Positions 1 to 64,000 of a DNA stretch of 64,000 bases are shown here, one piece after another; the first letter of the stretch is position 1, and each line of letters opens with the position of its first letter. The notes under the pieces were generated by a model. The model was not told the DNA's origin and did no database searches. It saw only the letters and a list, made by a program, of their open reading frames with translations. The position numbers and the translations under genes were made by a program. Where the stretch lies: the NCBI RefSeq assembly GCF_014635845.1, contig NZ_BMDP01000002.1:124001-188000 (forward strand), in the 5' to 3' direction. This DNA comes from Oxalicibacterium solurbis. GTDB lineage: Bacteria; Pseudomonadota; Gammaproteobacteria; Burkholderiales; Burkholderiaceae_D.

Positions 1-573
1 GCCAGCGACATCGTGCTGGCATCGATCATTCTGCTGATGCTGCTGCCGATCCTGCTGGCGATCTCGATTGCGATCAAGGCGACTTCGCCCGGGCCGGTGA
101 TCTTCCGCCAGCGTCGTTACGGTCTCGATGGCGAGGAAATCATCGTCTACAAATTCCGCTCGATGACGGTCTGCGAAGACGGCGCCACCGTCGTGCAGGC
201 CAAGAAGAACGATCAGCGCATCACGCGTATCGGCGGCATTCTGCGCCGCACGTCACTGGACGAACTGCCGCAGTTTTTCAACGTGTTGCAGGGACGCATG
301 AGCATCGTCGGCCCGCGTCCGCACGCGGTTGCGCACAACGAGCTGTATCGCAAGCAGATCAAGGGTTACATGCTGCGCCACAAGGTGCGTCCCGGCATCA
401 CCGGCTGGGCGCAGGTCAACGGCTATCGCGGCGAGACCGACACGCTGGACAAGATGGAAGCGCGCATCGCCTATGACCTCGATTACCTGCGCCGCTGGTC
501 GCTGGCGCTCGACATGCTGATCATCGCGCGCACCGTCAAGGTCGTGCTGGCGCGTGACGGCAACGCTTACTGA
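1..573 (+). CDS. Undecaprenyl-phosphate sugar-1-phosphate transferase, C-terminal part (window-edge partial)
   Basis: This is the catalytic end of a WcaJ/EpsB-type polyisoprenyl-phosphate hexose-1-phosphate transferase, the enzyme that loads the first sugar phosphate onto undecaprenyl phosphate at the inner membrane. The reading frame is open from base 1, so the start lies outside the window. Visible family motifs are the membrane helix at the left edge, PGPVIFRQRRYG, VYKFRSM, RRTSLDELPQFFNVL, SIVGPRPHA and RPGITGWAQVNGYRG. A full-length protein would carry an N-terminal multi-helix membrane part and a CoA-binding-like domain, which cannot be seen here. It stands just upstream of epsE-like and epsF-like genes, so it very probably starts synthesis of the exopolysaccharide made by this locus. 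The sugar it transfers (glucose or galactose) cannot be told from the fragment. Confidence 0.93.
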   Translation, partial: ASDIVLASIILLMLLPILLAISIAIKATSPGPVIFRQRRYGLDGEEIIVYKFRSMTVCEDGATVVQAKKNDQRITRIGGILRRTSLDELPQFFNVLQGRMSIVGPRPHAVAHNELYRKQIKGYMLRHKVRPGITGWAQVNGYRGETDTLDKMEARIAYDLDYLRRWSLALDMLIIARTVKVVLARDGNAY

Positions 574-609
574 TCAATGCCTGATGAGATTCAAGATTCG
601 AGAGGAGAA

Positions 610-1434
610 ATGTCTGCAATGGAATATGTACTGAAAAAAAACAGGATCCTGATGTTGTCCTTGCTGCTGTTCTGCTGCGCATTGCTGCAGGCAAACGCGC
701 AAACCGCGACGACCGATGTGCCGCTCGGACCGGGCGATGTCGTCAAGATCAGTGTGTTCGGCAACAACGATCTGTCGCTGGAAACGCGCATCAGCGAGGC
801 CGGCACCATTACGTTCCCGCTGATCGGCGAAGTGAAAGTCGGCGGCATGTCCACCGGCCAGGCGGAACACAGGATCGCCGACATGCTCGAAAAAGGCGGC
901 TTCATACGCAATCCGCAGGTCAGCATGATGGTCAGCGAAATGCAGAGCCAGCAGGTTTCGGTGCTGGGGCAAGTCAACAAGCCGGGGCGCTATCCGGTCG
1001 ACGGCAAGCGCAGCCTGACCGACGTGCTGGCCCTGGCCGGCGGCATGACGCCGGATGCCGGCGACAACATCGTGCTGATGCGCACGCGCGACGGCAAGAC
1101 CACCAAGGAAACCATCGATCTGGAAAAGATGATGGGCTCCTCCGATCCGAACAGCAATCCGCAGATGATGGCAGGCGATTCGCTGTATGTGGAACGTGCG
1201 CCGCATTTTTATATCTACGGTGAAGTGCAGAAACCGGGCTCCTACAAGCTGGAACGCAACATGATCGTGTTGCAGGCACTGTCCGCCGGCGGCGGCCTGA
1301 GTCCGCGCGGCACCGAACGCGGCATCCGCATCAAGCGGCGCGATGCAAAAGGTGAATTGCACGAGATCGAAGTCAACCATGACGATCTGGTCAAGGCGGG
1401 CGACATCGTTTATGTCAAGGAAAGCCTGTTTTAA
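610..1434 (+). CDS. epsE: Polysaccharide export outer-membrane protein, EpsE/Wza family
   Basis: A periplasmic/outer-membrane polysaccharide export protein of 274 residues. It has a signal peptide (hydrophobic LMLSLLLFCCALLQ core, cleavage near ANAQ), then the Poly_export domain that starts with LGPGDVVKISVFG, then two SLBB-type segments (VSVLGQVNKPGRYPVDG and FYIYGEVQKPGSYKLERNM). The start at 610 is chosen because GAGGAG lies just before it. An upstream in-frame ATG at 577 would place 11 extra residues before the signal peptide with no good ribosome site. There is no lipobox Cys in the signal region, unlike E. coli Wza; this is usual for EpsE of the methanolan type. It forms the export channel together with the following EpsF/EpsG pair. 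Confidence 0.92.
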   Translation: MSAMEYVLKKNRILMLSLLLFCCALLQANAQTATTDVPLGPGDVVKISVFGNNDLSLETRISEAGTITFPLIGEVKVGGMSTGQAEHRIADMLEKGGFIRNPQVSMMVSEMQSQQVSVLGQVNKPGRYPVDGKRSLTDVLALAGGMTPDAGDNIVLMRTRDGKTTKETIDLEKMMGSSDPNSNPQMMAGDSLYVERAPHFYIYGEVQKPGSYKLERNMIVLQALSAGGGLSPRGTERGIRIKRRDAKGELHEIEVNHDDLVKAGDIVYVKESLF

Positions 1435-1471
1435 ATGAAGTACAGAAAAGCATAGTCAAAGGAAGTAACTC

Positions 1472-2902
1472 ATGACGCTCACTCAGATCCTGCTCGCACT
1501 ACGCGCACGGTATCGCATCATCCTGCTGCTGCTGGTGCTGACGGTTTCGGCCGCCTTCGTCGTCAGCCTCGTGATGTCGAAAACCTACAAGGCGACGACC
1601 TCGCTGGTGCTCAACAGCAAGGGTATCGATCCCGTCACCGGCACCAATGTGCCGACGCAACTGATGCCGGGCTATCTGCCGACGCAGGTCGACATCGTCA
1701 GCAGCAAGGCGGTGGCACTGCAGGTCGTGCGCGACCTGAAGCTGGCCGAGAATCCCGCCGTACGCGAACGCTTCGAGCGTAGCGACCACGGCAACACGAC
1801 GATACAGGACTGGCTGGCCGACGGCCTGCGCGCCAACCTGAAGGTGGAGCCCGCGCGAGAAAGCAGCGTGCTCAACATCACCTTCACCGGCGACGACGCG
1901 CAATACGTGGCCGCCGTGGCGAATGCCTTCGCTTCCGCCTACCAGCAGGTCACCGTGCAGCTGAAGGTGGCGCCGGCGCAGAAGGCGACCGAATATTTCC
2001 ATGCGCAGATCCAGCAATTGCGCGACAGTTTCGAAGCGGCGCAGAACAAGCTGTCGGCCTACCAGAAGCAGCACAACATCTTCAGCAGCAACGACCAGCT
2101 CGACGTCGAAACGTCGCGCATGAACGAGTTGTCCAGCCAGCTGGTAACGGCGCAGGCGCTGGCGATGGAGGCATCGTCGCGCCAGAAGCAGGTCAGGAGC
2201 AGTGCCGCCAATTCGCCGGACGTGCTGAACAATCCGCTGATCCAGTCGCTGAAATCGCGCATGGCGGAAGCCGAAGCGAAGTTCGCCGACGTCTCCGCAC
2301 GCCTGGGCAGCAACCATCCGCAATACATCGCCGCCAAGTCCGAACTGGATGAGGTGCGTGCCAGCCTGAACCGCCAGATCGGCCTCGCCTCGCAAGGCAT
2401 CGTCAGCAATGCACGCATCCAGCAGCAGCGTGTGACGGAACTGCGTGCCGCACTGGATGCGCAGAAAGCCAAGGTCATGCAATTGAACGGCGCGCGCGAC
2501 GAAATGAACGTGTTGACCAACGAGATGGAGAGCGCGAAGAAAGCGTATGAAACCGCGTCGCAGCGCCTGACGCAGACCAGCCTCGAAGGCCAGTCCACGC
2601 AATCGGACATCGCTGTGCTGACGGCCGCCACCGCGCCGTTGCATCCATCTTCGCCGCGCCTGTTGCTGAACCTGCTGGTGGCTGTCGTGGTCGGCTTGAT
2701 TCTCGGTATTGTCGGCGCGATCGCGATGGAATTGCTGGATCACCGCGTGCGTTCCAGCGACGACCTGACGCGCCTGTTCGGCCTGCCGCTGATCGGCGTC
2801 ATCGAAAAGCCGAAAGCCGTCGGCAGCGTGCGCCGTCCGCGCGATCCGCCGCGGCTCGGTCCGCCAGGCTCAGGCTTTGGCCGGCCGCCGGCACCGGCCT
2901 GA
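1472..2902 (+). CDS. epsF: Chain-length determinant / polysaccharide co-polymerase, EpsF family
   Basis: An inner-membrane Wzz/GumC-type co-polymerase of 476 residues that sets chain length and links polymerisation to export. The N-terminal helix (RIILLLLVLTVSAAFVVSLV, about residues 14-33) is followed by a Wzz-type periplasmic head, long coiled-coil-prone helices (about 170-370, rich in Q/E/A) and a second membrane helix (LLLNLLVAVVVGLILGIVGA). The Pro-x-x-Pro type segment before the second helix reads PLHPSSPRLL, as in GumC/EpsF proteins. The last 25 or so residues are an Arg/Pro/Gly-rich cytoplasmic tail. A GGAAGT ribosome site precedes the ATG. The separate ATPase gene follows directly, which fits the two-protein Wzc arrangement. 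Confidence 0.92.
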   Translation: MTLTQILLALRARYRIILLLLVLTVSAAFVVSLVMSKTYKATTSLVLNSKGIDPVTGTNVPTQLMPGYLPTQVDIVSSKAVALQVVRDLKLAENPAVRERFERSDHGNTTIQDWLADGLRANLKVEPARESSVLNITFTGDDAQYVAAVANAFASAYQQVTVQLKVAPAQKATEYFHAQIQQLRDSFEAAQNKLSAYQKQHNIFSSNDQLDVETSRMNELSSQLVTAQALAMEASSRQKQVRSSAANSPDVLNNPLIQSLKSRMAEAEAKFADVSARLGSNHPQYIAAKSELDEVRASLNRQIGLASQGIVSNARIQQQRVTELRAALDAQKAKVMQLNGARDEMNVLTNEMESAKKAYETASQRLTQTSLEGQSTQSDIAVLTAATAPLHPSSPRLLLNLLVAVVVGLILGIVGAIAMELLDHRVRSSDDLTRLFGLPLIGVIEKPKAVGSVRRPRDPPRLGPPGSGFGRPPAPA

Positions 2903-2951
2903 CGCTCTTCCGATTTCGCCACCGAGAAACACCGTTTTGGGAAAACAGCAC

Positions 2952-3848
2952 ATGAGATTATCGAACCAGATTCAGGATGCGGCCAAGCTGCGTTACCAGG
3001 AAGCGCCGCGGCTGACGACCGACCAGATCGGCCGCATCCTGATGGACAACGGGCGTCTGACGCACGAAGAAACCGAACGCATCCTGGAAGAGCAGCGCAT
3101 CAGCCGCCAGCGCTTCGGCGACGCCGGCATCGCGCTGGGATTGCTGACGCCGACCGATATCGAGTTCGCGCTGTCGAACCAGTTTTCCTATCCCTATTTG
3201 CTGCGCGGGCAGAGCACGGTCAGCGAAGAGCTGGTCGCCGCCTACGATCCCTTCAACAAGGAAGTCGAATCGCTGCGCGCGCTGCGCAGCCAGCTGGTGA
3301 TGCGCTGGTTCAGTACCGGCGAGCGCCGTTCGGCACTGGCGATCACCAGCGCCGAAGCCGGCGACGGCCGCAGCTACATCGCCGCCAATCTTGCCGTGCT
3401 GTTCTCGCAGCTTGGCCAGCGCACCTTGCTGATCGATGCCGACATGCGCAATCCGCGCCAGCACCAGTTGTTCGGCGTCGACAACCGCAGCGGCCTGTCA
3501 TCGATCCTTGCCGGGCGCGGCAGCGTGGACGATGTGCAGCGTGTGACGTCGATGATCGACCTGTCCATCCTGCCGGCCGGCGCCACGCCGCCGAATCCGC
3601 AGGAATTGCTGGGTCGCCGTGCGTTCCCGCAGATGCTGGCCGATTACACCGGCGAATACGATGTGATCCTGATCGACACGCCTCCCGACAGCGAATATGC
3701 GGACGGCCAAATCGCCGCCATGCGTGCCGGCGCGGCAATGGTGGTGGCGCGCCGACACGCCAGTCATACCGGTGCCGTCGGCAACCTGGTCGATTCGATG
3801 AAGTATGCGGGCGTGATGGTGGTCGGTGCCGTCCTCAACGATTACTGA
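2952..3848 (+). CDS. epsG: Chain-length determinant BY-kinase-like ATPase, EpsG family
   Basis: A cytoplasmic P-loop protein of 298 residues that partners EpsF, equivalent to the kinase half of Wzc. Residues 1-90 look like the N-terminal helical segment of type II secretion GspE-like proteins (IGRILMDNGRLTHEE, LGLLTPTDIEFALS), which is typical of EpsG. The nucleotide site reads AEAGDGRSYIAANLA, so the usual Walker A Lys is Arg. Walker A' is LLIDADMRNPRQ and Walker B is YDVILIDTPP. The C terminus stops right after VVGAVLNDY and has no tyrosine cluster. Start 2952 (MRLSNQIQ) was preferred to the open frame from 2877, which would overlap epsF. The role in controlling polymer length is inferred from family and position. 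Confidence 0.88.
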   Translation: MRLSNQIQDAAKLRYQEAPRLTTDQIGRILMDNGRLTHEETERILEEQRISRQRFGDAGIALGLLTPTDIEFALSNQFSYPYLLRGQSTVSEELVAAYDPFNKEVESLRALRSQLVMRWFSTGERRSALAITSAEAGDGRSYIAANLAVLFSQLGQRTLLIDADMRNPRQHQLFGVDNRSGLSSILAGRGSVDDVQRVTSMIDLSILPAGATPPNPQELLGRRAFPQMLADYTGEYDVILIDTPPDSEYADGQIAAMRAGAAMVVARRHASHTGAVGNLVDSMKYAGVMVVGAVLNDY

Positions 3849-3861
3849 CGGGACGACAGGC

Positions 3862-4929
3862 ATGGAATACAGCGGAAATCATGTGGAACTGTGCAATGCG
3901 CTGATGGAGCGGCATGCGGTACTGGCTGCCCTGATCGGCGATGCGCCTTTTCATTACGTGGACATTCCGACGCACGGCAACGTCGGCGATCTGCTGATCA
4001 TGCACGGCACGCTGGCCTTCTTCCGCAAGCAGGGATTGCAGCCGAAGACGATCGCACCGCACGATGCCTTCGATACGCGCTGGGTCGCGCCGGGTGACGT
4101 CGTCGTCTTCCACGGCGGCGGCAATTTCGGCGATCTGTATCCGTGCTTCCAGCAACTGCGCGAACGCGTGGTGCAGTCCTGCAAGGACAACCGCATCGTC
4201 ATCCTGCCGCAGTCGCTGCATTTCTCGTCGGACGAAACGATGCTGCGTTCGGCGCACATCTTCCGCCAGCATGGCGACGTGCACCTGTGCGTGCGCGATC
4301 GCGCATCACTACAGACGGCAGCACTGTTTACCGACAATGTGCTGCTGCTGCCGGACATGGCGCACCAGTTGTATCCGCTGCAGGCGCCGCAGGCTGCGTA
4401 CATGCGGCCGGGCGCGTTGCGCATCAGCCGTATCGACGACGAAGCCGGCGAGACCGGCGACATCGCCGGTGCACCGCATATCGACATGCTGACCGACTGG
4501 CCGCAGTTCGTCGGCCGCCGCGAGCGTCGTATCGAATTGTTTCGCCGTGCCTACGGCGCGTTCTTCCGCCGCGGCATGGGCCGCTGGGCGAATCGTGTGC
4601 TGTCGCCGATGTGGATCGGCTATTCGAATCGCCTGATCGCCGATGCGGCGAAGCTGTTCGCACGCCACCATCTGATCGTCACCGATCGCCTGCACGGCCA
4701 CATCCTGGCCTGCCTGCTGGATCGCAACAGCATCGTGCTCGACAACAGCTACGGGAAAAATTCCCGTTACGTGCAGGCATGGACGCGCCCGAGCGAACTG
4801 GTGGTGCTGAACGGCGAACAGAACGATGAACAAGGAAACGCAGGTGGAAATGAAGCGTCGGGCATATCGAACGCCTATCGCAATCATGCCGCCGGCATTG
4901 CAACGGCTGCCATCTCGGCAGCCATCTGA
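3862..4929 (+). CDS. Polysaccharide pyruvyl transferase family protein
   Basis: A protein of 355 residues with the PF04230 pyruvyl-transferase signatures: THGNVGDLLI near residue 45, the glycine-rich FHGGGNFGDLYP near residue 85, ILPQSLHF, and the late DRLHGHILA segment. Members transfer pyruvate from phosphoenolpyruvate as a ketal onto a sugar of a capsule or exopolysaccharide. The start at 3862 (MEYSGNH) is taken rather than 3826, which would overlap epsG. It lies within the co-directional EPS gene run and its 3' end overlaps only the longest possible reading of the next gene. Some family members in such loci are glycosyltransferase-like, so the exact chemistry is inference. Confidence 0.85.
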   Translation: MEYSGNHVELCNALMERHAVLAALIGDAPFHYVDIPTHGNVGDLLIMHGTLAFFRKQGLQPKTIAPHDAFDTRWVAPGDVVVFHGGGNFGDLYPCFQQLRERVVQSCKDNRIVILPQSLHFSSDETMLRSAHIFRQHGDVHLCVRDRASLQTAALFTDNVLLLPDMAHQLYPLQAPQAAYMRPGALRISRIDDEAGETGDIAGAPHIDMLTDWPQFVGRRERRIELFRRAYGAFFRRGMGRWANRVLSPMWIGYSNRLIADAAKLFARHHLIVTDRLHGHILACLLDRNSIVLDNSYGKNSRYVQAWTRPSELVVLNGEQNDEQGNAGGNEASGISNAYRNHAAGIATAAISAAI

Positions 4930-4951
4930 TTTTGATGAAAAGGAGCGCAAC

Positions 4952-6028
4952 TTGGCGACGATAGACGTGCTGCTGCCTGTAAAGAACGGCATCGATTTCC
5001 TGGCGCAGTCGCTCGACAGCATCTGCGCGCAGACTTTCAAGGACTGGCGTCTGCTGATCCTCGATCACGGCTCCACCGACGGTACGCTGGAGATGGCGGA
5101 GGATTACTGTCGCCGCGATCCACGTATCGAAGTGCACAGTTTCCCTGAAGCGAAAGGGCTGGCCGGCCTGCTGAACTGCGGGCTGGACATCGCCGATTGC
5201 AAATACGTGATGCGCCACGACGCCGACGACGTCTGCTTCGTCGATCGCATGGAGCTGCAGCTGGCCGCGTTTCGCCGCCAGCCGGAATGCGTTGCCATCA
5301 GCGGCCAGTCGGAAGTGATCGACGGCCAGGGCCGCATCGGCGGCGCGATCAAGATGCCGATCGGTCGTCATCGCGTGGCTGCCGCCGCCTTCTTCCGCAA
5401 TCCGATCACGCATCCGGCATCGATGCTGGATTTCGAGGCGGTACAGAAGATGGGTGTGCGCTACGGCGCCGATTTCCTGAACGTGCTGCCGCCGGAGCGC
5501 AGCATGCGCGTCGATGCGCTTGCCGAGGATTACTTCATGTTCGGCCAGCTGGCGATCCTCGGCAAATGCACGAACGTGCCTTCACAGTTGATCCAGTATC
5601 GCTGGCACGGCAGCAATGTCAGCGCGACAAAATTCACGGAACAGGTCGAGGTGTCGCTGGCGATCTCGCGCCATCTGGTGCGTTCGTTCTGCACGATGTA
5701 CGATCTGCCGTATTTCGATCCGGCGCCGTTCTGCAATCACGGCGGCATCCTGTTCGACATCGACGGCCAGACCGATTTCGACGATGCGTTCGAACGCATG
5801 GCACAGACCCTGCGACGCGGCTTCGGCCCGTCGGACGAACTGGAACGCGAACTGACATTCCGCAAGGCCGCTTCCACGCGCCGCCACGCGAACCTGCTGT
5901 GGCGCTACTTCCGCTTTCAGTCGCGCCATGCGCCGGAGACGGGCGAGTGGAATGCGGTTCGCTCATGGCTGGTCCGTCATATTCCCGGCAAGCCGCGCAT
6001 GCGCGTCAGTGGAGAGCTGACGGCATGA
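4952..6028 (+). CDS. Family 2 glycosyltransferase
   Basis: A GT-A fold glycosyltransferase of about 358 residues. It has the family-2 opening DVLLPVKNGIDFLAQSLDSI, the acidic KYVMRHDADD metal/nucleotide motif, and a GLAGLLNCGLD segment. A TTG start at 4952 is proposed because an AAGGAG ribosome site sits at 4940-4945. An alternative ATG at 4826 would overlap the pyruvyl transferase by 104 bp and add 42 residues lacking family similarity. There are no membrane helices, so it probably works on lipid-linked intermediates at the cytoplasmic face. The donor and linkage cannot be told from sequence. Confidence 0.88.
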   Translation: MATIDVLLPVKNGIDFLAQSLDSICAQTFKDWRLLILDHGSTDGTLEMAEDYCRRDPRIEVHSFPEAKGLAGLLNCGLDIADCKYVMRHDADDVCFVDRMELQLAAFRRQPECVAISGQSEVIDGQGRIGGAIKMPIGRHRVAAAAFFRNPITHPASMLDFEAVQKMGVRYGADFLNVLPPERSMRVDALAEDYFMFGQLAILGKCTNVPSQLIQYRWHGSNVSATKFTEQVEVSLAISRHLVRSFCTMYDLPYFDPAPFCNHGGILFDIDGQTDFDDAFERMAQTLRRGFGPSDELERELTFRKAASTRRHANLLWRYFRFQSRHAPETGEWNAVRSWLVRHIPGKPRMRVSGELTA

Positions 6029-6133
6029 CGATGCGTTTCCAGTCCGATGCAACGCATTGCGTGATGCATTGCGCGCTGTATTGCGTAATGCATGGCAAAA
6101 CGCATGGCGCGGCGCATGCGGAGGAAAGCCGCC

Positions 6134-7684
6134 GTGTTCGCTGATCGCACAATCGAAGACGGTGCATTGCGTTCACGCTGGCTGCCGCAGGAATCGAATG
6201 CGCATACGCTGATCGGCATCATCGTGCTGGCGGTGCTGGCCGGCATCGTCGTGCCGTTCTATGCCGATGCGATGGATTACCGTTTCGCGCGGCTGCTGGC
6301 GTTGCCTGCATTCCTGGTGTTCGGTTTTCTGCTACTGTTCAACCGGCTGTTCCTGCTGGGCCTGATCATCGTGTTCCGCTCGGCCGGCGACATCGTACTG
6401 GATACCACGCGCTTTTCGCTCGGCGGTTACGAAACCGGCGTCGGCGGCCTGATCAACCTGTGCGTGATCTTGCTGGCCTGCATGCTGGTAATCGAGAAAC
6501 CGTCGCGCCTGCCGAAGAAGATGGTGATGGCGTGGCTGCCCTTCCTGCTGGTGGCGGCTTTCGGCGTTGCGCTTGCGCCGTCGAAGGGCGATGCGATCCG
6601 TACTTATCTGACGTTGCTGTCGTACTTCGCGATGTTCGTCGCCGCATTCTATTTTGTGCAGTCGCCGCTGGACTTCCGCAAGTGCGTGAAGCTGGTGTTG
6701 TGGTCGTCGGCGATCCCGGCGCTGTATGCACCGGTCGACGTGCTGCTGCATGCCGGCGCCGGCGGGGCGGAAGGATTCCGCCTGCAATCGACGTTTACGC
6801 ATCCGAACATCATGGCGTTCTACCTGACGCTGATTATCTCGCTGACGCTGTTCACGCTGAAGGACAAGGTCTTGCGTCCGAGCGGGGCCGGCCGTGTCGG
6901 CCTGACGCTGTACATGATCTACCTGTTCGTTCTGCTGGTGCTGACACAGACGCGCAGCGCATGGATCGCCTGCCTGCTGCTGTTCGTTTTCTATGCGCTG
7001 CTGTTCGAGCGGCGCTACCTGATCTATCTGCTGGCGTTGCCGGTGGTGGCGCTGCTGGTGCCTGAGATTCGCGATCGTCTGGTCGACCTGGGCAGCGGCA
7101 ACGAAGCGGTCGGCTACGCGAAGCTGAATTCGTTTGCATGGCGGCTGCAGATCTGGGAAAGCGGCCTGCAATGGATGCAGCCGATGCGCTACCTGTTCGG
7201 TTACGGCATCGACGGCTTCCGCGTGTATTCGCCGATCTTCTTCGAGGCGGCCAACAAGATCAACTGGGGTGCGCACAACGTCTATGTGCAATGGTTCTTC
7301 GATGCGGGTGCAATCGGCCTGGTGGCCTATCTGTGGCTGTACGCCCGTACTGCTTTTTTCATTCGCCAGCTGGCGCGGCGGGATAAGCTGGCCGCCTTCA
7401 TCGCGATCGCGATCGTGATCGTCTATCTGGTGGTTTCTTCGTCGGACAATATGTTCGGCTACCTGGTCTTCAACTGGTATTTCTGGTTCACGGTCGGCGC
7501 TGCCTGCGCACTGGCGGCCGGTGTGCAGACGAAGCGGGCAACGCAGGCCACGCGCGAAAAATCGGAAGACGGGCCGCCTGCACGCACGCCGCCTGGCGAT
7601 GTGCGTGGCGATGTACATGGTGAGCAAGGCGAGGGGCGTACAAAACTGCGCCGCCATCAGCTGCGCGCGGCGGGGCGGCCATGA
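6134..7684 (+). CDS. O-antigen ligase / Wzy-type polymerase-like membrane protein
   Basis: An integral membrane protein of about 516 residues with 10 or more hydrophobic helices and the PF04932 loop LTQTRSAWIA. Such proteins join lipid-linked repeat units (Wzy) or ligate polymers. Within this EPS locus a polymerase role is the likelier one. The start is uncertain. GTG 6134 follows GGAGG at 6120-6124 with good spacing, while ATG 6092 adds 14 Arg-rich residues. The last 45 or so residues are hydrophilic, Arg/Gly/Glu-rich and low in similarity to family members. The stop overlaps the next start (ATGA), which indicates translational coupling. Confidence 0.85.
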   Translation: MFADRTIEDGALRSRWLPQESNAHTLIGIIVLAVLAGIVVPFYADAMDYRFARLLALPAFLVFGFLLLFNRLFLLGLIIVFRSAGDIVLDTTRFSLGGYETGVGGLINLCVILLACMLVIEKPSRLPKKMVMAWLPFLLVAAFGVALAPSKGDAIRTYLTLLSYFAMFVAAFYFVQSPLDFRKCVKLVLWSSAIPALYAPVDVLLHAGAGGAEGFRLQSTFTHPNIMAFYLTLIISLTLFTLKDKVLRPSGAGRVGLTLYMIYLFVLLVLTQTRSAWIACLLLFVFYALLFERRYLIYLLALPVVALLVPEIRDRLVDLGSGNEAVGYAKLNSFAWRLQIWESGLQWMQPMRYLFGYGIDGFRVYSPIFFEAANKINWGAHNVYVQWFFDAGAIGLVAYLWLYARTAFFIRQLARRDKLAAFIAIAIVIVYLVVSSSDNMFGYLVFNWYFWFTVGAACALAAGVQTKRATQATREKSEDGPPARTPPGDVRGDVHGEQGEGRTKLRRHQLRAAGRP

Positions 7685-8688
7685 GCAGCGCACTGCCACG
7701 ACTGGAGATGCTCGACGGCTGGCGCGGCATCAGCATCCTGTGCGTGCTGGCTGCGCACCTGCTGCCGATGGGGCCGAAATCGCTGCACGGCAATGCGATG
7801 TTCGGCCTGCTCGGCATGTCGCTGTTTTTCACGCTGTCCGGTTTCCTGATCACGTCGTTCCTGCTGAAGAATCCGTCGGTCATCGATTTCCTGCTGCGGC
7901 GTTTTTTTCGCATCATTCCGCTGGCGTGGCTGTATCTGGCAATTGCGTTGACGATGGCGGGCGCCACGCCCGACGGCTGGCTTGCGCACTATCTGTTCTA
8001 TGCGAACCTGCCGCCGCAGAAGCTGGTATTGCTGACCGAGCATATCTGGAGCCTGTGTCTGGAGATGCAGTTCTACGTCGGCATTGCGCTGATGTTTGCG
8101 ATCTTCGGTGTGCGCAGCCTGTTGTTCCTGCCGCTGATCGGTTTTGCCTTCACGATGCTGCGCGTGGCCGACGGCGTTCTTGCGTCCAGCGTCAGCTATT
8201 ACCGCATCGACGAAATCCTCGCTGGCTGCGCATTGGCGCTGATCTATCACCAGCGTTTTCACGCCAGCATTCTCGAATGGCTGAGAAAGGCGCCGCAATG
8301 GCTGCTGTTGCTGCTGCTGCTGGTGTCATGCCATGAATTTGGCGGTCCGATGAACTACTTCCGGCCGTATCTGGCGGCGATGCTGATCGGCGCCACTGTC
8401 GTCAATCCCGATCATCGACTGGCGCGCCTGCTCGATAACCGCATCCTCGTCTACCTGGCGACCGTGTCCTATGCGCTGTACGTGATCCATCCGATGCTGG
8501 CCTACGGCACCTGGCTGGGCAGCGGCGACACCATCGTCAAGTACCTGAAACGTCCGCTGCTTTTCATCGTGCTGTTCCTGCTGGCGCATGTGTCGACGTT
8601 CTATTACGAGCGCTGGTGGAATGCCGGCGGCAGGATGCTGGCGAAGAAGTTCAGCATGAATGCAAAAACCGATACAAACACTGCCTGA
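7681..8688 (+). CDS. Acyltransferase 3 family membrane protein (OafA/YrhL-like)
   Basis: A membrane O-acyltransferase of 335 residues, predicted to acetylate (or otherwise acylate) the polysaccharide. The family start LDGWRGISILCVLAAHL carries the conserved Arg and His. FFTLSGFLITSFLL and RRFFRIIPLAWLY (the R-rich loop) follow, with about ten hydrophobic helices in total. Its ATG overlaps the polymerase stop by four bases. A second, soluble acetyltransferase is encoded at 10129, so the polymer may carry more than one acyl decoration. Confidence 0.9.
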   Translation: MSSALPRLEMLDGWRGISILCVLAAHLLPMGPKSLHGNAMFGLLGMSLFFTLSGFLITSFLLKNPSVIDFLLRRFFRIIPLAWLYLAIALTMAGATPDGWLAHYLFYANLPPQKLVLLTEHIWSLCLEMQFYVGIALMFAIFGVRSLLFLPLIGFAFTMLRVADGVLASSVSYYRIDEILAGCALALIYHQRFHASILEWLRKAPQWLLLLLLLVSCHEFGGPMNYFRPYLAAMLIGATVVNPDHRLARLLDNRILVYLATVSYALYVIHPMLAYGTWLGSGDTIVKYLKRPLLFIVLFLLAHVSTFYYERWWNAGGRMLAKKFSMNAKTDTNTA

Positions 8689-8697
8689 GGAGATGTA

Positions 8698-10122
8698 ATG
8701 CAAAAACGCCTTGCCTTCATGCCGGCTTCCTGGTCGACCTTCTGTGGTGCGGCCCTGATCGCTGCTGCGGCAGCCGCGCCGGTCAATGCGCAGACGCAGC
8801 CGGCGCAATGGGGCAGCTACCAGAAGCCGTTCGCGCCGACCTCGCCGTGGAACAGCCGGCCGGTCAATCCGGCCTTCGGCGATTTCGTGATTCCGAAATC
8901 GACCTATTCGCCCGGCGTGGCCGGCGGCGAATGGTCGACCGGCGTATTTCTGGCGAAGCAGGGCGATGCGCCGGTGACGGTCAGCGGTCTGCCGAATACG
9001 CAGGGATTGTGGGATCCGGATGCCGGCAGCAATCATGACGTGACGATTCCGCGCTGGCCGGCCGACGTGCAGGCCGCGACGGCCAGCGACGGCCATGCCG
9101 ATATCGTCGATCCGGTTGCCGGCGTCGTGCATTCGTTCTGGCAATTGAAAAAGCTGAATGGCAAATGGGTTGCCGCGCAATACGCATGGACGCCGCTGAA
9201 CGGCCGTGGCTGGGGCGATCCGGCGCACTACTTCCAGGGTTCGCGCGCAGCCGGCGTGCCGACTTCCGGCGGCCTGATCCGCAAGCACGAGATCGATGAC
9301 GGCGACACCATGTACCGCCACGCATTGGCGATGTCGCTGACATTCACCGGGCTGTCTCCGAATCCCACCTACATCTATCCGGCGACATCCGCCGATACCA
9401 GCGCCGCGACCGCCAATACCGGCCGCATTCCGGAAGGCGCATTGATGATGCTGCCGCCGAGCTACGACACCTCGAAGATCAGCAGTCCGGCGTTGCGCAA
9501 GGTGGCCGAGACGCTGAAGACCTACGGTGCCTATGTCGTCGATCGCAATGGCGGTACGCCGTTCTTCATCTATGTGGAAAACGGTGCGAAGTACGACCTG
9601 CACAGCGGCGGCTGGAACACGGCGGTGGCCAACGATCTGGACCGTATCCGCGCCGCGTTGCGCCAGGTGACTTCGGCGCAGGGCTGGGTCGACGGCAATG
9701 GCCAGGCGTTCACGCTACCGAAGAAATTCAATCTGCTTTCGATGCGCGGTCCGTGGCAGCAATACGCGGGCGGACCGCTCGGTGTTTTCGATACATGGCA
9801 GCAGGCTGTCGTGTTTCCCGCATCGGCCACGCGTGTGACGCAGGTCAATTATTCGTCGCGCGGCATGAACCGAATCACGTGGTCGCTGCCGCAAACGGGG
9901 AAAACGTATCGCGTCTCCGCGATCACCACTGGCGGTGCAAAACTGAAGCTGCAGGTGCGCGATCCGTCCGGCTTGCCGCTGCATTTCGACAGCGGCGAAC
10001 TGGCGAACGGCGAATCGAAGACGTTTGCATGGCCGGCGAACAACGCGATCGTCACCGTGTGGGCGATCAGCGGCGTCAACCAGCCATCCACCGTGCGCGG
10101 CGAACTGCTGTTGCAGGAGTAA
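8698..10122 (+). CDS. Secreted protein of unknown function in the EPS locus
   Basis: A 474-residue protein with a clear signal peptide (FCGAALIAAAAAAPVNAQ, cleavage near residue 31). The mature part is rich in Gly, Trp, Tyr and Pro and looks beta-rich. Marked segments are PFAPTSPWNSRPVNP, GSNHDVTIPRWP, DPVAGVVHSFWQLKK, GGLIRKHEIDDG, RHALAMSLT, IPEGALMMLPPSYD and YGAYVVDRNGG. I recall similar segments from an uncharacterised secreted family also found in actinobacteria, but no named domain was recognised. The last 120 or so residues read like a separate beta domain. Position among glycosyltransferases suggests it binds or cuts the polymer in the periplasm or outside the cell. That is inference only. 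Confidence 0.8.
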   Translation: MQKRLAFMPASWSTFCGAALIAAAAAAPVNAQTQPAQWGSYQKPFAPTSPWNSRPVNPAFGDFVIPKSTYSPGVAGGEWSTGVFLAKQGDAPVTVSGLPNTQGLWDPDAGSNHDVTIPRWPADVQAATASDGHADIVDPVAGVVHSFWQLKKLNGKWVAAQYAWTPLNGRGWGDPAHYFQGSRAAGVPTSGGLIRKHEIDDGDTMYRHALAMSLTFTGLSPNPTYIYPATSADTSAATANTGRIPEGALMMLPPSYDTSKISSPALRKVAETLKTYGAYVVDRNGGTPFFIYVENGAKYDLHSGGWNTAVANDLDRIRAALRQVTSAQGWVDGNGQAFTLPKKFNLLSMRGPWQQYAGGPLGVFDTWQQAVVFPASATRVTQVNYSSRGMNRITWSLPQTGKTYRVSAITTGGAKLKLQVRDPSGLPLHFDSGELANGESKTFAWPANNAIVTVWAISGVNQPSTVRGELLLQE

Positions 10123-10128
10123 CGATCG

Positions 10129-10752
10129 ATGTCGACGGCACGCGATCCCGACTGGCATGCCGACCTGCAGCGCTGCGGCATGCGCCGTCCGCTTCTGAAG
10201 GAGCAGTCGTTGTGGGCGCTGTGGGTGTATCGCTTCGGCCGTCGTGTGGACAGGCGGCCGCCCGGCATCGTGCGGCGGATGCTGACATCGTGGTACTGGC
10301 TGCTGTTTCGCGCAGCGGAAACGGCGACCGGCATCAGCCTGCCGAAATCGGCAACGATCGGGCCGGGCCTGCGCATCTGGCACTTCGGCGGAATTTTCCT
10401 GCATCCGCAGGCGACGCTCGGCGCGAACTGCACCTTGCGTCAGGGCGTGACGATAGGCAACCGTGAAGAAGACGGGCCGGTGCCGGTGATCGGTGACGAC
10501 GTCGAATTCGGCGCCTATGCGCAAGTATTGGGCGGCGTACGTATCGGCAACGGTTGTCGCATCGGTGCGCTGTCGGTCGTGCTGCAGGATGTGCCGGACG
10601 GCGCGACGGCGGTCGGCGTGCCGGCGCGCGTCGTCACGCGCGGCGATGAATCGTTGAATGAAATATCGAAAGAGCAGTTGAGCAAACAATCAAACGGTAT
10701 CGACCACATGAGCACTGAAGTGAATGTCGTGCAGCTGAAAGGAATCGCCTGA
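10129..10752 (+). CDS. Left-handed beta-helix (hexapeptide) acetyltransferase, CysE/WcaB-like
   Basis: A soluble acetyltransferase of 207 residues. An N-terminal helical part (WALWVYRFGRRVD) is followed by hexapeptide repeats from about residue 70 (ATIGPGLRIWHFGGIFLHP, TLGANCTLRQGVTIGN, VEFGAYAQVLGGVRIG). The WHFGGIFLHP segment resembles the active-site region of serine acetyltransferase and colanic-acid acetyltransferases. It ends with the typical GVPARVVTR. The last 30 residues are an extra hydrophilic tail. In this locus it most likely acetylates a sugar of the repeat unit rather than serine. Confidence 0.86.
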   Translation: MSTARDPDWHADLQRCGMRRPLLKEQSLWALWVYRFGRRVDRRPPGIVRRMLTSWYWLLFRAAETATGISLPKSATIGPGLRIWHFGGIFLHPQATLGANCTLRQGVTIGNREEDGPVPVIGDDVEFGAYAQVLGGVRIGNGCRIGALSVVLQDVPDGATAVGVPARVVTRGDESLNEISKEQLSKQSNGIDHMSTEVNVVQLKGIA

Positions 10753-10754
10753 AC

Positions 10755-12008
10755 ATGCATATCGCCTATCTGATCAATCAATATCCGAAGGTCAGCCACA
10801 GCTTCATCCGGCGCGAAATCCTGGCGCTGGAACGCCAGGGCATACGCGTGCAACGTCTCGCGCTACGCGGCTGGGAAGGCGATCTGGTCGACGCCGAGGA
10901 TTTCAGCGAACGCGAACGCACGCGCTATGTGCTGCGCGACGGCATGGGCGGTCTGTTGAAATCGATGGCGAAGATGGCGCTGGCGTCGCCGGCACGTTTC
11001 TTCTCGGGATTGAAACTGGCGTTCAGGATGAGCCGCCGTTCCGACAAGTCCTTGCCTTATCACCTGATCTATTTCGCCGAAGGCTGCCGCATCGCCGAAT
11101 GGCTGCGCGCCGAAGACATTGCACATCTGCATGCGCACTTCGGCACCAATTCGGCGGAGGTGGCGATGCTGGCGGCGGAAGTCGGTGGTTTCCGCTACAG
11201 CCTGACGATCCACGGTTCGGAAGAATTCGACAAGCCGGAATTCATCGGCCTTGGCGAAAAGATACGGCGTGCCTCCTTCGTCGCCGGTGTCACGTCCTAC
11301 TGCCGCAGCCAGCTGTATCGCGCGGTTTCGCACGAGCACTGGGGCAAGATTCACGTCGTGCATTGCGGTGTCGAGCCGGCCTTCCACGACGGCGCGATGC
11401 CTGCGTTGTCGCCGCGGCCGCGTTTCGTCTGCGTCGGCCGGTTGTGCGAACAGAAGGCGCAGCAACTGCTGGTGGAAGCGGTTGCGCTGCTGGCGCGAAA
11501 AGGTGTGGATGTCGAACTCGTGCTGGCCGGCGACGGCGAGATGCGTGACGAAGTGATGGCGATGATCGCGCATCACAAGCTGCAAGACCGCGTACGCATC
11601 ACCGGCTGGATCAGCGGCGAGCAGGTGCGGCAGGAATTGCTGGAAGCGCGCGCGCTGGTGATGGCCAGCTTTGCCGAAGGGCTGCCGGTGGTGATCATGG
11701 AAGCGATGTCGCTGCGCCGTCCGGTGCTGACGACGTGGATCACCGGCATTCCGGAACTGGTGCGCGAAGGCGAAAGCGGCTGGCTGTATCCGCCGGGATC
11801 GGTGGATGAACTGGCGGTAGCGATGGAACGCTGCCTGGCGACGCCGGACGACGAACTGCTGCGCATGGGCGAACGCGCACGCGTGCGCGTGCTGGAACGG
11901 CACGACAGCGATCGCGAGGCCGGCAAGATGGTGACGCTGTTCCGGCAGGCCGAACAGAACAGCATGGTCGAAAGTGCCGCAGGCGGCATGGCGGAGGCGT
12001 ATCGATGA
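10755..12008 (+). CDS. Family 4 glycosyltransferase (colanic-acid WcaL-like)
   Basis: A GT-B fold retaining glycosyltransferase of 417 residues. The N-terminal part has YLINQYPKVSHSFIRREI, typical of WcaL/AmsK-like enzymes. HLHAHFGTNSAEVAMLA follows, and the C-terminal donor site has FVCVGRLCEQKAQQLL, FAEGLPVVIMEAM (the E-x7-E motif) and GIPELVREGESGWL. It starts two bases after the previous stop and overlaps the next start by four bases. It probably adds one sugar of the repeat unit from a nucleotide-sugar donor at the inner face of the membrane. Confidence 0.91.
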   Translation: MHIAYLINQYPKVSHSFIRREILALERQGIRVQRLALRGWEGDLVDAEDFSERERTRYVLRDGMGGLLKSMAKMALASPARFFSGLKLAFRMSRRSDKSLPYHLIYFAEGCRIAEWLRAEDIAHLHAHFGTNSAEVAMLAAEVGGFRYSLTIHGSEEFDKPEFIGLGEKIRRASFVAGVTSYCRSQLYRAVSHEHWGKIHVVHCGVEPAFHDGAMPALSPRPRFVCVGRLCEQKAQQLLVEAVALLARKGVDVELVLAGDGEMRDEVMAMIAHHKLQDRVRITGWISGEQVRQELLEARALVMASFAEGLPVVIMEAMSLRRPVLTTWITGIPELVREGESGWLYPPGSVDELAVAMERCLATPDDELLRMGERARVRVLERHDSDREAGKMVTLFRQAEQNSMVESAAGGMAEAYR

Positions 12009-13195
12009 TGGCCTTGATGGAAATCCTGCTGCTGTCGTTGTTGGCGGTCGTCGCCGTGCCGGTGCTGGTCCTGCTGGTGCAGGCGTGCCTGGCGAAGTCT
12101 TCGCGTGCTGTCTTGCTGCCGGATGCACGCCGTCCGCGCATTACCGTGCTGGTGCCGGCGCACAACGAAGCGAACGGCATCGCCGCTACCGTTACATTGA
12201 TCCGCAGCCAGCTTGACGAAAATGCCGGCGACCGCGTGATCGTCGTCGCCGACAACTGCACCGACATGACGGCATCGATCGCCGCATCCGCCGGTGCGCA
12301 TGTGCTGGAACGGCACGACGAGCTGCGGCGCGGCAAGGGCTATGCGCTGGATCTTGGCGTGCGCGCGTTGATGCAGGATGCACCGGACGCCGTCGTCTTC
12401 ATCGATGCCGATTGCATCGTGCTGCCCGGTTCGGTCGAACTGCTGGCGCGCACGGCATTGGCATCGCAACGGCCGGTACAGGCGCTGGACCTGATGCGCG
12501 CACCGCGCGGCGCCAGCCTGAAGATACGCATCGCCGAATTCGCGTGGGTGGTAAAGAACCGTGTGCGGCCGCTGGGTTTCCATCGCCTCGGTTTACCGTG
12601 CCAGCTGATGGGAACCGGCATGGCGTTTCCGTGGCCCTTGATCGCGCAGGCGCAACTGGCGAACGGCCATATTGCGGAAGACATGAAGCTGGGCATCGAG
12701 ATGGCGAAAGCCGGCCGGCCGACGCTGTTCTGCCAGGAAGCCTGCGTCGTCAGCTACTTTCCCGTCGGCGACGATGCGGCGCGTGCGCAGCGTACGCGCT
12801 GGGAGCACGGCCATCTCGGCATGATCGTGCATGAAGGATTGCCGCTGCTGCGCGATGGCATCGTGCGGCGCGACCGCATGCTGATCGCACTGGCGCTGGA
12901 CATGTGCGTGCCGCCGGTGGCGCTGTTAACGCTGGCCGTCGGCGGCGTTTTTGTGGCGATGCTGGCGATTGCGCTGTTTGCCGGCATGCAGTTGCCTCTG
13001 ATGGCGGCGGCCGCGATTTTTGCATCGCTGGCGTTTGCCGTCTGGCTGTCGTGGTGGCGTTTCGGCCGCCGCATCGTCAGCTTCGGCGATCTGCTGTCGG
13101 CCGTCGGCTATGCGTTCTGGAAGGTGCCGTTGTACGTGAAATTTCTTTTCAGCCGCCAGGTGGAATGGGTGAGGGCCAAGCGCGATGCAGAGTGA
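12005..13195 (+). CDS. Membrane-bound family 2 glycosyltransferase
   Basis: A 396-residue processive-type or dolichyl-like GT2 with an N-terminal membrane helix (EILLLSLLAVVAVPVLVLLV). The GT-A domain has ITVLVPAHNEANGI, VIVVADNCTDM and AVVFIDADCIV, and the Q-x-x-R-W-like RTRWEHGHLGM. Two or three C-terminal helices follow (ALDMCVPPVALLTLAVGGVFVAMLAI and AAAIFASLAFAVWLSWW). ATGA coupling joins it to the upstream GT4 gene and it overlaps the next start by 11 bases. It acts at the inner membrane. The substrate is unknown. Confidence 0.9.
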   Translation: MMALMEILLLSLLAVVAVPVLVLLVQACLAKSSRAVLLPDARRPRITVLVPAHNEANGIAATVTLIRSQLDENAGDRVIVVADNCTDMTASIAASAGAHVLERHDELRRGKGYALDLGVRALMQDAPDAVVFIDADCIVLPGSVELLARTALASQRPVQALDLMRAPRGASLKIRIAEFAWVVKNRVRPLGFHRLGLPCQLMGTGMAFPWPLIAQAQLANGHIAEDMKLGIEMAKAGRPTLFCQEACVVSYFPVGDDAARAQRTRWEHGHLGMIVHEGLPLLRDGIVRRDRMLIALALDMCVPPVALLTLAVGGVFVAMLAIALFAGMQLPLMAAAAIFASLAFAVWLSWWRFGRRIVSFGDLLSAVGYAFWKVPLYVKFLFSRQVEWVRAKRDAE

Positions 13196-14402
13196 AGCGA
13201 AAACAGAACAACGCAGCAATCGACCGGCCTATCCGGTGCGCACCGATTTTCGTCGTCGCGTCGTTTGCATACTCGGCATGCCGTTCGATGTCGTCACGCT
13301 GCAGGAAGCGGTGCAGAAGGTCGGCGATGCGGCGGCGCATGACGTGCGCTGCTTTCTTTCCACGCCGAACCTGAACTTCGCCGTCGCCGGCATGGAGGGC
13401 GGCTCCGCTGCCGATGTATTCCGCGATTCGGTCTTGCGCAGTGACCTGTCGGTGGCAGACGGCATGCCGCTGGTGTGGATTGCACGCCTGCTCGGCCTGC
13501 CGATACGCGAGCGCGTGGCCGGCTCCACATTGTTCGAAGCCCTGCGCCACGGCGAAGCGCGTCGTACCAATGCCGGCCTAATGTCAGTCTATTTCTTCGG
13601 CGGTCCGGACGGCGTGGCCGAGCGCGCGGCGGAAAAGCTCAATGCCTCGTCGTCGTGGCTGCGTTGCGTCGGCTATCGTTCGCCGGGTTTCGCCAGCGTC
13701 GAGGAAATGAGCGATGCGGAAACGATAGATGCGATCAATGCCAGCGATGCCGATTTTCTCGTGGTCGCACTCGGCGCGAAAAAGGGGCAGGCATGGATAG
13801 AGCGGAATCTGTCACGCCTGCAGGTGCCGGTCGTCAGCCATTTGGGCGCGGTCGTCAATTTCGTTGCCGGCACGGTCAGCCGCGCGCCTTCCTGGGTAGG
13901 ACGCAGCGGCATGGAGTGGCTGTGGCGCATCAAGGAAGAACCGGCGCTGTGGAAACGTTACTGGAACGATGGATGGATGCTGCTGAAGCTGGCTGTCACC
14001 CGCATCGTTCCGTGTGCGGTGGCGACCAGATTGCGGCGCCGCGATGCCGAGGCGATGGCGCGTGCGCGCGTGGCCGTGCGCATGTACGGCCGTAGTTGCC
14101 GCATCGTCGCCAGCGGCGTGTGGATGGAAGGAAATCTTTCTGCATTGCGCGATGCCTGCGAACAGGCGACGGCCTCGCCCTGCGATGTGCATGTGGATTT
14201 TGCACGCGTCGTGCAGATAGACAGCGCCTGCATTGCGCTGCTGCTGCTGCTGTACGGTCATCAGACCAAGATTGCGCGCAGCTTCGTGCTGCATAACATC
14301 CGGCCCGCTGTCATGCGCACGATGCGGCTGCATTGTGCGGATTGGCTGGTTGCCTACGATGATCGTGCACAACGTTTTCCGCAACAGACGGTGTTGCCCT
14401 GA
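13185..14402 (+). CDS. WecG/TagA/CpsF glycosyltransferase fused to a C-terminal STAS-like domain
   Basis: A 405-residue protein. Residues 28-250 are a WecG/TagA/CpsF glycosyltransferase: GMPFDVVTLQEAV, STPNLNFAV, SVADGMPLVW with the catalytic-type Asp92, YFFGGPDGVAE, and VSHLGAVVNFVAGTVSRAP. The C-terminal segment (about 250-280) is the Trp/Arg-rich membrane-associating part of the family. Residues 300-392 add a beta-alpha domain that looks like STAS. VHVDFARVVQIDSACIALLL places Ser347 where anti-sigma-factor antagonists carry the phosphorylated Ser, and VLHNIRPAVMRTMRLHCAD matches the late STAS helix. Ordinary TagA/WecG proteins end near 250 residues. The added domain may regulate the transferase. 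That role is inference. Confidence 0.84.
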   Translation: MQSEAKTEQRSNRPAYPVRTDFRRRVVCILGMPFDVVTLQEAVQKVGDAAAHDVRCFLSTPNLNFAVAGMEGGSAADVFRDSVLRSDLSVADGMPLVWIARLLGLPIRERVAGSTLFEALRHGEARRTNAGLMSVYFFGGPDGVAERAAEKLNASSSWLRCVGYRSPGFASVEEMSDAETIDAINASDADFLVVALGAKKGQAWIERNLSRLQVPVVSHLGAVVNFVAGTVSRAPSWVGRSGMEWLWRIKEEPALWKRYWNDGWMLLKLAVTRIVPCAVATRLRRRDAEAMARARVAVRMYGRSCRIVASGVWMEGNLSALRDACEQATASPCDVHVDFARVVQIDSACIALLLLLYGHQTKIARSFVLHNIRPAVMRTMRLHCADWLVAYDDRAQRFPQQTVLP

Positions 14403-14693
14403 TGATGCATAGATAAATCGCGTTCATTCGAAATGCGTGTTCGATCCCGCGTCCTAATCCACGTTGGCATCGTGCTCATCCGTGTTGTGTGTATCCGCAT
14501 TGCACCATACAGGTAATTTTTACCTGCAAATATTTCCGTGTGTGAATGAATGCGCGCAAAAGATTTCTCTCGAAAAACGAATTGCTCTTGTCACGAAAAT
14601 GTCATTGAATCAGTGATGACAAAAATGAACTTTTGATGCGATCTGCCGCTCTTTTAAAGGTTGCCGCGATGCGGCGTTCTGGATGTGCGGATC
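14403..14693 (+). promoter_or_regulatory. AT-rich gap that splits the EPS locus; probable promoter region for galE block
   Basis: This is the largest gap within the EPS locus and it is much richer in A/T than its surroundings, especially from 14500 to 14660. It contains the inverted repeat CAGGTAA-ttt-TTACCTG at 14510-14526. No convincing reading frame is present on either strand. The region probably carries the promoter for galE and the genes after it. I could not assign a clear -35/-10 pair by eye. Confidence 0.5.
14510..14526. repeat. Short perfect inverted repeat between the two EPS gene blocks
   Basis: CAGGTAA, three bases, TTACCTG: a perfect 7-bp inverted repeat. It is not followed by a T-run on either strand, so it is more likely an operator or an RNA hairpin than an intrinsic terminator. 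No regulator is assigned. Confidence 0.5.
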
Positions 14694-15713
14694 ATGAAAA
14701 TACTGGTAACCGGAGGAGCGGGCTACATCGGCTCGCATGCATGTGTTGAACTGATTCAGGCCGGTTACCAGATCGTCGTTGTCGACAATCTCTGCAACAG
14801 CAAGGAATCGGTTCTCGAACGCGTGGCGACGATCACCGGTTCTGTCATTCCCTTCGTCAAGGCGGACTTGCGCGATCGTGCCGCCATGGAACGAATTTTT
14901 TCTTCCGGGAATTTCGATGCCGTCATGCACTTTGCCGGACTGAAGGCAGTCGGCGAATCGGTCGACGAGCCGATGCGCTATTACGAGAACAATGTCGAAG
15001 GTAGCCTCGCGCTGTTCCAGGCGATGGCGAAGCACAATGTGAAGACGCTGGTGTTCAGCTCTTCGGCCACCGTCTATGGCGATCCGGCGACGGTGCCCAT
15101 CGTCGAGGATTTTCCTCTGTCCGCCACCAATCCCTACGGCCGCAGCAAGCTGATGATCGAGGAAATGCTGCGCGATATCGCGAAAGCGGATGCCGCATGG
15201 CGCGTCGGCCTGCTGCGTTACTTCAATCCGGTCGGCGCACACGAGAGCGGATTGATCGGCGAAGACCCGAACGGCATTCCGAACAATCTGCTGCCTTATG
15301 TGGCGCAGGTGGCGATCGGCAAACGGCCGATGCTGTCGGTATTCGGTGGCGATTATCCGACCGAGGATGGCACTGGCGTGCGAGATTACATCCATGTGGT
15401 CGATCTGGCGGTCGGCCATGTGCGCATGCTGGAACGTTTAATGCATGGGGAAGCCGGCGTGCAAACCTACAACCTTGGCACCGGTTGCGGCAGTAGCGTG
15501 TTGCAGATGATCCAGGCGTTCGAGCACGCCAGCGGGCGTTCCATTCCGTATCAGGTGGTGGCGCGCCGTCCGGGCGATATCGCCGTTTGTTATGCCGATC
15601 CGTCGCGTGCTGAACGTGAACTTGGCTGGCGGGCGCAACGCAACATCGCACAGATGTGCGAAGACGCATGGCGCTGGCAGGCGTTGTCCGTGGAAACTTT
15701 CGATTACGCCTGA
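14694..15713 (+). CDS. galE: UDP-glucose 4-epimerase
   Basis: A 339-residue short-chain-dehydrogenase-type epimerase that interconverts UDP-glucose and UDP-galactose and so feeds galactose-type sugars into the polymer. The Rossmann motif [16 protein letters not shown] is at residues 5-20. The catalytic pair is Tyr148 and Lys152 in NPYGRSK, with Ser residues in [11 protein letters not shown]. The [19 protein letters not shown] and [17 protein letters not shown] segments are typical of GalE. The start MKILVTGG at 14694 is fixed by homology, although the open frame reaches back to 14661. Confidence 0.94.
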
Positions 15714-15823
15714 GCGCATTCGACGAAAAAACGTATTTGCATCACGTATTTCATCTCATATCCATTCTCGCAATTCATTTTTATTTCATCCGAAACGAAC
15801 AGAAGAGAGACAGAAGGCCACCC

Positions 15824-17122
15824 ATGAAAGCAATGATTCTTGCAGCAGGAAAAGGAACGCGCGTACAACCGCTGACATACGAACTGCCGAAGCCGATGAT
15901 CCCGATTCTCGGCAAGCCGGTAATGGAGTACCTGGTCGAGCATCTGGTCAAGTACGGCATCCGCGACATCATGGTGAACGTCAGTTATCTGCACCAGAAG
16001 ATCGAGGATTATTTCGGTGAAGGCCAGCGTTTCGGCGCGCAGATCGGCTATTCGTTCGAAGGTTATGTGAACGAGGAAGGCGAAGTGGTGCCGCGTGCGG
16101 TCGGTTCGGCCGGCGGCATGAAAAAAATCCAGGAATCCGGCGGCTTCTTCGACGAGACCACGCTGGTCATTTGCGGCGATGCGCTGATCGATCTCGACAT
16201 CAAGTCCGCACTGTTCGAACACCGCAAGAAGGGCGCCAAGGTCAGCATCATCACGAAGGAAGTGCCGCGCGAAAAATCGTCCGATTACGGCATGGTGGTG
16301 ACGGACGACGACGGCCGCGTGCTGTCCTTCCAGGAAAAACCGAAACCGCAGGATGCGATGTCGACGGCGGCCAGCACTGGCATCTACATCTTCGAGCCGG
16401 AAGTGCTGGACCTGATTCCGTCCGGTGTCGAATTCGATATCGGCTCGCAGCTGTTTCCGCTGCTGGTCGAGAAGGAGATTCCGTTCTATGCGCAGAAGCG
16501 CTTCTTCAACTGGATCGACATCGGCAACGTCAAGGATTACTGGGCGGTGTCGCAGAGCGTGCTGAACGGCGAGATGGCGCACATGACGATGCCGGGCACG
16601 CAGATCGACGACGGCATCTGGGTCGGTCTCAATACGCATATCGACTGGGACGGCACGACGATCGAGGGGCCGGTCTACATCGGTTCCGGCTGCACGGTGG
16701 AAGCCGGCAGCACCATCATCGGCCCGACCTGGATCGGCCATGGCAGCCAGATCTGCAGCGGATCGGAAGTCGTGCGCAGCGTGCTGTTCGAATACACGCG
16801 CGTGTCGCCGGAATCGACGATGGAGGAACTGGTGGTCTGCCGCAATTATTGCGTCAGCCGCGAAGGCGAGATGCGGCACGTTTCCGAATGCGAGGACGAT
16901 CACTGGCGCGATGCGCGCGACCGCCGCTCGGTTACGCGTTCTTCCAAGGCTTCTGCTGACGGCTCGGTCAAAAATCAGGTCCAGGATGAGGCCAAGGGCG
17001 CAGCCAGGAATGCAGCGACCAAGGATGCTGTGACCAAGGATGCAGCCAAGGGCGCGGCTGCAGGTTCATCAGCACCCAACATGCCCGTCAACGAGCGCAG
17101 TCGCGCAATCGGTGCAGTGTGA
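15824..17122 (+). CDS. Sugar-phosphate nucleotidyltransferase (NDP-sugar pyrophosphorylase) with beta-helix domain
   Basis: A 432-residue NDP-sugar synthase related to mannose-1-phosphate guanylyltransferase and glucose-1-phosphate thymidylyl/uridylyl-transferases. The signature MILAAGKGTRVQPLTYELPK is at residues 4-23, with CGDALIDLD further on and an EKPKPQD loop. A left-handed beta-helix domain follows (DDGIWVGLNTHIDWDG, YIGSGCTVEAGSTIIGPTWIG). The last 60 or so residues are an Ala/Lys/Asp-rich low-complexity tail with short near-repeats (TKDAVTKDAAKGAA) and no family counterpart. AGAAGG at 15812-15817 supports the start at 15824. Its 3' end overlaps manC (GTGA). The nucleotide and sugar used are not certain. 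Confidence 0.87.
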   Translation: MKAMILAAGKGTRVQPLTYELPKPMIPILGKPVMEYLVEHLVKYGIRDIMVNVSYLHQKIEDYFGEGQRFGAQIGYSFEGYVNEEGEVVPRAVGSAGGMKKIQESGGFFDETTLVICGDALIDLDIKSALFEHRKKGAKVSIITKEVPREKSSDYGMVVTDDDGRVLSFQEKPKPQDAMSTAASTGIYIFEPEVLDLIPSGVEFDIGSQLFPLLVEKEIPFYAQKRFFNWIDIGNVKDYWAVSQSVLNGEMAHMTMPGTQIDDGIWVGLNTHIDWDGTTIEGPVYIGSGCTVEAGSTIIGPTWIGHGSQICSGSEVVRSVLFEYTRVSPESTMEELVVCRNYCVSREGEMRHVSECEDDHWRDARDRRSVTRSSKASADGSVKNQVQDEAKGAARNAATKDAVTKDAAKGAAAGSSAPNMPVNERSRAIGAV

Positions 17123-18546
17123 AGATCCATCCCGTCATTCTTTCCGGCGGTTCTGGCACGCGCCTGTGGCCGCTGTCGCGTGCAGCGCTGCCCAAGCAGT
17201 TGCTGCCGTTGGTATCCGGCCTGACGATGCTGCAGGAAACCGTGCTGCGCGTGGCCGGCCGACCCGGCATTGCGTCGCCGCTGATCGTCTGCGGCGACGA
17301 CCATCGTTTCCTGGTGGCGGAGCAGATGCGCCAGATCGGCGTGGAGCCGCACGCGATCATGCTGGAACCGCAGGGGCGCAATACGGCGCCGGCGATCGGC
17401 GTGGCGGCTTATCACTTGCGCAAGGATGGCGACGACGATGCGCTGATGCTGGTATTGCCGGCCGATCACGTGATACGCGACGTCGAGGCTTTCAACGAAG
17501 GGATTGCGACGGCGGCATCGGTTGCGCAGGGATCGTCGAAACTGGCGACCTTCGGCATCGTGCCGTCGGCGCCGGAATCCGGCTACGGCTACATCCGGCG
17601 CGGCGCGGCGGTGGAGGGAGCATCGGGCTGCTACATGGTCGAGCAGTTCGTCGAGAAGCCGGATCGCGAGACGGCGCAGCAATTCCTCGACGACGGCCGC
17701 TATTCGTGGAACAGCGGCATGTTCCTGTTCCGCGCCGGCGCTTACTTGGATGAGCTGGAACGCCTGCAACCGCAGATGGCAGCCTGCTGCCGCGAAGCCG
17801 TGCAGGAAGCCTACAGCGATCTGTCGTTCTGCCGTCTCGGCAAGGAGGCGTATGCAAAGTGTCCGTCCGAATCGATCGACTTCGCCGTGATGGAGCATAC
17901 GCAGCAGGCGGTCGTGATACCGGCCGATATCGGCTGGAGCGACGTCGGCTCGTGGTCGGCGCTGGCCGACGTGCAGGAACACGACGATCTGGATCGCAAC
18001 GTGCTGCAGGGCGACGTCTATACCGATGGCGTGCGCGATTCCTTCATCCGTGCGGAAAACCGCTTCGTCGCCGTGCTCGGACTGGACAACGTGATCGTTG
18101 TCGAAACCAAGGACGCGGTGCTGATTGCGAACAAGGATGATGTGCAGCGTGTCAAGCAGGTGGTCGATTACCTGAAGCAGGAAAAGCGCTGCGAGCACCT
18201 GAACCATACGAAGGTCTACCGGCCGTGGGGATCGTACGAATCGATCGATGACGGCCATCGCTACCAGGTCAAGCGCATCACCGTCGATCCGGGCGAGAAG
18301 CTGTCGCTGCAGATGCATCACCATCGCGCCGAGCACTGGATCGTCGTGACCGGCACCGCGCTCGTCACCCGTGGTGAAGAGCAGCGGCTGCTGACGGAAA
18401 ATGAATCGGTCTATATCCCGATCGGCACGCAGCACCGGCTGGAAAATCCCGGCAAGATGCCGCTGCATCTGATCGAGGTGCAGTCCGGCGCCTATCTGGG
18501 CGAGGACGATATCGTCCGTTTCGAGGATGTATACCAGCGTGCCTGA
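17119..18546 (+). CDS. manC: Mannose-1-phosphate guanylyltransferase / mannose-6-phosphate isomerase
   Basis: A bifunctional type II enzyme of 475 residues that makes GDP-mannose. The N-terminal pyrophosphorylase has LSGGSGTRLWPLSRAALPKQ at residues 8-27, LEPQGRNTAPAIG, LPADHVI and FVEKPDRETA. The C-terminal cupin isomerase domain, from about residue 370, has VYRPWGSYESID, VDPGEKLSLQMHHHRAEHW and IPIGTQHRLENPG with the metal-binding His residues. It starts with GTG overlapping the previous stop. GDP-mannose made here presumably supplies the glycosyltransferases upstream. Confidence 0.95.
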   Translation: MKIHPVILSGGSGTRLWPLSRAALPKQLLPLVSGLTMLQETVLRVAGRPGIASPLIVCGDDHRFLVAEQMRQIGVEPHAIMLEPQGRNTAPAIGVAAYHLRKDGDDDALMLVLPADHVIRDVEAFNEGIATAASVAQGSSKLATFGIVPSAPESGYGYIRRGAAVEGASGCYMVEQFVEKPDRETAQQFLDDGRYSWNSGMFLFRAGAYLDELERLQPQMAACCREAVQEAYSDLSFCRLGKEAYAKCPSESIDFAVMEHTQQAVVIPADIGWSDVGSWSALADVQEHDDLDRNVLQGDVYTDGVRDSFIRAENRFVAVLGLDNVIVVETKDAVLIANKDDVQRVKQVVDYLKQEKRCEHLNHTKVYRPWGSYESIDDGHRYQVKRITVDPGEKLSLQMHHHRAEHWIVVTGTALVTRGEEQRLLTENESVYIPIGTQHRLENPGKMPLHLIEVQSGAYLGEDDIVRFEDVYQRA

Positions 18547-19819
18547 CGATCATCACCTTTCTCCTTCCGCAGATGTCCAGCCCGGTTCGCCACGTCCGGA
18601 TCGTATCGTCGCGCGCCTGACCGAAATGCGCGGCAATAATGAAGCTACGCATCAGAGTACAAATCAGGTCACGCGCATCGTCTCCTTCGACGACCAGCAG
18701 GTCGGCTGGGAAATGACCGGCCCCGAGGAATGCCTGCCGCCGCCGTTGCGCGTGCACGATCTGGCGGCGACTGCGCTGGTGTTCCTGGCGATGCATCAGG
18801 GACGCGACCTGCACATCGACGGCCCGGTCACGCAATCGCTGCTGCGCAACATGGAAGATCTGATTGCGTGCTGGCATCTGTGGCGTCCCGATCTCTACCG
18901 CATCGTGCGCGTCAGCGCCGAACACGAAGTCACCGATGCGGCCTTGCCGTCGCCTGCGTCGCCGCCGCGCGCGGTGCTCGCCTTCTCGGGCGGCCTCGAT
19001 GCCAGCTTTACCGCATGGCGGCATGTGACGGGCAACGCCGGGCGTCGCAGTCATCTGCTGCATGCCGGCGTGCTGATCCAGGGATTCGATATCGGCCTCG
19101 ATGCCAATGCCGCTTTCACGACGACGGTTTCCACGGCCGCCGATGCGCTGCGCTCGATCAATGTGCCGATGGTGACGATGCGCACCAACTGGCGCGACGT
19201 CGCTTGCGTCAACTGGGAAATGGAATTCGGCAACGGCGTGGCGAGCTGCCTGCGCAACTGGCAGGGCAGTGTGTCGGCCGCGCTGGTCGGCTCCGACGAA
19301 GACTATGCACGTCTGGTGCTGCCGTGGGGCGGCAATCCGATCACTTACACGATGCTGTCGAGCCGCGATTTTCAGGTCGTCTATGACGGCGGTGAATTCA
19401 CGCGTACCGAAAAAGCGGCAGGCATTCTCGACTGGCCCGCCGGCTTGCGCAATCTGCGCGTGTGCTGGGAAGGTCCGCTGACCGGCCGCAATTGCGGGCA
19501 TTGCGAGAAATGCCTGCGTACCAAACTCAATTTCATGGCGCTCGGCGCGCCGCTGCCGGAATCGCTGGCAGGACCGCCGAGCGATGCCGATATCCAGAAC
19601 CTGCGCGTCGGCAACCGCGCGCAACTGGTTCTGCTGCAGGAGATCGTCGAAATGGCGGAGCGTCGCAAGATACGCCAATCGTGGGTGCGCGCATTGAAGA
19701 TCGCCATCGCCAAGAATCGCATGCGTCTCGCCGTGCCGGTCGGTGCTGCGTTGCGGCGCATGACGCAGCCGTTGCGCACGCTGCTGCGTCCGCTGAAACG
19801 TCGATTGGTGTCGCAATGA
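18527..19819 (+). CDS. QueC-like PP-loop ATPase of unknown role in the EPS locus
   Basis: A 430-residue protein not recognised as a standard EPS enzyme. A PP-loop ATP-pyrophosphatase motif (AFSGGLDAS, residues 152-160) is followed by LLHAGVLIQGFDIG. A zinc-type cysteine set comes later: Cys313, Cys323, Cys326 and Cys329 (RVCWEG...RNCGHCEKCLRT). This spacing is close to that of QueC/ExsB enzymes, which activate a carboxylate with ATP to form an amide or nitrile. The N-terminal 145 residues and the basic C-terminal tail do not match QueC. It overlaps manC by 20 bp and is coupled to the flippase gene (ATGA). The start could also be GTG 18539. An ATP-dependent amidation of a sugar acid or lipid-linked intermediate is a guess. 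Confidence 0.82.
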   Translation: MYTSVPDDHHLSPSADVQPGSPRPDRIVARLTEMRGNNEATHQSTNQVTRIVSFDDQQVGWEMTGPEECLPPPLRVHDLAATALVFLAMHQGRDLHIDGPVTQSLLRNMEDLIACWHLWRPDLYRIVRVSAEHEVTDAALPSPASPPRAVLAFSGGLDASFTAWRHVTGNAGRRSHLLHAGVLIQGFDIGLDANAAFTTTVSTAADALRSINVPMVTMRTNWRDVACVNWEMEFGNGVASCLRNWQGSVSAALVGSDEDYARLVLPWGGNPITYTMLSSRDFQVVYDGGEFTRTEKAAGILDWPAGLRNLRVCWEGPLTGRNCGHCEKCLRTKLNFMALGAPLPESLAGPPSDADIQNLRVGNRAQLVLLQEIVEMAERRKIRQSWVRALKIAIAKNRMRLAVPVGAALRRMTQPLRTLLRPLKRRLVSQ

Positions 19820-21273
19820 AGAATCTGCGCCGTGCCGTACCATGGGCGATCGTCGACAGCGTCGGCGTCGGCCTGCTCGGTTTCCTGACGCTGGGCATCA
19901 TGTCGCGCGTGCTGACGGCGGCCGATTTCGGCAGCGTCGCCTTCGCGCAAGCCATCGTGCTGATGATGCAGCTCGTCATCGCACTCGGCATCAACGAAGC
20001 GCTGATCCAGCGCCGGCCTATCGATATGCTGCATATCGACAGCGCGTTCTGGATGGCGCTGGCGCTCGGTTTTTCCGGCTTCCTGTTCTGCGCCTGCATC
20101 GGTCTGTATTTCATCTATATGGCGGGGCAGCCGCTGGTCGGTACCATTCTCCTCATCGAAGGAACGGCTTGTTTCTTCACCGGTTTGAACCTGCTGCCGT
20201 CGGCGATGCTGGACCGCAAGATGCGCACCAAGGCAGTGGCACGCCGCACCGTGCTCGGGCGTCTCAGCTACTGCGTGGTCGCGATCGGTCTGGCGCTGGC
20301 GAATTTCGGCGTCTGGAGTATCGTCATCGCCGGCGTCGTGCAGAACCTGGTGCTGACGACGATCTTCTGGCGCGGCCTGCAGCGCTGGCCTAAGCGGCGT
20401 TTCTCGTGGCCGCATGCGAAGCAGCTGATCACGTTCGGCGTGCCGGTGATGCTGGAAGGCGCGCTGTGGGCATTCCTGACGCGCGGCTTCAATCTGCTGA
20501 TCGGCGCCATCCATGGTTTGACGGTGCTGGGTCTGGTCAGCGTCGCGTTCAAGGCGACCGATGCGCTGTCCAACATCGTCGGCAACGTGGCCGGCCGTAT
20601 CGGCCTGCCGTTCTTCTCGGCCTTGCAGCAGGATCGCGCGCACATGCAGCGTGCCTTCCTGCGCATCACGCAGGCAACCACCTTTATCTCCGGCCCGATC
20701 TTCGTCGGCCTCGCATTGACGGCGCATCAATGGGTGCCGCTCTTGCTCGGCGAAAAATGGAGCGAGGCGATCCCGTTGATCGTCGTGCTGTGCCTGATGT
20801 GGGTGACCAGCTTCACGCGCATCTTCGTTAGCCCGTACCTGCGTGCACTCGGCCATCCGCGCGCCTTGCTCTTACCCGGCCTGTGTGCCAGCGCCTGCAC
20901 GATCGCGGTGGTATTCCTGACGGCAGGGCATGCGCCTATCTACATCATGCTGGCGTGGTCGTGCCGCGTGCTGGTCACTTATCCGCTTGGCTTGCTGTTG
21001 CTGCGCAAATACGCCGGCATCAGCGTCGGTCGCCAGTTGCGTCCGCTGGCGATGCCTGCGTTCTGCGTGGCGACGATGTCGGCCTGCGTGCTGGGATTGC
21101 AGTCGGTGATGACTGGTCACGAATGGTCGCTGATGACGGAACTGCTGGCTTCGATGGCGGTGGGCGCGTTCAGCTATGCGGCCATCGTCCTGTTCATGCA
21201 TAGACGCAGACTGCCGGCCATGCTGGCGGACTGGCGTGGCGGCAGTGGCGGAATGGGGATGAAGGCCCGCTGA
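19816..21273 (+). CDS. Wzx-type polysaccharide flippase (MOP/MATE-like)
   Basis: A 485-residue membrane protein with about 12-14 hydrophobic helices, of the polysaccharide-transporter (Wzx/TuaB/WzxC) type. The N-terminal AVPWAIVDSVGVGLLGFLTLGIMSRVLTAADFG and the middle ITFGVPVMLEGALWAF and LGLVSVAFKATDALSNIVGN segments are typical. It would turn undecaprenyl-linked repeat units over to the periplasm. The start at 19816 overlaps the PP-loop gene stop by four bases. It closes the EPS locus; the next genes lie on the other strand. Confidence 0.9.
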   Translation: MKNLRRAVPWAIVDSVGVGLLGFLTLGIMSRVLTAADFGSVAFAQAIVLMMQLVIALGINEALIQRRPIDMLHIDSAFWMALALGFSGFLFCACIGLYFIYMAGQPLVGTILLIEGTACFFTGLNLLPSAMLDRKMRTKAVARRTVLGRLSYCVVAIGLALANFGVWSIVIAGVVQNLVLTTIFWRGLQRWPKRRFSWPHAKQLITFGVPVMLEGALWAFLTRGFNLLIGAIHGLTVLGLVSVAFKATDALSNIVGNVAGRIGLPFFSALQQDRAHMQRAFLRITQATTFISGPIFVGLALTAHQWVPLLLGEKWSEAIPLIVVLCLMWVTSFTRIFVSPYLRALGHPRALLLPGLCASACTIAVVFLTAGHAPIYIMLAWSCRVLVTYPLGLLLLRKYAGISVGRQLRPLAMPAFCVATMSACVLGLQSVMTGHEWSLMTELLASMAVGAFSYAAIVLFMHRRRLPAMLADWRGGSGGMGMKAR

Positions 21274-21362
21274 GAGCAGGTTGATGCGGCTTCCGGCTTC
21301 TTCATGAGGCTGGTGGTGACTGATTCCTCGTGTAATAGCCGATGTCGCGCATGTAGGCCTGC

Positions 21363-21385
21363 TTGTCGCCGCGGTCAGGCGACAA
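21363..21385 (-). terminator. Hairpin directly after the duplicated-domain protein gene
   Basis: TTGTCGCC, seven bases, GGCGACAA: a perfect 8-bp stem that begins right after the stop codon on the - strand. There is no T-run, so it may be a weak or Rho-assisted terminator, or an RNA-stabilising hairpin, at the convergent end of the EPS locus. Confidence 0.45.
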
Positions 21386-22018
21386 TCAGCGTCGCGTGCG
21401 GACGTTTTTCAGCAGACGCTCCACGTCGCGGTTCAATGCTTCCAGATCGTGCTGCAATATGTCTTTTTCCGATTGCGTGATCTGGCCATCCACTCTGAAT
21501 GCCGCTTCGCGGTGATAGATGTCGGTTTCGCGCTGCGCCAGGCGCTGCGCCTCGGTGCGTGTGATGAGGCCGCTGGCAATGCCGTAGTCGATGCGCTTGC
21601 CGATCTGCGTTTCACGTCCGGCGAGATCGGGAAGGTAGCCGTCCGGGCTGCCTTTCATCCGTGTATTGCGCAGGCTGCGTTCGACACCGGCATGCAGCGC
21701 ATCGAGATCGCGGCGCAGCTGGTCGCGCTCTTGCGGCGTCAGCGTGCCATCGCGCTGGAAACCTGCTACACGCTGCTGGATGTTGCTTTCGCGACGCGAT
21801 AGCTCATCCGCTTCATCCTGCGTGATCAGGCCATACGCGATGCCTTGTTCGATGCGCGCATGGATGTCCTGCTGTTGCTGATCGATGCTGTAACTTCGGA
21901 CATTTTCGGCGTCCGCGAAAAGCGGAGCTGTTGCCAGTACGCCCGCTGCCAGCGCAAACCATGCCGTTGCACGGTTGCGCCGAAATCCTGAAGGGAAGAG
22001 GAGAGAAGTTTTCATCAT
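21386..22018 (-). CDS. Periplasmic protein with two tandem helical repeats, unknown function
   Basis: A 210-residue protein with an N-terminal signal peptide (ATAWFALAAGVLATAPLFA, cleavage near residue 36). The mature part contains two copies of a unit of about 70 residues. The first has IEQGIAYGLITQDEADELSRRE...GTLTPQERDQLRRDLDAL; the second has IDYGIASGLITRTEAQRLAQRE...GQITQSEKDILQHDLEAL. Each unit looks like a helical hairpin with an EF-hand-like turn (FQRDGTLTPQE and FRVDGQITQSE). No function is recognised. Two ATGs (22018 and 22015) are equally possible. It sits beside another small secreted protein. Confidence 0.75.
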   Translation of the reverse strand: MMKTSLLFPSGFRRNRATAWFALAAGVLATAPLFADAENVRSYSIDQQQQDIHARIEQGIAYGLITQDEADELSRRESNIQQRVAGFQRDGTLTPQERDQLRRDLDALHAGVERSLRNTRMKGSPDGYLPDLAGRETQIGKRIDYGIASGLITRTEAQRLAQRETDIYHREAAFRVDGQITQSEKDILQHDLEALNRDVERLLKNVRTRR

Positions 22019-22057
22019 GCGACGATGCCTTGCGATCGCCGGACATGATGCCGACGA

Positions 22058-22354
22058 TCAATAACGATACGGGTTGGTAGGTCTGCGGTCGAAACGATTC
22101 GGTACGCCATCGCGATCATAGTCGCCGCGCGGGCGAATGTACCGTTTGTGATGGTAATACCTGTGCGGATGAACGTATACCGGCATCGGGCGCGGTGCGA
22201 CATACACGGGGCGCGGCGCGACGTAGACCGGTGCCGGGCCGACATAGACCGGCGCGCCCAGATGGACGTCGACATTGACGCGGGCCATTGCCGGGGCAGA
22301 AAGCAGTAGTGCGCCTGCCAGTATGCCGGCCGAAATGCCGAGGATCTTTTTCAT
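22058..22354 (-). CDS. Small secreted Pro/Val/Tyr-rich protein
   Basis: A 98-residue protein with a clear signal peptide (ILGISAGILAGALLLSAPAMA). The mature part has repeated PVYVAPRP units followed by His/Tyr-rich basic sequence and a C-terminal DRDGVPNRFDRRP motif, which resembles a calcium-loop-like Asp pattern. Such small exported proteins occur widely in Burkholderiales but have no firm function. AAGGAGAG precedes the start. It may be attached to or associated with the envelope. Confidence 0.75.
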   Translation of the reverse strand: MKKILGISAGILAGALLLSAPAMARVNVDVHLGAPVYVGPAPVYVAPRPVYVAPRPMPVYVHPHRYYHHKRYIRPRGDYDRDGVPNRFDRRPTNPYRY

Positions 22355-22660
22355 GACGCTCTCCTTGATGAGACGTTTTGGGGACGTTTTTGATGGAACA
22401 TTTGCGGAGGATTTCCATTCCTGAAAAATCCTCTATCAGGACAATTCCATTTAATACGAGCATTGCATCGGTCGCCAGCCTGAATCGGTAAGGTCTGTTA
22501 CAACATGTATCCGCCTCGGCATTGACGTTTGCATGCATTGCAGAAATGGCATGCCGGCAGTGCTGAATGAAATGCATGGTCACGAAAATCCCATATGGAT
22601 GGGATACGAAACCGGCGGGAAGCGCTCCAGAATGATCAACCCTTCAGGAGTCGCACAACC
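22355..22660. other. Intergenic region between divergent small genes
   Basis: This 306-bp gap separates the secreted Pro-rich protein (- strand) from the small + strand gene at 22661, so it should hold promoters for both. It is A/T-richer than the flanks from 22375 to 22480. An inverted repeat ATCCCAT-atgg-ATGGGAT lies near 22587-22604. No coding sequence, RNA gene or certain promoter hexamer pair was identified. Confidence 0.4.
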
Positions 22661-22951
22661 ATGCCATTTCAATTGCCGTCCAACGTTACTGCCCAGCGCA
22701 GGCCGATTTCCGCCACATCCTATGAATACATCCTCCGCCACAGCGAACTGGGCCAGCTTGGACAGATCATGCTGAGCGTCTGCGTTTCCGGGCATTGCCG
22801 GATCACGTCGCTGGTCCACGGACAGCCGGGTGAAATCCTGACCGAACGCCGTCGCGCCATTTTCGAACCGTTGGCGAAGCTGCTGGCCGAACAGATCAAG
22901 CCGGCATTGAGCATGCAGCCGGCAGGCAATGAGCGGTCCGCCATGGTCTGA
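22661..22951 (+). CDS. Small conserved-looking hypothetical protein
   Basis: A predicted soluble protein of 96 residues (MPFQLPSNVTAQ...), neither secreted nor membrane-bound. No domain was recognised. The sequence has an even amino-acid mix with a helical C-terminal half (RRAIFEPLAKLLAEQIKPALS). The start at 22661 is chosen because AGGAG lies at 22646-22650. The open frame continues back to 22595. A strong terminator follows 28 bases after the stop, which supports a transcribed gene. A competing frame on the other strand looks like a shadow. Confidence 0.55.
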   Translation: MPFQLPSNVTAQRRPISATSYEYILRHSELGQLGQIMLSVCVSGHCRITSLVHGQPGEILTERRRAIFEPLAKLLAEQIKPALSMQPAGNERSAMV

Positions 22952-22978
22952 TCGCGAGTGCTTTTTTCACCGCAAAAT

Positions 22979-23004
22979 AAAAGAGGCCCGTGAGGGCCTC
23001 TTTT
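22979..23004. terminator. Bidirectional intrinsic terminator
   Basis: AAGAGGCCC, loop GTGA, GGGCCTCTT, flanked by A-rich sequence on the left and T-rich on the right. It can stop transcription of the small gene at 22661 on the + strand and of the RND efflux operon ending at 23024 on the - strand. Confidence 0.9.
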
Positions 23005-23023
23005 CATTGGAGAACAGTTTTTG

Positions 23024-24493
23024 TCACTGCACTGTCTGCGGCGCCGTCGGAGCCGTTGCGGCTGTCGGGGTATTTTCCAGCAGTCCACCGCCCAGTGAGC
23101 GGTACAGGTCGACCGCATTGGTCAGACGCAGTTGCCGCACCTGCACCAGTTCCAGATCGGCAGCGAACAGGCCGCGCTTCGCATCCAGCACGTCCAGCGA
23201 ACTGGCGATGCCGTTGTCGAAACGCTGGGTCGCCAGTTTCAGGCGTTCGGCTTCCGCATCGCGCATCCGAAGCTGCGCCTCGATCTGTTCGTCCAGCAGG
23301 CCGCGTGCCACCAGCGCATCGGATACTTCACGGAAGGCAGTCTGGATCGTCTTCTCGTAGTTGGCGACTTCGATGTTCTTGCGCACTTCGGACAGCTTCA
23401 GATTGGCAATGTTGCGGCCGCCCTGGAAGATCGGCAGCACCAGTTGCGGTGCGAACGACCAGGCGCGTGAACCGGCATCGAACAGGCCGGAAAGCTCGTT
23501 GCTGGCCGTGCCAACGCCCGCCGTCAGCGAGATCTGCGGGAAGAAGGCTGCGCGTGCCGCACCGATGTTTGCATTGGACGAAATCAATGCCTGCTCGGCG
23601 CTGCGGATATCAGGTCGCTCCGTCAGCAGGTCGGAGGGCAGGCCGGATGGCAGATTGGTCGCGAGATCCAGTTTCGACAGCGGTTCGGTCGGCGGCAGAT
23701 CCGTCAGCGGCTGACCGACCAGCAGCGTCAGGGCGTTCCATGCCTGCGCGCGCTGGCGCGCCAGTGCCAGTTGCGCAACGCGCGCGGTCTGCATCGAGGA
23801 TTCGTCCTGCTTCAAATCCAGTGCAGACAATGCGCCGACATCGAAACGTTGCTTGGAAAGCTTGTAGGCATCGGCGCGCGTCTCGTAGGTCTGGCGCGCC
23901 AGTTCCAGCTGTTCGGCATAGCCGCGTTCCGTCAGGTAGGCGGTGGCGACTTCCGCAACCAGGCTGATGTGCGCAGCGCGCTGTGCTTCTTCGGTGGACA
24001 GGTACTGCGCCAGGGCCGCATCGCTGAGGCTCTTCACGCGGCCGAAGAAATCCAGCTCGAATGCAGCCAGACCGAGGCCGACCTGATAGTTGCTGGTGAC
24101 GACCGAGGTGCCGGTCGTCGACAGCGAAGCCGGTACACGGGCGCGCTGGCCGGTGGCGGAGATGTCGAAGTTCGGATAACGGTCGGCCGACTGGATGTTG
24201 TACAGCGCACGCGCTTCCTCGATGCGCAGAGCCGCCACGCGCAGGTCGCGGTTGTTTTCCAGCGCGGTGGAAATCAGCGCTTGCAGGCGCTGATCCGGGA
24301 AGAAGTTGCGCCAGCCGATTTCCGATACCTTTTGCTGATTGGCTGCCTGCGCATCCTGCGCTGCCTTGTCCTGGCCGGCCTGGTCCGGATAAGCGGTCGC
24401 GATCGGCGCTTCCGGGCGCTGGTAGGTCGGCGCCATCGAGCATCCGCTCAGTACGCCTGCTGCCAGCAGGCTTAACGTCATTTGCTTGATCAT
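23024..24493 (-). CDS. RND efflux outer-membrane factor, NodT/OprM-type lipoprotein
   Basis: A 489-residue TolC-like outer-membrane channel of a tripartite drug-efflux pump. A lipoprotein signal ends in LSGC (Cys near residue 18), followed by SMAPTYQRPEAP, the usual N terminus of the NodT family. Two outer-membrane efflux repeats follow, with DLFGRVKSLSDAALAQYL and FFGR/VSDALVARG-type segments and long alpha-helical stretches. It overlaps the pump gene stop by four bases and is the last gene of the operon. A terminator follows at 22979-23004. Confidence 0.94.
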   Translation of the reverse strand: MIKQMTLSLLAAGVLSGCSMAPTYQRPEAPIATAYPDQAGQDKAAQDAQAANQQKVSEIGWRNFFPDQRLQALISTALENNRDLRVAALRIEEARALYNIQSADRYPNFDISATGQRARVPASLSTTGTSVVTSNYQVGLGLAAFELDFFGRVKSLSDAALAQYLSTEEAQRAAHISLVAEVATAYLTERGYAEQLELARQTYETRADAYKLSKQRFDVGALSALDLKQDESSMQTARVAQLALARQRAQAWNALTLLVGQPLTDLPPTEPLSKLDLATNLPSGLPSDLLTERPDIRSAEQALISSNANIGAARAAFFPQISLTAGVGTASNELSGLFDAGSRAWSFAPQLVLPIFQGGRNIANLKLSEVRKNIEVANYEKTIQTAFREVSDALVARGLLDEQIEAQLRMRDAEAERLKLATQRFDNGIASSLDVLDAKRGLFAADLELVQVRQLRLTNAVDLYRSLGGGLLENTPTAATAPTAPQTVQ

Positions 24494-27400
24494 ATTTCTT
24501 CATCCTCGTTGCGTGGCTTGTGCGCGGCATACATGCGGCGCTGGCGTTCGCTGCCCTTGAAGATGCTGCGAACCACCACGAAGAACACCGGTACCAGGAA
24601 CACGGCGAGCACCGTCGCCGTGATCATGCCGCCCATCACGCCGGTACCGATGGCGCGCTGGCTTGCGGAGCCGGCGCCGGAGGCGATCACCAGCGGCAGC
24701 ACGCCGAGGATGAACGCCATCGACGTCATGATGATCGGACGGAAACGCAGGTGGACTGCTTCCAGCGTCGCTTCGATCAATCCCTTGCCTTGCGCCTGCA
24801 GATCCTTGGCGAACTCGATAATCAGAATCGCGTTCTTCGCTGAAAGCCCGACCACCGCAATCATGCCAACCTTGAAGTACACGTCGTTCGGCATGCCGCG
24901 CAGCGTCACGCCGAGCAGTGCGCCGAGAATGCCCAGCGGCACCACCAGCATCACGGACAGCGGAATCGACGTGCTCTCATACAGCGCCGCCAGCACCAGG
25001 AACACCGCGATCAGCGACAGCATGTACAACGCCGGCGCTTGCGAACCGGAAGTCTTTTCTTCCAGCGACTGACCGGTCCATTCGAAGCCGAAGCCCGGCG
25101 GCAGTTTGGCCATGAACGATTCCATCTCGTTCATCGCTTCGCCGGTACTGCGGCCGGGAGCAGGACCGCCGGAAATCTTCATCGCCGGATAACCGTTGTA
25201 GCGGATCAGCTGTACGGGACCGGTGATCCACTTCGACGTCATGAACGACGAGAATGGCACCATCGTGCCGTCGGCACTGCGTGCATACAGCTTCATCAGG
25301 TCTTCCGGCTGCAGGCGGCGCGGTGCGTCAGCCTGCACGATGACGCGCTGCTGGCGTCCCTGGTTCGGGAAGTCGTTGATGTAGGACGAACCCAGCGCCG
25401 TCGACAGCACGGTGTTGATCGTCTCGAACGGCACGCCGAGCGAATTGGCTTTGTCGCGGTCGATGTCCAGCTGCAGTTGCGGTGCATCTTCCAGACCTTC
25501 CGGACGTACGCCGGCCAGCACCTTGCTTTGTGCTGCCATGCCCAGCAACTGATTGCGTGCGGCAACCAGTGCATCGTGCCCCTGGCCCGAACGATCTTGC
25601 AGGCGGAAGGTGAAACCGGTCGCATTGCCCAGCTCGCGGATAGGCGGCGGGTTCAACGGGAACACGATGGCGTCCTTGATCTGCGAGAAGACGCCGAATG
25701 CCTTGCCGGCGATCGCATCGGCGGTTTCGCCCGCACCGCGTTCGCTCCAGTCCTTGAACGGCGTGAACACCAGCGCCGCATTCTGGCCGTTACCGGAGAA
25801 GCTGAAGCCCAGAATGCCGATCGCATGTTCGACCGACGGCTGTTTCATGTAATAGTTTTCCACCTGTTTCACCACTTCCAGCGTACGCGCGGTGCTCGCG
25901 CCCGGTGGCAGCTGGATGTTGGTGATGATGTAGCCCTGATCCTCGTTCGGCAGGAACGAAGCCGGCAGGCGGACATACAGCAGGCCGACGCAGGCCACGA
26001 TCAGCGCATACACGATCATGTAGCGGGTAGTCTTCGTCAGCATCTTGCCGATGAAGCCCTGGTAGGCGTTCGCCGTCTTGTTGAAGCGACGGTTGAACCA
26101 GCCGAAGAAACCGCGTTTTTCATGGTGATGGCCGGCCTCGACCGGCAGCAGGATGGTTGCGCACAGTGCCGGCGTCAGCGTGAACGCCATCAGCACCGAG
26201 AACACCATTGATGCCACCATCGACAGCGAGAACTGGCGATAGATCGCACCGACTGCGCCGCCGAAGAAGGCCATCGGAATGAATACCGCGATCAGCACCA
26301 GCGTGATACCGATCAGCGCGCCGCTGATCTGTCCCATCGCCTTGCGTGTCGCATCGCGCGGCGACAGGCCTTCCTCGCTCATGATGCGCTCGACGTTCTC
26401 CACCACGACGATCGCATCGTCGACCAGGATGCCGATCGCCAGCACCATGCCGAACATCGTCAGCACGTTGATCGAGAAGCCGAACACCAGCAGCGTGGCG
26501 AACGTGCCCATCAGCGCCACCGGCACCACGATGGTCGGGATGATCGTGTAGCGGATGTTCTGCAGGAACAGGTACATCACCAGGAACACCAGCACGATCG
26601 CTTCCAGCAGCGTCTTGACCACTTCCTCGATCGAGATCTTGACGAACTTCGACGTGTCGTAAGGAATCGTGTATTTCACGCCGGCAGGGAAGTACTTGGA
26701 CAGTTCTTCCATCTTCTTGTGCACGGCGGTCGCGGTTCCCAGCGCATTGGCGGTCGGAGAAGGCTGCACGCCGATGAACGAGGTGGGAGCACCGTCAAGA
26801 CGGCCCGAAGTCAGGTAAGTCTGGCCGCCGACCTCGATGCGGGCGACATCGCGCAGGCGCACGGTGGAGCCGTCCTTGTTGGCGCGCAGGACGATGTTGC
26901 CGAACTGCTCAGGCGTGGTCAGCTGTCCTTCGACGACCACGGTTGCCGTGATCTGCTGATCCTTCGGGCTGGGCAGGTCGCCGATCGTGCCGCCGGCCAC
27001 CAGCGCATTCTGATTGCGGATCGCGGTGCTGACATCGCCCGGCGTCAGATTCAGGCCGACCAGCTTGTTCGGATCGATCCAGATGCGCATCGCGCGTTCG
27101 GTACCGAACAGCTGCGCCTGGCCGACGCCTGGAATACGGCGGATTTCATTCAAGACGTTACGCGACAGGTAGTCGCCCAGCGCCACCGGATCGAGCGAAC
27201 CGTCGGTGGAAGAAAGGCCGATGAACATCAGGAAGTTGCTGCGCGACTTCGTGACGATCAAGCCTTGTTGCGTGACGACGGATGGTAGACGGGCTTCGAC
27301 GCGTTTCAGGCGGTTCTGCACGTCGACTGCCGCGAGATCCTCGTTGGTATCCGCGGAAAAGGTGACGGTGATCTGCACCTGGCCGTTGGCCTGGCTTTGC

Positions 27401-27639
27401 GATTCGACATACTGCAGACCATCGGCGCCGTTCATCTCCTGCTCGATGATACTGGTGACGCTGTCGTCCAGAGTCTGCGCAGTCGCACCCGGATAATTGG
27501 CTGTGATGACGATCGTTGTCGGCGCGATATTGGGATACTGTGCGACCGGCAGACCGGTAATCGCAAGGGCGCCGGCCAGCATGATGAAGATGGCCAGCAC
27601 CCAGGCGAAGACCGGGCGGTCGATGAAAAATTTACCCAT
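24490..27639 (-). CDS. RND multidrug efflux pump, AcrB/MexB (HAE1) family
   Basis: A 1049-residue inner-membrane proton-driven drug exporter of normal family length, with 12 helices and two large periplasmic loops. It starts with the canonical FFIDRPVFAWVLAIFIMLAGALAI. The proton-relay Asp pair is in LAIGILVDDAIVVVENVERIM (near residue 405) and the Lys is in VVGLSAKNAILIIEFAKDL. GPVQLIRYNGYPAM and the docking-domain sequences match AcrB/MexB/TtgB. It lies between the adaptor gene and the outer-membrane factor gene, forming a complete pump. Regulation by the divergent TetR-type gene is likely. Confidence 0.97.
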   Translation of the reverse strand: MGKFFIDRPVFAWVLAIFIMLAGALAITGLPVAQYPNIAPTTIVITANYPGATAQTLDDSVTSIIEQEMNGADGLQYVESQSQANGQVQITVTFSADTNEDLAAVDVQNRLKRVEARLPSVVTQQGLIVTKSRSNFLMFIGLSSTDGSLDPVALGDYLSRNVLNEIRRIPGVGQAQLFGTERAMRIWIDPNKLVGLNLTPGDVSTAIRNQNALVAGGTIGDLPSPKDQQITATVVVEGQLTTPEQFGNIVLRANKDGSTVRLRDVARIEVGGQTYLTSGRLDGAPTSFIGVQPSPTANALGTATAVHKKMEELSKYFPAGVKYTIPYDTSKFVKISIEEVVKTLLEAIVLVFLVMYLFLQNIRYTIIPTIVVPVALMGTFATLLVFGFSINVLTMFGMVLAIGILVDDAIVVVENVERIMSEEGLSPRDATRKAMGQISGALIGITLVLIAVFIPMAFFGGAVGAIYRQFSLSMVASMVFSVLMAFTLTPALCATILLPVEAGHHHEKRGFFGWFNRRFNKTANAYQGFIGKMLTKTTRYMIVYALIVACVGLLYVRLPASFLPNEDQGYIITNIQLPPGASTARTLEVVKQVENYYMKQPSVEHAIGILGFSFSGNGQNAALVFTPFKDWSERGAGETADAIAGKAFGVFSQIKDAIVFPLNPPPIRELGNATGFTFRLQDRSGQGHDALVAARNQLLGMAAQSKVLAGVRPEGLEDAPQLQLDIDRDKANSLGVPFETINTVLSTALGSSYINDFPNQGRQQRVIVQADAPRRLQPEDLMKLYARSADGTMVPFSSFMTSKWITGPVQLIRYNGYPAMKISGGPAPGRSTGEAMNEMESFMAKLPPGFGFEWTGQSLEEKTSGSQAPALYMLSLIAVFLVLAALYESTSIPLSVMLVVPLGILGALLGVTLRGMPNDVYFKVGMIAVVGLSAKNAILIIEFAKDLQAQGKGLIEATLEAVHLRFRPIIMTSMAFILGVLPLVIASGAGSASQRAIGTGVMGGMITATVLAVFLVPVFFVVVRSIFKGSERQRRMYAAHKPRNEDEEI

Positions 27640-27651
27640 TACGGTACTCCC

Positions 27652-28887
27652 TTACTTCGACTTGGGTTGTTCTGCGTTCTTGGCCGAAGCTGCAGGAGCA
27701 GCCGGCGCTGCGGTACCTGCAGCGTCTGCAGCACCATTTGCGGCTGGTGCCGCCTTCTGCCACGGGACAGGCTTGACGGTGGCGCCCGGCTGGACCTTCT
27801 GCAATCCTTCGACGATGACGCGATCGCCTTCCTTCAGGCCGTCGGTAATCACCCACGAATTGTTGCTTGCATTGCCGGTGGTGACAGGACGTGAAGCCAC
27901 CTTGTTGTTGGCATCCACCACCATGACGGCCGAACCGCCCGGCGTACGGGTGACGGCTTGCTGCGGCACCGTGATGGCGCTTTCGTCAACCGCCTGTTCG
28001 ACGCGCGCACGCACATACATGCCCGGCAACAGCAGGCGTTCCGGGTTAGGGAACGTGGCGCGCAAGGTGACGGCGCCGGAGCTTGGGTCGACCGTCAAGT
28101 CGGTAAACAGCAGTTTGCCCGGATGCGCGTATTCACGACCGTCTTCCGTCACCAGCGTGACTTTCAGCTGATCTTTGCCGGCACTCTTCAACTGGCCGCT
28201 GGCCATCGCACGTTGCAACTGCAGCGCTTCGGTGCTGGATTGCGTCATGTTGACGTAGATCGGATCGATCTGCTGCACGACGGCCATCGGCGTTGCATCG
28301 CCCTGGCCGACCAGTGCGCCTTCGGTCACCAGTTCGCGGCCGACACGGCCGGAGATCGGCGACGTCACGGTGGCGTAGCCGAGCGATAGCTTGGCGGTTT
28401 CGCGGGCAGCCTTGGCGGAAGCGAGATCGGCGGCAGCCTGTTTCTCGGCGGCGACCACGTCATCGTATTCCTGCTTGCTGACCGCGTTGGTCTCGACCAG
28501 CGGCTTGTAGCGCTTGGCCTTCAACTGATTTTGCAGCAGCGTCGCTTCCGCGCGCTGAACGGAGGCTTCGGCGCTGTTGTATTCGGCCTTGAACTGCGCC
28601 GGATCGATCAGGAACAGCGTGGCTCCGGCTTTCACATCGCTGCCTTCCTTGAAGGTGCGCTTGAGCACGATGCCGGGAACGCGTGCACGCACTTCGGCGA
28701 CGCGGCTGGCTTCGATGCGTGCCGGCATTTCGTTGGTGATGGCGAGCGGGGCAGGCTTGACGGTGACGATGGACACTTCCGTCGGGGGCGGCGCAGCCGG
28801 CCCTTCCGATTTACCGCCGCAGCCGGCGATTGCGTACAGCATGAACAGGGATGCGCCAATTTGGGAAAGACGGGGGAGTGAACTCAT
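27652..28887 (-). CDS. RND efflux periplasmic adaptor lipoprotein, AcrA/MexA family
   Basis: A membrane-fusion protein of about 411 residues. A lipoprotein signal ends in IAGC followed by GGKSEG, so it is anchored to the inner membrane by lipid. EMPARIEASRVAEVRARVPGIVLKRTFKEGSDV is the lipoyl half-motif. A helical hairpin follows, then the second half-motif VTSPISGRVGRELVTEGALVGQG and the beta-barrel. The last 60 or so residues form an Ala/Pro/Lys-rich tail. The start at 28887 or 28893 is set by the signal peptide; the open frame continues back to 29097 over the operator, which cannot be coding. It is the first gene of the efflux operon. Confidence 0.93.
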   Translation of the reverse strand: MSSLPRLSQIGASLFMLYAIAGCGGKSEGPAAPPPTEVSIVTVKPAPLAITNEMPARIEASRVAEVRARVPGIVLKRTFKEGSDVKAGATLFLIDPAQFKAEYNSAEASVQRAEATLLQNQLKAKRYKPLVETNAVSKQEYDDVVAAEKQAAADLASAKAARETAKLSLGYATVTSPISGRVGRELVTEGALVGQGDATPMAVVQQIDPIYVNMTQSSTEALQLQRAMASGQLKSAGKDQLKVTLVTEDGREYAHPGKLLFTDLTVDPSSGAVTLRATFPNPERLLLPGMYVRARVEQAVDESAITVPQQAVTRTPGGSAVMVVDANNKVASRPVTTGNASNNSWVITDGLKEGDRVIVEGLQKVQPGATVKPVPWQKAAPAANGAADAAGTAAPAAPAASAKNAEQPKSK

Positions 28888-29063
28888 AGACATCTCGCAC
28901 AGTGAGTGAATCGCTCTATCGCCGTGAAGCGACAGTTCCGGTAATAAAGAAAACGGGTAAAGCTGATAGAAACGAAAGCGCGGAGGGAGGAAGCGGAAAA
29001 CCAGTGGGCCTGTCCGTTCCGGTGCTCTCTTTTCTGGAGGCGGTCTTGCAAACTCGGGTATTA

Positions 29064-29087
29064 TACATACATACGTGAATGTATGTA
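29064..29087. promoter_or_regulatory. AcrR/TtgR-type operator in the divergent efflux promoter
   Basis: TACATACAT, a six-base spacer, ATGTATGTA: a perfect 24-bp inverted repeat. From memory it has the same half-sites and spacing as the E. coli acrAB operator bound by AcrR. A perfect TATAAT hexamer for the - strand (29065-29060) overlaps its left edge, so a bound repressor would block the efflux promoter. No good -35 is visible. Confidence 0.88.
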
Positions 29088-29158
29088 TTAACGGCAATCA
29101 TTGCCTCAAGCATAACGAAATTAGCCGAAATTTGTGACAACAGGAAGCTGAATCGAAA

Positions 29159-29794
29159 ATGGCTCGTTCAACAAAAGAAGAAGCGCTGGAGACGCGCAAC
29201 CGCATCATCGATGCTGCGGAGGAAGTCATGTTCGCGCGAGGGGTCGCGCAAACTTCGCTGGCGGATGTGGCGGACGCCGCGGGCGTTACCCGCGGTGCCA
29301 TTTACTGGCATTTCAAGAACAAGGGCGAACTGTTCGAAGCCATGGTGGAGCGGGTGCGCTTGCCGGCGGAGGCCTTGATGCAGACCCCGGCCCCCCAGTT
29401 TCTCAACGATCCTCTGGGACATCTGCGCAGTTCGTGGGTGCAACTATTGCAGGAAGTGGCATTGATGCCCCGTACGCGCCGCATTCTGGATATCCTGTTT
29501 CTGAAGTGCGAGCTGGTCGACCGTGACGATCCGATCTGGATTCGCCAGAACGAATGCCATATGAACTGGCTGGAAACCACGGAAAGGATTCTGAAGGAGG
29601 CTATCTCGCTGGGCCAGCTTCCAGAAGATCTGGATGTGCATCTGGCGGTGCTGACGCTGCACAGCCACATCAACGGACTGCTGAACAACTGGTTGTTTGC
29701 CCCAAGCATTTTTGATCTGGCGCAGGTAGCCGAGCGCTTGATCGACGCTTGCCTCGACAGTCTGCGCTATGCGCCATCGTTGCGGATGAAATAA
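29159..29794 (+). CDS. TetR/AcrR-family repressor of the adjacent RND pump
   Basis: A 211-residue regulator divergent from the efflux operon. The N-terminal helix-turn-helix reads RNRIIDAAEEVMFARGVAQTSLADVADAAGVTRGAIYWHFKNK (given in outline; residues about 13-55), nearly the AcrR/TtgR consensus. The C-terminal ligand domain (DPLGHLRSSWVQLLQEVA, FLKCELVDRDDPIW) is also like AcrR/TtgR. The gene starts about 70 bp from the 24-bp operator, so it very likely represses both itself and the pump. AGGAAG precedes the start. Confidence 0.93.
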   Translation: MARSTKEEALETRNRIIDAAEEVMFARGVAQTSLADVADAAGVTRGAIYWHFKNKGELFEAMVERVRLPAEALMQTPAPQFLNDPLGHLRSSWVQLLQEVALMPRTRRILDILFLKCELVDRDDPIWIRQNECHMNWLETTERILKEAISLGQLPEDLDVHLAVLTLHSHINGLLNNWLFAPSIFDLAQVAERLIDACLDSLRYAPSLRMK

Positions 29795-29829
29795 GAACAG
29801 CGGGAGCGGAAGGGTCAGATCGCACCGCT

Positions 29830-31140
29830 TCAGCGTGCCGTCAGCAAGGTGTTGATGCGAACCAGATCTTCTTCCCGCAGCGTGCCTGCAGCTGCCTTCA
29901 ATCGCAGGCTGTTCATCAAGGTATCGTAGCGCGCTTTCGCCAGATCGCGCTGCGTCGCATACAGCTGCTGCTGCGCATTCAGCACGTCGATGTTGATGCG
30001 CACGCCGACCTGATAGCCGAGCAGGTTGGAATCCAGTGCCGATTTGCTCGATCGTTCCGCCGCTTCCAGTGCCTTTACCTGTGCCAGCCCGTTGGTCACG
30101 CCGAAATAAGCCTGCCGCGCGCTTTGTGCAGCGGCACGGCGCGATGTTTCCAGATCGGCGCGCGCCTTGTCTTCCAGTGCAATCGCCTGCCGTACGCGGC
30201 TGGTCACCGAAAAACCGCTGAACAGCGGAATCGACCATTGCACGCCGACCGAGGTTTCGGGGCCGTTGTCATCGCGGCCCAGAACGTCGTTGCGCCGACG
30301 CGTGTTGCTGCGGCTGGCGACCAGATCGACGGTCGGATAATGGCCGGAACGGTTGCGTGTGATTTCGCGCATGGCGATTTCCAGCGCCAGCTGCCTGCTG
30401 ACGACGTCGAAATTTTGTTGCTCCGCACGATGCACCCATTGATCCATCTGCACTGGTTGCGGCTTTTGCAAGTCGATACCGGTGCGCAGCGTCGCCAGTT
30501 CATCGGGTGCTTTTCCGATGATCTGCTGCAGCGCAGCGCGGGTGACGTCCAGCGTATTGCGTGCGGCGAATTCCTGCGCCGTCGCCAAGTCGAAGCGAGC
30601 CTGTGCTTCATGGGTATCGGTGATGGTCGCCGAGCCGACTTCGAATTGGCGTTTGGCCGATTCCAGTTGTTCTGCAATGGCGGTCTTTTCCGCTTCCAGC
30701 GAGGCCAGCGCATCCTGCGCGGTCAATACGTCGAAATACGCCTGCGCGGTGCGTAGGATCAGATCCTGCTGCACGACGGAGAAGGCTGCTTCGCCAGCCG
30801 TTACGGCCAGCTTGCTTTGTTCGTAGTTCTGCCATGCTGCGGGATCGAACAACGGTTGCGACAGCGACAGCGCGTAGCTGTTCGACGTCACGTTCGGCGT
30901 GTCGTCGCGTCGTATCCGTTCGCGTGTGCCCGACAGTCCGACCAGCGGCAGCAGATTGGCGCGGCCCTGTACCGACAGTTCCTGATCGGCAGCCAGTTGC
31001 GCGCGGGCGCTGGCATAGACGGCATCGTTGACGAGCGCATCCTGATAAACCTGCAGCAAATCCGCTGCGTGCGCGTTAGCGTGAAAAAAAGGGGAAAGCA
31101 GCAGGCCGGCAATCAGCGTAACGGATCGGGCCAGATGCAT
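29830..31140 (-). CDS. tolC: TolC-family outer-membrane channel protein
   Basis: A 436-residue outer-membrane efflux protein with a cleavable signal peptide (VTLIAGLLLSPFFHANAHA) and no lipobox, so it is of the TolC type rather than the NodT type. ADLLQVYQDALVNDAVYASARAQ is the usual TolC N-terminal motif. Repeats with LSLSQPLFDPAAW and WSIPLFSGFSVTSRVRQA follow. It serves type I secretion or multidrug export. The order pcm-rhodanese-tolC on one strand is common in Burkholderiales. The start 31140 is set by the signal peptide; the long open extension to 31407 runs over the rhodanese gene. Confidence 0.92.
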   Translation of the reverse strand: MHLARSVTLIAGLLLSPFFHANAHAADLLQVYQDALVNDAVYASARAQLAADQELSVQGRANLLPLVGLSGTRERIRRDDTPNVTSNSYALSLSQPLFDPAAWQNYEQSKLAVTAGEAAFSVVQQDLILRTAQAYFDVLTAQDALASLEAEKTAIAEQLESAKRQFEVGSATITDTHEAQARFDLATAQEFAARNTLDVTRAALQQIIGKAPDELATLRTGIDLQKPQPVQMDQWVHRAEQQNFDVVSRQLALEIAMREITRNRSGHYPTVDLVASRSNTRRRNDVLGRDDNGPETSVGVQWSIPLFSGFSVTSRVRQAIALEDKARADLETSRRAAAQSARQAYFGVTNGLAQVKALEAAERSSKSALDSNLLGYQVGVRINIDVLNAQQQLYATQRDLAKARYDTLMNSLRLKAAAGTLREEDLVRINTLLTAR

Positions 31141-31169
31141 GCAGCTTCCGGGAGGGCGAGCAGTACTGC

Positions 31170-31490
31170 TCAATAGGTCGGCATCGCAGGATCGACCTGC
31201 TGTGCCCAGGCGTGGATGCCGCCTGTCAGATTGGTGACCTGCGCAAAGCCGTTGGCTTCGAGGAATTGTGCAACCCGCAGACTGCGGGCACCGTGGTGAC
31301 AGATGCAGATGATGGAAGCATCGCGGTCCAGCTGATCGACCTGGCCGGGAATGGTGTTCATCGGCACCGAAACCGAACCGGCGATGTGGCACGTCTGGAA
31401 CTCCCAAGGTTCACGCACGTCCAGCAGGACATGCGCATCGCCGGCATCGGCGATCAGGGCGGCCACTTCCGGCGCGGTCAGGTGCTGCAT
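31170..31490 (-). CDS. Rhodanese-like domain protein
   Basis: A single-domain cytoplasmic sulfurtransferase-like protein of 106 residues, similar in size to GlpE. The active-site loop is CHHGAR with Cys64, an unbroken CxxGxR pattern, so it can carry a persulfide. LLDVREPWEFQTCHIAGSVSVPM is the conserved CH2A region. It lies seven bases after the Pcm-like gene and 29 bases before tolC. Why this gene goes with these partners is unknown. Confidence 0.92.
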   Translation of the reverse strand: MQHLTAPEVAALIADAGDAHVLLDVREPWEFQTCHIAGSVSVPMNTIPGQVDQLDRDASIICICHHGARSLRVAQFLEANGFAQVTNLTGGIHAWAQQVDPAMPTY

Positions 31491-31497
31491 CGTATCC

Positions 31498-32151
31498 TCA
31501 GAACTTGAAGTGCGATGGCGCGACGGCGTTGCGCAGCGGCTTGATCAGCGTTTCGAACACGCCGACGGTGTCGTAGGCGACGTCGGAGGTGCGCGTGATG
31601 ATCTGTGCGGTCATTGCTGGCGCATTGCCGACGACGACGAACATGCGGCCGCCGACCTTGATCTGCGACAGCAGCTTTTCAGGTACCACCGGCAGCGAAC
31701 CGGAGACGACGATCACGTCGTACTGCTGGCCGTTGTCCAGACCCTGCGACGCGTCGGCCTGCACGACGTCGACATTGGTCACGCCGTAATCGGCCAGGTT
31801 TTTTTCCGCCAGCGTCTTCAGTTCCGGTTCGATCTCGACCGTCGTCACGTGGCGCGCCTGATGCGCCAGCAGCGCTGCCATGTAACCCGAGCCTGCACCG
31901 ATTTCCAGCACGTTCTCATGTTTCTTGACCATCAGTTCCTGCAGGATGCGTGCTTCGACGCGCGGTGCCAGCATGTGTTCGCCGTGCGGCAGCGGGATCT
32001 CGCTGTCGGCGAAGGCCAGTGCGCGATAGGCCAGCGGCACGAAGGATTCGCGCTTGACGACGACGAGCAGTTCGAGAACGTCCAGATCCAGCACGTCCCA
32101 GGGACGAATTTGCTGTTCGATCATGTTGAAACGGGCTTGTTCGATGTTCAT
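31498..32151 (-). CDS. Protein-L-isoaspartate O-methyltransferase family protein
   Basis: A 217-residue SAM-dependent methyltransferase of the Pcm family. The N terminus NMIEQQIRPWDVLD is typical of the proteobacterial tolC-linked subgroup. The SAM motif is VLEIGAGSGYMAALLA, preceded by LPHGEHMLAPRVEARILQEL, which corresponds to the substrate-loop region. The usual Pcm motif after the SAM site, with IVVTAAAP, reads VIVVSGSLPVVPE, so true isoaspartyl repair activity is not assured. It is the first gene of the pcm-rhodanese-tolC run. Confidence 0.86.
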   Translation of the reverse strand: MNIEQARFNMIEQQIRPWDVLDLDVLELLVVVKRESFVPLAYRALAFADSEIPLPHGEHMLAPRVEARILQELMVKKHENVLEIGAGSGYMAALLAHQARHVTTVEIEPELKTLAEKNLADYGVTNVDVVQADASQGLDNGQQYDVIVVSGSLPVVPEKLLSQIKVGGRMFVVVGNAPAMTAQIITRTSDVAYDTVGVFETLIKPLRNAVAPSHFKF

Positions 32152-32325
32152 GGCGTGGCTCGGATAGCTGAATGGAGAAAACCGCTATTTTAGCAAAGGA
32201 TGCATGCCATGCCGCAACAGAACGGAACAGATGCCGTGAATTGTTGCAGACACGGAAATGACGGCCGGGTCGGCACACGTGCGAACGGTACAATGCGGCC
32301 TTTGCATGTTGAAGGGCAAGGCCCG

Positions 32326-32589
32326 ATGTCCGAAGCGATTTGCCGTCCCGATTGCGGCGCTTGTTGCACTGCACCGTCGATTTCGTCGGCGATTCCCGGC
32401 ATGCCGCACGGTAAGCCGGCCGGCGTACGCTGCGTGCAGCTGGACGAGCGCAATCGTTGCCGCATCTTCGGCCGGCCGGAGCGGCCTGCAGTCTGCGGCA
32501 GCCTGATGCCGGAGCCGGAAATGTGCGGTGCATCGCGCGACGAAGCGATGATTTATCTGGCAACACTGGAACGAATGACAACAGCGTGA
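32326..32589 (+). CDS. YkgJ-family cysteine-cluster protein
   Basis: A small cytoplasmic protein of 87 residues with eight Cys. The start [14 protein letters not shown] (Cys6, 10, 13, 14) and later [20 protein letters not shown] match the YkgJ/CxxCxxCC family, thought to bind zinc or an iron-sulfur cluster. The start 32326 (MSEAICRP) is preferred over ATG 32200 because the family begins there. A terminator-like hairpin follows at 32717-32750. It has no clear link to the neighbours. Confidence 0.87.
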
Positions 32590-32672
32590 GTCGAAACGCC
32601 CGGTACGGCAGCCGGTTCGGTGCAAGGCGACAGATTCCGTCCGGTTGTGCGCATGCTCATGGTAACCTTTGG

Positions 32673-32696
32673 GCCGCGCGCCGATGGGCGCACGGC
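32673..32696 (+). other. Stable hairpin in the region before uppP
   Basis: GCCG-C-GCGCC, loop GATG, GGCGC-A-CGGC: nine G/C pairs with one mismatch. It lies 84 bases before the uppP start and just before a second, terminator-like hairpin. It may be part of a structured leader. No known riboswitch was recognised. Confidence 0.5.
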
Positions 32697-32716
32697 AGGG
32701 AAGCATCCATCATCGG

Positions 32717-32750
32717 AACCCGTACGGCGTCTTCACCGGCGGGTTTTTTT
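32717..32750 (+). terminator. Intrinsic terminator (or attenuator) between the ykgJ-like gene and uppP
   Basis: AACCCG and CGGGTT form the outer stem, with an inner CGG/CCG pair, followed directly by a run of seven T. It could end the ykgJ-like transcript. It lies only 30 bases before the uppP start, so it could also act as an attenuator in a uppP leader. Confidence 0.7.
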
Positions 32751-32779
32751 ATATCCACTTTTTACTGACATATCACTGC

Positions 32780-33613
32780 ATGGACCCGATTCTCGCGCTC
32801 AAGGCCATCATCATGGGCATCGTCGAAGGCCTGACCGAATTCTTGCCGATTTCATCGACCGGTCACCTGATTCTGGCGGGCAGCCTGCTCGATTTCGTCG
32901 GCCCCAAGGTCAAGGTGTTCGAGATTGCGATCCAGACCGGCGCCTTGCTGGCGGTGATCTGGGAATACCGGGCGCGTATTGCAGATATCAGCGGCGGATT
33001 GTTTCGCGAGCGGCGTTCGCAACGATTCGTGCTGAACATCATCGTCGCTTTCATTCCAGCCGCGGCGCTCGGCCTGATGTTTGCCAGTGTCATCAACGAG
33101 AAACTGTTCACGCCGGTACCGGTGGCGATCGCGTTCATCGTCGGCGGCTTCCTGATCCTGTGGATAGAACGCGCCAATCGCCTCGGCCTGCACAAGGTGC
33201 GCGTCGAATCGGTGGACGACATGAGCATTGTCGATGCGCTGAAGGTCGGCTGCGCACAGGCCTTCGCGCTGATTCCCGGTACCAGCCGCTCCGGCGCCAG
33301 CATCATCGGCGGCATGTATTTCGGCCTGTCGCGCAAGGCGGCAACCGAGTTCTCGTTCTTCCTCGCGATTCCGACGCTGTTCGGCGCCACCATTTATTCG
33401 GTCTACAAGGCACGCGATCTGTTGTCGATGTCCGATGTGCCGATGTTCGCACTGGGAGGCTTTGCGGCCTTCGTGTCAGGCTTCTTTTGCGTGCGCTGGC
33501 TGTTGCGCTATATCAGCACGCACGACTTCACCTTCTTCGCGTACTACCGCATCGTGTTCGGCCTGTTCGTGTTGCTGAGCGCGCATTACGATTGGGTCGT
33601 CTGGTCCGAGTAA
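32780..33613 (+). CDS. uppP: Undecaprenyl-diphosphatase
   Basis: A 277-residue membrane enzyme of the BacA/UppP family. It removes a phosphate from undecaprenyl diphosphate to recycle the lipid carrier used by peptidoglycan and by the EPS pathway of this window. The start [27 protein letters not shown] contains the E-x-x-x-E and SSTGH active-site motifs, and [15 protein letters not shown] is the second catalytic motif. About eight helices are present. The start is 32780 (MDPILA), since upstream sequence is the leader with the terminator-like hairpin. Confidence 0.95.
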
Positions 33614-33633
33614 TTGTTGGTAAGATGCGCGCC

Positions 33634-35466
33634 ATGAATACGCAGGGTGATCTTGGCGCGCGTGCGCTGCATGTACTGGAAACCGTCTTCGGCTATTCGT
33701 CGTTCCGCGGCGAACAGGCCGATATCGTCGACGTCGTTGCACGCGGCGGCGATGCGCTGGTACTGATGCCGACCGGCGGTGGCAAGTCGCTGTGCTACCA
33801 GATTCCCTCCTTGCTGCGCGATGGTGTCGGCGTCGTCGTTTCGCCATTGATCGCATTGATGCAGGATCAGGTCGATGCGCTGGCCGAAGTCGGCGTGCGC
33901 GCCGCCTTCCTCAATTCCACGCAAAGTTTCGACGAAGCGCTGCAGATCGAGCGTCGCCTGCGCGGCGGTGATCTGGATTTGCTGTATGTCGCGCCGGAAC
34001 GCCTGATGACCTCGCGCTGTCTGGCCTTGCTGGAAAGCGCGAAGATCGCCTTGTTCGCGATCGACGAGGCGCATTGCGTATCGCAGTGGGGGCACGATTT
34101 CCGTCCCGAATATATCCAGTTGTCGGTGTTGCACGAGCGCTTTCCGCAAGTGCCGCGCATCGCATTGACGGCAACGGCCGACAGCCAGACGCGCGAGGAA
34201 ATCATCCATCGCCTGCAGCTGGAAGATGCGCGCATGTTCGTGTCGTCATTCGACCGGCCCAACATCCGCTACCAGATCGTCGAGAAGGCTAACGGCCGCA
34301 AGCAGCTGCTTGATTTCATCCAGAGCGAGCATGCCGGTGATGCCGGCGTCGTCTACTGTCTGTCGCGCAAGAAGGTCGAAGAAACCGCCGAATTCCTGAA
34401 CGAGCATGGCCTCAATGCGCTGGCCTATCACGCTGGCATGGAGACGGCAGTGCGCAGCCGCAATCAGGCGCGTTTCCTGCGTGAAGAGGGCATCGTGATG
34501 GTAGCGACGATCGCGTTCGGCATGGGTATCGACAAGCCGGACGTGCGCTTCGTCGCGCATCTCGATCTGCCGAAAAGCATCGAAGGCTATTACCAGGAAA
34601 CCGGCCGTGCCGGCCGCGACGGCTTGCCGGCCAGCGCATGGATGGCCTACGGTTTGCAGGACGTGGTGCAGCAGCGCCGCATGATCGACGAATCGGAAGC
34701 GGGCGAAACCTTCAAGCGTGTGCAGAGCGCCAAGCTCGATGCGATGCTGGGTTTGTGCGAAACGCTGCACTGCCGTCGTACGCGACTGCTCGATTATTTC
34801 GGCCAGTCATCGTTGCCGTGCGGCAATTGCGATACCTGCATCAGCCCGCCCGGCGCCTACGATGCCACCGTCGATGTGCAGAAACTGCTGTCCACCATTT
34901 ACCGTGTTGATCAACGCTTCGGTGCGATGCACGTGCTCGATGTGTTGCGCGGCGTCGATTCGGAAAAAATCCGGCAGCGCGGTCACGAACAGTTATCGAC
35001 GTTCGGCATCGGCTCCGACCGCAGCGAAGCGGAGTGGCGTGCGATCCTGCGGCAGGTGATTGCGCTCGGACTGGTCAGCGTCGATCACGAAGCGTTCGGC
35101 GTATTGAAACTGGCCGACGCCGCGCGTCCGGTATTGAAGGGTGGCGAGCGCGTGCAGTTGCGCGTCTATCAGAAGCCGGTCAAGGCGCGACGCACATCGG
35201 GCAAGCCAAAGGGATTTGTCGAAACCGATCTGTCGGCTGCCGAGCAGACGATCTTCGAAAAATTGCGCTGGTGGCGCATGGAAACCGCGCGTACGCACAA
35301 CGTGCCGGCCTACGTGATCTTCAACGACGCGACGTTGCGCGAAATCGCCAAGACCCAACCGGCATCGCTCAATGAGCTGCGCGGCGTCAGTGGCGTCGGC
35401 GAGAAGAAGCTGGAAACGTATGGCGAGGAAATCGTCGCCCTGCTGGAGGGGGCGGGTGTCGATTGA
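33634..35466 (+). CDS. recQ: ATP-dependent DNA helicase RecQ
   Basis: A 610-residue 3'-5' DNA helicase of normal RecQ length. Walker A is MPTGGGKSLCYQ (Lys51), the DEAH box is FAIDEAHCVSQWGHDFRP, and motif VI is YYQETGRAGRDG. The RecQ-Ct zinc region has CRRTRLLDYFG and CGNCDTC. The C-terminal HRDC domain begins near FEKLRWWRMETAR and ends with GVGEKKLETYGEEI. Start 33634 (MNTQGD) was taken over 33625 because of its better-placed GGTAAG. The longer open frame from 32620 reads through uppP and is not coding. Confidence 0.96.
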   Translation: MNTQGDLGARALHVLETVFGYSSFRGEQADIVDVVARGGDALVLMPTGGGKSLCYQIPSLLRDGVGVVVSPLIALMQDQVDALAEVGVRAAFLNSTQSFDEALQIERRLRGGDLDLLYVAPERLMTSRCLALLESAKIALFAIDEAHCVSQWGHDFRPEYIQLSVLHERFPQVPRIALTATADSQTREEIIHRLQLEDARMFVSSFDRPNIRYQIVEKANGRKQLLDFIQSEHAGDAGVVYCLSRKKVEETAEFLNEHGLNALAYHAGMETAVRSRNQARFLREEGIVMVATIAFGMGIDKPDVRFVAHLDLPKSIEGYYQETGRAGRDGLPASAWMAYGLQDVVQQRRMIDESEAGETFKRVQSAKLDAMLGLCETLHCRRTRLLDYFGQSSLPCGNCDTCISPPGAYDATVDVQKLLSTIYRVDQRFGAMHVLDVLRGVDSEKIRQRGHEQLSTFGIGSDRSEAEWRAILRQVIALGLVSVDHEAFGVLKLADAARPVLKGGERVQLRVYQKPVKARRTSGKPKGFVETDLSAAEQTIFEKLRWWRMETARTHNVPAYVIFNDATLREIAKTQPASLNELRGVSGVGEKKLETYGEEIVALLEGAGVD

Positions 35467-35524
35467 ACGAGGGGACTGGCTTGATGACTATCGTTCGTGC
35501 GTGACATTGAATGAAGGCGCGCCG

Positions 35525-36127
35525 TCAGGAATGGATTTTTTCCTTCCGCGCCAGCATGTCGACGTATTGCCTGATGCGTTTCGCGCGTGTTTCCGCTTTC
35601 TTCGCCGTCTGCACGCGCCATAGCACGGCATAGCGATTGGCGCTGTCAAGCGTTGCAAAGAAGGCTGCAGCGGCCGGTTCGGCATCGAGGGCAAGGGCGA
35701 GATCTTTCGGCATGGTCATGGTGCTTGCCGAATCGTAGGCATTGACCCATCGGCCATCTTCTTTCGCCAATGCGATTTCCTTCAGCCCTGCCGGTTGCAT
35801 GCGACCTTGTTCGATCAATGCCAGGACTTTTTTGCAATTCGTCTTCGACCAGATGCTGCGCGGCCGCCGCGGCGTAAAGCGCTGGAGCCAGTAATGTTCG
35901 TCCAGTGCCTTCTTCTGGCCGTCGATCCAGCCGAAACACAATGCCGTTTCAAGCGCCTCGGCATAGCTGACCGATATCTGCCCGGCATCCTTCTTTGCGA
36001 TACGCAGCCACACCCCTTGCGATTTCTGATGGTGCAGCGCCAACCAGTTTTCCCATTCGGGCTGACTGGCGTGATGTTGAATCCCGGCATCGACGGATGT
36101 GGACGTATTTGCCATTCGTGACGTCAT
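35525..36127 (-). CDS. YdeI/OmpD-associated family protein
   Basis: A soluble protein of 200 residues (196 if it starts at ATG 36115). SQGVWLRIAKKDAG, YAEALETALCFGWIDGQKKALDE, YWLQRFTPRRPRSIWSKTN and a C-terminal LDSANRYAVLWRVQTAKKAETRAKRI are typical of the YdeI family. In some bacteria members are linked to resistance to antimicrobial peptides or polymyxin, but the biochemical role is unknown. It follows trmB by 19 bases on the same strand and is probably co-transcribed. Confidence 0.86.
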   Translation of the reverse strand: MTSRMANTSTSVDAGIQHHASQPEWENWLALHHQKSQGVWLRIAKKDAGQISVSYAEALETALCFGWIDGQKKALDEHYWLQRFTPRRPRSIWSKTNCKKVLALIEQGRMQPAGLKEIALAKEDGRWVNAYDSASTMTMPKDLALALDAEPAAAAFFATLDSANRYAVLWRVQTAKKAETRAKRIRQYVDMLARKEKIHS

Positions 36128-36146
36128 GCCGGTTCGAGGGGAAGCG

Positions 36147-36872
36147 CTATCGCTTCTGGAACACCAGATCCCATACGCCGTGGCCCAGCTTCAGACCGCG
36201 ATTCTCGAACTTGGTGACGGGGCGGTAATCGGGCCGTGGCGCATAACCGTCTGCCGTATTCTTCAATGTCGGTTCTGCGTTCAGGACTTCCAGCATCTGT
36301 TCCGCATATTCCTGCCAGTCGGTCGCGCAGTGGAGATAGCCGCCCGATGCGAGGCGCGACGACAGCAGTTCGACCATCGGCGGCTGGATCAGCCGGCGTT
36401 TGTTGTGGCGCGCCTTGTGCCACGGATCGGGGAAGAAGACATGGATGCCCGACAGCGATGCCGGCGCGATCATGTTGACCAGCACCTCGTAGGCGTCGTG
36501 CTGGACGATGCGTACATTGTTCAGTTCTTTTTCGCCGATCAGTTTCAGCAGGCTGCCGATACCCGGTGTGTGGACTTCGACGCCGATGAAATTCTTTTCC
36601 GGCATGCCGGCGGCGATCGTCGCCGTCGTCTCGCCCATGCCGAAGCCGATTTCGAAAATCGTCGGTGCGTTGCGGCCGAATGCCTGTGTCGTGTCCAGCG
36701 GCGCTTTTTCGTAAGGAATCATGAAGCGCGGGCCGAGTTCTTCCAGCGCGCGGCCTTGCGCCGTGGAGACGCGGCCGGCGCGCGTGACGAAGCTGCGGAT
36801 GCGGCGCTCGGACGGGTCGTAGAAAAGGGGTTTGCGGTTGCCGTCCTGGTCGTCGGCGTTATGGTCGGTCAT
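36147..36872 (-). CDS. trmB: tRNA (guanine-N7-)-methyltransferase
   Basis: A 241-residue SAM-dependent enzyme that makes m7G46 in tRNA. The N terminus is [15 protein letters not shown], the SAM site is [14 protein letters not shown], the acidic [15 protein letters not shown] follows, and the family signature [15 protein letters not shown] is intact. The start 36872 (MTDHNADD) follows the usual length; the longer open frame to 37055 is unsupported. A YdeI-like gene lies downstream in the same direction. Confidence 0.94.
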
Positions 36873-37062
36873 GCTGTCGAAAATCCTGAAAAACACGGGA
36901 AGCAAAGAGCCTTCCCTTGTCCGCGGGGCGGAAATGAAGCGCAAAATTAAGCGCGTATTGTACCTGTCGCGTGTCCCCGTCGTGGTTCTGCCGTAGCGGC
37001 TGATCATGGATAAACGGCAAATTTGCCGGCTGGCTGCACGACAGGTATTTCGCATGGATGAA

Positions 37063-37096
37063 AAAAGAGGACAGGGCTTGCGCCATGTCCTCTTTT
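37063..37096. terminator. Bidirectional intrinsic terminator
   Basis: AAAAGAGGACA, an 11-base paired-in part loop, and TGTCCTCTTTT form a perfect 11-bp stem with A-rich and T-rich flanks. It lies just beyond the stop of the TRAP large permease gene on the - strand and would end that operon. Confidence 0.88.
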
Positions 37097-37136
37097 CGCC
37101 GGCAGCTTTCCGCCACCGAGTATTGCTGGAAAGGAG

Positions 37137-38813
37137 TTATTGCCCGAACGTCGGCGGAGCCCAGTCTCCGGCCCCCTGGTTGATCTGCTGCTCAATGATC
37201 AAGCCTTGCGAGGTATCGGTCACGGTGCCTTTGTCCAGCAGGCCGGTAGCCAGCTGCGGCACCGAGATCACCAGGATCACCATCAGGATCTGCAGGCCGA
37301 CCCACGGCAGCGCGCCCCAGTAGATGTCTGAACTCTTCACTTCCTTCGGCGCCACGCCGCGCAGATAGAACAGCGCGAAGCCGAACGGCGGGTGCATGAA
37401 CGAAGTCTGCATGTTCACGCACAGCATCACGCCGAACCACACCAGTGCTGCCTGCGATGCGGCTTCCGGACTGCCCATGCTGGCCAGCAGCACCGGCGCC
37501 AGGATTTTCTCCGCAACCGGTGCCAGCATCGGCACGACGATGAAGGCGATCTCGAAGAAATCGAGGAAGAAGGCGAGGAAGAAAATGAACAGGTTGACGA
37601 CGATCACGAACCCGATCCATCCGCCGGGCAGGCCGGTGAACAGATGCTCGACCCAGGTGCCGCCGTCCACGCCGAGGAAGACCACCGAGAAGCAGGTCGA
37701 ACCGATCAGGATGAAGACCACCATGCAGGTCAGGCGCATCGTCGACTGATAACCCTGCACGATCAGGTTGCGCAGATCGCGGATGCGCGTGGCGCGATAG
37801 ACCAGCCACGCGATGCCGAGATAGGTCGCTGCCAGTGCCGCCTGCAGGAATGGCTTGGCGCCATCGGAAACGCCGACGTAGTCGGTATAGAAGACCACGC
37901 TGATCGCGGCGGCCAGTACCAGGCCGACCATGCTGATGCGCATGAACCAGCGATCGCGCTGCGTGAATTCCTTGTCGCGGATCACGGCCAGCACGACGGC
38001 GCCGAGCGCACCCATCGCGCCGCTTTCGGTCGGTGTGGCGATACCCAGCATCATCGTGCCCAGCACCATGAAGATCAGCACGGCGGAAGGGATGATGCCG
38101 CGCAGACATTTGCGCCACAATGCCCAGCCGTGCAGCGTGATGTCTTCCTTCGGCACGGCCGGCAGCCAGTCCGGCTTGATGCGCGACAGCAGGAAGGTAT
38201 AGGCGACGAACAGCGCAATCTGCATCAGCGACGGACCCCATGCACCGAGGTACATGCTGCCGACGTCGGCGCTGGAAGTTTGCGTGCGCAGCTGGTCGGA
38301 CAGCACCACCAGCACCAGCGACGGCGGCACCAGCTGCGTGATCGTGCCGGATGCGGCCAGCACGCCGGTCGTGTAGCGCACGTTGTAGCGGTAGCGCATC
38401 ATCACCGGCAGCGAGATCAGCGCCATCGTGATGACCTGTGCCGCCACGGTACCGGTGATCGCACCCAGCACGAAGCCGACCAGGATCACCGCATAGCCGA
38501 GGCCGCCGCGGATCGGGCCGAACAGCTGGCCCATCGAATCCAGCATCTCTTCAGCCAGCCCGCATTTCTCGAGGATCGCCCCCATGAAGGTGAAGAACGG
38601 AATCGCCAGCAGCAGGTCGTTGGCCAGCACGTTGCCGAAGATGCGTTGCGGCACCGCCTGCAGATAGTTGACGCCGAAGAAGCCTTCCTCGATCGAGATG
38701 AAGCCGAAGAACAGGCCGAGGGCCAGCAGCGAAAAGGCGACCGGAAAGCCGATCAGCATGAACAGGACAAGGCCGCCGAACATCAGCGGCGGCATGTATT
38801 CGACTGGAATCAT
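37137..38813 (-). CDS. TRAP transporter large permease, DctM family
   Basis: A 558-residue inner-membrane protein with 12 or more helices of the DctM family, which drives uptake of dicarboxylates, keto acids or similar solutes with the sodium gradient. FMLIGFPVAFSLLALGLFFGF, AIPFFTFMGAILEKCGLAEEM, GAITGTVAAQVITMALISLPVM and ASGTITQLVPPSLVLVVL are typical. It is longer than the usual 430 residues because of an insert around residues 230-390 with extra helices, a subtype known from betaproteobacteria. It overlaps the small permease gene by four bases. The substrate is not known. Confidence 0.92.
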   Translation of the reverse strand: MIPVEYMPPLMFGGLVLFMLIGFPVAFSLLALGLFFGFISIEEGFFGVNYLQAVPQRIFGNVLANDLLLAIPFFTFMGAILEKCGLAEEMLDSMGQLFGPIRGGLGYAVILVGFVLGAITGTVAAQVITMALISLPVMMRYRYNVRYTTGVLAASGTITQLVPPSLVLVVLSDQLRTQTSSADVGSMYLGAWGPSLMQIALFVAYTFLLSRIKPDWLPAVPKEDITLHGWALWRKCLRGIIPSAVLIFMVLGTMMLGIATPTESGAMGALGAVVLAVIRDKEFTQRDRWFMRISMVGLVLAAAISVVFYTDYVGVSDGAKPFLQAALAATYLGIAWLVYRATRIRDLRNLIVQGYQSTMRLTCMVVFILIGSTCFSVVFLGVDGGTWVEHLFTGLPGGWIGFVIVVNLFIFFLAFFLDFFEIAFIVVPMLAPVAEKILAPVLLASMGSPEAASQAALVWFGVMLCVNMQTSFMHPPFGFALFYLRGVAPKEVKSSDIYWGALPWVGLQILMVILVISVPQLATGLLDKGTVTDTSQGLIIEQQINQGAGDWAPPTFGQ

Positions 38814-39352
38814 TGGACCGGCCTTTCGTACTTCGATTCGATGGTAATGAGGCCGCGCAGGGCCGCGATGCGTTTGATCAGTTCGGAAATACCCTGGAAT
38901 ATCAGCATCGCAAAGCCGACCGGCACGATGAACTTGATCGGATAACGGGCTAGGCCGCCGGCATTGCTGGATTGCTCCAGGATGTCCCACGACGGCATGA
39001 ACAGCGAAACCCACGACAGATAGGAGAACAGCACGCAGGCAGGCAGCAGGAAGAAGATGATGCCGAAGATGTCGATCCACATACGCCTGCGTTCGGACAC
39101 GTTGCCGTATACGAGATCCACGCGCACGTGCTCATTGCGCTGGAACGTGTACGAAGCGCCCAGCATCACGGCAGCGCCGAACAGATACCACTGCAGTTCG
39201 AGCGCCCAGTTGTTGCTCCAGTCGAAACCGTAGCGGATCAGCGCATTGGTCGCGCTGATCAGGCAGGACAGCAGGATCATCACATTGGCCACGCGGCCGA
39301 TGCGTTCGCCGACCCAGTCTATCCAGCCGGATAGCCGCAGCAACGTATTCAT
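38810..39352 (-). CDS. TRAP transporter small permease, DctQ family
   Basis: A 180-residue membrane protein with four helices, the DctQ partner of the adjacent DctM. RIGRVANVMILLSCLISATNALIRYGF and WALELQWYLFGAAVMLGASYTFQRNEHVRVDL are the typical motifs. An AGGAGG site precedes the start at 39352; the longer open frame to 39538 has no support. No DctP solute-binding protein gene is nearby, so the binding component is encoded elsewhere. It is the first gene of this two-gene operon. Confidence 0.92.
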   Translation of the reverse strand: MNTLLRLSGWIDWVGERIGRVANVMILLSCLISATNALIRYGFDWSNNWALELQWYLFGAAVMLGASYTFQRNEHVRVDLVYGNVSERRRMWIDIFGIIFFLLPACVLFSYLSWVSLFMPSWDILEQSSNAGGLARYPIKFIVPVGFAMLIFQGISELIKRIAALRGLITIESKYERPVQ

Positions 39353-39538
39353 CGAAAACTCCTCCTTTTGTTTCTTTGGCAAGCCGGCATGGAAGCCGGT
39401 TTCGCGGAATGTATCACTCCATGGCCCGCCGAGTATCAATAATGTGTAATACGACGGACCGAGGCGCAGATTGTACTTTTTCATGCCGTAAATGGCTGTT
39501 GAAACTTTTTTGCCACAACCGATAAAAATCGCTTGCAA

Positions 39539-39558
39539 TTAAGTAGTGTGCTATTTAT
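39539..39558. promoter_or_regulatory. OhrR-box-like palindrome before ohrR
   Basis: TTAAGTAGTGTGCTATTTAT matches the perfect palindrome before ohr (40181-40200) at 16 of 20 positions. It lies 10 bases before the ohrR start, so it probably lets OhrR repress its own gene. Confidence 0.75.
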
Positions 39559-39568
39559 TATTCGACTC

Positions 39569-40054
39569 ATGAAATCGAAATCAGCCAAATCCGCCGGCAC
39601 GGCAGTTGAGACGACCAGCAAGGCCGACGTGCCTAAGCTGGACAACCAGCTGTGCTTTGCGCTGTATTCGACTTCGCTGGCAATGAGCAAGGTGTACCGC
39701 AAGCTGCTGCCGCAACTGGGCCTGACGTATCCGCAGTACTTGGTGATGATGGTGCTGTGGGAACAGGACGAATTGACGGTATCGGATATCGGCGGGCGTC
39801 TGTTCCTCGATTCGGCAACGCTGACGCCGTTGCTGAAACGGATGGAAGCGGCAGGGCTGGTCAGCCGTACCCGGGCCGCCAGCGATGAGCGCCAGGTCAT
39901 CATCGCGTTGACGCACGAAGGTGATGCCCTGCGGAACAAGGCGGCAGCCGTGCAGGACAGCGTGTTTTGCGCAACCGAATGCAGTATCGATGAAGTGCTG
40001 GCGATGAAGGGGCAACTGGAAACGTTGCGCGCCAAGCTGGCAAAGAGCGCTTAG
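39569..40054 (+). CDS. ohrR: MarR-family organic-hydroperoxide sensor repressor OhrR
   Basis: A 161-residue MarR-type winged-helix protein. [24 protein letters not shown] carries the conserved reactive Cys (Cys29) and the two Tyr that sense organic peroxides in Ohr[16 protein letters not shown] and [28 protein letters not shown] are the DNA-binding part. Oxidation of the Cys releases the repressor from its operators. The start MKSKSAKS at 39569 is chosen over 39533 because the earlier codons overlap the operator. The target gene ohr follows. Confidence 0.93.
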
Positions 40055-40180
40055 ATGTCAAGTGAGTGCCAACTGAGTGCCAGTCAAGCGCAAGAACATT
40101 GCAACAGACGTAGAAGCAAATAGAAGGAAGTCACATAGAAGTAACGGGAAGAAGCGGCGCGACCGCTTTTTCAAGGAAAT

Positions 40181-40200
40181 TTAAATAGTGCACTATTTAA
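40181..40200. promoter_or_regulatory. OhrR operator before ohr
   Basis: TTAAATAGTG followed by CACTATTTAA, a perfect 20-bp palindrome in the ohrR-ohr gap. A related copy lies before ohrR. Both the position and the A/T-rich half-sites fit an OhrR operator. No other reading frame is in the gap 40055-40318. Confidence 0.88.
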
Positions 40201-40318
40201 TCGCTTTATATGTAAATTTATTGACATATAGTCAAACCCGGCCAGGCGGCGAGCCGGTGCAATTTGAATCGCTGATTTCTTGAATCAACTTTTTATTCAC
40301 CACTGAAGGAGAAACATC

Positions 40319-40747
40319 ATGGCAGTCATCAACAAAGTTCTGTACCGCGCTCAAGCAACCGCAACCGGTGGCCGTGACGGCCGCGCCGTATCGTCCGACG
40401 GTGTGCTCGACATCGCACTCGGCACGCCGAAGGAACTCGGCGGCGCAGGCGGCGCAGTCACCAATCCGGAGCAACTGTTCGCCGCAGGCTATTCCGCCTG
40501 TTTCCTCGGCGCGATGAAATTCGTCGCTTCGCAGGAAAAGATCAACGTGCCGAAAGACGCCAACGTGCAAGGCAACGTCGGCATCGGCCAGGTCCCGACC
40601 GGTTTCGCGATCGAAGTCGAACTGAAGATTTCGCTGCCAGGCATGGATCGCGCTGCAGCGCAGGCGCTGGTCGACAAGGCACACATCGTCTGCCCGTATT
40701 CGAATGCAACGCGCGGCAACATCGACGTCACGCTGACCATCGTATAA
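40319..40747 (+). CDS. ohr: Organic hydroperoxide resistance protein Ohr
   Basis: A 142-residue OsmC/Ohr-fold thiol peroxidase that reduces organic and fatty-acid hydroperoxides using lipoylated or thiol partners. Catalytic Cys61 is in [14 protein letters not shown] and Cys125 in [14 protein letters not shown]; both are the conserved Ohr cysteines. [12 protein letters not shown] holds the conserved Arg. GAAGGAGA precedes the start. It is repressed by OhrR and is followed by an esterase gene in the same direction. Confidence 0.96.
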
Positions 40748-40810
40748 ACCGACAAACGCAACTAGATAACACAACCATTGCGACTACCGCTTTCGAAAGG
40801 ACGCATCATC

Positions 40811-41830
40811 ATGACTTCGCTCAAGAAAATCATCGGCCTCTCCGTATTGAGTCTCGCCATCGGCAACGCCTTCGCAGCCGGCAGCGCCGGTGTCGAACAC
40901 AACACGCAGAAATTCCTCGAAGCGCTGGAAGCCGGCGGCGGCAAGCCGATCGAGCAACTGTCGCCGGCCGATGCGCGCAACGTCCTCGTCGGAGCGCAAG
41001 CGGGTGTCAAGCTGACCCTGCCGAAAGCGGATGTGTCGCAAAAAACAATCAACGTCGATGGCCAGAAGATCAACCTGACCATCGTGCGTCCGGCCGGCGT
41101 CAAGGGCACGCTGCCGGCCTTCATGTTCTTCCACGGTGGCGGCTGGGTGCTCGGCGACTATCAGACGCATGAACGCCTGATCCGCGATCTGGTTTCCGGC
41201 TCCGGTGCCGTCGCCGTCTATGTCGATTACACACGCTCGCCGGAAGCAGGCTACGGCGTCGCCATCAACCAGGCCTATGCCGCAACCAAATGGGTCGCCG
41301 CACACGGCAAGGAAATCAACGTCGACGGCAAGCGTCTCGCCGTTGCAGGCAACAGCGTCGGCGGCAACATGGCAGCCGTCGTCGCACTGATGGCAAAGGA
41401 CAAGGGCGGACCGAAGCTGCGCTTCCAGGCATTGCTGTGGCCGGTCACCGATGCCAATTTCGAGACCGGTTCCTACAACGAATTCGCCGAAGGTCACTTC
41501 CTCACCAAGAACATGATGAAGTGGTTCTGGGATAGCTACACGACCGACGCCGCCAAGCGCAAGGAAATCTACGCATCGCCATTGCAGGCAACGACCGAAC
41601 AGTTGAAGGGTTTGCCACCAACACTGATTCAGACGGCGGAGAAAGACGTGCTGCGTGACGAAGGCGAAGCGTATGGCCGCAAGCTGGATGCAGCAGGAGT
41701 TGCCGTCACCAGCGTCCGCTACAACGGCATGATTCACGACTACGGTTTATTGAACGTGGTGGCGAATGTGCCGGAAGTGCAGGCTGCGATGCGGCAGGCT
41801 GCGGATGAGTTGAAGGTGCATTTGAAATAA
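40811..41830 (+). CDS. Secreted alpha/beta-hydrolase (HSL-type esterase)
   Basis: A 339-residue exported esterase or lipase with a signal peptide (ILSVLSLAIGNAFA-type core, cleavage near residue 24). MFFHGGGWVLGDY is the oxyanion-hole motif of the hormone-sensitive-lipase family, VAGNSVGGNMA holds the nucleophile Ser, and the late DVLRDEGEAYG and MIHDYGLLN supply Asp and His. It sits 63 bases after ohr. Ohr-linked esterases are common in related bacteria, so it may share OhrR control and help process peroxidised lipids. That link is inference. Confidence 0.91.
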   Translation: MTSLKKIIGLSVLSLAIGNAFAAGSAGVEHNTQKFLEALEAGGGKPIEQLSPADARNVLVGAQAGVKLTLPKADVSQKTINVDGQKINLTIVRPAGVKGTLPAFMFFHGGGWVLGDYQTHERLIRDLVSGSGAVAVYVDYTRSPEAGYGVAINQAYAATKWVAAHGKEINVDGKRLAVAGNSVGGNMAAVVALMAKDKGGPKLRFQALLWPVTDANFETGSYNEFAEGHFLTKNMMKWFWDSYTTDAAKRKEIYASPLQATTEQLKGLPPTLIQTAEKDVLRDEGEAYGRKLDAAGVAVTSVRYNGMIHDYGLLNVVANVPEVQAAMRQAADELKVHLK

Positions 41831-41841
41831 ATCGATAACCA

Positions 41842-41868
41842 AAGGTCAGGCATTAAATGCCTGACCTT
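41842..41868. terminator. Hairpin at the convergent end of the esterase and TIR genes
   Basis: AAGGTCAGGCATT, one base, AATGCCTGACCTT: a near-perfect 27-bp palindrome. It lies 11 bases after the esterase stop and 9 bases beyond the TIR gene stop on the other strand. There is no long T-run, but the place fits a shared terminator. It also marks the left edge of the AT-rich insert. Confidence 0.72.
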
Positions 41869-41877
41869 CAAATGTAT

Positions 41878-42864
41878 CTATCGTAATCTCTCAAGATTTT
41901 TCATTATTAAATGAGGTAACTCACTCATAAGGAAATAATCTTCTTCATCTTCTACTAATAGATCGACTATTCTGCTTTTTGTACTGAGCCTCATTAGGTG
42001 TTCAAAATCAGAAAAAGCTTTCTGAGATAGTGGGCTAGTAGTACTCGACATTCTTCTACTCAAACGATTAACTAAAAGAATTCCCTCGTCGTATATCCAT
42101 GGCATTTTTTCACGATAAAAGCTAAGGGCAATTTTTATCGCGAGGCGAGGATCTTTTGAAAGGGCCGTAATCTCTTCAAGAAAATGAGGATGAAATTTGT
42201 GATTACGTCTTTTATTAGGAGCAGAGGTTCTTCTTTCTATGCGAGATGGTAGATCTTGAAACATGATCTTGATTTCTTCAAATAACTTTGCGGAAGAATT
42301 CTCCATCTCTTGAATTGGTTTTTCGGGTGTTCCATCTAATTTTTTTAGAATTTTAGAAGTGGTTTCTCTAAACTTCTCAACCTGAAATTTAATCGTATCT
42401 TTATCCGGTTCAGAGTTGGGAATACGATTTACAAGTTGAAAAACTAGTTTTATAAGCGAATCTTCATCGTCGGCACAGTTTTGAAATTGTGCAAAAGGAC
42501 CAGAAGATGCGTCCTTAAGAGGGATTCCTAATGCAAGACCTAGGATGGGAGTATCTAGCTTTCCTTTGGCCATACCCGCTTCGAAAAGAATCCAAGGCCT
42601 ATCAACGCTTCTTTTTGTTAAGAGGCAAACTACATCCGATGCATTTTGAATATTCTTCGTAATTTCTGGATACCATTCCACTCCATATTCAATTCCTTGA
42701 TTTCCTCTTTTGTCTGAGGTGCGAAATGATTTTAGAACACCCGCACTTACGCTTTTTAAAAGGGTGCTAAATGCCTCAGCTAAGTCACCATCACGTGTAT
42801 CGTGACTAATAAAAACTAAGGGATTAGTTGCTTTCAAAACTTCATTGGATATTTCCGTGCTCAA
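41878..42864 (-). CDS. TIR-domain protein with unknown C-terminal domain (candidate immune/NADase effector)
   Basis: A 328-residue protein encoded in strongly AT-rich DNA, unlike its GC-rich neighbours. Residues 12-130 read as a TIR domain: PLVFISHDTRDGDLAEAF (strand A and helix), the GIEYGVEWYPEI loop, SDVVCLLTKRSV, and RPWILFEAGMAKG, in which Trp91 and Glu95 form the WxxxE motif and Glu95 is the expected NAD-cleaving residue. Residues 145-328 are helical and charged (KFRETTSKILKKLD, KFHPHFLEEITALSKDP, DLLVEDEEDYFLMSELPHLI) and were not recognised. No Thoeris ThsA, CBASS, pAgo or other partner gene is beside it, so it would be a stand-alone effector. The start ATG 42864 opens the frame. The role in defence is inference. 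Confidence 0.82.
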   Translation of the reverse strand: MSTEISNEVLKATNPLVFISHDTRDGDLAEAFSTLLKSVSAGVLKSFRTSDKRGNQGIEYGVEWYPEITKNIQNASDVVCLLTKRSVDRPWILFEAGMAKGKLDTPILGLALGIPLKDASSGPFAQFQNCADDEDSLIKLVFQLVNRIPNSEPDKDTIKFQVEKFRETTSKILKKLDGTPEKPIQEMENSSAKLFEEIKIMFQDLPSRIERRTSAPNKRRNHKFHPHFLEEITALSKDPRLAIKIALSFYREKMPWIYDEGILLVNRLSRRMSSTTSPLSQKAFSDFEHLMRLSTKSRIVDLLVEDEEDYFLMSELPHLIMKNLERLR

Positions 42865-42916
42865 AAATAGTCTCCGTAGATTGAATTAAAAAGTAGTTAA
42901 TTTTTTTAGATTTTTA

Positions 42917-43573
42917 CTATATTTTCCAAGCATTTTCGAAGAAAAGTTCTTTTATATTTTTTCTTTTATCCCATTTTTCAATCTCCAACATCGGCGCCGG
43001 ATAAAATTCCTCCACATGCCCGATACACAACACCGCAATCGGCTGACTTCCCTCCGGCATTCCGCATAACTCTCTGATCCGCGCAGGGTCGAACAGCGAC
43101 ACCCAGCCCATGCCGATACCTTCGGCGCGTGCGGCCAGCCACATGTTCTGGATCGCGCATGATGCGGATGCCAGATCCATCTCCGGCATCGTGCGGCGGC
43201 CGAAGATGTATTTCTCTCTTTGATCGGTGAGGCCGACGACCAGCACTTCGGCGCAGGACAGGATGCCTTCCACCTTCAGCTTCATGAATTCGTCCGAGCG
43301 TTCGCCGAGTGCGTCGGCGGTGGCGATGCGTTCTTCATCGACATGCGCGTGGATTGCCTTGCGCAATGCCGGATCGGTGATGCGCAGGAAGCGCCACGGT
43401 TGCATGTAGCCGACGCTGGGCGCCATGTGGGCGGCGTGGATGAAGCGTTCGAGCTGGCCTTCTTCCAGCGGGTCGGGGCGGAAGTGGCGCATGTCGCGGC
43501 GTTCGCGGATGGCGCGATAGACGGCGTCGATCTCGTCGGCGGAAAAGGCGTGGGAATTGTCGGGTGTATTCAT
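42917..43573 (-). CDS. bluB: 5,6-dimethylbenzimidazole synthase (BluB) of the nitroreductase fold
   Basis: A 218-residue FMN enzyme that cuts flavin to make the lower ligand of vitamin B12. It is identified as BluB rather than a general nitroreductase by ERRDMRHFRPDPLEEGQLERFIHAAHMAPSVGYMQPW in outline (residues 24-60), FGRRTMPEMDLASASCAIQNMWLAAR, and EGIGMGWVSLFDPARIREL. The last 25 or so codons (KWDKRKNIKELFFENAWKI) are AT-rich like the adjacent TIR insert, so the native 3' end may have been replaced at the junction near 42990. No other cobalamin gene is in the window. Confidence 0.87.
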   Translation of the reverse strand: MNTPDNSHAFSADEIDAVYRAIRERRDMRHFRPDPLEEGQLERFIHAAHMAPSVGYMQPWRFLRITDPALRKAIHAHVDEERIATADALGERSDEFMKLKVEGILSCAEVLVVGLTDQREKYIFGRRTMPEMDLASASCAIQNMWLAARAEGIGMGWVSLFDPARIRELCGMPEGSQPIAVLCIGHVEEFYPAPMLEIEKWDKRKNIKELFFENAWKI

Positions 43574-43642
43574 GCCGCCATTATCCGTCGAATGGACGGA
43601 CAGGGCGGTTGCGGCGAAGGACGATGGAGTGCGGCGTTTGTT

Positions 43643-44590
43643 TTACGGCGCGTTGGTGGCGGCGACGCAGTTCCGGCCGTTCTGCTTGGCGAGATAGAGT
43701 TGCTTGTCCACCGATTCGATGAAAGCGGTCAGCTTGTCCTTCTCGGTCGGGATGATGGTGCCGACGCCGAGGCTGATGGTGACCTTGCTGCAGATGCCGG
43801 ATTTTTCATGGGCGAGCGCTTCGTTGCAGATCAGCGTGCGGCAGCGTTCGGCGATCTTGAGCGCTGCGTCCTGATCCGTTTCCGGCAGGACGAGCATGAA
43901 TTCCTCGCCGCCGAAGCGGGCGAAGAAGTCGCGCGATCTGCGGGTGGCGGAGCCGAGGATGGTGGCGACGGTCTTCAGGCATTCGTCACCCTGAAGATGG
44001 CCGTAGTGATCGTTGTACTGCTTGAAGTAGTCGATATCGAGCATGACGAGCGACAGCGGCTGGTAATTGCGCCGCGCGTTGTGCCATTCGGCGTCCATCA
44101 CGGTGTCGAACATGCGGCGGTTGGCGACGCCGGTCAGGCCGTCCTTGAAGGACAGCGCTTCGAGTTCCTTCTGCATGTCGATCAGCTTGGCTTCGGTTTT
44201 CTTGCGGTCGCTAATGTCGAACATGAATCCGATCAACGCATCGACTTCGCCATCGGCATTGCGCATGACGTGCACGACGTCGCGTATCCAGACGTAGTTG
44301 CCGTCCTTGGTCAGTGCGCGGTAATCGGCTTCGTGATCGGTGCCGGACTTGGATTGCGAGACGCAGAAGTTGACGACCCATTCGCGATCTTCCGGGTGCA
44401 TGCGCTCGGCCCAGTCGTTGGCGCTGATCCAACTGTCCTGCGTCCAGCCGAGCAAGGCCTCGATCTGCGGCCCGATGTAGGCGAAGGTCATGCTTTTCCA
44501 GTCGATCTTCCACGGAATGGCTTTGGTGGATTCGAGCAGGGTTTTGTAGACGGCAGAGTCGTTTGCCATCTGCGATGCGATGTCGGCCAT
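43643..44590 (-). CDS. Diguanylate cyclase with a PAS sensor domain
   Basis: A 315-residue cytoplasmic signalling protein. Residues 15-130 are a PAS domain of the PAS_3 type (YIGPQIEALLGWTQDSW, MHPEDREWV, YVWIRDVVHVMRNADGEV). Residues 145-312 are a GGDEF domain with an active FGGEEF (residues 226-231) and the I-site RSRD (218-221) for product inhibition. So it should make cyclic-di-GMP, possibly linked to control of the EPS. The sensed signal is unknown. It stands alone on the - strand. Confidence 0.94.
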   Translation of the reverse strand: MADIASQMANDSAVYKTLLESTKAIPWKIDWKSMTFAYIGPQIEALLGWTQDSWISANDWAERMHPEDREWVVNFCVSQSKSGTDHEADYRALTKDGNYVWIRDVVHVMRNADGEVDALIGFMFDISDRKKTEAKLIDMQKELEALSFKDGLTGVANRRMFDTVMDAEWHNARRNYQPLSLVMLDIDYFKQYNDHYGHLQGDECLKTVATILGSATRRSRDFFARFGGEEFMLVLPETDQDAALKIAERCRTLICNEALAHEKSGICSKVTISLGVGTIIPTEKDKLTAFIESVDKQLYLAKQNGRNCVAATNAP

Positions 44591-44779
44591 GGTGTGAATC
44601 GTTTCGAATGCGTTGGCCGTCGTGCTGCGGCAAGTACGAATAATGCTGCTGGGAAACTATGTCGAGGAGACTGTAGCACGGCCGTGCGTGCGGGCGCGCA
44701 AGGTGTGGCCCCGATGCGACGTTCGCTTATCTGTTTGAAAATCTCTTTGCGAATCTGGCTTTGCGTTCGGGTTTCGGAC

Positions 44780-46342
44780 TCAGGCTTCGGACAGGATGCA
44801 GAACCCGCTGATGCCCAGCAGCACGCCGAACAGGTCGATCGTGGCGTTCTGGCCCAGCAGCATGTCGCCGGGCGAGCAGGTGACCGTGTGTTCGATCACA
44901 TCCATGTTGAACAGGCAAAGCAGCGTTTCGTCGCCTTCCTTTCCTTTGTATTGGCGGCGGAAGGCGAGCACGCCGTGCGGCGACGGCAGCAGCGTGATGT
45001 CGCCATGCAGCAACGCAGGATGCGCGCGGCGGAAGGCGATCGTCTTGCGGTAGAACTGCAGCACCGAATGCGGGTCGGTTTCCTGTTTTTCGACATTGAT
45101 CGCGCGATGTTCGTCGCTGACCGGCAGCCACGGTTCGACGCGGCTGAAGCCGCCATGCAGCTTGTTGTTCCACGGCATCGGCGTGCGGCAGCCGTCGCGG
45201 CCCTTGAATTTCGGCCAGAACGATTTGCCGAACGGATCCTGCAGGCGTTCGTAGGGCACTTCGGCCTGTGGCAGGCCCAGTTCTTCTCCCTGATACATGC
45301 AGATGTCGCCGCGCATCGAAAATAGCAGCGCGAGCATTTCCTTGGCCGTCTGTGCGCGGTCGCGGCCGTTGAGCCAGCGCGTCGCCACGCGCGGCTTGTC
45401 GTGATTGCTGAGCGCATAGCAGGCGCGGCCGGGAGCGACGATATTGTTTTCCAGTTCGGTGATGACGTCGCGCGCACGTTGCGCGCTGCTGTCCGGTTGC
45501 ATCATCGCGAAGCTGTAAGCGGAATGCAGGCGCTTGCCTTGCGTGTACTGCCCCATCAGCTTGATCGGATCGTAGCCGCCGACTTCGGCCAGGCTGTAAG
45601 CGCCGTATTCGTCGAGCAGCTTTCGCACGCGTTCGAGGAAGGGCAGCATTTCCGGCTGGCCCTGATCGTAGATATGGTTCTGGAAACCGTAGGGGTGCAA
45701 TGCCGTGCTGGCGTCGTCGCGCGCCGGATTGCTGCGCAGCTGCTTGTCCTGAAAGATGTGATTGCAGGCATCGAAGCGGAAGCCCGCGACGCCCATGTCC
45801 AGCCAGAAACGCATTTCGGAAAGGATCTGTTCCTGCACGGCGGGGCTGTGCATGTTCAGATCGGGCTGGCTGGAAAAGAACGAGTGGAAATAATATTGCC
45901 GCCGTTCCGCATCCCAGCGCCATGCCGGGCCGCCGAATACGGAAACCCAGTTGTTGGGCGGACTGCCGTCCGGTTGCGGCGATGCCCACAGATACCAGTC
46001 GCCCTTGCCGTTCAATCCGAGCCGGCTGTCCTTGAACCACTGATGCTGTTCCGATGTGTGCGAGATCACCATGTCGACGATGATGCCGACGCCGGCAGCC
46101 TTCGCCTTTTCCAGCAGGCTCTGGAAATCTTCCATTGTGCCGAACATGGGATCGACTGCACGGTAATCGGCCACGTCGTAGCCGAAATCGACCATCGGCG
46201 ATTTGAAGAACGGGCTGATCCAGATCGCGTCGACGCCCAGGCTCTTGATATAGGCGAGTTTCTGTTCGATGCCGGCGAGGTCGCCGACGCCGTCGTTGTT
46301 GGAATCGTTGAAGCTGCGCGGATAGACCTGATAAATAATCAT
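44780..46342 (-). CDS. Alpha-glucosidase / oligo-1,6-glucosidase-type GH13 enzyme
   Basis: A 520-residue GH13 hydrolase of the alpha-glucosidase/trehalose-synthase-like group. IIYQVYPRSFNDSNNDGVGDLAG starts the barrel, IIVDMVISHTSEQHQWF is region I, GFRFDACNH holds the nucleophile Asp, SLAEVGG the acid/base Glu, and LSNHDKPRVATRW the third Asp. The protein starts right at the first barrel strand; an in-frame stop directly upstream excludes an N-terminal extension, so the usual WW(K/R)xA lead is missing. No signal peptide is present, so it acts in the cytoplasm on short alpha-glucosides. No sugar transporter lies next to it. Confidence 0.91.
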   Translation of the reverse strand: MIIYQVYPRSFNDSNNDGVGDLAGIEQKLAYIKSLGVDAIWISPFFKSPMVDFGYDVADYRAVDPMFGTMEDFQSLLEKAKAAGVGIIVDMVISHTSEQHQWFKDSRLGLNGKGDWYLWASPQPDGSPPNNWVSVFGGPAWRWDAERRQYYFHSFFSSQPDLNMHSPAVQEQILSEMRFWLDMGVAGFRFDACNHIFQDKQLRSNPARDDASTALHPYGFQNHIYDQGQPEMLPFLERVRKLLDEYGAYSLAEVGGYDPIKLMGQYTQGKRLHSAYSFAMMQPDSSAQRARDVITELENNIVAPGRACYALSNHDKPRVATRWLNGRDRAQTAKEMLALLFSMRGDICMYQGEELGLPQAEVPYERLQDPFGKSFWPKFKGRDGCRTPMPWNNKLHGGFSRVEPWLPVSDEHRAINVEKQETDPHSVLQFYRKTIAFRRAHPALLHGDITLLPSPHGVLAFRRQYKGKEGDETLLCLFNMDVIEHTVTCSPGDMLLGQNATIDLFGVLLGISGFCILSEA

Positions 46343-46685
46343 GGAGTCTCAATCATGAAGTCTCGCTACGTATCTGAGTATTTATTGGAATGCGTCTTCG
46401 CGTCCGACAAGCGGAAGGCGGATGGAGTTCCGCCGTGGCAATAGCCGGAGCAGGTAAACATGCCGCCAGACGGATTGTGCATCAAGCGGCGCGGATCTGC
46501 AGCGGCAACGGATCAGCGCAGAAATTCAGATGGTAAAGATGGAGGCGAGCGCGAAAGAAAAACCGCACGATGCATGCGAAGAGACGATGCACGATAAAGG
46601 AAGTGCGGAAAAAAAAGAAGACGCGGAAATGGATGGGCAACAAAATCGTGCACAGGATGTGCATATTAATCGCACACGCACGAAC

Positions 46686-46725
46686 GGTTGCCTGGAACGA
46701 AAACCGGTTTCCGTTCCAGGCAGCC
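46686..46725. repeat. Long inverted repeat (14-bp stem) before the small-protein terminator
   Basis: GGTTGCCTGGAACG and CGTTCCAGGCAGCC pair over 14 positions (one G-U) around a 12-base loop. No T-run follows directly. The adjacent terminator suggests a tandem hairpin structure at an RNA 3' end. Confidence 0.6.
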
Positions 46726-46728
46726 AAT

Positions 46729-46757
46729 AAAAAAGACAGGCGATGCCTGCCTTTTTA
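46729..46757. terminator. Bidirectional intrinsic terminator
   Basis: CAGGC, loop GAT, GCCTG, with an A-rich flank on the left and CTTTTTA on the right. It lies 11 bases beyond the stop of the Lys/Ala-rich small protein gene on the - strand and probably ends it. It could also end a transcript coming from the left. Confidence 0.82.
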
Positions 46758-46767
46758 TGGCAATCGA

Positions 46768-46968
46768 TTACTTGGCTTCAGGAGCGGCTGCTGGTGCAGC
46801 AGCTTTTGCCTTGGATTTTTTCTTCGATGCTTTGTGCTTTTTGGTGTGTGCTTTCGTTGCTTTGGCTTCTTTTGCGGCCGGAGCGGCAGCGCCGGCCGCA
46901 GCAGGTTCTTGTGCGAATGCGACGGATGCAAACAGGCCGGCAACCAGGACAGCGATCAATTTTTTCAT
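46768..46968 (-). CDS. Small secreted Ala/Lys-rich protein
   Basis: A 66-residue protein with a clear signal peptide (LIAVLVAGLFASVAFAQ). The mature 46 or so residues are nearly all Ala, Lys, Pro and Glu (AHTKKHKASKKKSKAKAAAPA), so the product is basic and probably disordered. AGAGAG precedes the start and a terminator follows the stop. Such small periplasmic basic proteins are common in Burkholderiales and have no proven function; they may coat the envelope or buffer acid. Confidence 0.78.
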   Translation of the reverse strand: MKKLIAVLVAGLFASVAFAQEPAAAGAAAPAAKEAKATKAHTKKHKASKKKSKAKAAAPAAAPEAK

Positions 46969-47283
46969 GTGAATGCTCTCTCTAAAGGGTAAGAAAATAC
47001 GAATCGATGCCGATCCGTACTGGCTTTAACGCCTGCCGGAAAGGGCGGTTGACGCATTTTTCAAAAAACTTTGCGACGGAGGGGCGGTCGGTTTGCAGGA
47101 TTTCCCGGCAAGCAAAGAAACTGTCGGCAGGGAGGAACGGCGCGTCGGCCCGGACGGCGACGGCTGTAGACACGGCGCAAGTCTGTCCTTATCCTGTGTG
47201 CGCCGGCCAAGCGCCGCACCAATAAAAAGGCATTGCAGACACGATGCTGACAACAGAGACAGTTTCACAGGAGAGGCGCGGGT
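46969..47283 (+). other. Intergenic region before the TctD-like regulator gene
   Basis: This 315-bp gap lies between divergent genes (small basic protein on -, response regulator on +), so it should hold both promoters. A TTGACG at about 47051 may be a -35 element, but no matching -10 is clear. A possible 72-codon frame at 47007 has no ribosome site and an unnatural composition, so it was not called. Confidence 0.4.
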
Positions 47284-47958
47284 ATGCGCATACTGATAGT
47301 CGAAGACGACGAAGTTTTGTCCGCCGCGTTGACGCGTGCGCTGAGCCAGGCTTCGTACAACGTCGATTGCGTGGACAACGGCGAAGATGCATTGCGCGCG
47401 CTCAATACTGATACTTATGCGCTGGTGCTGCTGGATATCAATCTGCCCAAGCTGGACGGCCTGACCGTGCTGCGCCGCCTGCGCGAACGCCGCTCGCGTA
47501 TTCCTGTCCTGATCCTGACCGCGCGCGATACGCTGGACGATCGCGTGCTCGGCCTCGATCTTGGCGCCGACGATTACATGACCAAGCCGTTTGACCTGCC
47601 CGAGTTCGAGGCGCGTGTGCGTGCGCTGATCCGTCGCGGCCAGTTCGATGCCGGCAAGAGCCTGACGCACGGCGGCCTGCGTTTCGATCTGGAGGCGCAT
47701 CGCCTCTTCTACAACGAGCAGCCGGTGGAGCTTTCCGTGCGGGAACTGGCGGTGCTGGAGCTGCTGCTGTCGCGCCAGGGGCAGGTGGTGACGAAGGAAC
47801 AGATGGTCGATCGCCTGTTCGGCTGGGGCGACGACGGTGGCAGCAATGCGATCGAAGTCTACGTGCATCGCGTACGCAAGAAACTGGAGCCATTCAATAT
47901 CAACATCCGCACCGTGCGCGGCATGGGCTATCTGCTGGAGAAGGCCGGTGAAGCCTGA
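47284..47958 (+). CDS. OmpR-family response regulator (TctD/QseB-like)
   Basis: A 224-residue DNA-binding response regulator. The receiver domain has acidic pocket Glu-Asp-Asp in LIVEDDEVL, the phosphoacceptor Asp51 in LLDINLP, and Lys in MTKPFDLPEF. The winged-helix domain (about 125-220) has LSVRELAVLELLLSRQGQVVTKEQMVDRLFG and SNAIEVYVHRVRKKLEPFNINIRTVRGMGY in outline. It overlaps the partner kinase gene by 11 bases. Many relatives control tricarboxylate transporters, but none is next to it here. Confidence 0.94.
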   Translation: MRILIVEDDEVLSAALTRALSQASYNVDCVDNGEDALRALNTDTYALVLLDINLPKLDGLTVLRRLRERRSRIPVLILTARDTLDDRVLGLDLGADDYMTKPFDLPEFEARVRALIRRGQFDAGKSLTHGGLRFDLEAHRLFYNEQPVELSVRELAVLELLLSRQGQVVTKEQMVDRLFGWGDDGGSNAIEVYVHRVRKKLEPFNINIRTVRGMGYLLEKAGEA

Positions 47959-49381
47959 TAGCGCAAAGAGCAAGGGCGGTCCGACGGCGAACCCTACATT
48001 ACGCAGCCGGTTGATGCGGCTGGTGCTGATTCCGCTGTCGGTGATCCTGCTGATCGATATCGCCGGCAGCTATTTCGTCGTGCGCCATGTCGCCAATAGC
48101 GTCTATGACATCGAACTCAACGAGATCGCGCGCGAACTGCTGCTGCATGTCACACATGACGGCCGGGAATTCGGTTTCAACCTGTCGGCCGAGGCGGAAC
48201 GCACGCTGTTCCTCGACGAAGAGGACGATGTCTTTTACCTGATTACGACCGATGATGGCGATATCCTCGCCGGCGATCCGACGCTGCCGGCGCGGAAGAA
48301 ACGCCGCAACGGCAGCGAGACCGCCTATTACGACGACGTCTTCGACGGCAAGCCGGTACGCATCGCCTTGCTGCACAGCCAGCCGCTGGTGCATCCAGCC
48401 AGCGAACCCGTCACCATCCAGGTGGCGGAAACGCAGGGCAAGCGCGATCGCTACATGCGCACGCTGTTGCTGCAGGTGATCCTGCCGCAGGTACTGCTGA
48501 TCCTGATCGCCGGCGTGCTGATCTGGCGCGGTGTGGCACAGGGGCTGGCACCACTGCGCAAGCTGCAGCATGAAGTCGGCATGCGCTCGCATCTCGATTT
48601 GAGCCCCATCCATGCAACCGATGTGCCGGGCGAAGTGGAACCGCTGGTGGGGGCCGTCAACGACCTGATGACGCGTGTCGATGCCGTGCTCGGTTTTCAG
48701 GAACGTTTCATCGCCGATACCGCGCATCAGCTGCGCACGCCGGTTGCCGGCCTGAAGGCACATCTCGAACTGGCGCTGCGCGAAACCGATTTCACGCAGG
48801 TGCAGCGCGCCCTGGGTCATCTTTATACAAGTGCGGAACGGTTGTCGCGCCTGGTGTCGCAGTTGCTGTCACTGGCGCGCAATGAACCGCACAACGTGGT
48901 CGCCAATTTCCAGCCGTTCGATTTGAACCAGGTCGCGCTGCGTGCGACGCAGGACTGGGTGCCGCATGCGTACAAGAAGGATATCGATCTAGGTTTCGAA
49001 GCATCCGAAAAGCCGGTGCAGCTGAACGGCGAAGCGGTGCGCGTGACCGAGATGATCAACAACCTCGTCGACAATGCGATTCGCTACACGCCGTCCGGCG
49101 GTCACGTCACGGTGCGCATCCTGCAGGATGAAGAATCTGCTCACCTGATCGTCAGCGATGACGGCCCACGCATTCCGGTCGAAGAGCGCCAGCGCATCTT
49201 CGAACGCTTCCATCGTCTGCTGGGGACACATGAAGAAGGCAGCGGACTGGGTCTGGCGATCGTTCACGAAATCGCCACGTTGCATAACGCGGCCATCGCG
49301 CTGGAAGACGATACGGACGGCGTCGGCAATACCTTCACGGTCTCCTTTCCGATTCCGCATGCCGAGCAGCATCAGGCATGA
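47948..49381 (+). CDS. Sensor histidine kinase (TctE-like)
   Basis: A 477-residue membrane kinase. The first helix is RLVLIPLSVILLIDIAGSYFVV (about 24-46), a periplasmic sensor of 130 residues follows (ELNEIARELLLHVTHDG, acidic FLDEEDDVFYLITTDDGD), and the second helix is VILPQVLLILIAGVLIW. Then come a HAMP-like linker, the H box with His260 (IADTAHQLRTPVAGL), and an ATPase part with NLVDNAIRYTPSGG and EGSGLGLAIVHEI. The usual G1 box DNGPGIP reads DDGPRIPVEERQRIFERF, with Arg at a normal Gly. The GTG start at 47948 has GGAG at 47937-47940. The 2TM layout and 1TCS_N-like region fit the TctE family. Confidence 0.92.
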   Translation: MKPDSAKSKGGPTANPTLRSRLMRLVLIPLSVILLIDIAGSYFVVRHVANSVYDIELNEIARELLLHVTHDGREFGFNLSAEAERTLFLDEEDDVFYLITTDDGDILAGDPTLPARKKRRNGSETAYYDDVFDGKPVRIALLHSQPLVHPASEPVTIQVAETQGKRDRYMRTLLLQVILPQVLLILIAGVLIWRGVAQGLAPLRKLQHEVGMRSHLDLSPIHATDVPGEVEPLVGAVNDLMTRVDAVLGFQERFIADTAHQLRTPVAGLKAHLELALRETDFTQVQRALGHLYTSAERLSRLVSQLLSLARNEPHNVVANFQPFDLNQVALRATQDWVPHAYKKDIDLGFEASEKPVQLNGEAVRVTEMINNLVDNAIRYTPSGGHVTVRILQDEESAHLIVSDDGPRIPVEERQRIFERFHRLLGTHEEGSGLGLAIVHEIATLHNAAIALEDDTDGVGNTFTVSFPIPHAEQHQA

Positions 49382-49481
49382 CGACCATCCTGAAAAACAG
49401 GCAGGCGCGCGCGCATCGCGCTATGCTCTTTGCGTACGTATTTGTGCAGGTATGGTACGCAAGCGAATGCGAAGGTGAACT

Positions 49482-50561
49482 GTGAGCAAGACGGACGAAG
49501 AACTGCAGAAGGCAATCCTCAGCAACATCCCGGATCAGGCATGGCTGAAGGATGCCGATTCGCGTTACATCCTCGTCAACGAAGCCTTCGCTACTGCCTG
49601 CGGACTGCCGGAAGCGCAGATATTGAACCGCAGGCCGGTGGATGTCTGGCCCCAGGAATGGGGACAGGAATACATCGAAACCGATCGACGCGTGATGGAG
49701 CAGGGCGTGCGCCTGCGCTACGAAGAACAACGGCACGGGCAGGACGGTACGCTGCGCTGGTACGACACGATCAAGACGCCGATCCGCAATGCCGAAGGCG
49801 AGGTGATCGGTACCACCGGCATTTCGCGCGATATCACCGACCGCAAGATGGCCGAGCAGGAATTGCTGGAATCGCGCAGTCAGTTGCGTGAGCTGTCGGC
49901 CTATCTGCAATCGGTGCGCGAGGAAGAACGCACGCGCATATCACGCGAACTGCACGACGAACTCGGCCAGTCGCTGACGGCGATTCGCATCGGCCTCGGT
50001 GTGCTGGAGACGCAATACGGCTTGCAGAATGCGTCGGCGGCACAGGCTGCGGAATGGGCGAAGAATCTGCAGCAGCTGAAGCACATCGCCGATTCAACCG
50101 TCGAGTCGGTGCAGCGCATCGCTGCCGATCTGCGGCCGCTGATCCTGGACGAACTCGGTCTGGCTTCCGCGCTGGACTGGCTGCTCGAATCGTTTTCGGA
50201 GCGCAGCGGGATTGCATTCAACCTGGTGGTCCAGCCGAAACTGCCGGCTTTCGATCGCGATGTCAGCACTGCTATCTTCCGCATCCTGCAGGAAGCGTTG
50301 ACCAACGTGATTCGTCACAGCCACGCAACGGCAGTGGTGGTCGAGTTGCAGGAAGACGGCAATGCGATCACGCTGCGCATTGCCGACAATGGCTGCGGCA
50401 TCGATTCGGTCGAATCGCACGAAAATAGCATCGGCCTGCTCGGTATGCGCGAGCGCGCCTTCATGCTGGGCGGAAGATTGAAGATACAAAGCCGGCCGGG
50501 ATCGGGCATGCGCATCGACGTGCAGATTCCGCTGGCGCAGAACAACGGAGAGCGACCATGA
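49482..50561 (+). CDS. Soluble PAS-containing histidine kinase of the NarL/UhpB type
   Basis: A 359-residue cytoplasmic kinase. One PAS domain (residues 5-125: ILSNIPDQAWLKDADSRYILVN, IKTPIRNAEGEVIGTTGISRDIT in outline) is followed by a HisKA_3 dimerisation domain with phosphoacceptor His158 in RISRELHDELGQSLTAI. The HATPase part has FRILQEALTNVIRHSHA and ADNGCGI...GLLGMRERAFMLGG. No membrane helix is present, so it senses an internal signal such as redox or a bound cofactor. It is coupled by a four-base overlap to the regulator gene. Start is GTG 49482. Confidence 0.93.
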   Translation: MSKTDEELQKAILSNIPDQAWLKDADSRYILVNEAFATACGLPEAQILNRRPVDVWPQEWGQEYIETDRRVMEQGVRLRYEEQRHGQDGTLRWYDTIKTPIRNAEGEVIGTTGISRDITDRKMAEQELLESRSQLRELSAYLQSVREEERTRISRELHDELGQSLTAIRIGLGVLETQYGLQNASAAQAAEWAKNLQQLKHIADSTVESVQRIAADLRPLILDELGLASALDWLLESFSERSGIAFNLVVQPKLPAFDRDVSTAIFRILQEALTNVIRHSHATAVVVELQEDGNAITLRIADNGCGIDSVESHENSIGLLGMRERAFMLGGRLKIQSRPGSGMRIDVQIPLAQNNGERP

Positions 50562-51214
50562 CGCGCGGCATGATCCGTGTATTCATTGCCGACGACCACG
50601 CGATCATTCGTGACGGTCTGAAGCAGATCATTTCCTTCGTCTCCAACATGGAGGTGGCGGGCGAGGCCGGCGACGGTGACGAAGTGCTGCAGAAGGTGCG
50701 TACGGTGCAGTTCGACGTGCTGGTGCTGGACATGTCGATGCCGGGCAAGAGCGGCATCGCACTGATCCAGCAGATCAAGGCGATCAGGCCGGCGCTGCCC
50801 ATCCTCGTGCTGAGCATGCATCAGGAAAGCCAGTACGCGGTGCAGGCGATGCGCGCCGGTGCGGCCGGCTACATCACGAAGAACACCGCATCCAGCCAGT
50901 TGATCGAAGGCATACGCCGCGTGGCCGAAGGCGGCAGCTTCGTGTCGCCCGGCATTTCCGAGAAGCTGATCCGGCAGATGCACAAGCCCGATGCCGACCT
51001 GCCGCATACGCAACTGACGCCGCGCGAGTTCCAGATCTTCAACATGCTGGTGGAAGGGCATTCTGTCAATGACATCGCCCGCATTCTGTCGCTCAGCAAC
51101 AAGACCATCAGCACGCACAAGGCTGCCATCCTGCAGAAGATGGAAGCCTCCACCACGGCCAACCTCGTCTACTACGCGATGAAACACGGCCTGATCAACG
51201 AAGGCTACGACTAG
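50558..51214 (+). CDS. NarL/FixJ-family (LuxR-type) response regulator
   Basis: A 218-residue regulator. The receiver has the acidic pair in FIADDHAIIRDGL, phosphoacceptor Asp58 in VLDMSMPGKSG, and the Lys in GYITKNTASSQLIEGI. The C-terminal LuxR helix-turn-helix is LTPREFQIFNMLVEGHSVNDIARILSLSNKTISTHKAAIL in outline. It pairs with the kinase just upstream. A 26-bp inverted repeat lies in the next gap (51280-51305) and is a candidate site for this protein. Confidence 0.94.
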   Translation: MTRGMIRVFIADDHAIIRDGLKQIISFVSNMEVAGEAGDGDEVLQKVRTVQFDVLVLDMSMPGKSGIALIQQIKAIRPALPILVLSMHQESQYAVQAMRAGAAGYITKNTASSQLIEGIRRVAEGGSFVSPGISEKLIRQMHKPDADLPHTQLTPREFQIFNMLVEGHSVNDIARILSLSNKTISTHKAAILQKMEASTTANLVYYAMKHGLINEGYD

Positions 51215-51279
51215 CTTTCGGTCCCGCTTCTCTTTCTCGAAATTTTCCCTGCAGCAATTTCTTTGCTGTCATGTTGCGC

Positions 51280-51305
51280 CGCATCTAGGAAAATCCCTAG
51301 ATGCG
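51280..51305. promoter_or_regulatory. Inverted repeat before the amidohydrolase operon (candidate operator)
   Basis: CGCATCTAGG, six bases (AAAATC), CCTAGATGCG: a perfect 10-bp inverted repeat. It sits 66 bases after the response regulator stop and 137 bases before the amidohydrolase start. There is no T-run, so an operator is more likely than a terminator. Confidence 0.6.
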
Positions 51306-51441
51306 AATCAGGCGATTCCGATTCCCGGTGCCGCAATTGCGCCGTATGCTCTTTTCCATGGATACGCCCCGCTGAAGTTTCCGGCAACGGGTTTCGCGGT
51401 GCGGTCGGCTTTTGAAGCAATGACAACCTGGAGGAGACACC

Positions 51442-52758
51442 ATGACCATGGATCTGGTGATACGCAACGTCCGTGTATGGGACGACAAGCCGTTGATGGA
51501 TATCGCAATCAAGGACGGCAAGATTGCAGCGATAGAAGAAGGCATCGATGCCTCGGTTGCCGAAGTGATCGATGCCGAAGGCCGCGCAGTCATTCCCGGC
51601 ATGGTCGAGCCGCACATGCATCTGGAAAAGGCCTTCCTGCATCGCCGCATGCCGCCGGTGCTGGGCACGCTGGACGAAGCGATCCGTGTGACCGGCATCC
51701 TGAAAGGCAAGCAGGAGCGCGAGGATGTGCTGCAGCGTTCGCGCCAGGTACTGGACATGGCGGTCGCCAACGGTACGACCGCGCTGCGCGCGCATCCAGA
51801 CGTGGACCTGATTCAGGGTTTGATCGGCGTCGAGACGCTGCTGGAACTGCGCGAGGAATACAAGGACCTGATCGACATCCAGATCGTGGCATTCCCGCAG
51901 GAGGGCATCCTGAAATCGCCCGGCACGGTGGAACTGATGGAACAGTCGATGAAGATGGGTGCGGATGTCGTTGGCGCCTGCCCGTACAACGAACTGTCGT
52001 GGGAAGACACGATGCGCCATGTCGACATCGTGTTCGAGACAGCGCAGAAGTACGATGCGCCGGTCGACATGCATGCGGATTTCTCCGATGAAGCGAAGGA
52101 TCAGCGTTTCGCGGCGACGACGTACATCGCGAAGAAGACGATAGAGACCGGCTACCGCGGTCGTGTCTCGCTCGGCCACGTCACCAGCCTCGGTTCGCTG
52201 GAGCCGGAAGAACTGAAACCGATCATCGATCTGCTGAAGGAAGCGGATATCAGCATCGTCACGCTGCCGGCGACCGATCTTTATCTCGGCGGACGCAACG
52301 ACACGAAGAATCGCCGCCGCGGACTGACGCCGGTGCGTTCGCTGCACGAGGCAGGCGTCAACGTCGCCTATTCGTCGAACAACATCCGCAATGCATTCAC
52401 GCCGTTCGGCAAGGCCGACATGCTGGTCATCGGCAATCTGCTGGCGCATGCGGTTTCGTTCGGCACGCCGGCGCACCAGTCGGCCATTCTGGACATGGGC
52501 ACGATCAACGCGGCGCGCTCGATCGGCATCGGTCGCGACTACGGCATCGCAGTCGGCAAGCAGGCCGATCTGGTGATTCTCGATACCTATCAGGTGGGCG
52601 ATGCGCTGCTCGACATGCCGGCGCGCTCGTGGGTCATCAAGCGCGGCAGGATCACCGTGGTGACGGAACACAAGTGCACGATCCACCGCCACGGCAGCTG
52701 CGGCTGCCCTGGCCACAAGCATGCGCACGAATCTGCGCAGGCCGCGAAGAAGGCATGA
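51442..52758 (+). CDS. Amidohydrolase of the cytosine-deaminase-like group with a His/Cys-rich tail
   Basis: A 438-residue metal-dependent hydrolase. The N-terminal site is EPHMHLEKAF, with the two His of the HxH motif; ALRAHPDVD, DMHADFSDEA and LGHVTSL follow. At the place of the last catalytic Asp the protein has SSNNIRNAFTPFGKADML, with Asn where CodA has an Asp pair. A known side branch of the family may share this. The C-terminal 30 residues add a metal-binding-like tail (HKCTIHRHGSCGCPGHKHAHE). GGAGGAG precedes the start. It heads an operon with a membrane protein and a gamma-glutamyltranspeptidase, which suggests breakdown of an amide or N-heterocycle. The substrate is unknown. Confidence 0.87.
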   Translation: MTMDLVIRNVRVWDDKPLMDIAIKDGKIAAIEEGIDASVAEVIDAEGRAVIPGMVEPHMHLEKAFLHRRMPPVLGTLDEAIRVTGILKGKQEREDVLQRSRQVLDMAVANGTTALRAHPDVDLIQGLIGVETLLELREEYKDLIDIQIVAFPQEGILKSPGTVELMEQSMKMGADVVGACPYNELSWEDTMRHVDIVFETAQKYDAPVDMHADFSDEAKDQRFAATTYIAKKTIETGYRGRVSLGHVTSLGSLEPEELKPIIDLLKEADISIVTLPATDLYLGGRNDTKNRRRGLTPVRSLHEAGVNVAYSSNNIRNAFTPFGKADMLVIGNLLAHAVSFGTPAHQSAILDMGTINAARSIGIGRDYGIAVGKQADLVILDTYQVGDALLDMPARSWVIKRGRITVVTEHKCTIHRHGSCGCPGHKHAHESAQAAKKA

Positions 52759-52846
52759 GCGGTCGACGAATCGACAAGTATTCAGCATCAGCAATTCAGC
52801 ACAAGCAACCGGTAATCAAACCAAATAAGAAATTCAGGAGATAGAA

Positions 52847-53383
52847 ATGAAAAAGCCCCCGCACGAAGTTGTCGCCTCGCTGCTCGCCGTTACCACCGTT
52901 CTGATGGTGCAGTTGCCATGGCATCTGCCGGTCTGGGCAATCTTTATCAGCTGGGCCGGCACGTTCGCGATGGGCGGCCCGACGCCGGAAAACCTGAAGC
53001 GCATCTGGCCGACGCTGCCGGTCGGCTCGATCGCCGGCTTCCTGGTCGTGACCGGTTTCGGCATGGCGGGGCAGAATTTCTCGGGCAGCAGTCTCGTCAT
53101 CGCCGAGATGGTGATTCTGTTCTGCCTGAACGCCGGCATGATGCTGGTGGCGCGCCTGCCGGGATTCAACTTCATCCCCGGCATGTTCTTCGGCTTCGCT
53201 TCCTTCTTCGCCACGCTGTTCGGCGGCTTCGGCCCTACGCCGAAAGATCCGCTGGCCGCACTGGGAATCGTCATCATCATGAATGCGATCGGCCCGGTCT
53301 ACGCGTGGATCACCGCCAATTTCTCGCATCGCCATATGCCGCTGGAAAAGACCTTTCCGAAGCGGGTGCATGGCGAATCGTGA
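52847..53383 (+). CDS. DUF1097-like integral membrane protein
   Basis: A 178-residue membrane protein with about five helices (VVASLLAVTTVLMVQLPWHLP, VWAIFISWAGTFAMGG, LPVGSIAGFLVVTGF, SSLVIAEMVILFCLNAGMMLVA, FIPGMFFGFASFFATLFGGFG). FNFIPGMFFGFASFFA resembles the DUF1097 (YcdZ) family. It lies between the amidohydrolase and the gamma-glutamyltranspeptidase, so it may be a channel or transporter for their substrate. AGGAGATAG precedes the start. Confidence 0.78.
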   Translation: MKKPPHEVVASLLAVTTVLMVQLPWHLPVWAIFISWAGTFAMGGPTPENLKRIWPTLPVGSIAGFLVVTGFGMAGQNFSGSSLVIAEMVILFCLNAGMMLVARLPGFNFIPGMFFGFASFFATLFGGFGPTPKDPLAALGIVIIMNAIGPVYAWITANFSHRHMPLEKTFPKRVHGES

Positions 53384-53481
53384 AGCGATTCGGTGGGTGT
53401 CCGTTTTGCATCGTGTGACGGGCATCCATGCTCTGTAACGGGAAACAACCGGTGCGCTTCCTTCCACTGCCACGATAAAAG

Positions 53482-55173
53482 ATGAACAAAAATACTCTGC
53501 CCGATATGACCAGAAGAAACTTCCTGTCCACCTCCAGCGCCATCGTGCTTGGCACGATGGCGTCGACGATGTCGATGCCATTGGAAGCGAAGCCGGACCA
53601 CAAGCTGGCAACGTCGAAAAAAGGCATGGTGACCAGTCCGCACGAACTGGCGACCAGGGCCGGACTCGATGTGCTGAAGTCCGGCGGCAACGCGATCGAA
53701 GCCGCCATTGCGATCGCTTCCAGTCTGAACGTCACGTATCCGCACTTCACCGGTTTCGGCGGCGATGCCTTCATGATCATCAGCGACCGCAACGGCAAGG
53801 TGCGCACGCTGTCCGGCATCGGCCAGGCGCCGCAGGTGCTGCCGGGCTACAGCGGCAAAACGATCCCGACGCGCGGCGCGCAATCGATGCTGACCACGGC
53901 CGCCAATGTCGACACGCTGGGCAAGGCCTTCGATATCAGCCGCAACGAGCTCGGCGGCAAGAAAAGCTGGGCGGAATTGCTGAAGCAGGCCATCGCCTAT
54001 GCGCGCGACGGATTCCCGGTATCGGAATCGGAACGCTTCTGGATGGAGTACCGGTTGAAGGACATGGCTTCCATGCCGGGCGTCGCACAGAATTTCATGA
54101 TGGACAACCGCGTGCCGAATATCGGCGAAACCTTCCGCCAGCCGCAGCTGGCCGATACGCTGGAAACGCTGGCCGTGCGCGGCTACCGCGATTTCTACGA
54201 AGGCCAGCTGGCCGAACGTATCGCCAAAGGGCTGAAGGAGGCCGGCTCGCCGCTGACGGCAAGCGATCTGGCGAAGACGCAGGCGCGCGTGGAACCGCCG
54301 TTGCGCGTGTCCTATCGCGGTGGCGAACTGCTGGCCAACCAGCCGCCGACGCAAGGCATCACGACGCTGGAAATCATGGGCATTCTCGATCGTTTCGATC
54401 TGAAGAAAATTCCGGAAGGCAGCGCCGACTACTACCACTTGCTGGTGGAAGCGGTAAAGCGTGCCTTCATCGATCGCCGCCATGTGGCCGATCCTGAATT
54501 CGTCAACGTGCCGTCGGCCGAACTGCTGTCGGCCGCGCATCTGGACAAGCTGGCCGGCGAGATCGACATGCAGCGTGCGCTGCCGTGGCCGCATGTATTC
54601 AAGCGCGGCGACACGGTCTACATCGGCGCCGTCGATGCCGAAGGCAATGCCGTCTCGATGCTGCAGACGGTCTACTTCGACTGGGGCAGCGGCATGATGG
54701 CCGGCGACACCGGTATCCTGTGGCACAACCGCGGCGCCTCGTTCAGCCTGAACCCGGCGCACCCGAATGCGCTGCAACCGGGCAAGCGGCCGTTCCACAC
54801 GCTCAATCCCGGCATGTACCTGAAGAACGGCAAGCCGGCGCTGTTGTACGGCACGCAAGGCGCGGACGGCCAGCCGCAGACGCTGACGGCGGTGCTGACG
54901 CGGATGATCGACTACGACATGGACCCGTTGACGGCCTTGTCGCGGCCGCGCTTCCTGCTGGGTAAAACCTTCTCCGACACGCGCGATTCGCTGAAGCTGG
55001 AACAGGATGCGGGCGAACAGGTGTTTGCCGAGCTGACGCGGCGCGGCCACGAGATGAGCACGATACCGGCGCAGAGTCCGCTGTCGGGACAGCCGGGTGC
55101 GATCCGCATCGACGATGGTGTGTATCGCGGTGCACACGATCCGCGCAGCGACGGCCGTGCGCTGGGCGTCTGA
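53482..55173 (+). CDS. Gamma-glutamyltranspeptidase (YwrD-like) with Tat-type signal
   Basis: A 563-residue Ntn-hydrolase that cleaves gamma-glutamyl compounds. The N-terminal MTRRNFLSTSSAIVLGTMAS is a twin-arginine signal, so export in folded form is likely. SPHELATRAGLDVLKSGGNAIEAAIAIAS starts the large subunit in outline and GFGGDAFMII holds the Gly-rich loop. The Thr in KRGDTVYIGAVDAEGNAVSM is the expected self-cleavage nucleophile. FDWGSGMMAGDTGILWHNRGASFSL is the oxyanion region, as in YwrD-type enzymes. It is the third gene in the amidohydrolase operon, so the set may salvage nitrogen or glutamate from a gamma-glutamyl derivative. Confidence 0.92.
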   Translation: MNKNTLPDMTRRNFLSTSSAIVLGTMASTMSMPLEAKPDHKLATSKKGMVTSPHELATRAGLDVLKSGGNAIEAAIAIASSLNVTYPHFTGFGGDAFMIISDRNGKVRTLSGIGQAPQVLPGYSGKTIPTRGAQSMLTTAANVDTLGKAFDISRNELGGKKSWAELLKQAIAYARDGFPVSESERFWMEYRLKDMASMPGVAQNFMMDNRVPNIGETFRQPQLADTLETLAVRGYRDFYEGQLAERIAKGLKEAGSPLTASDLAKTQARVEPPLRVSYRGGELLANQPPTQGITTLEIMGILDRFDLKKIPEGSADYYHLLVEAVKRAFIDRRHVADPEFVNVPSAELLSAAHLDKLAGEIDMQRALPWPHVFKRGDTVYIGAVDAEGNAVSMLQTVYFDWGSGMMAGDTGILWHNRGASFSLNPAHPNALQPGKRPFHTLNPGMYLKNGKPALLYGTQGADGQPQTLTAVLTRMIDYDMDPLTALSRPRFLLGKTFSDTRDSLKLEQDAGEQVFAELTRRGHEMSTIPAQSPLSGQPGAIRIDDGVYRGAHDPRSDGRALGV

Positions 55174-55230
55174 TCGGCGATTACGTTTACTGCAAATCTG
55201 TCTACATCTCCTGTCGCAGTGCCTTTCTTG

Positions 55231-55249
55231 CAGCCGCCTCGTGCGGCTG
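55231..55249 (+). terminator. Hairpin after the gamma-glutamyltranspeptidase gene
   Basis: CAGCCGC, loop CTCGT, GCGGCTG: a perfect 7-bp G/C stem 57 bases after the stop. Only a weak T-rich part (ATTTTG) follows, so it is a modest terminator candidate. Confidence 0.45.
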
Positions 55250-55258
55250 TAAGCATTT

Positions 55259-55297
55259 TGTAATATTCGTGAAAGCGAACTGTAATGTTCGCGAAAG
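55259..55297 (+). repeat. Pair of 17-bp direct repeats before the TerC-type gene
   Basis: TGTAATATTCGTGAAAG and TGTAATGTTCGCGAAAG, starting 22 bases apart (two helical turns) with two mismatches. They lie 63-100 bases before the TerC start. This looks like a site for a tandem-binding activator of the OmpR/PhoB type. The protein is unknown. Confidence 0.65.
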
Positions 55298-55359
55298 AGT
55301 TGCGTAAGCGCTGCTCCTTAAGATGAACCTGCCAACAAATTCATCTCAAGGAGACTTTC

Positions 55360-56067
55360 ATGTTTGCATCGCTCAGCGACCCGACCCTGTGGGTTGCACT
55401 GTTCCAGATCATCATCATCAACGTGCTGCTGTCGGGCGACAACGCCGTCATCATCGCACTGGCCTGCCGTTCGCTGCCGCCGAAGGAACAGCGTAATGCC
55501 TTCCTGATCGGTACCGTCGCCATCGTCATCCTGATGACGGCACTGACTTCCGTCGCTTCCATCCTGCTGACGATTCCTTACGTCGAAATGGTCGGCGCGG
55601 TGCTGCTGCTGTGGATCGGCATCAAGCTGCTGCTGCCGGAAAACGAAGACGAAAACGTCAGCGCCAGCGAAAATTTCTGGGGCGCGGTCAAGACCATCAT
55701 CATCGCCGATATCGTCATGAGCCTGGACAACGTGCTCGGCATGGCCGGTGCAGCGAAAGGTCACATGGGCCTGCTGTTCGTCGGTATGGTCATCACGATC
55801 CCGCTGATCCTGTTCGGCAGCGCCATGCTGATGAAGCTGATGGAACGCTTCCCGATCATCGTCACGATCGGCGCCGGCCTGCTGGGCTATGTTGCCGGCG
55901 AAATGGCAGTCGAGGATCCGGCACTGAAAGGCCATCTCGCCAACGCGCACTACCTGGAAATCGCGCTGCCGATCCTGGGCGCAGCCATCGTTGTCATCGT
56001 CGGCAAGATGCTGGCAGCCAAGCATGCTGCTGCTTCTTCGTCCACGACGGTACCGACCGAAGGTTGA
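55360..56067 (+). CDS. TerC/YjbE-family integral membrane protein
   Basis: A 235-residue membrane protein with about seven helices of the TerC family, whose members export manganese or protect against metal or tellurite stress. The conserved acidic helices are VLLSGDNAVIIALACRSLP and ADIVMSLDNVLGMAGAA, each with the DN pair that is thought to bind the metal. AAGGAGA precedes the ATG. A universal stress protein gene follows in the same operon. Direct repeats at 55259-55297 may be its control site. Confidence 0.92.
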   Translation: MFASLSDPTLWVALFQIIIINVLLSGDNAVIIALACRSLPPKEQRNAFLIGTVAIVILMTALTSVASILLTIPYVEMVGAVLLLWIGIKLLLPENEDENVSASENFWGAVKTIIIADIVMSLDNVLGMAGAAKGHMGLLFVGMVITIPLILFGSAMLMKLMERFPIIVTIGAGLLGYVAGEMAVEDPALKGHLANAHYLEIALPILGAAIVVIVGKMLAAKHAAASSSTTVPTEG

Positions 56068-56097
56068 TCGCACGATAGTCCTGACAAGGAGATTCTC

Positions 56098-56526
56098 ATG
56101 ATGCACGTACTGGTTCCTATCCATGACATCAGCGACGTCGAATGCGCCGCCAAGCATGTGATCGAACGATATCGCGACCAGAAGGTCGTACTCTTCCTGG
56201 TCAACGTGCAACTGCCGATTTCCCGCTTTGTCACGCGTTATGTCAGCCGCGCACAGCTGGATGAATTCCATCGCGAAAGCGGCATGCAGGTTCTGCAGCC
56301 GCTGATCGAAAAGCTGGATGCGGCCGGCATCTCGCACCAGGAGCGCATCCTGGTCGGCCACAAGGCGGAAACCATCGCCCAGTTTGCACGCGAGCATTAC
56401 TGCGATCTGATCATGGTGCCGCGCCACAAGGGCATGCTGGAAAGCCTGGGCCTGGGATCGATCGGCAGCCAGTTGCAACAGCTGATCGGCACCGGAGGAC
56501 GCTGCGAGGTCAGCGAAGTGTATTGA
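56098..56526 (+). CDS. Universal stress protein, UspA family
   Basis: A 142-residue cytoplasmic stress protein. HVLVPIHDISDVECAAKHVIE starts the fold. The C-terminal ATP-loop region reads VPRHKGMLESLGLGSIGSQLQQLIG, where the usual G-x2-G-x9-G(S/T) is partly kept. CAAGGAGATTCTC precedes the ATG; the next codon is also ATG. It is joined to the TerC gene in one operon that ends at the terminator at 56601. Confidence 0.9.
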   Translation: MMHVLVPIHDISDVECAAKHVIERYRDQKVVLFLVNVQLPISRFVTRYVSRAQLDEFHRESGMQVLQPLIEKLDAAGISHQERILVGHKAETIAQFAREHYCDLIMVPRHKGMLESLGLGSIGSQLQQLIGTGGRCEVSEVY

Positions 56527-56878
56527 TTGAATACGGCGGCGATTTCTTGCCGCCGCGACGATGTACCAATGATTCAGTCCTCAAGCTGAATTGTTTGTTT
56601 TGGCCCGGCTGATCCCGGGCCATTTTTTTTGCCTGACGGTTTTTGCCTCAGTACGCGGAAGAATTCTTCTCGCCAATGAAAAAAGCCCGCATCCATGAGG
56701 AGACAGGCTTCTGCGGCCCGCCCAAACCTATCGGTGGAGTGTGGCAGACCGCAACGAATCTTAATGGCCTTTTATGACGGCACGATGACACGTTGGCGGC
56801 GTGACATTGTTTTCTGCCGTGAATGTGTCTTCGCTACTTGTGGTGGGAAAAGGCGCAATGCCGGGGAGCAGTTCCACG
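56527..56878. other. 352-bp region between convergent genes
   Basis: It holds the intrinsic terminator at 56601-56630 and, near 56677-56730, an A-run followed by an imperfect GCCCGCA/TGCGG pairing that could end the - strand flavodoxin-type gene. No reading frame with good codon use was seen. The rest shows nothing clear. Confidence 0.45.
56601..56630 (+). terminator. Strong intrinsic terminator of the terC-uspA operon
   Basis: TGGCCCGG, loop CTGATC, CCGGGCCA and a run of eight T. A textbook Rho-independent terminator 75 bases after the UspA stop. Confidence 0.95.
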
Positions 56879-57949
56879 TCATTTCGGGCGCGGATCGCGC
56901 AATGCCGCATCGGGTTTCGACAAGCGCCCCGCACGCAGTTCGCCGACGGCCGCCGCAACGGCGCGTGCGACGTTCCGCGTTTCTTCCTGCACGGCGGTAT
57001 CGCGATCCAGTGCCGCGTGGCTGTCCGCATACGATTCGTAGTAACCGATGAAACGATCGAGCCGCGCGGTGAAGCCGGCATCGATCAACCCCATCCAGTC
57101 CAGCCAGTCGCACAATGCGCGCCGCAAGCCTTCGATGCCGGCGACGTCGCCGTGCACGACGACGCCGTAGGTGCGGCCGGCCAGATGTTTTGGATAAGAC
57201 CAGCCGGCCAATTCGACGGCTTTTGCCATCTCGGCATCCTTGCCGGAAGTCAGCGTCGGATCGGGATTGCCGCCATCGGCGCAGACCAGGCGATCCATCA
57301 TCAGCTTCAGCACGCTGGGCGCCTGATACCAGTGCACCGGCGTGACGATCAGTACCGCATGTGCGGCAACCCATTTTTCGTAGATTTCCGCCATCCAGTC
57401 GTTGCTCTGGTGCAGGCTGTGATTCGGATAGCAGCTGCACGGCCAGTGACACAAGGGCATGGCGGTGGAGACGCATCCCTTGCACGGGTGGATATGGCGA
57501 TCGTAGTCGGAAATCAGCAGGCTCAGATCGAGCAGATCGACGGCTATGCCGGCGGTTTGCAATTCATGCTGTGCCAGCTGCGCCAGCCGGAAGGTCTTCG
57601 ACATCTCGCCAGGGCAACTGCCGTCGTTGCGCGCAGAACCGCAGATCACCAGCACGCGCGACGGTGTGGCCGGATCTTTCTGCCTTGCTTCCGCCGCCAG
57701 CAGCCGATCGCGCGTGGCGCGCCATTCGATGGAAAGATCGTAATCGGGATCGGCAAAGCCGGGGCCGGCTTTTTCTGTGACCGGCGATTTGTGCGATTGC
57801 TGGTAGTTGTCCCACGCGATTTGTTCGATGCGGGCGATGTCGTCGCGCATGACATTGAAAGCGGGATCGAAGAAGGAAGCGGTGAAGCGCTGGCGGAATT
57901 GCTCGCGATCGAGTTTGGGCGGTGCCTGTCCGGTGCGGGGCTTGCTCAT
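56879..57949 (-). CDS. Flavodoxin-fold NAD(P)H-dependent oxidoreductase with a Cys-rich insert
   Basis: A 356-residue protein. The first 100 residues are helical and of unknown role. The middle is an NADPH-dependent FMN reductase/flavodoxin-like fold: VLVICGSARNDGSCPGEMSKTFRLA binds the FMN phosphate, and VLIVTPVHWYQAPSVLKLMMDRL is the second FMN loop. Between them is a Cys cluster (HPCKGCVSTAMPLCHWPCSCYPN, residues in outline) that resembles the CxxC part of iron-sulfur flavoproteins. AAGGAGGAG stands just before ATG 57949, so this start is preferred to 57973. No partner gene is nearby. Confidence 0.86.
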   Translation of the reverse strand: MSKPRTGQAPPKLDREQFRQRFTASFFDPAFNVMRDDIARIEQIAWDNYQQSHKSPVTEKAGPGFADPDYDLSIEWRATRDRLLAAEARQKDPATPSRVLVICGSARNDGSCPGEMSKTFRLAQLAQHELQTAGIAVDLLDLSLLISDYDRHIHPCKGCVSTAMPLCHWPCSCYPNHSLHQSNDWMAEIYEKWVAAHAVLIVTPVHWYQAPSVLKLMMDRLVCADGGNPDPTLTSGKDAEMAKAVELAGWSYPKHLAGRTYGVVVHGDVAGIEGLRRALCDWLDWMGLIDAGFTARLDRFIGYYESYADSHAALDRDTAVQEETRNVARAVAAAVGELRAGRLSKPDAALRDPRPK

Positions 57950-58015
57950 CGTCTCCTCCTTGTGATGCGGCACCAGGTGCCACCAAGAAGCAGACAGCGT
58001 GATGTGCGGAAAAGT

Positions 58016-58978
58016 TTATCTGATGGTGCTGTTTTGCAATGCCGATATCGCGTCGCCGCTTTTACGGCATTTCTTGTCGGCATACATGCGGGCATCCGCC
58101 TGTTCGGATGCTGCACGCAGGCCCTGTTGGGGATGGCGATTGGCATGGCCGATGGATGCACGGATGCCGCTTTCCTGAAACTTGTGTTTCAGGCGGGCAA
58201 CCAAGGCTTCTGCCGAGACCGGATCGCATTCGACGGCAAGGATTGCAAACTCGTCGCCGCCAAGGCGGGCGACGACGTCATGATGGCGTGCCACCGCGCG
58301 CAGGGCTTGTGACGCGTTCTGCAACAGGCGGTCGCCGGCGGCGTGGCCTTGTTCGTCGTTGATGCGTTTGAGATCGTCCAGATCGATTGAAATGACACAG
58401 GCAGGATTGCCGTAGCGTTTGCAGCGTTCTTCCTCGCGCTCCATCAACTGATCCCAGCCGCGGCGGTTGTACAGCGAGGTCAGTCCATCGGAGGCTGCTT
58501 CGGCTTCCGCATGTTCGGCGCGCCGGCGATTGTCGGTGGCAGCAAGCTCCGTATTCAGCAGACTGCCAAGCAGGTCGGCCAGCAATTCGACCAGCGCTTG
58601 ATCGTTGCGAATACTGTCGGGTTGAGGCTGGGGATCGATCGCGCACAGTGTGCCGAACAGCGAACCGTCCGAGCGCCGGATGGGCACACCGATATAGGCG
58701 CCGATCTGCTGTTGTGAGGTGACCGGTGCCGTGGCATACGCCTCGATTTCCTGCGCGCGTGGCGCAACCCGCGGCCCAAGGCCATCGACCATGCGGGAGC
58801 AGAAGGAATCGGACCAGCGCGATACGTCGCCCGGTTTTGTATTGTTGCCGGATTCCTCGACAGTCAGGACGATCCGATCATTGCCTTCGGTGCGGGTAAG
58901 CACCCATAAATCGAAGCCGAAACGTTCGCGCAGAAAGTGCAGCGTGGTTTGCGAAGCGGAAGCAAAATCATGAATCAT
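58016..58978 (-). CDS. Diguanylate cyclase with a GAF sensor domain
   Basis: A 320-residue cytoplasmic protein. Residues 1-145 are a GAF domain (IGAYIGVPIRRSDGSLFGTLCAIDP). Residues 160-315 are a GGDEF domain with SDGLTSLYNRRGW, an active LGGDEF (239-244) and I-site RHHD (231-234). It should make cyclic-di-GMP in response to a small molecule or redox signal. GGAGAAA precedes ATG 58978; the earlier open frame overlaps the MFS gene. It is the second such cyclase in the window. Confidence 0.93.
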   Translation of the reverse strand: MIHDFASASQTTLHFLRERFGFDLWVLTRTEGNDRIVLTVEESGNNTKPGDVSRWSDSFCSRMVDGLGPRVAPRAQEIEAYATAPVTSQQQIGAYIGVPIRRSDGSLFGTLCAIDPQPQPDSIRNDQALVELLADLLGSLLNTELAATDNRRRAEHAEAEAASDGLTSLYNRRGWDQLMEREEERCKRYGNPACVISIDLDDLKRINDEQGHAAGDRLLQNASQALRAVARHHDVVARLGGDEFAILAVECDPVSAEALVARLKHKFQESGIRASIGHANRHPQQGLRAASEQADARMYADKKCRKSGDAISALQNSTIR

Positions 58979-59051
58979 GTGTTTCTCCGGGCTGGCAACG
59001 CACGCACCATACCAAAAACGACAGTGTGCGTCACTTGTGCAAAGACGTAGC

Positions 59052-60332
59052 TTATTCGATTGTTTCCCATGCATTCGGATTACTGCGCGCATGCAGATAC
59101 TGGCGATACGCGCTGCCGCCTTGCCACAGGCACAGTGCGATCAGCGTGCAGCCAAGCTGTCCGCATGCCAGCATGATCGGCGAATGTGACAGTGTCGGTG
59201 CGATGATGCCTGCCACCAGCGCAGCCAGCATCGTTTGCAAAAATGATTGGCAGGCAGCGACGGTGCCGCGGATGTTGGGAAACAGGTCCAGCACCAGCAG
59301 CGTGACGCCGGGCGCCACCATCGACATGCCGAAGGTATAGAAGAACAGCGGGCCGACCGACCACGGCAGCGCCGGTGCAAAGAACGCGTGATAGACGACA
59401 TTGAAGATCGCCGCGCCCAGCAGCAGGCCGAAGCCGATTGCCACTTGCCGTGCGACCGGCAGCCTGCCGGCCATGCGGTTGGCCGTGAGCGCACCGCAGA
59501 AGATGCCGCCCACGGTGGGAATGAACTGCCAGCCGAACTGATCCGGCCCCAGTTTCAAATGTTCGACCAGGAACACCGGCGCGGCGGCTACATACAGGAA
59601 CATGCCTGCGAAGTTGAACGCGATGGTGCCGGCCTTCAGGTGGAACAGCGGCGAGCGGAACACGCGCCGGTAGCTGCCGAACAGGAAGGTGGGATTGAAC
59701 GGATGGCGATGCGCGGGCGACAGTGATTCCGGCAGGCGGCGATAGCAGTAGAACAGCAGCAGTGCCGCATAGATGAACAGGCCGAGGAAGATCGAACGCC
59801 AGTCCAGATGCTTGACGACCCAGCCGCCGATGATGGGTGCGATGGCCGGTGCGATCGAAAAAATCATTGTCACCATCGACAGCAGTTTTTCGGCAGCAGC
59901 ACCTTCGTACAGATCGCGGATGATGGCGCGTCCGATGACGACGCCGGCGCCGGCAGCCAGTCCCTGCAGCATGCGGAAGGCCCACAGGTATTCGATGCTG
60001 TGCGCGCCGGCACAGCCGAGCGTCGCCACCGCGAATACGGCGAGCGAGACAAGGATGATGTTGCGCCGGCCGAATGCATCGGACAGTGCGCCATGCAGCA
60101 GGATCATCACCGAAAACGAGAACATGTAAGCCGTCAGCGTCTGCTGCACTTCCAGCGGCGTTGCGCCCAGCGATGCCTGGATATTGGGAAAGGCCGGCAG
60201 ATAGGTATCGACGGAAAACGGGCCGAGCATGGATAGCGCGGCCAGCATGATGGCCAGTGCACTGCCGCCGATGGCGACGGCAAGTGGCGGCGGGGTGTTG
60301 TTGCCGTGCGGCGTTTGTTCTGGAGAAGGCAT
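59052..60332 (-). CDS. Bcr/CflA-family multidrug efflux MFS transporter
   Basis: A 426-residue (438 if it starts at 60368) major-facilitator exporter with 12 helices. FSVDTYLPAFPNIQASLGATPLEVQQTLTAYMFSFSVMILLHGALSDAFGRR in outline is the highly typical start of the Bcr/CflA group, and RALQGLAAGAGVVIGRAIIRDLY-like FRMLQGLAAGAGVVIGRAII is motif C/TM5. It should export drugs such as bicyclomycin or chloramphenicol, or natural amino compounds. Neither possible start has a clear ribosome site. Confidence 0.92.
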   Translation of the reverse strand: MPSPEQTPHGNNTPPPLAVAIGGSALAIMLAALSMLGPFSVDTYLPAFPNIQASLGATPLEVQQTLTAYMFSFSVMILLHGALSDAFGRRNIILVSLAVFAVATLGCAGAHSIEYLWAFRMLQGLAAGAGVVIGRAIIRDLYEGAAAEKLLSMVTMIFSIAPAIAPIIGGWVVKHLDWRSIFLGLFIYAALLLFYCYRRLPESLSPAHRHPFNPTFLFGSYRRVFRSPLFHLKAGTIAFNFAGMFLYVAAAPVFLVEHLKLGPDQFGWQFIPTVGGIFCGALTANRMAGRLPVARQVAIGFGLLLGAAIFNVVYHAFFAPALPWSVGPLFFYTFGMSMVAPGVTLLVLDLFPNIRGTVAACQSFLQTMLAALVAGIIAPTLSHSPIMLACGQLGCTLIALCLWQGGSAYRQYLHARSNPNAWETIE

Positions 60333-60470
60333 GGTTGTCGTTTGCAGGCGTACGCAATGGATGCGCATGCGGATAAAGGGAGCATAGCCGAACGGCCTGA
60401 TGCCGTCGACGCAGCACGAAAGGTCGAGCCGGATTAATCGAAAAAGCGCGGGAAAAGGACGTGGAATTGT

Positions 60471-61154
60471 CTATGTGCAGTCGTTTTTCGTCGCACGGAC
60501 GAAATCGGCGAGGCGGCGGCCGCTGATGCTAACGTAGTGATCGGCCGTGCTGAGGGCGCGGATGCGGTCGACACGGAAGGAACGGAATGCATCGCGTACT
60601 TCACACCAGGCGGCGATCGACCAGGTGCCGCCCCAGAAGTATAGCGCGAGCGGCCAGATCGTGCGCTGCGTCGGCTGCTGCCTGGCATCGACGTAATCGA
60701 GCTGCAGCTTGTGGCGATGGCCGATTGCCTGGCGAATGTGTTCCAGCCGTTCGCCGTGCGCGGGATCGATGTGTTCGGCCGGTGCGAACAGCGGCGTGGC
60801 TTCGACGAAATCGCGCTTCTCGCGCGGCAATGCCAGCGTGATCTTCGCCAGTGCCGCCGCACCCGATGCCGCCAGTTGCGGACCGCCCCATGCCTGCACC
60901 ATGCGCATGCCGGCGACCATCGCTTCGATCTCGTCCGACGAGAACATCAACGGTTGCAGATCGAAACCGTTGCGCACGCGATAACCGACGCCGGCTTCGC
61001 CCTCGATCGGCATGCCGGATACCGAAAGATCGCGGATGTCGCGATAGATCGTGCGCTCGGAGACGGACAGCCAGTCGGCCAGCTGGCGTGCGGTGGTCAG
61101 CCGGCGGCCGCGCAGGTACTGGGCGATCTGAAACAGGCGTTCGGCGCGGCGCAT
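60471..61154 (-). CDS. YafY-type transcriptional regulator (HTH_11 plus WYL domain)
   Basis: A 227-residue DNA-binding protein. The N-terminal winged helix is RLFQIAQYLRGRRLTTARQLADWLSVSERTIYRDIRDLSVSG in outline. The C-terminal WYL-like domain has LQLDYVDARQQPTQRTIWPLALYFWGGTWSIAAWCEVRDAFRSFRVDRI in outline, in which the W-Y-L core is partly replaced. GGAGTAAGCC precedes the start. Genes of this group often sit next to a VOC/glyoxalase gene, as here (remnant at 61282). The ligand is unknown. Confidence 0.92.
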   Translation of the reverse strand: MRRAERLFQIAQYLRGRRLTTARQLADWLSVSERTIYRDIRDLSVSGMPIEGEAGVGYRVRNGFDLQPLMFSSDEIEAMVAGMRMVQAWGGPQLAASGAAALAKITLALPREKRDFVEATPLFAPAEHIDPAHGERLEHIRQAIGHRHKLQLDYVDARQQPTQRTIWPLALYFWGGTWSIAAWCEVRDAFRSFRVDRIRALSTADHYVSISGRRLADFVRATKNDCT

Positions 61155-61281
61155 GGCTTACTCCATCAACGAAAATCGAATGACGCTGGACTGTCGTGCG
61201 TGCATTTTGACAAATTTCATGCCGACAGGTGTGGCGCAGCTGGTCCAGCCGATGCAAGTGGTGTTTGCGGTATTTGCGGCA

Positions 61282-61503
61282 TCATGTGCTGGCATGCAGT
61301 GCGACCAGATTGCCGTGGCTGTCGGTGAAATGAGTAACGGTGCACATGTCGTCAGCTGGCACGGCATTCGACAGCAATGCCATTTGAAACGGATCGGGAA
61401 GTTGCTGCGCTGTCAGCCGTGTGTCGAACAGCCGTTCGTAGATGCGCACGGCGAGCAGCGGATCTGTCGTCGGAATGGTGAGCGTGCGGATGTGGGCCGG
61501 CAT
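61282..61503 (-). pseudogene. Shrunken VOC/glyoxalase-family gene with an internal deletion
   Basis: A 73-codon frame. Its first half (LTIPTTDPLLAVRIYERLFDTRL...FQMALL) reads like the N-terminal beta-alpha unit of a VOC protein. Its end (FTDSHGNLVALHAST) reads like the last strand with the DxxGN...LHS motif. Family members of this type are about 115-125 residues, so roughly 45 residues in the middle seem lost in frame. It may be a decaying gene or a rare minimal half-fold protein. It lies upstream of, and in the same direction as, a WYL regulator, a usual partner. Confidence 0.6.
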
Positions 61504-61600
61504 GATGTCCCCGCAGGAAATCGGAAGACGACATCATGCCGCGTTGCTACTGACAGCATGGTGTCAGCAGCAACGTATCGATAGCGCAATAATTATTCCG

Positions 61601-62833
61601 TCATTGTCCCGTCGAGTCGGCCGGTTTCGGTATCGCCTGTTCGCGGCGATTGAAGCCGGCGACCATGTCGAAGCGGAACAGCCGGCATTCGAGCGAGCCG
61701 TTGAAGAACGGCGTCTTGCGTGCTTCTTTCAGCCGCAGCATCTTCGGCACGCCGAGATCGGCGGTGAACAGGAAGATTTTCCAGCCGGCGAAGCGCTGCT
61801 TCAGCGTGGAGCTGAATGCGCTGAAAAACTCCTTCGCCAGCTCGTCTTCGGCCAGTGCCTTGTCGCCGCGCACGCCGATGCGCTCGCCGTACGGCGGATT
61901 GGTCAGCAGGATGCCGGGCGTTTCGGTCGGTGCTTTCACTTCCTGTGCTTCGATCTGTTTCAGCGGCACGTCAAAACGGATGCCGGCCTTGTTCAGGTTG
62001 TTGCGCGCCATGACGACCATGTCGCCGGAAATGTCGCTGCCGAAGATCGTCGGCTCGGTCGGTAGCGGATTCAGGCGGATGGCGTTCTTGATCGCTTCCC
62101 ATGCTTCGGCATCGAAATCGGCGAATTTTTCGAACGCGAATTCGCGCCGCAAGCCGGGCGGAATGCCGGCAACCATTTGCGCCGCTTCGGCGAGGATGGT
62201 GCCGGAGCCGCACATCGGATCGAACAGCGGAATGCCGGGCTTCCAGCCGGCCACGCGCAACAGGCCGGCGGCGAGATTCTCACGCAACGGCGCATCGCCG
62301 GTTTCGAGACGCCAGCCGCGCTTGAACAATGCTTCGCCGGAAGTGTCGAGATAGATCGTGTAGTTGTGCGCGTCCAGAAAGCCGACGATGCGCATGTCCG
62401 GCGTGCGCGTATCGACCGACGGCCGCTTGCCGTCATAGAGATCGCGGAAGCGGTCGCAGACGGCGTCCTTGATCTTCAGCGTGATGAATTCGAGGCTTTT
62501 CAGCGGCGATTTGATCGCCGTGATGTCGATACGGATGGTGTGATGCAGGCCGAACCAGTCTTCCCACGGCTGTGCCAGCGTCAGGTCGTAGATGTCGTTC
62601 TCGTTTGCGTAGCCGGCGTGCGCCATGCGCAGCAGCACGCGCGAGGCGATGCGCGAATGCAGGTTCATGTACCAGCTGTCGCGCAAGGTGCCCGAACAGT
62701 GGACACCACCCGGCACCTGGTTGTGGACTTTCAGCGTGTTGCCGCCGAGCTGCGCGATTTCACCGAGTTCTTCGGCCAGCGCCGCTTCCATGCCGCGCGG
62801 GCAGGGACAGAAATAGGAATGTGATGCCGACAT
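61601..62833 (-). CDS. rlmL: 23S rRNA (guanine-N2)-methyltransferase, RlmL-type single-domain form
   Basis: A 410-residue THUMP-plus-methyltransferase protein. The N-terminal SYFCPCPRGMEAALAEEL, then the THUMP domain to about residue 160, is followed by LFDPMCGSGTILAEAAQMVAGIPPGLRREFAFEKF in outline and the catalytic ILLTNPPYGERIG. It matches the N-terminal half of E. coli RlmKL, which makes m2G2445; the RlmK half is absent, as usual in betaproteobacteria. It is a single-gene unit. Confidence 0.9.
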   Translation of the reverse strand: MSASHSYFCPCPRGMEAALAEELGEIAQLGGNTLKVHNQVPGGVHCSGTLRDSWYMNLHSRIASRVLLRMAHAGYANENDIYDLTLAQPWEDWFGLHHTIRIDITAIKSPLKSLEFITLKIKDAVCDRFRDLYDGKRPSVDTRTPDMRIVGFLDAHNYTIYLDTSGEALFKRGWRLETGDAPLRENLAAGLLRVAGWKPGIPLFDPMCGSGTILAEAAQMVAGIPPGLRREFAFEKFADFDAEAWEAIKNAIRLNPLPTEPTIFGSDISGDMVVMARNNLNKAGIRFDVPLKQIEAQEVKAPTETPGILLTNPPYGERIGVRGDKALAEDELAKEFFSAFSSTLKQRFAGWKIFLFTADLGVPKMLRLKEARKTPFFNGSLECRLFRFDMVAGFNRREQAIPKPADSTGQ

Positions 62834-62929
62834 CGGGGTACCCTTTATCCGTGTGATTGATGTTGTTCCGCGCCGTTCGCGGAACGTCTTGTTGCTGATG
62901 TTTCTACTGATTTCTGCTTGCGTTGCCGC

Positions 62930-63532
62930 TTACTTCTGTAACGCTTCCTCGACGAAATCGAGGCGATCCTGCCCCCAGAACGCTTCGCCGTCGACGACAT
63001 ACCATGGCGCACCGAACATGCTGGCCGCAATCGCGTCATTGGTGAACTCGTCGTATTCGCCTTGCACACTGGCGGTTTCCGACGATTTCAGCAGCGCTTC
63101 GCCATCGTGTCCTGCCGCATTGGCCAACGCGATCAGGGTTGCGCCGTCGGCGATGTTCTTTTCCTCGACCCACAGCGCTTGCATGATGTTGCCGGCCAGT
63201 GCCAGCGCGGCATCGGTGCCGTGAGCCAGTTTGGCGGCGATGACCAACTTGGCCGACGGATCGCCGGAAACCGGGAAGAACTTCGGCTGCAGATTCATCG
63301 GCAGGCCGAGCCGTTCGCTCCAGCGTTTCATTTCTAGCAGTCGATACGCCTGTCGCTGCGGCGGACGCTTCGCCAGCGGCAGACCGCCGGACACGTTGAA
63401 TACCTTGCCGAGATCGACGGGTTTCATGTCGATCTGCGCGCCATGCTTCTGTGCCAGCGCAATCAGCCGCTGGTGGCCGAGATAAGACCACGGCGACTGC
63501 ATCGCGAAATAGTATTCGCACACCTTTGCCAT
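62930..63532 (-). CDS. DsbA-fold 2-hydroxychromene-2-carboxylate isomerase family protein
   Basis: A 200-residue glutathione-S-transferase kappa-like protein. EYYFAMQSPWSYLGHQRL is the active-site region, with Ser where thiol oxidoreductases have Cys, as in HCCA isomerase. MKPVDLGKVFNVSGGLPLAKRPPQRQAYRLLEMKRW and SMFGAPWYVVDGEAFWGQDRLDFVE (both in outline) match the family. Its role here is unknown; relatives act in aromatic breakdown. It follows the HemJ-like gene by 19 bases on the same strand. Confidence 0.91.
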   Translation of the reverse strand: MAKVCEYYFAMQSPWSYLGHQRLIALAQKHGAQIDMKPVDLGKVFNVSGGLPLAKRPPQRQAYRLLEMKRWSERLGLPMNLQPKFFPVSGDPSAKLVIAAKLAHGTDAALALAGNIMQALWVEEKNIADGATLIALANAAGHDGEALLKSSETASVQGEYDEFTNDAIAASMFGAPWYVVDGEAFWGQDRLDFVEEALQK

Positions 63533-63551
63533 GACGGCCTCCCCTTGTTGT

Positions 63552-63959
63552 TCAGAACGGCTTGACGACGACCAGAATCACGATTGCCAGCAGCAGCACG
63601 ATCGGCACTTCGTTGAACCAGCGGTACCAGGTATGCGAGCGCCTGTTCATGCCGTTCTCGAATTTTTTCAGCAGCACGCCGCAGGCATGGTGGTAACCGA
63701 TGACGAGCACGACCAGCGCCAGCTTCGCATGCAGCCAGCCGCCGCCGAAACCGTAGCTCATCAGCCATGCGCCGAACACCAGCGCAGGAATGGCGAGAAT
63801 GGTCGTGAAGCGGAACAACTTGCGCGCCATCAGCAGCAGGCGCGTGGTTGCCGTCGTATCGGTTTCCAGCGCCAGGTTGACGAAGATGCGCGGCAGATAG
63901 AACAGGCCAGCGAACCAGGAGATGACGAAGATGATGTGCAGCGACTTGATCCAGAGCAT
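63552..63959 (-). CDS. HemJ/CopD-like four-helix membrane protein
   Basis: A 135-residue membrane protein with four helices. LWIKSLHIIFVISWFAGLFYLPRIFVN is the strongly conserved start of the HemJ (UPF0093) group, with His8, and WLHAKLALVVLVIGYHHACG and the late RWFNEVPIVLLLAIVILVVVKPF match as well. In many proteobacteria HemJ oxidises protoporphyrinogen IX in haem synthesis. CopD-annotated relatives look alike, so haem function is likely but not certain. The complete gene is in the window. Confidence 0.85.
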   Translation of the reverse strand: MLWIKSLHIIFVISWFAGLFYLPRIFVNLALETDTTATTRLLLMARKLFRFTTILAIPALVFGAWLMSYGFGGGWLHAKLALVVLVIGYHHACGVLLKKFENGMNRRSHTWYRWFNEVPIVLLLAIVILVVVKPF

Positions 63960-64000
63960 GGGCAGTCCGTGATGAACGTAAGGAAATCGGTCGATCAGCT

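Follow-up and report, generated by a model that had tools for sequence, protein, structure and literature searches.

The gene at positions 13185 to 14402 (+ strand) of the 64,000-nucleotide stretch of Oxalicibacterium solurbis DNA that we analyzed (the window) encodes a fusion of a TagA/WecG-type glycosyltransferase with a STAS domain. This fusion is confirmed as real, and comparison of related sequences indicates that it marks a conserved branch of GT26 enzymes in proteobacteria. The open reading frame begins with ATG, has no internal stop, and specifies a GT26 (WecG/TagA/CpsF) glycosyltransferase-STAS protein of 405 residues, as judged from its translation, Pfam and NCBIfam searches, and an AlphaFold model. 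A first-pass annotation had proposed a complete TagA-type domain followed by a STAS unit, and this architecture was borne out: PF03808 (WecG/TagA/CpsF) matches residues 86 to 259 with 162.4 bits (cutoff, 27.4; E 1e-47), PF13466 (STAS_2) matches residues 312 to 382 with 44.2 bits (cutoff, 29.2; E 2e-11), and the modeled folds match. The second Pfam STAS model, PF01740, scored 18.5 bits, under its cutoff of 22.6. The NCBIfam superfamily model TIGR00696 gave 93.4 bits (cutoff, 69), and the closest relative by sequence in the PDB is TagA (7mpk, E 1.1e-24).

Three regions can be delimited along the chain. The GT26 catalytic core spans residues of about 26 to 251 (positions 13260 to 13938, +) according to Pfam, an alignment with TagA, and structure matches; the C-terminal appendage helices follow at about 244 to 284 (13914 to 14036, +) according to the model and the TagA alignment; and the STAS domain occupies about 289 to 393 (14049 to 14363, +), as supported by Pfam, the model, structure matches, and a sequence profile. 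The AlphaFold model, for which we used an alignment of 72 fusion relatives, reached a pLDDT of 92.2 and a pTM of 0.90, and its C-terminal elements run in the order of a STAS domain (strands 295 to 301 and 304 to 313, helix 319 to 328, strand 334 to 345, helix 347 to 362, strand 367 to 370, helix 374 to 382). Foldseek retrieved TagA and TarA with this model (TMt 0.86 to 0.91), then RsbV, SpoIIAA, TM1442, and MlaB. With VIA-align, TarA matched over residues 26 to 229 with Z 23.9 (TagA matches, Z 23 to 24), and RsbV matched over residues 293 to 392 with Z 14.7. A sequence profile of 76 STAS parts likewise matched PDB chains of TM1442 (best, E 6.9e-16), SpoIIAA, RsbV, and MlaB. Fold order, RsbV match, and profile all agree on the C-terminal part as a STAS domain. 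The motif originally quoted for this unit lies at residues 343 to 358, and Ser347 (codon 14223 to 14225, +) is located as claimed; in the translation and model it is the first residue of STAS helix 2. This placement supports equating it with the serine whose phosphorylation is known from STAS proteins of the SpoIIAA type.

A GT26 branch with a STAS domain

Conservation of the fusion in relatives had been put forward as a check on its reality. Within the genus, 10 of 13 genomes carry the fusion, and the other 3 hold only distant GT26 proteins. We also scanned bacterial genomes for relatives with the patterns P[VI][VI]SHLGAV and GA[KR]KGQAW, keeping the best 80 of 163 relatives as loci. A STAS domain is found in the same open reading frame in 75 of these 80 loci when the family HMM is used, which was trained on most of them, and in 72 when the HMM derives only from 13 fusions of the genus and its neighbors. 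Because the extension is kept in so many of the genus genomes and of the best 80 loci, the pairing of the two domains is not a chance event. The five exceptions comprise three loci without STAS (L104, L107, and L121), one at a contig end (L124), and one with STAS in the next open reading frame (L064). At this last locus, on a metagenome contig (L064:10028-11164), an in-frame stop falls precisely at the junction of the two domains, and is either a natural split or possibly a sequence error. Hosts of the scan loci include Burkholderiales, Rhodocyclales, Nitrosomonadales, methylotrophs, and some Gammaproteobacteria (e.g., Methylococcaceae and Methylophaga); two records labeled Lokiarchaeota and Chitinophaga are metagenome bins that may be misassigned.

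Other GT26 loci gave a different picture. No STAS domain was found in 45 of them, collected by searching 60 relatives plus 185 genomes belonging to the class. Of 398 genomes of the phylum, 64 have a GT26 match with an E value of 1e-30 or lower, and among these the match in the O. solurbis genome alone extends through the STAS part; 29 other GT26 loci fetched from this search also contained no STAS domain.

A tree of 127 GT26 cores places all 83 members of the family in a single clade (support, 100/100; branch, 1.39) separate from the 44 others, with the proviso that the bootstrap was unsettled and that the program flagged the joining of OG_L014 to the clade as a possible long-branch effect. 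Judged from these sequences, the fusion is old, and the simplest reading would be that STAS was gained once and then lost once, among Curvibacter/Rhodoferax. Three Curvibacter/Rhodoferax relatives have no STAS domain, keep the same core, and look intact; the domain is therefore dispensable at least there. STAS is also the fastest-evolving part of the protein, with a mean pairwise identity of 0.26 versus 0.59 for the core. Several conserved surface positions do exist on it, e.g., R322, where 76 of the sequences not gapped at this site have R or K.

The exopolysaccharide locus and the sugar donor

The fusion gene sits in a Wzx/Wzy-type exopolysaccharide locus. EpsE, EpsF, and EpsG export, chain-length, and tyrosine kinase genes lie at 577 to 3848 (+; TIGR03028, TIGR03017, and TIGR03029, each over its cutoff), followed by a Wzy_C polymerase/ligase-type membrane protein (6092 to 7684, +; Pfam). 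An EpsE-like GT4 glycosyltransferase (10755 to 12008, +) precedes an EpsU-like membrane GT2 glycosyltransferase (12005 to 13195, +), the gene of which shares an 11-base overlap with the fusion gene; both were assigned with Pfam and NCBIfam. A Bac_transf initiator, a pyruvyl transferase, another GT2, and acyltransferases are also encoded upstream, and GalE-, nucleotidyltransferase-, and ManC-type genes are encoded downstream, along with a Wzx-type flippase (Polysacc_synt_3 in Pfam; 19462 to 21273, +, as listed, with a provisional start). Two proteins of the locus, of 474 residues (8698 to 10122) and 430 residues (18527 to 19819), have no Pfam or NCBIfam match; among the best 80 loci (of 163 relatives), 16 have a relative of the former in their flanking sequence. 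The flanks of these same best 80 of 163 also contain exosortase genes in 14 cases and PrsT-like genes in 13 (L109, L110, L115, L118, L120, and others), the L115 exosortase being of the XrtD type.

The active site resembles that of TagA in part. Residues equivalent to TagA T37, D65, R83, R214, and R224 (T60, D92, R110, R248, and R258 in the fusion protein) are kept in 83 of 83 clade members. Y137 is replaced by Gly, Q167 likewise by Gly (83/83), and D191 by Asn (82/83), while among 44 other GT26 proteins Q occupies the Q167 position in 39 and D the D191 position in 43. The Arg221 position holds Ala254 in the fusion protein; across the clade it is Arg in 1 and Lys in 7 of 83, compared with Arg in 42 of 44 other GT26 proteins. 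The appendage motif reads EP-x-L-W in all 83 clade rows and is one residue shorter than that of TagA. STAS-less relatives have the same short motif, and STAS is thus no simple replacement for Arg221. The scan patterns contained two of these motifs, which in part predetermines their conservation among the 83 clade rows; the same motif residues appear in the 13 rows of alignment A1, which were found by a search without patterns. In TagA, as described in PMC6493773, Asp191 contacts the ribose and Tyr137 packs against the base, while Arg221 has been proposed to stabilize the leaving group; the appendage is what attaches the enzyme to the membrane, and it also completes the active site.

These replacements bear on the sugar donor. 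The fusion protein scored 70 bits with the TarA equivalog NF041710 (cutoff, 350) and 51.9 bits with the WecG equivalog NF002980 (cutoff, 323). A UDP-GlcNAc 2-epimerase (PF02350) had no match in the O. solurbis genome (completeness, 100) and was also absent from two other fusion-bearing genomes (G003 and G010). The loss of donor-site residues and the absence of PF02350 from these three genomes disfavor UDP-ManNAc as the donor, although the epimerase argument rests on those three: of 13 fusion genomes in this search, 10 possess an epimerase, as do 11 of 14 control genomes. The branch is thus best described as TagA-like in fold and probably not a ManNAc transferase. UDP-hexose or GDP-mannose could serve as donors, a guess prompted by the nearby GalE and ManC genes. 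The term "TagA-type" used in the first-pass annotation accordingly holds for the fold and the catalytic T60 and D92 and fails for the donor site, where Arg221, Y137, Q167, and D191 are changed. Because the donor site of this GT26 branch departs from that of TagA, homology-based annotation of its genes as ManNAc transferases is probably wrong.

Possible roles of the STAS domain

The fusion had been suggested to tie sugar transfer to a partner switch. In the O. solurbis genome, a HATPase_c_2 search gave 13 matches, and those over the cutoff all lie in open reading frames of 360 to 765 residues, so no small RsbW-like kinase over the cutoff was found; the matches inside the window are histidine kinases. 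Small open reading frames over the cutoff were likewise absent from all nine fusion-bearing genus genomes in this set (O. solurbis included, G004 outside it). Among 16 genomes, small HATPase_c_2 open reading frames occur in G034 (fusion present, 142 residues), G006 (no fusion, 151 residues), and G039 (no fusion). Three PF07228 matches exceed the cutoff in the O. solurbis genome; with translations read by eye, two are fusions of PP2C with a Ser/Thr kinase and the third is a phosphatase resembling PppA, and they appear to be other PPM types rather than evident RsbU types. STAS and STAS_2 searches of this genome found a 514-residue protein, a 714-residue protein, a 102-residue MlaB-like protein, and the fusion itself. 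A canonical partner switch was rejected as a candidate, as HATPase_c_2, SpoIIE, STAS, and STAS_2 searches of this genome and HATPase_c_2 searches of 16 genomes revealed no dedicated module close to the fusion gene. When the flanking sequences of the best 80 loci (of 163 relatives) were surveyed for kinases and PP2C phosphatases with regular expressions, one HATPase-like open reading frame emerged (L052); this survey is no proof of absence because it is crude and missed at least the L084 histidine kinase that Pfam found.

Ser347 itself is inconstant. It is present in 51 of 77 evaluable sequences, whereas 10 have Ser only at 346 and 16 have neither. In this count, seven scan loci sharing contigs with loci of the pattern-free search were dropped; one locus was cut by a contig end (L114), and three others (L080, L088, and L096) also stand outside it and read D-A, D-S, and D-P. 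The Ser347 state needs 18 changes over the tree, and well-supported branches force at least 11 of these. Several changes are single swaps in which the neighboring Asp is kept (D-A-A, D-G-A, D-N-A), and they are scattered even between close relatives, such as two Cycloclasticus rows. All 13 sequences of alignment A1 have Ser347. Ser is lost more often than a phospho-dependent domain should allow, which disfavors such a function. With no small RsbW-like kinase, no evident RsbU, and an inconstant Ser347, the proposed partner-switch link was not supported in its canonical form, and a canonical RsbV/RsbW switch is unlikely in this genome.

We instead favor, as an evenly balanced judgment, a STAS domain that serves as a docking or regulatory module. 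The GT26-fold enzyme would add a sugar to an undecaprenyl-linked repeat unit of the Wzx/Wzy-type exopolysaccharide, and STAS, lying directly after the putative membrane-binding appendage helices, would position or gate the transferase at the membrane, as MlaB serves MlaF. Here we infer membrane association from TagA, along with a donor other than UDP-ManNAc. The first candidate for a STAS partner would be the adjacent EpsU-like GT2. Among 62 unique STAS-bearing loci with sufficient flanking sequence, 33 have this GT2 immediately upstream and 29 do not; it is found in none of three STAS-less relatives, a difference that is not significant (p 0.11). In a mirror-tree analysis that allowed for the core, STAS and GT2 gave a weak partial r of 0.136 (permutation p 0.021), compared with 0.664 for the core and GT2, and STAS and GT4 gave no signal (partial r 0.092, p 0.17). 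We set docking to the GT2 neighbor aside on these weak or nonsignificant results, and our analyses found no STAS partner.

Retention of Ser347 in those 51 sequences counts against docking, as a phospho-switch would explain it; the rapid drift of STAS and its absence from the three Curvibacter/Rhodoferax relatives also weigh against docking. In such a switch, a kinase outside the SpoIIAB/RsbW family, perhaps one of the genome's PP2C-linked Ser/Thr kinases or one encoded elsewhere, would phosphorylate Ser347 and turn the transferase off or on. The place of Ser347 at the opening of helix 2 in the model, its presence throughout alignment A1, and the two PP2C-Ser/Thr-kinase fusions are in keeping with this, as is the control of Vibrio fischeri SypA by SypE via Ser56 (PMC8256260 and PMC4517449). 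We nonetheless regard a phospho-switch as unlikely, if with some real chance: 26 of 77 sequences are without Ser347, 16 of these without Ser346 too, the changes are scattered, and the nine genus genomes have no small RsbW-like open reading frame over the cutoff. G034 and G006 do have one. STAS might alternatively act as a structural cap that stabilizes the appendage or blocks a TagA-like inactive dimer, with neither signal nor partner involved. The whole-chain pTM of 0.90 suggests a fixed arrangement of domains in the model, the STAS sequence drifts fast even as the domain stays, and TagA, which needs its appendage, lacks activity when dimeric, according to PMC6493773. Such a cap is distinctly unlikely given that the three relatives without STAS keep the same core and that STAS surface positions such as R322 are conserved.

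It appears very unlikely that STAS is a sensor that adjusts the transferase upon binding a nucleotide, second messenger, or lipid. GTP binding by SpoIIAA has been reported, per a reference cited in PMC8256260, and the two diguanylate cyclases noted further along the window are real, with GGDEF domains encoded at 43646 to 44590 and 58016 to 59092. However, these genes are about 29 and 44 kb from the fusion gene on the opposite (-) strand, and no ligand motif was found in STAS. The suggested c-di-GMP link of the STAS domain was not found, and a weak c-di-GMP motif turned up in EpsG instead. This EpsG-type tyrosine kinase (2877 to 3848) has an N-terminal MshE-like motif at residues 50 to 102, scoring 34.5 bits, below the cutoff of 38. 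MshEN domains are named in connection with Methylobacillus exopolysaccharide synthesis in PMC5013675. The EpsG motif would be a likelier c-di-GMP input to the locus than the STAS domain.

Signaling genes do occur beside some family members. At three loci, a free STAS gene of the RsbV-like kind is found no more than about 2 kb from the fusion (L084:4227-5968, L106:4534-4869, and L112:5906-6241), and we consider these genes the best hint of signaling around the fusion family. At L084 the free gene is accompanied by histidine kinase, receiver, and Hpt genes; a 188-residue open reading frame there (L084:5405-5968) had no Pfam match. The free STAS protein at L115 was discarded as a fusion-linked partner, being MlaB by gene context. 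In a genome without the fusion, a free 107-residue STAS protein (L030) matches the fusion STAS HMM at 2e-17 and adjoins a kinase-like open reading frame and a receiver-SpoIIE phosphatase. More broadly, STAS domains of polysaccharide loci might act directly on glycosyltransferases, in cis through GT26 fusion and elsewhere in trans as free proteins such as SypA or the RsbV-like proteins encoded beside three members. We think this generalization unlikely, but if it were true, the fused branch would be a "Rosetta stone" for STAS control of membrane sugar transfer, with a remodeled donor site.

Relation to known systems

The fusion protein shares with TagA/TarA, WecG, and other GT26 (PF03808) enzymes the fold, the Thr37/Asp65 and Arg214/Arg224 equivalents, and the appendage helices. 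It differs from them in adding STAS, in an appendage that is one residue shorter and has no Arg221, in a GAKKGQAW motif replacing the GAPKQExW type, in the change of Asp191 to Asn, and in a genome with no UDP-ManNAc supply. Its best NCBIfam relative is EpsA (NF041872), a model of 265 positions without STAS, at 126.6 bits and far below the cutoff of 500. EpsE, EpsU, and EpsC models are likewise best for the GT4, GT2, and acetyltransferase neighbors, all under their cutoffs (236.8/400, 242.1/700, and 106/150 bits, respectively). These Eps names are those of the exopolysaccharide system of Myxococcus xanthus. The STAS part resembles RsbV, SpoIIAA, TM1442, and MlaB in fold and sequence profile. 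Unlike RsbV/SpoIIAA-type proteins, it is fused to an enzyme, its Ser is inconstant, and kinase and phosphatase partners were not found.

A search of the open-access literature found no STAS domain combined with WecG, the CpsF family, or an exosortase, and the open-access papers combining the terms STAS domain, glycosyltransferase, and fused were, by their listings, on other topics. SypA of V. fischeri is a STAS protein that, like the fusion, belongs to a biofilm polysaccharide locus and has a non-sigma-factor function; the relation drawn here is one of fold. It acts in biofilm formation outside sigma control, by a mechanism and on a target described as unknown, and the residues needed for its function sit in the helix after Ser56 (both from PMC4517449). 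Unlike the fusion, SypA stands alone as a protein and has its own kinase/phosphatase, SypE. Anabaena all4160 is a glycosyltransferase with an N-terminal STAS domain, as cited in PMC8256260, whereas STAS is C-terminal in the fusion protein. The pairing of a glycosyltransferase with STAS was already known from all4160; what appears new here, as far as the open-access literature shows, is a lineage of GT26 enzymes that both carries STAS and has an altered donor site. A glycosyltransferase carrying its own STAS domain offers a direct handle on STAS control of biofilm polysaccharides.
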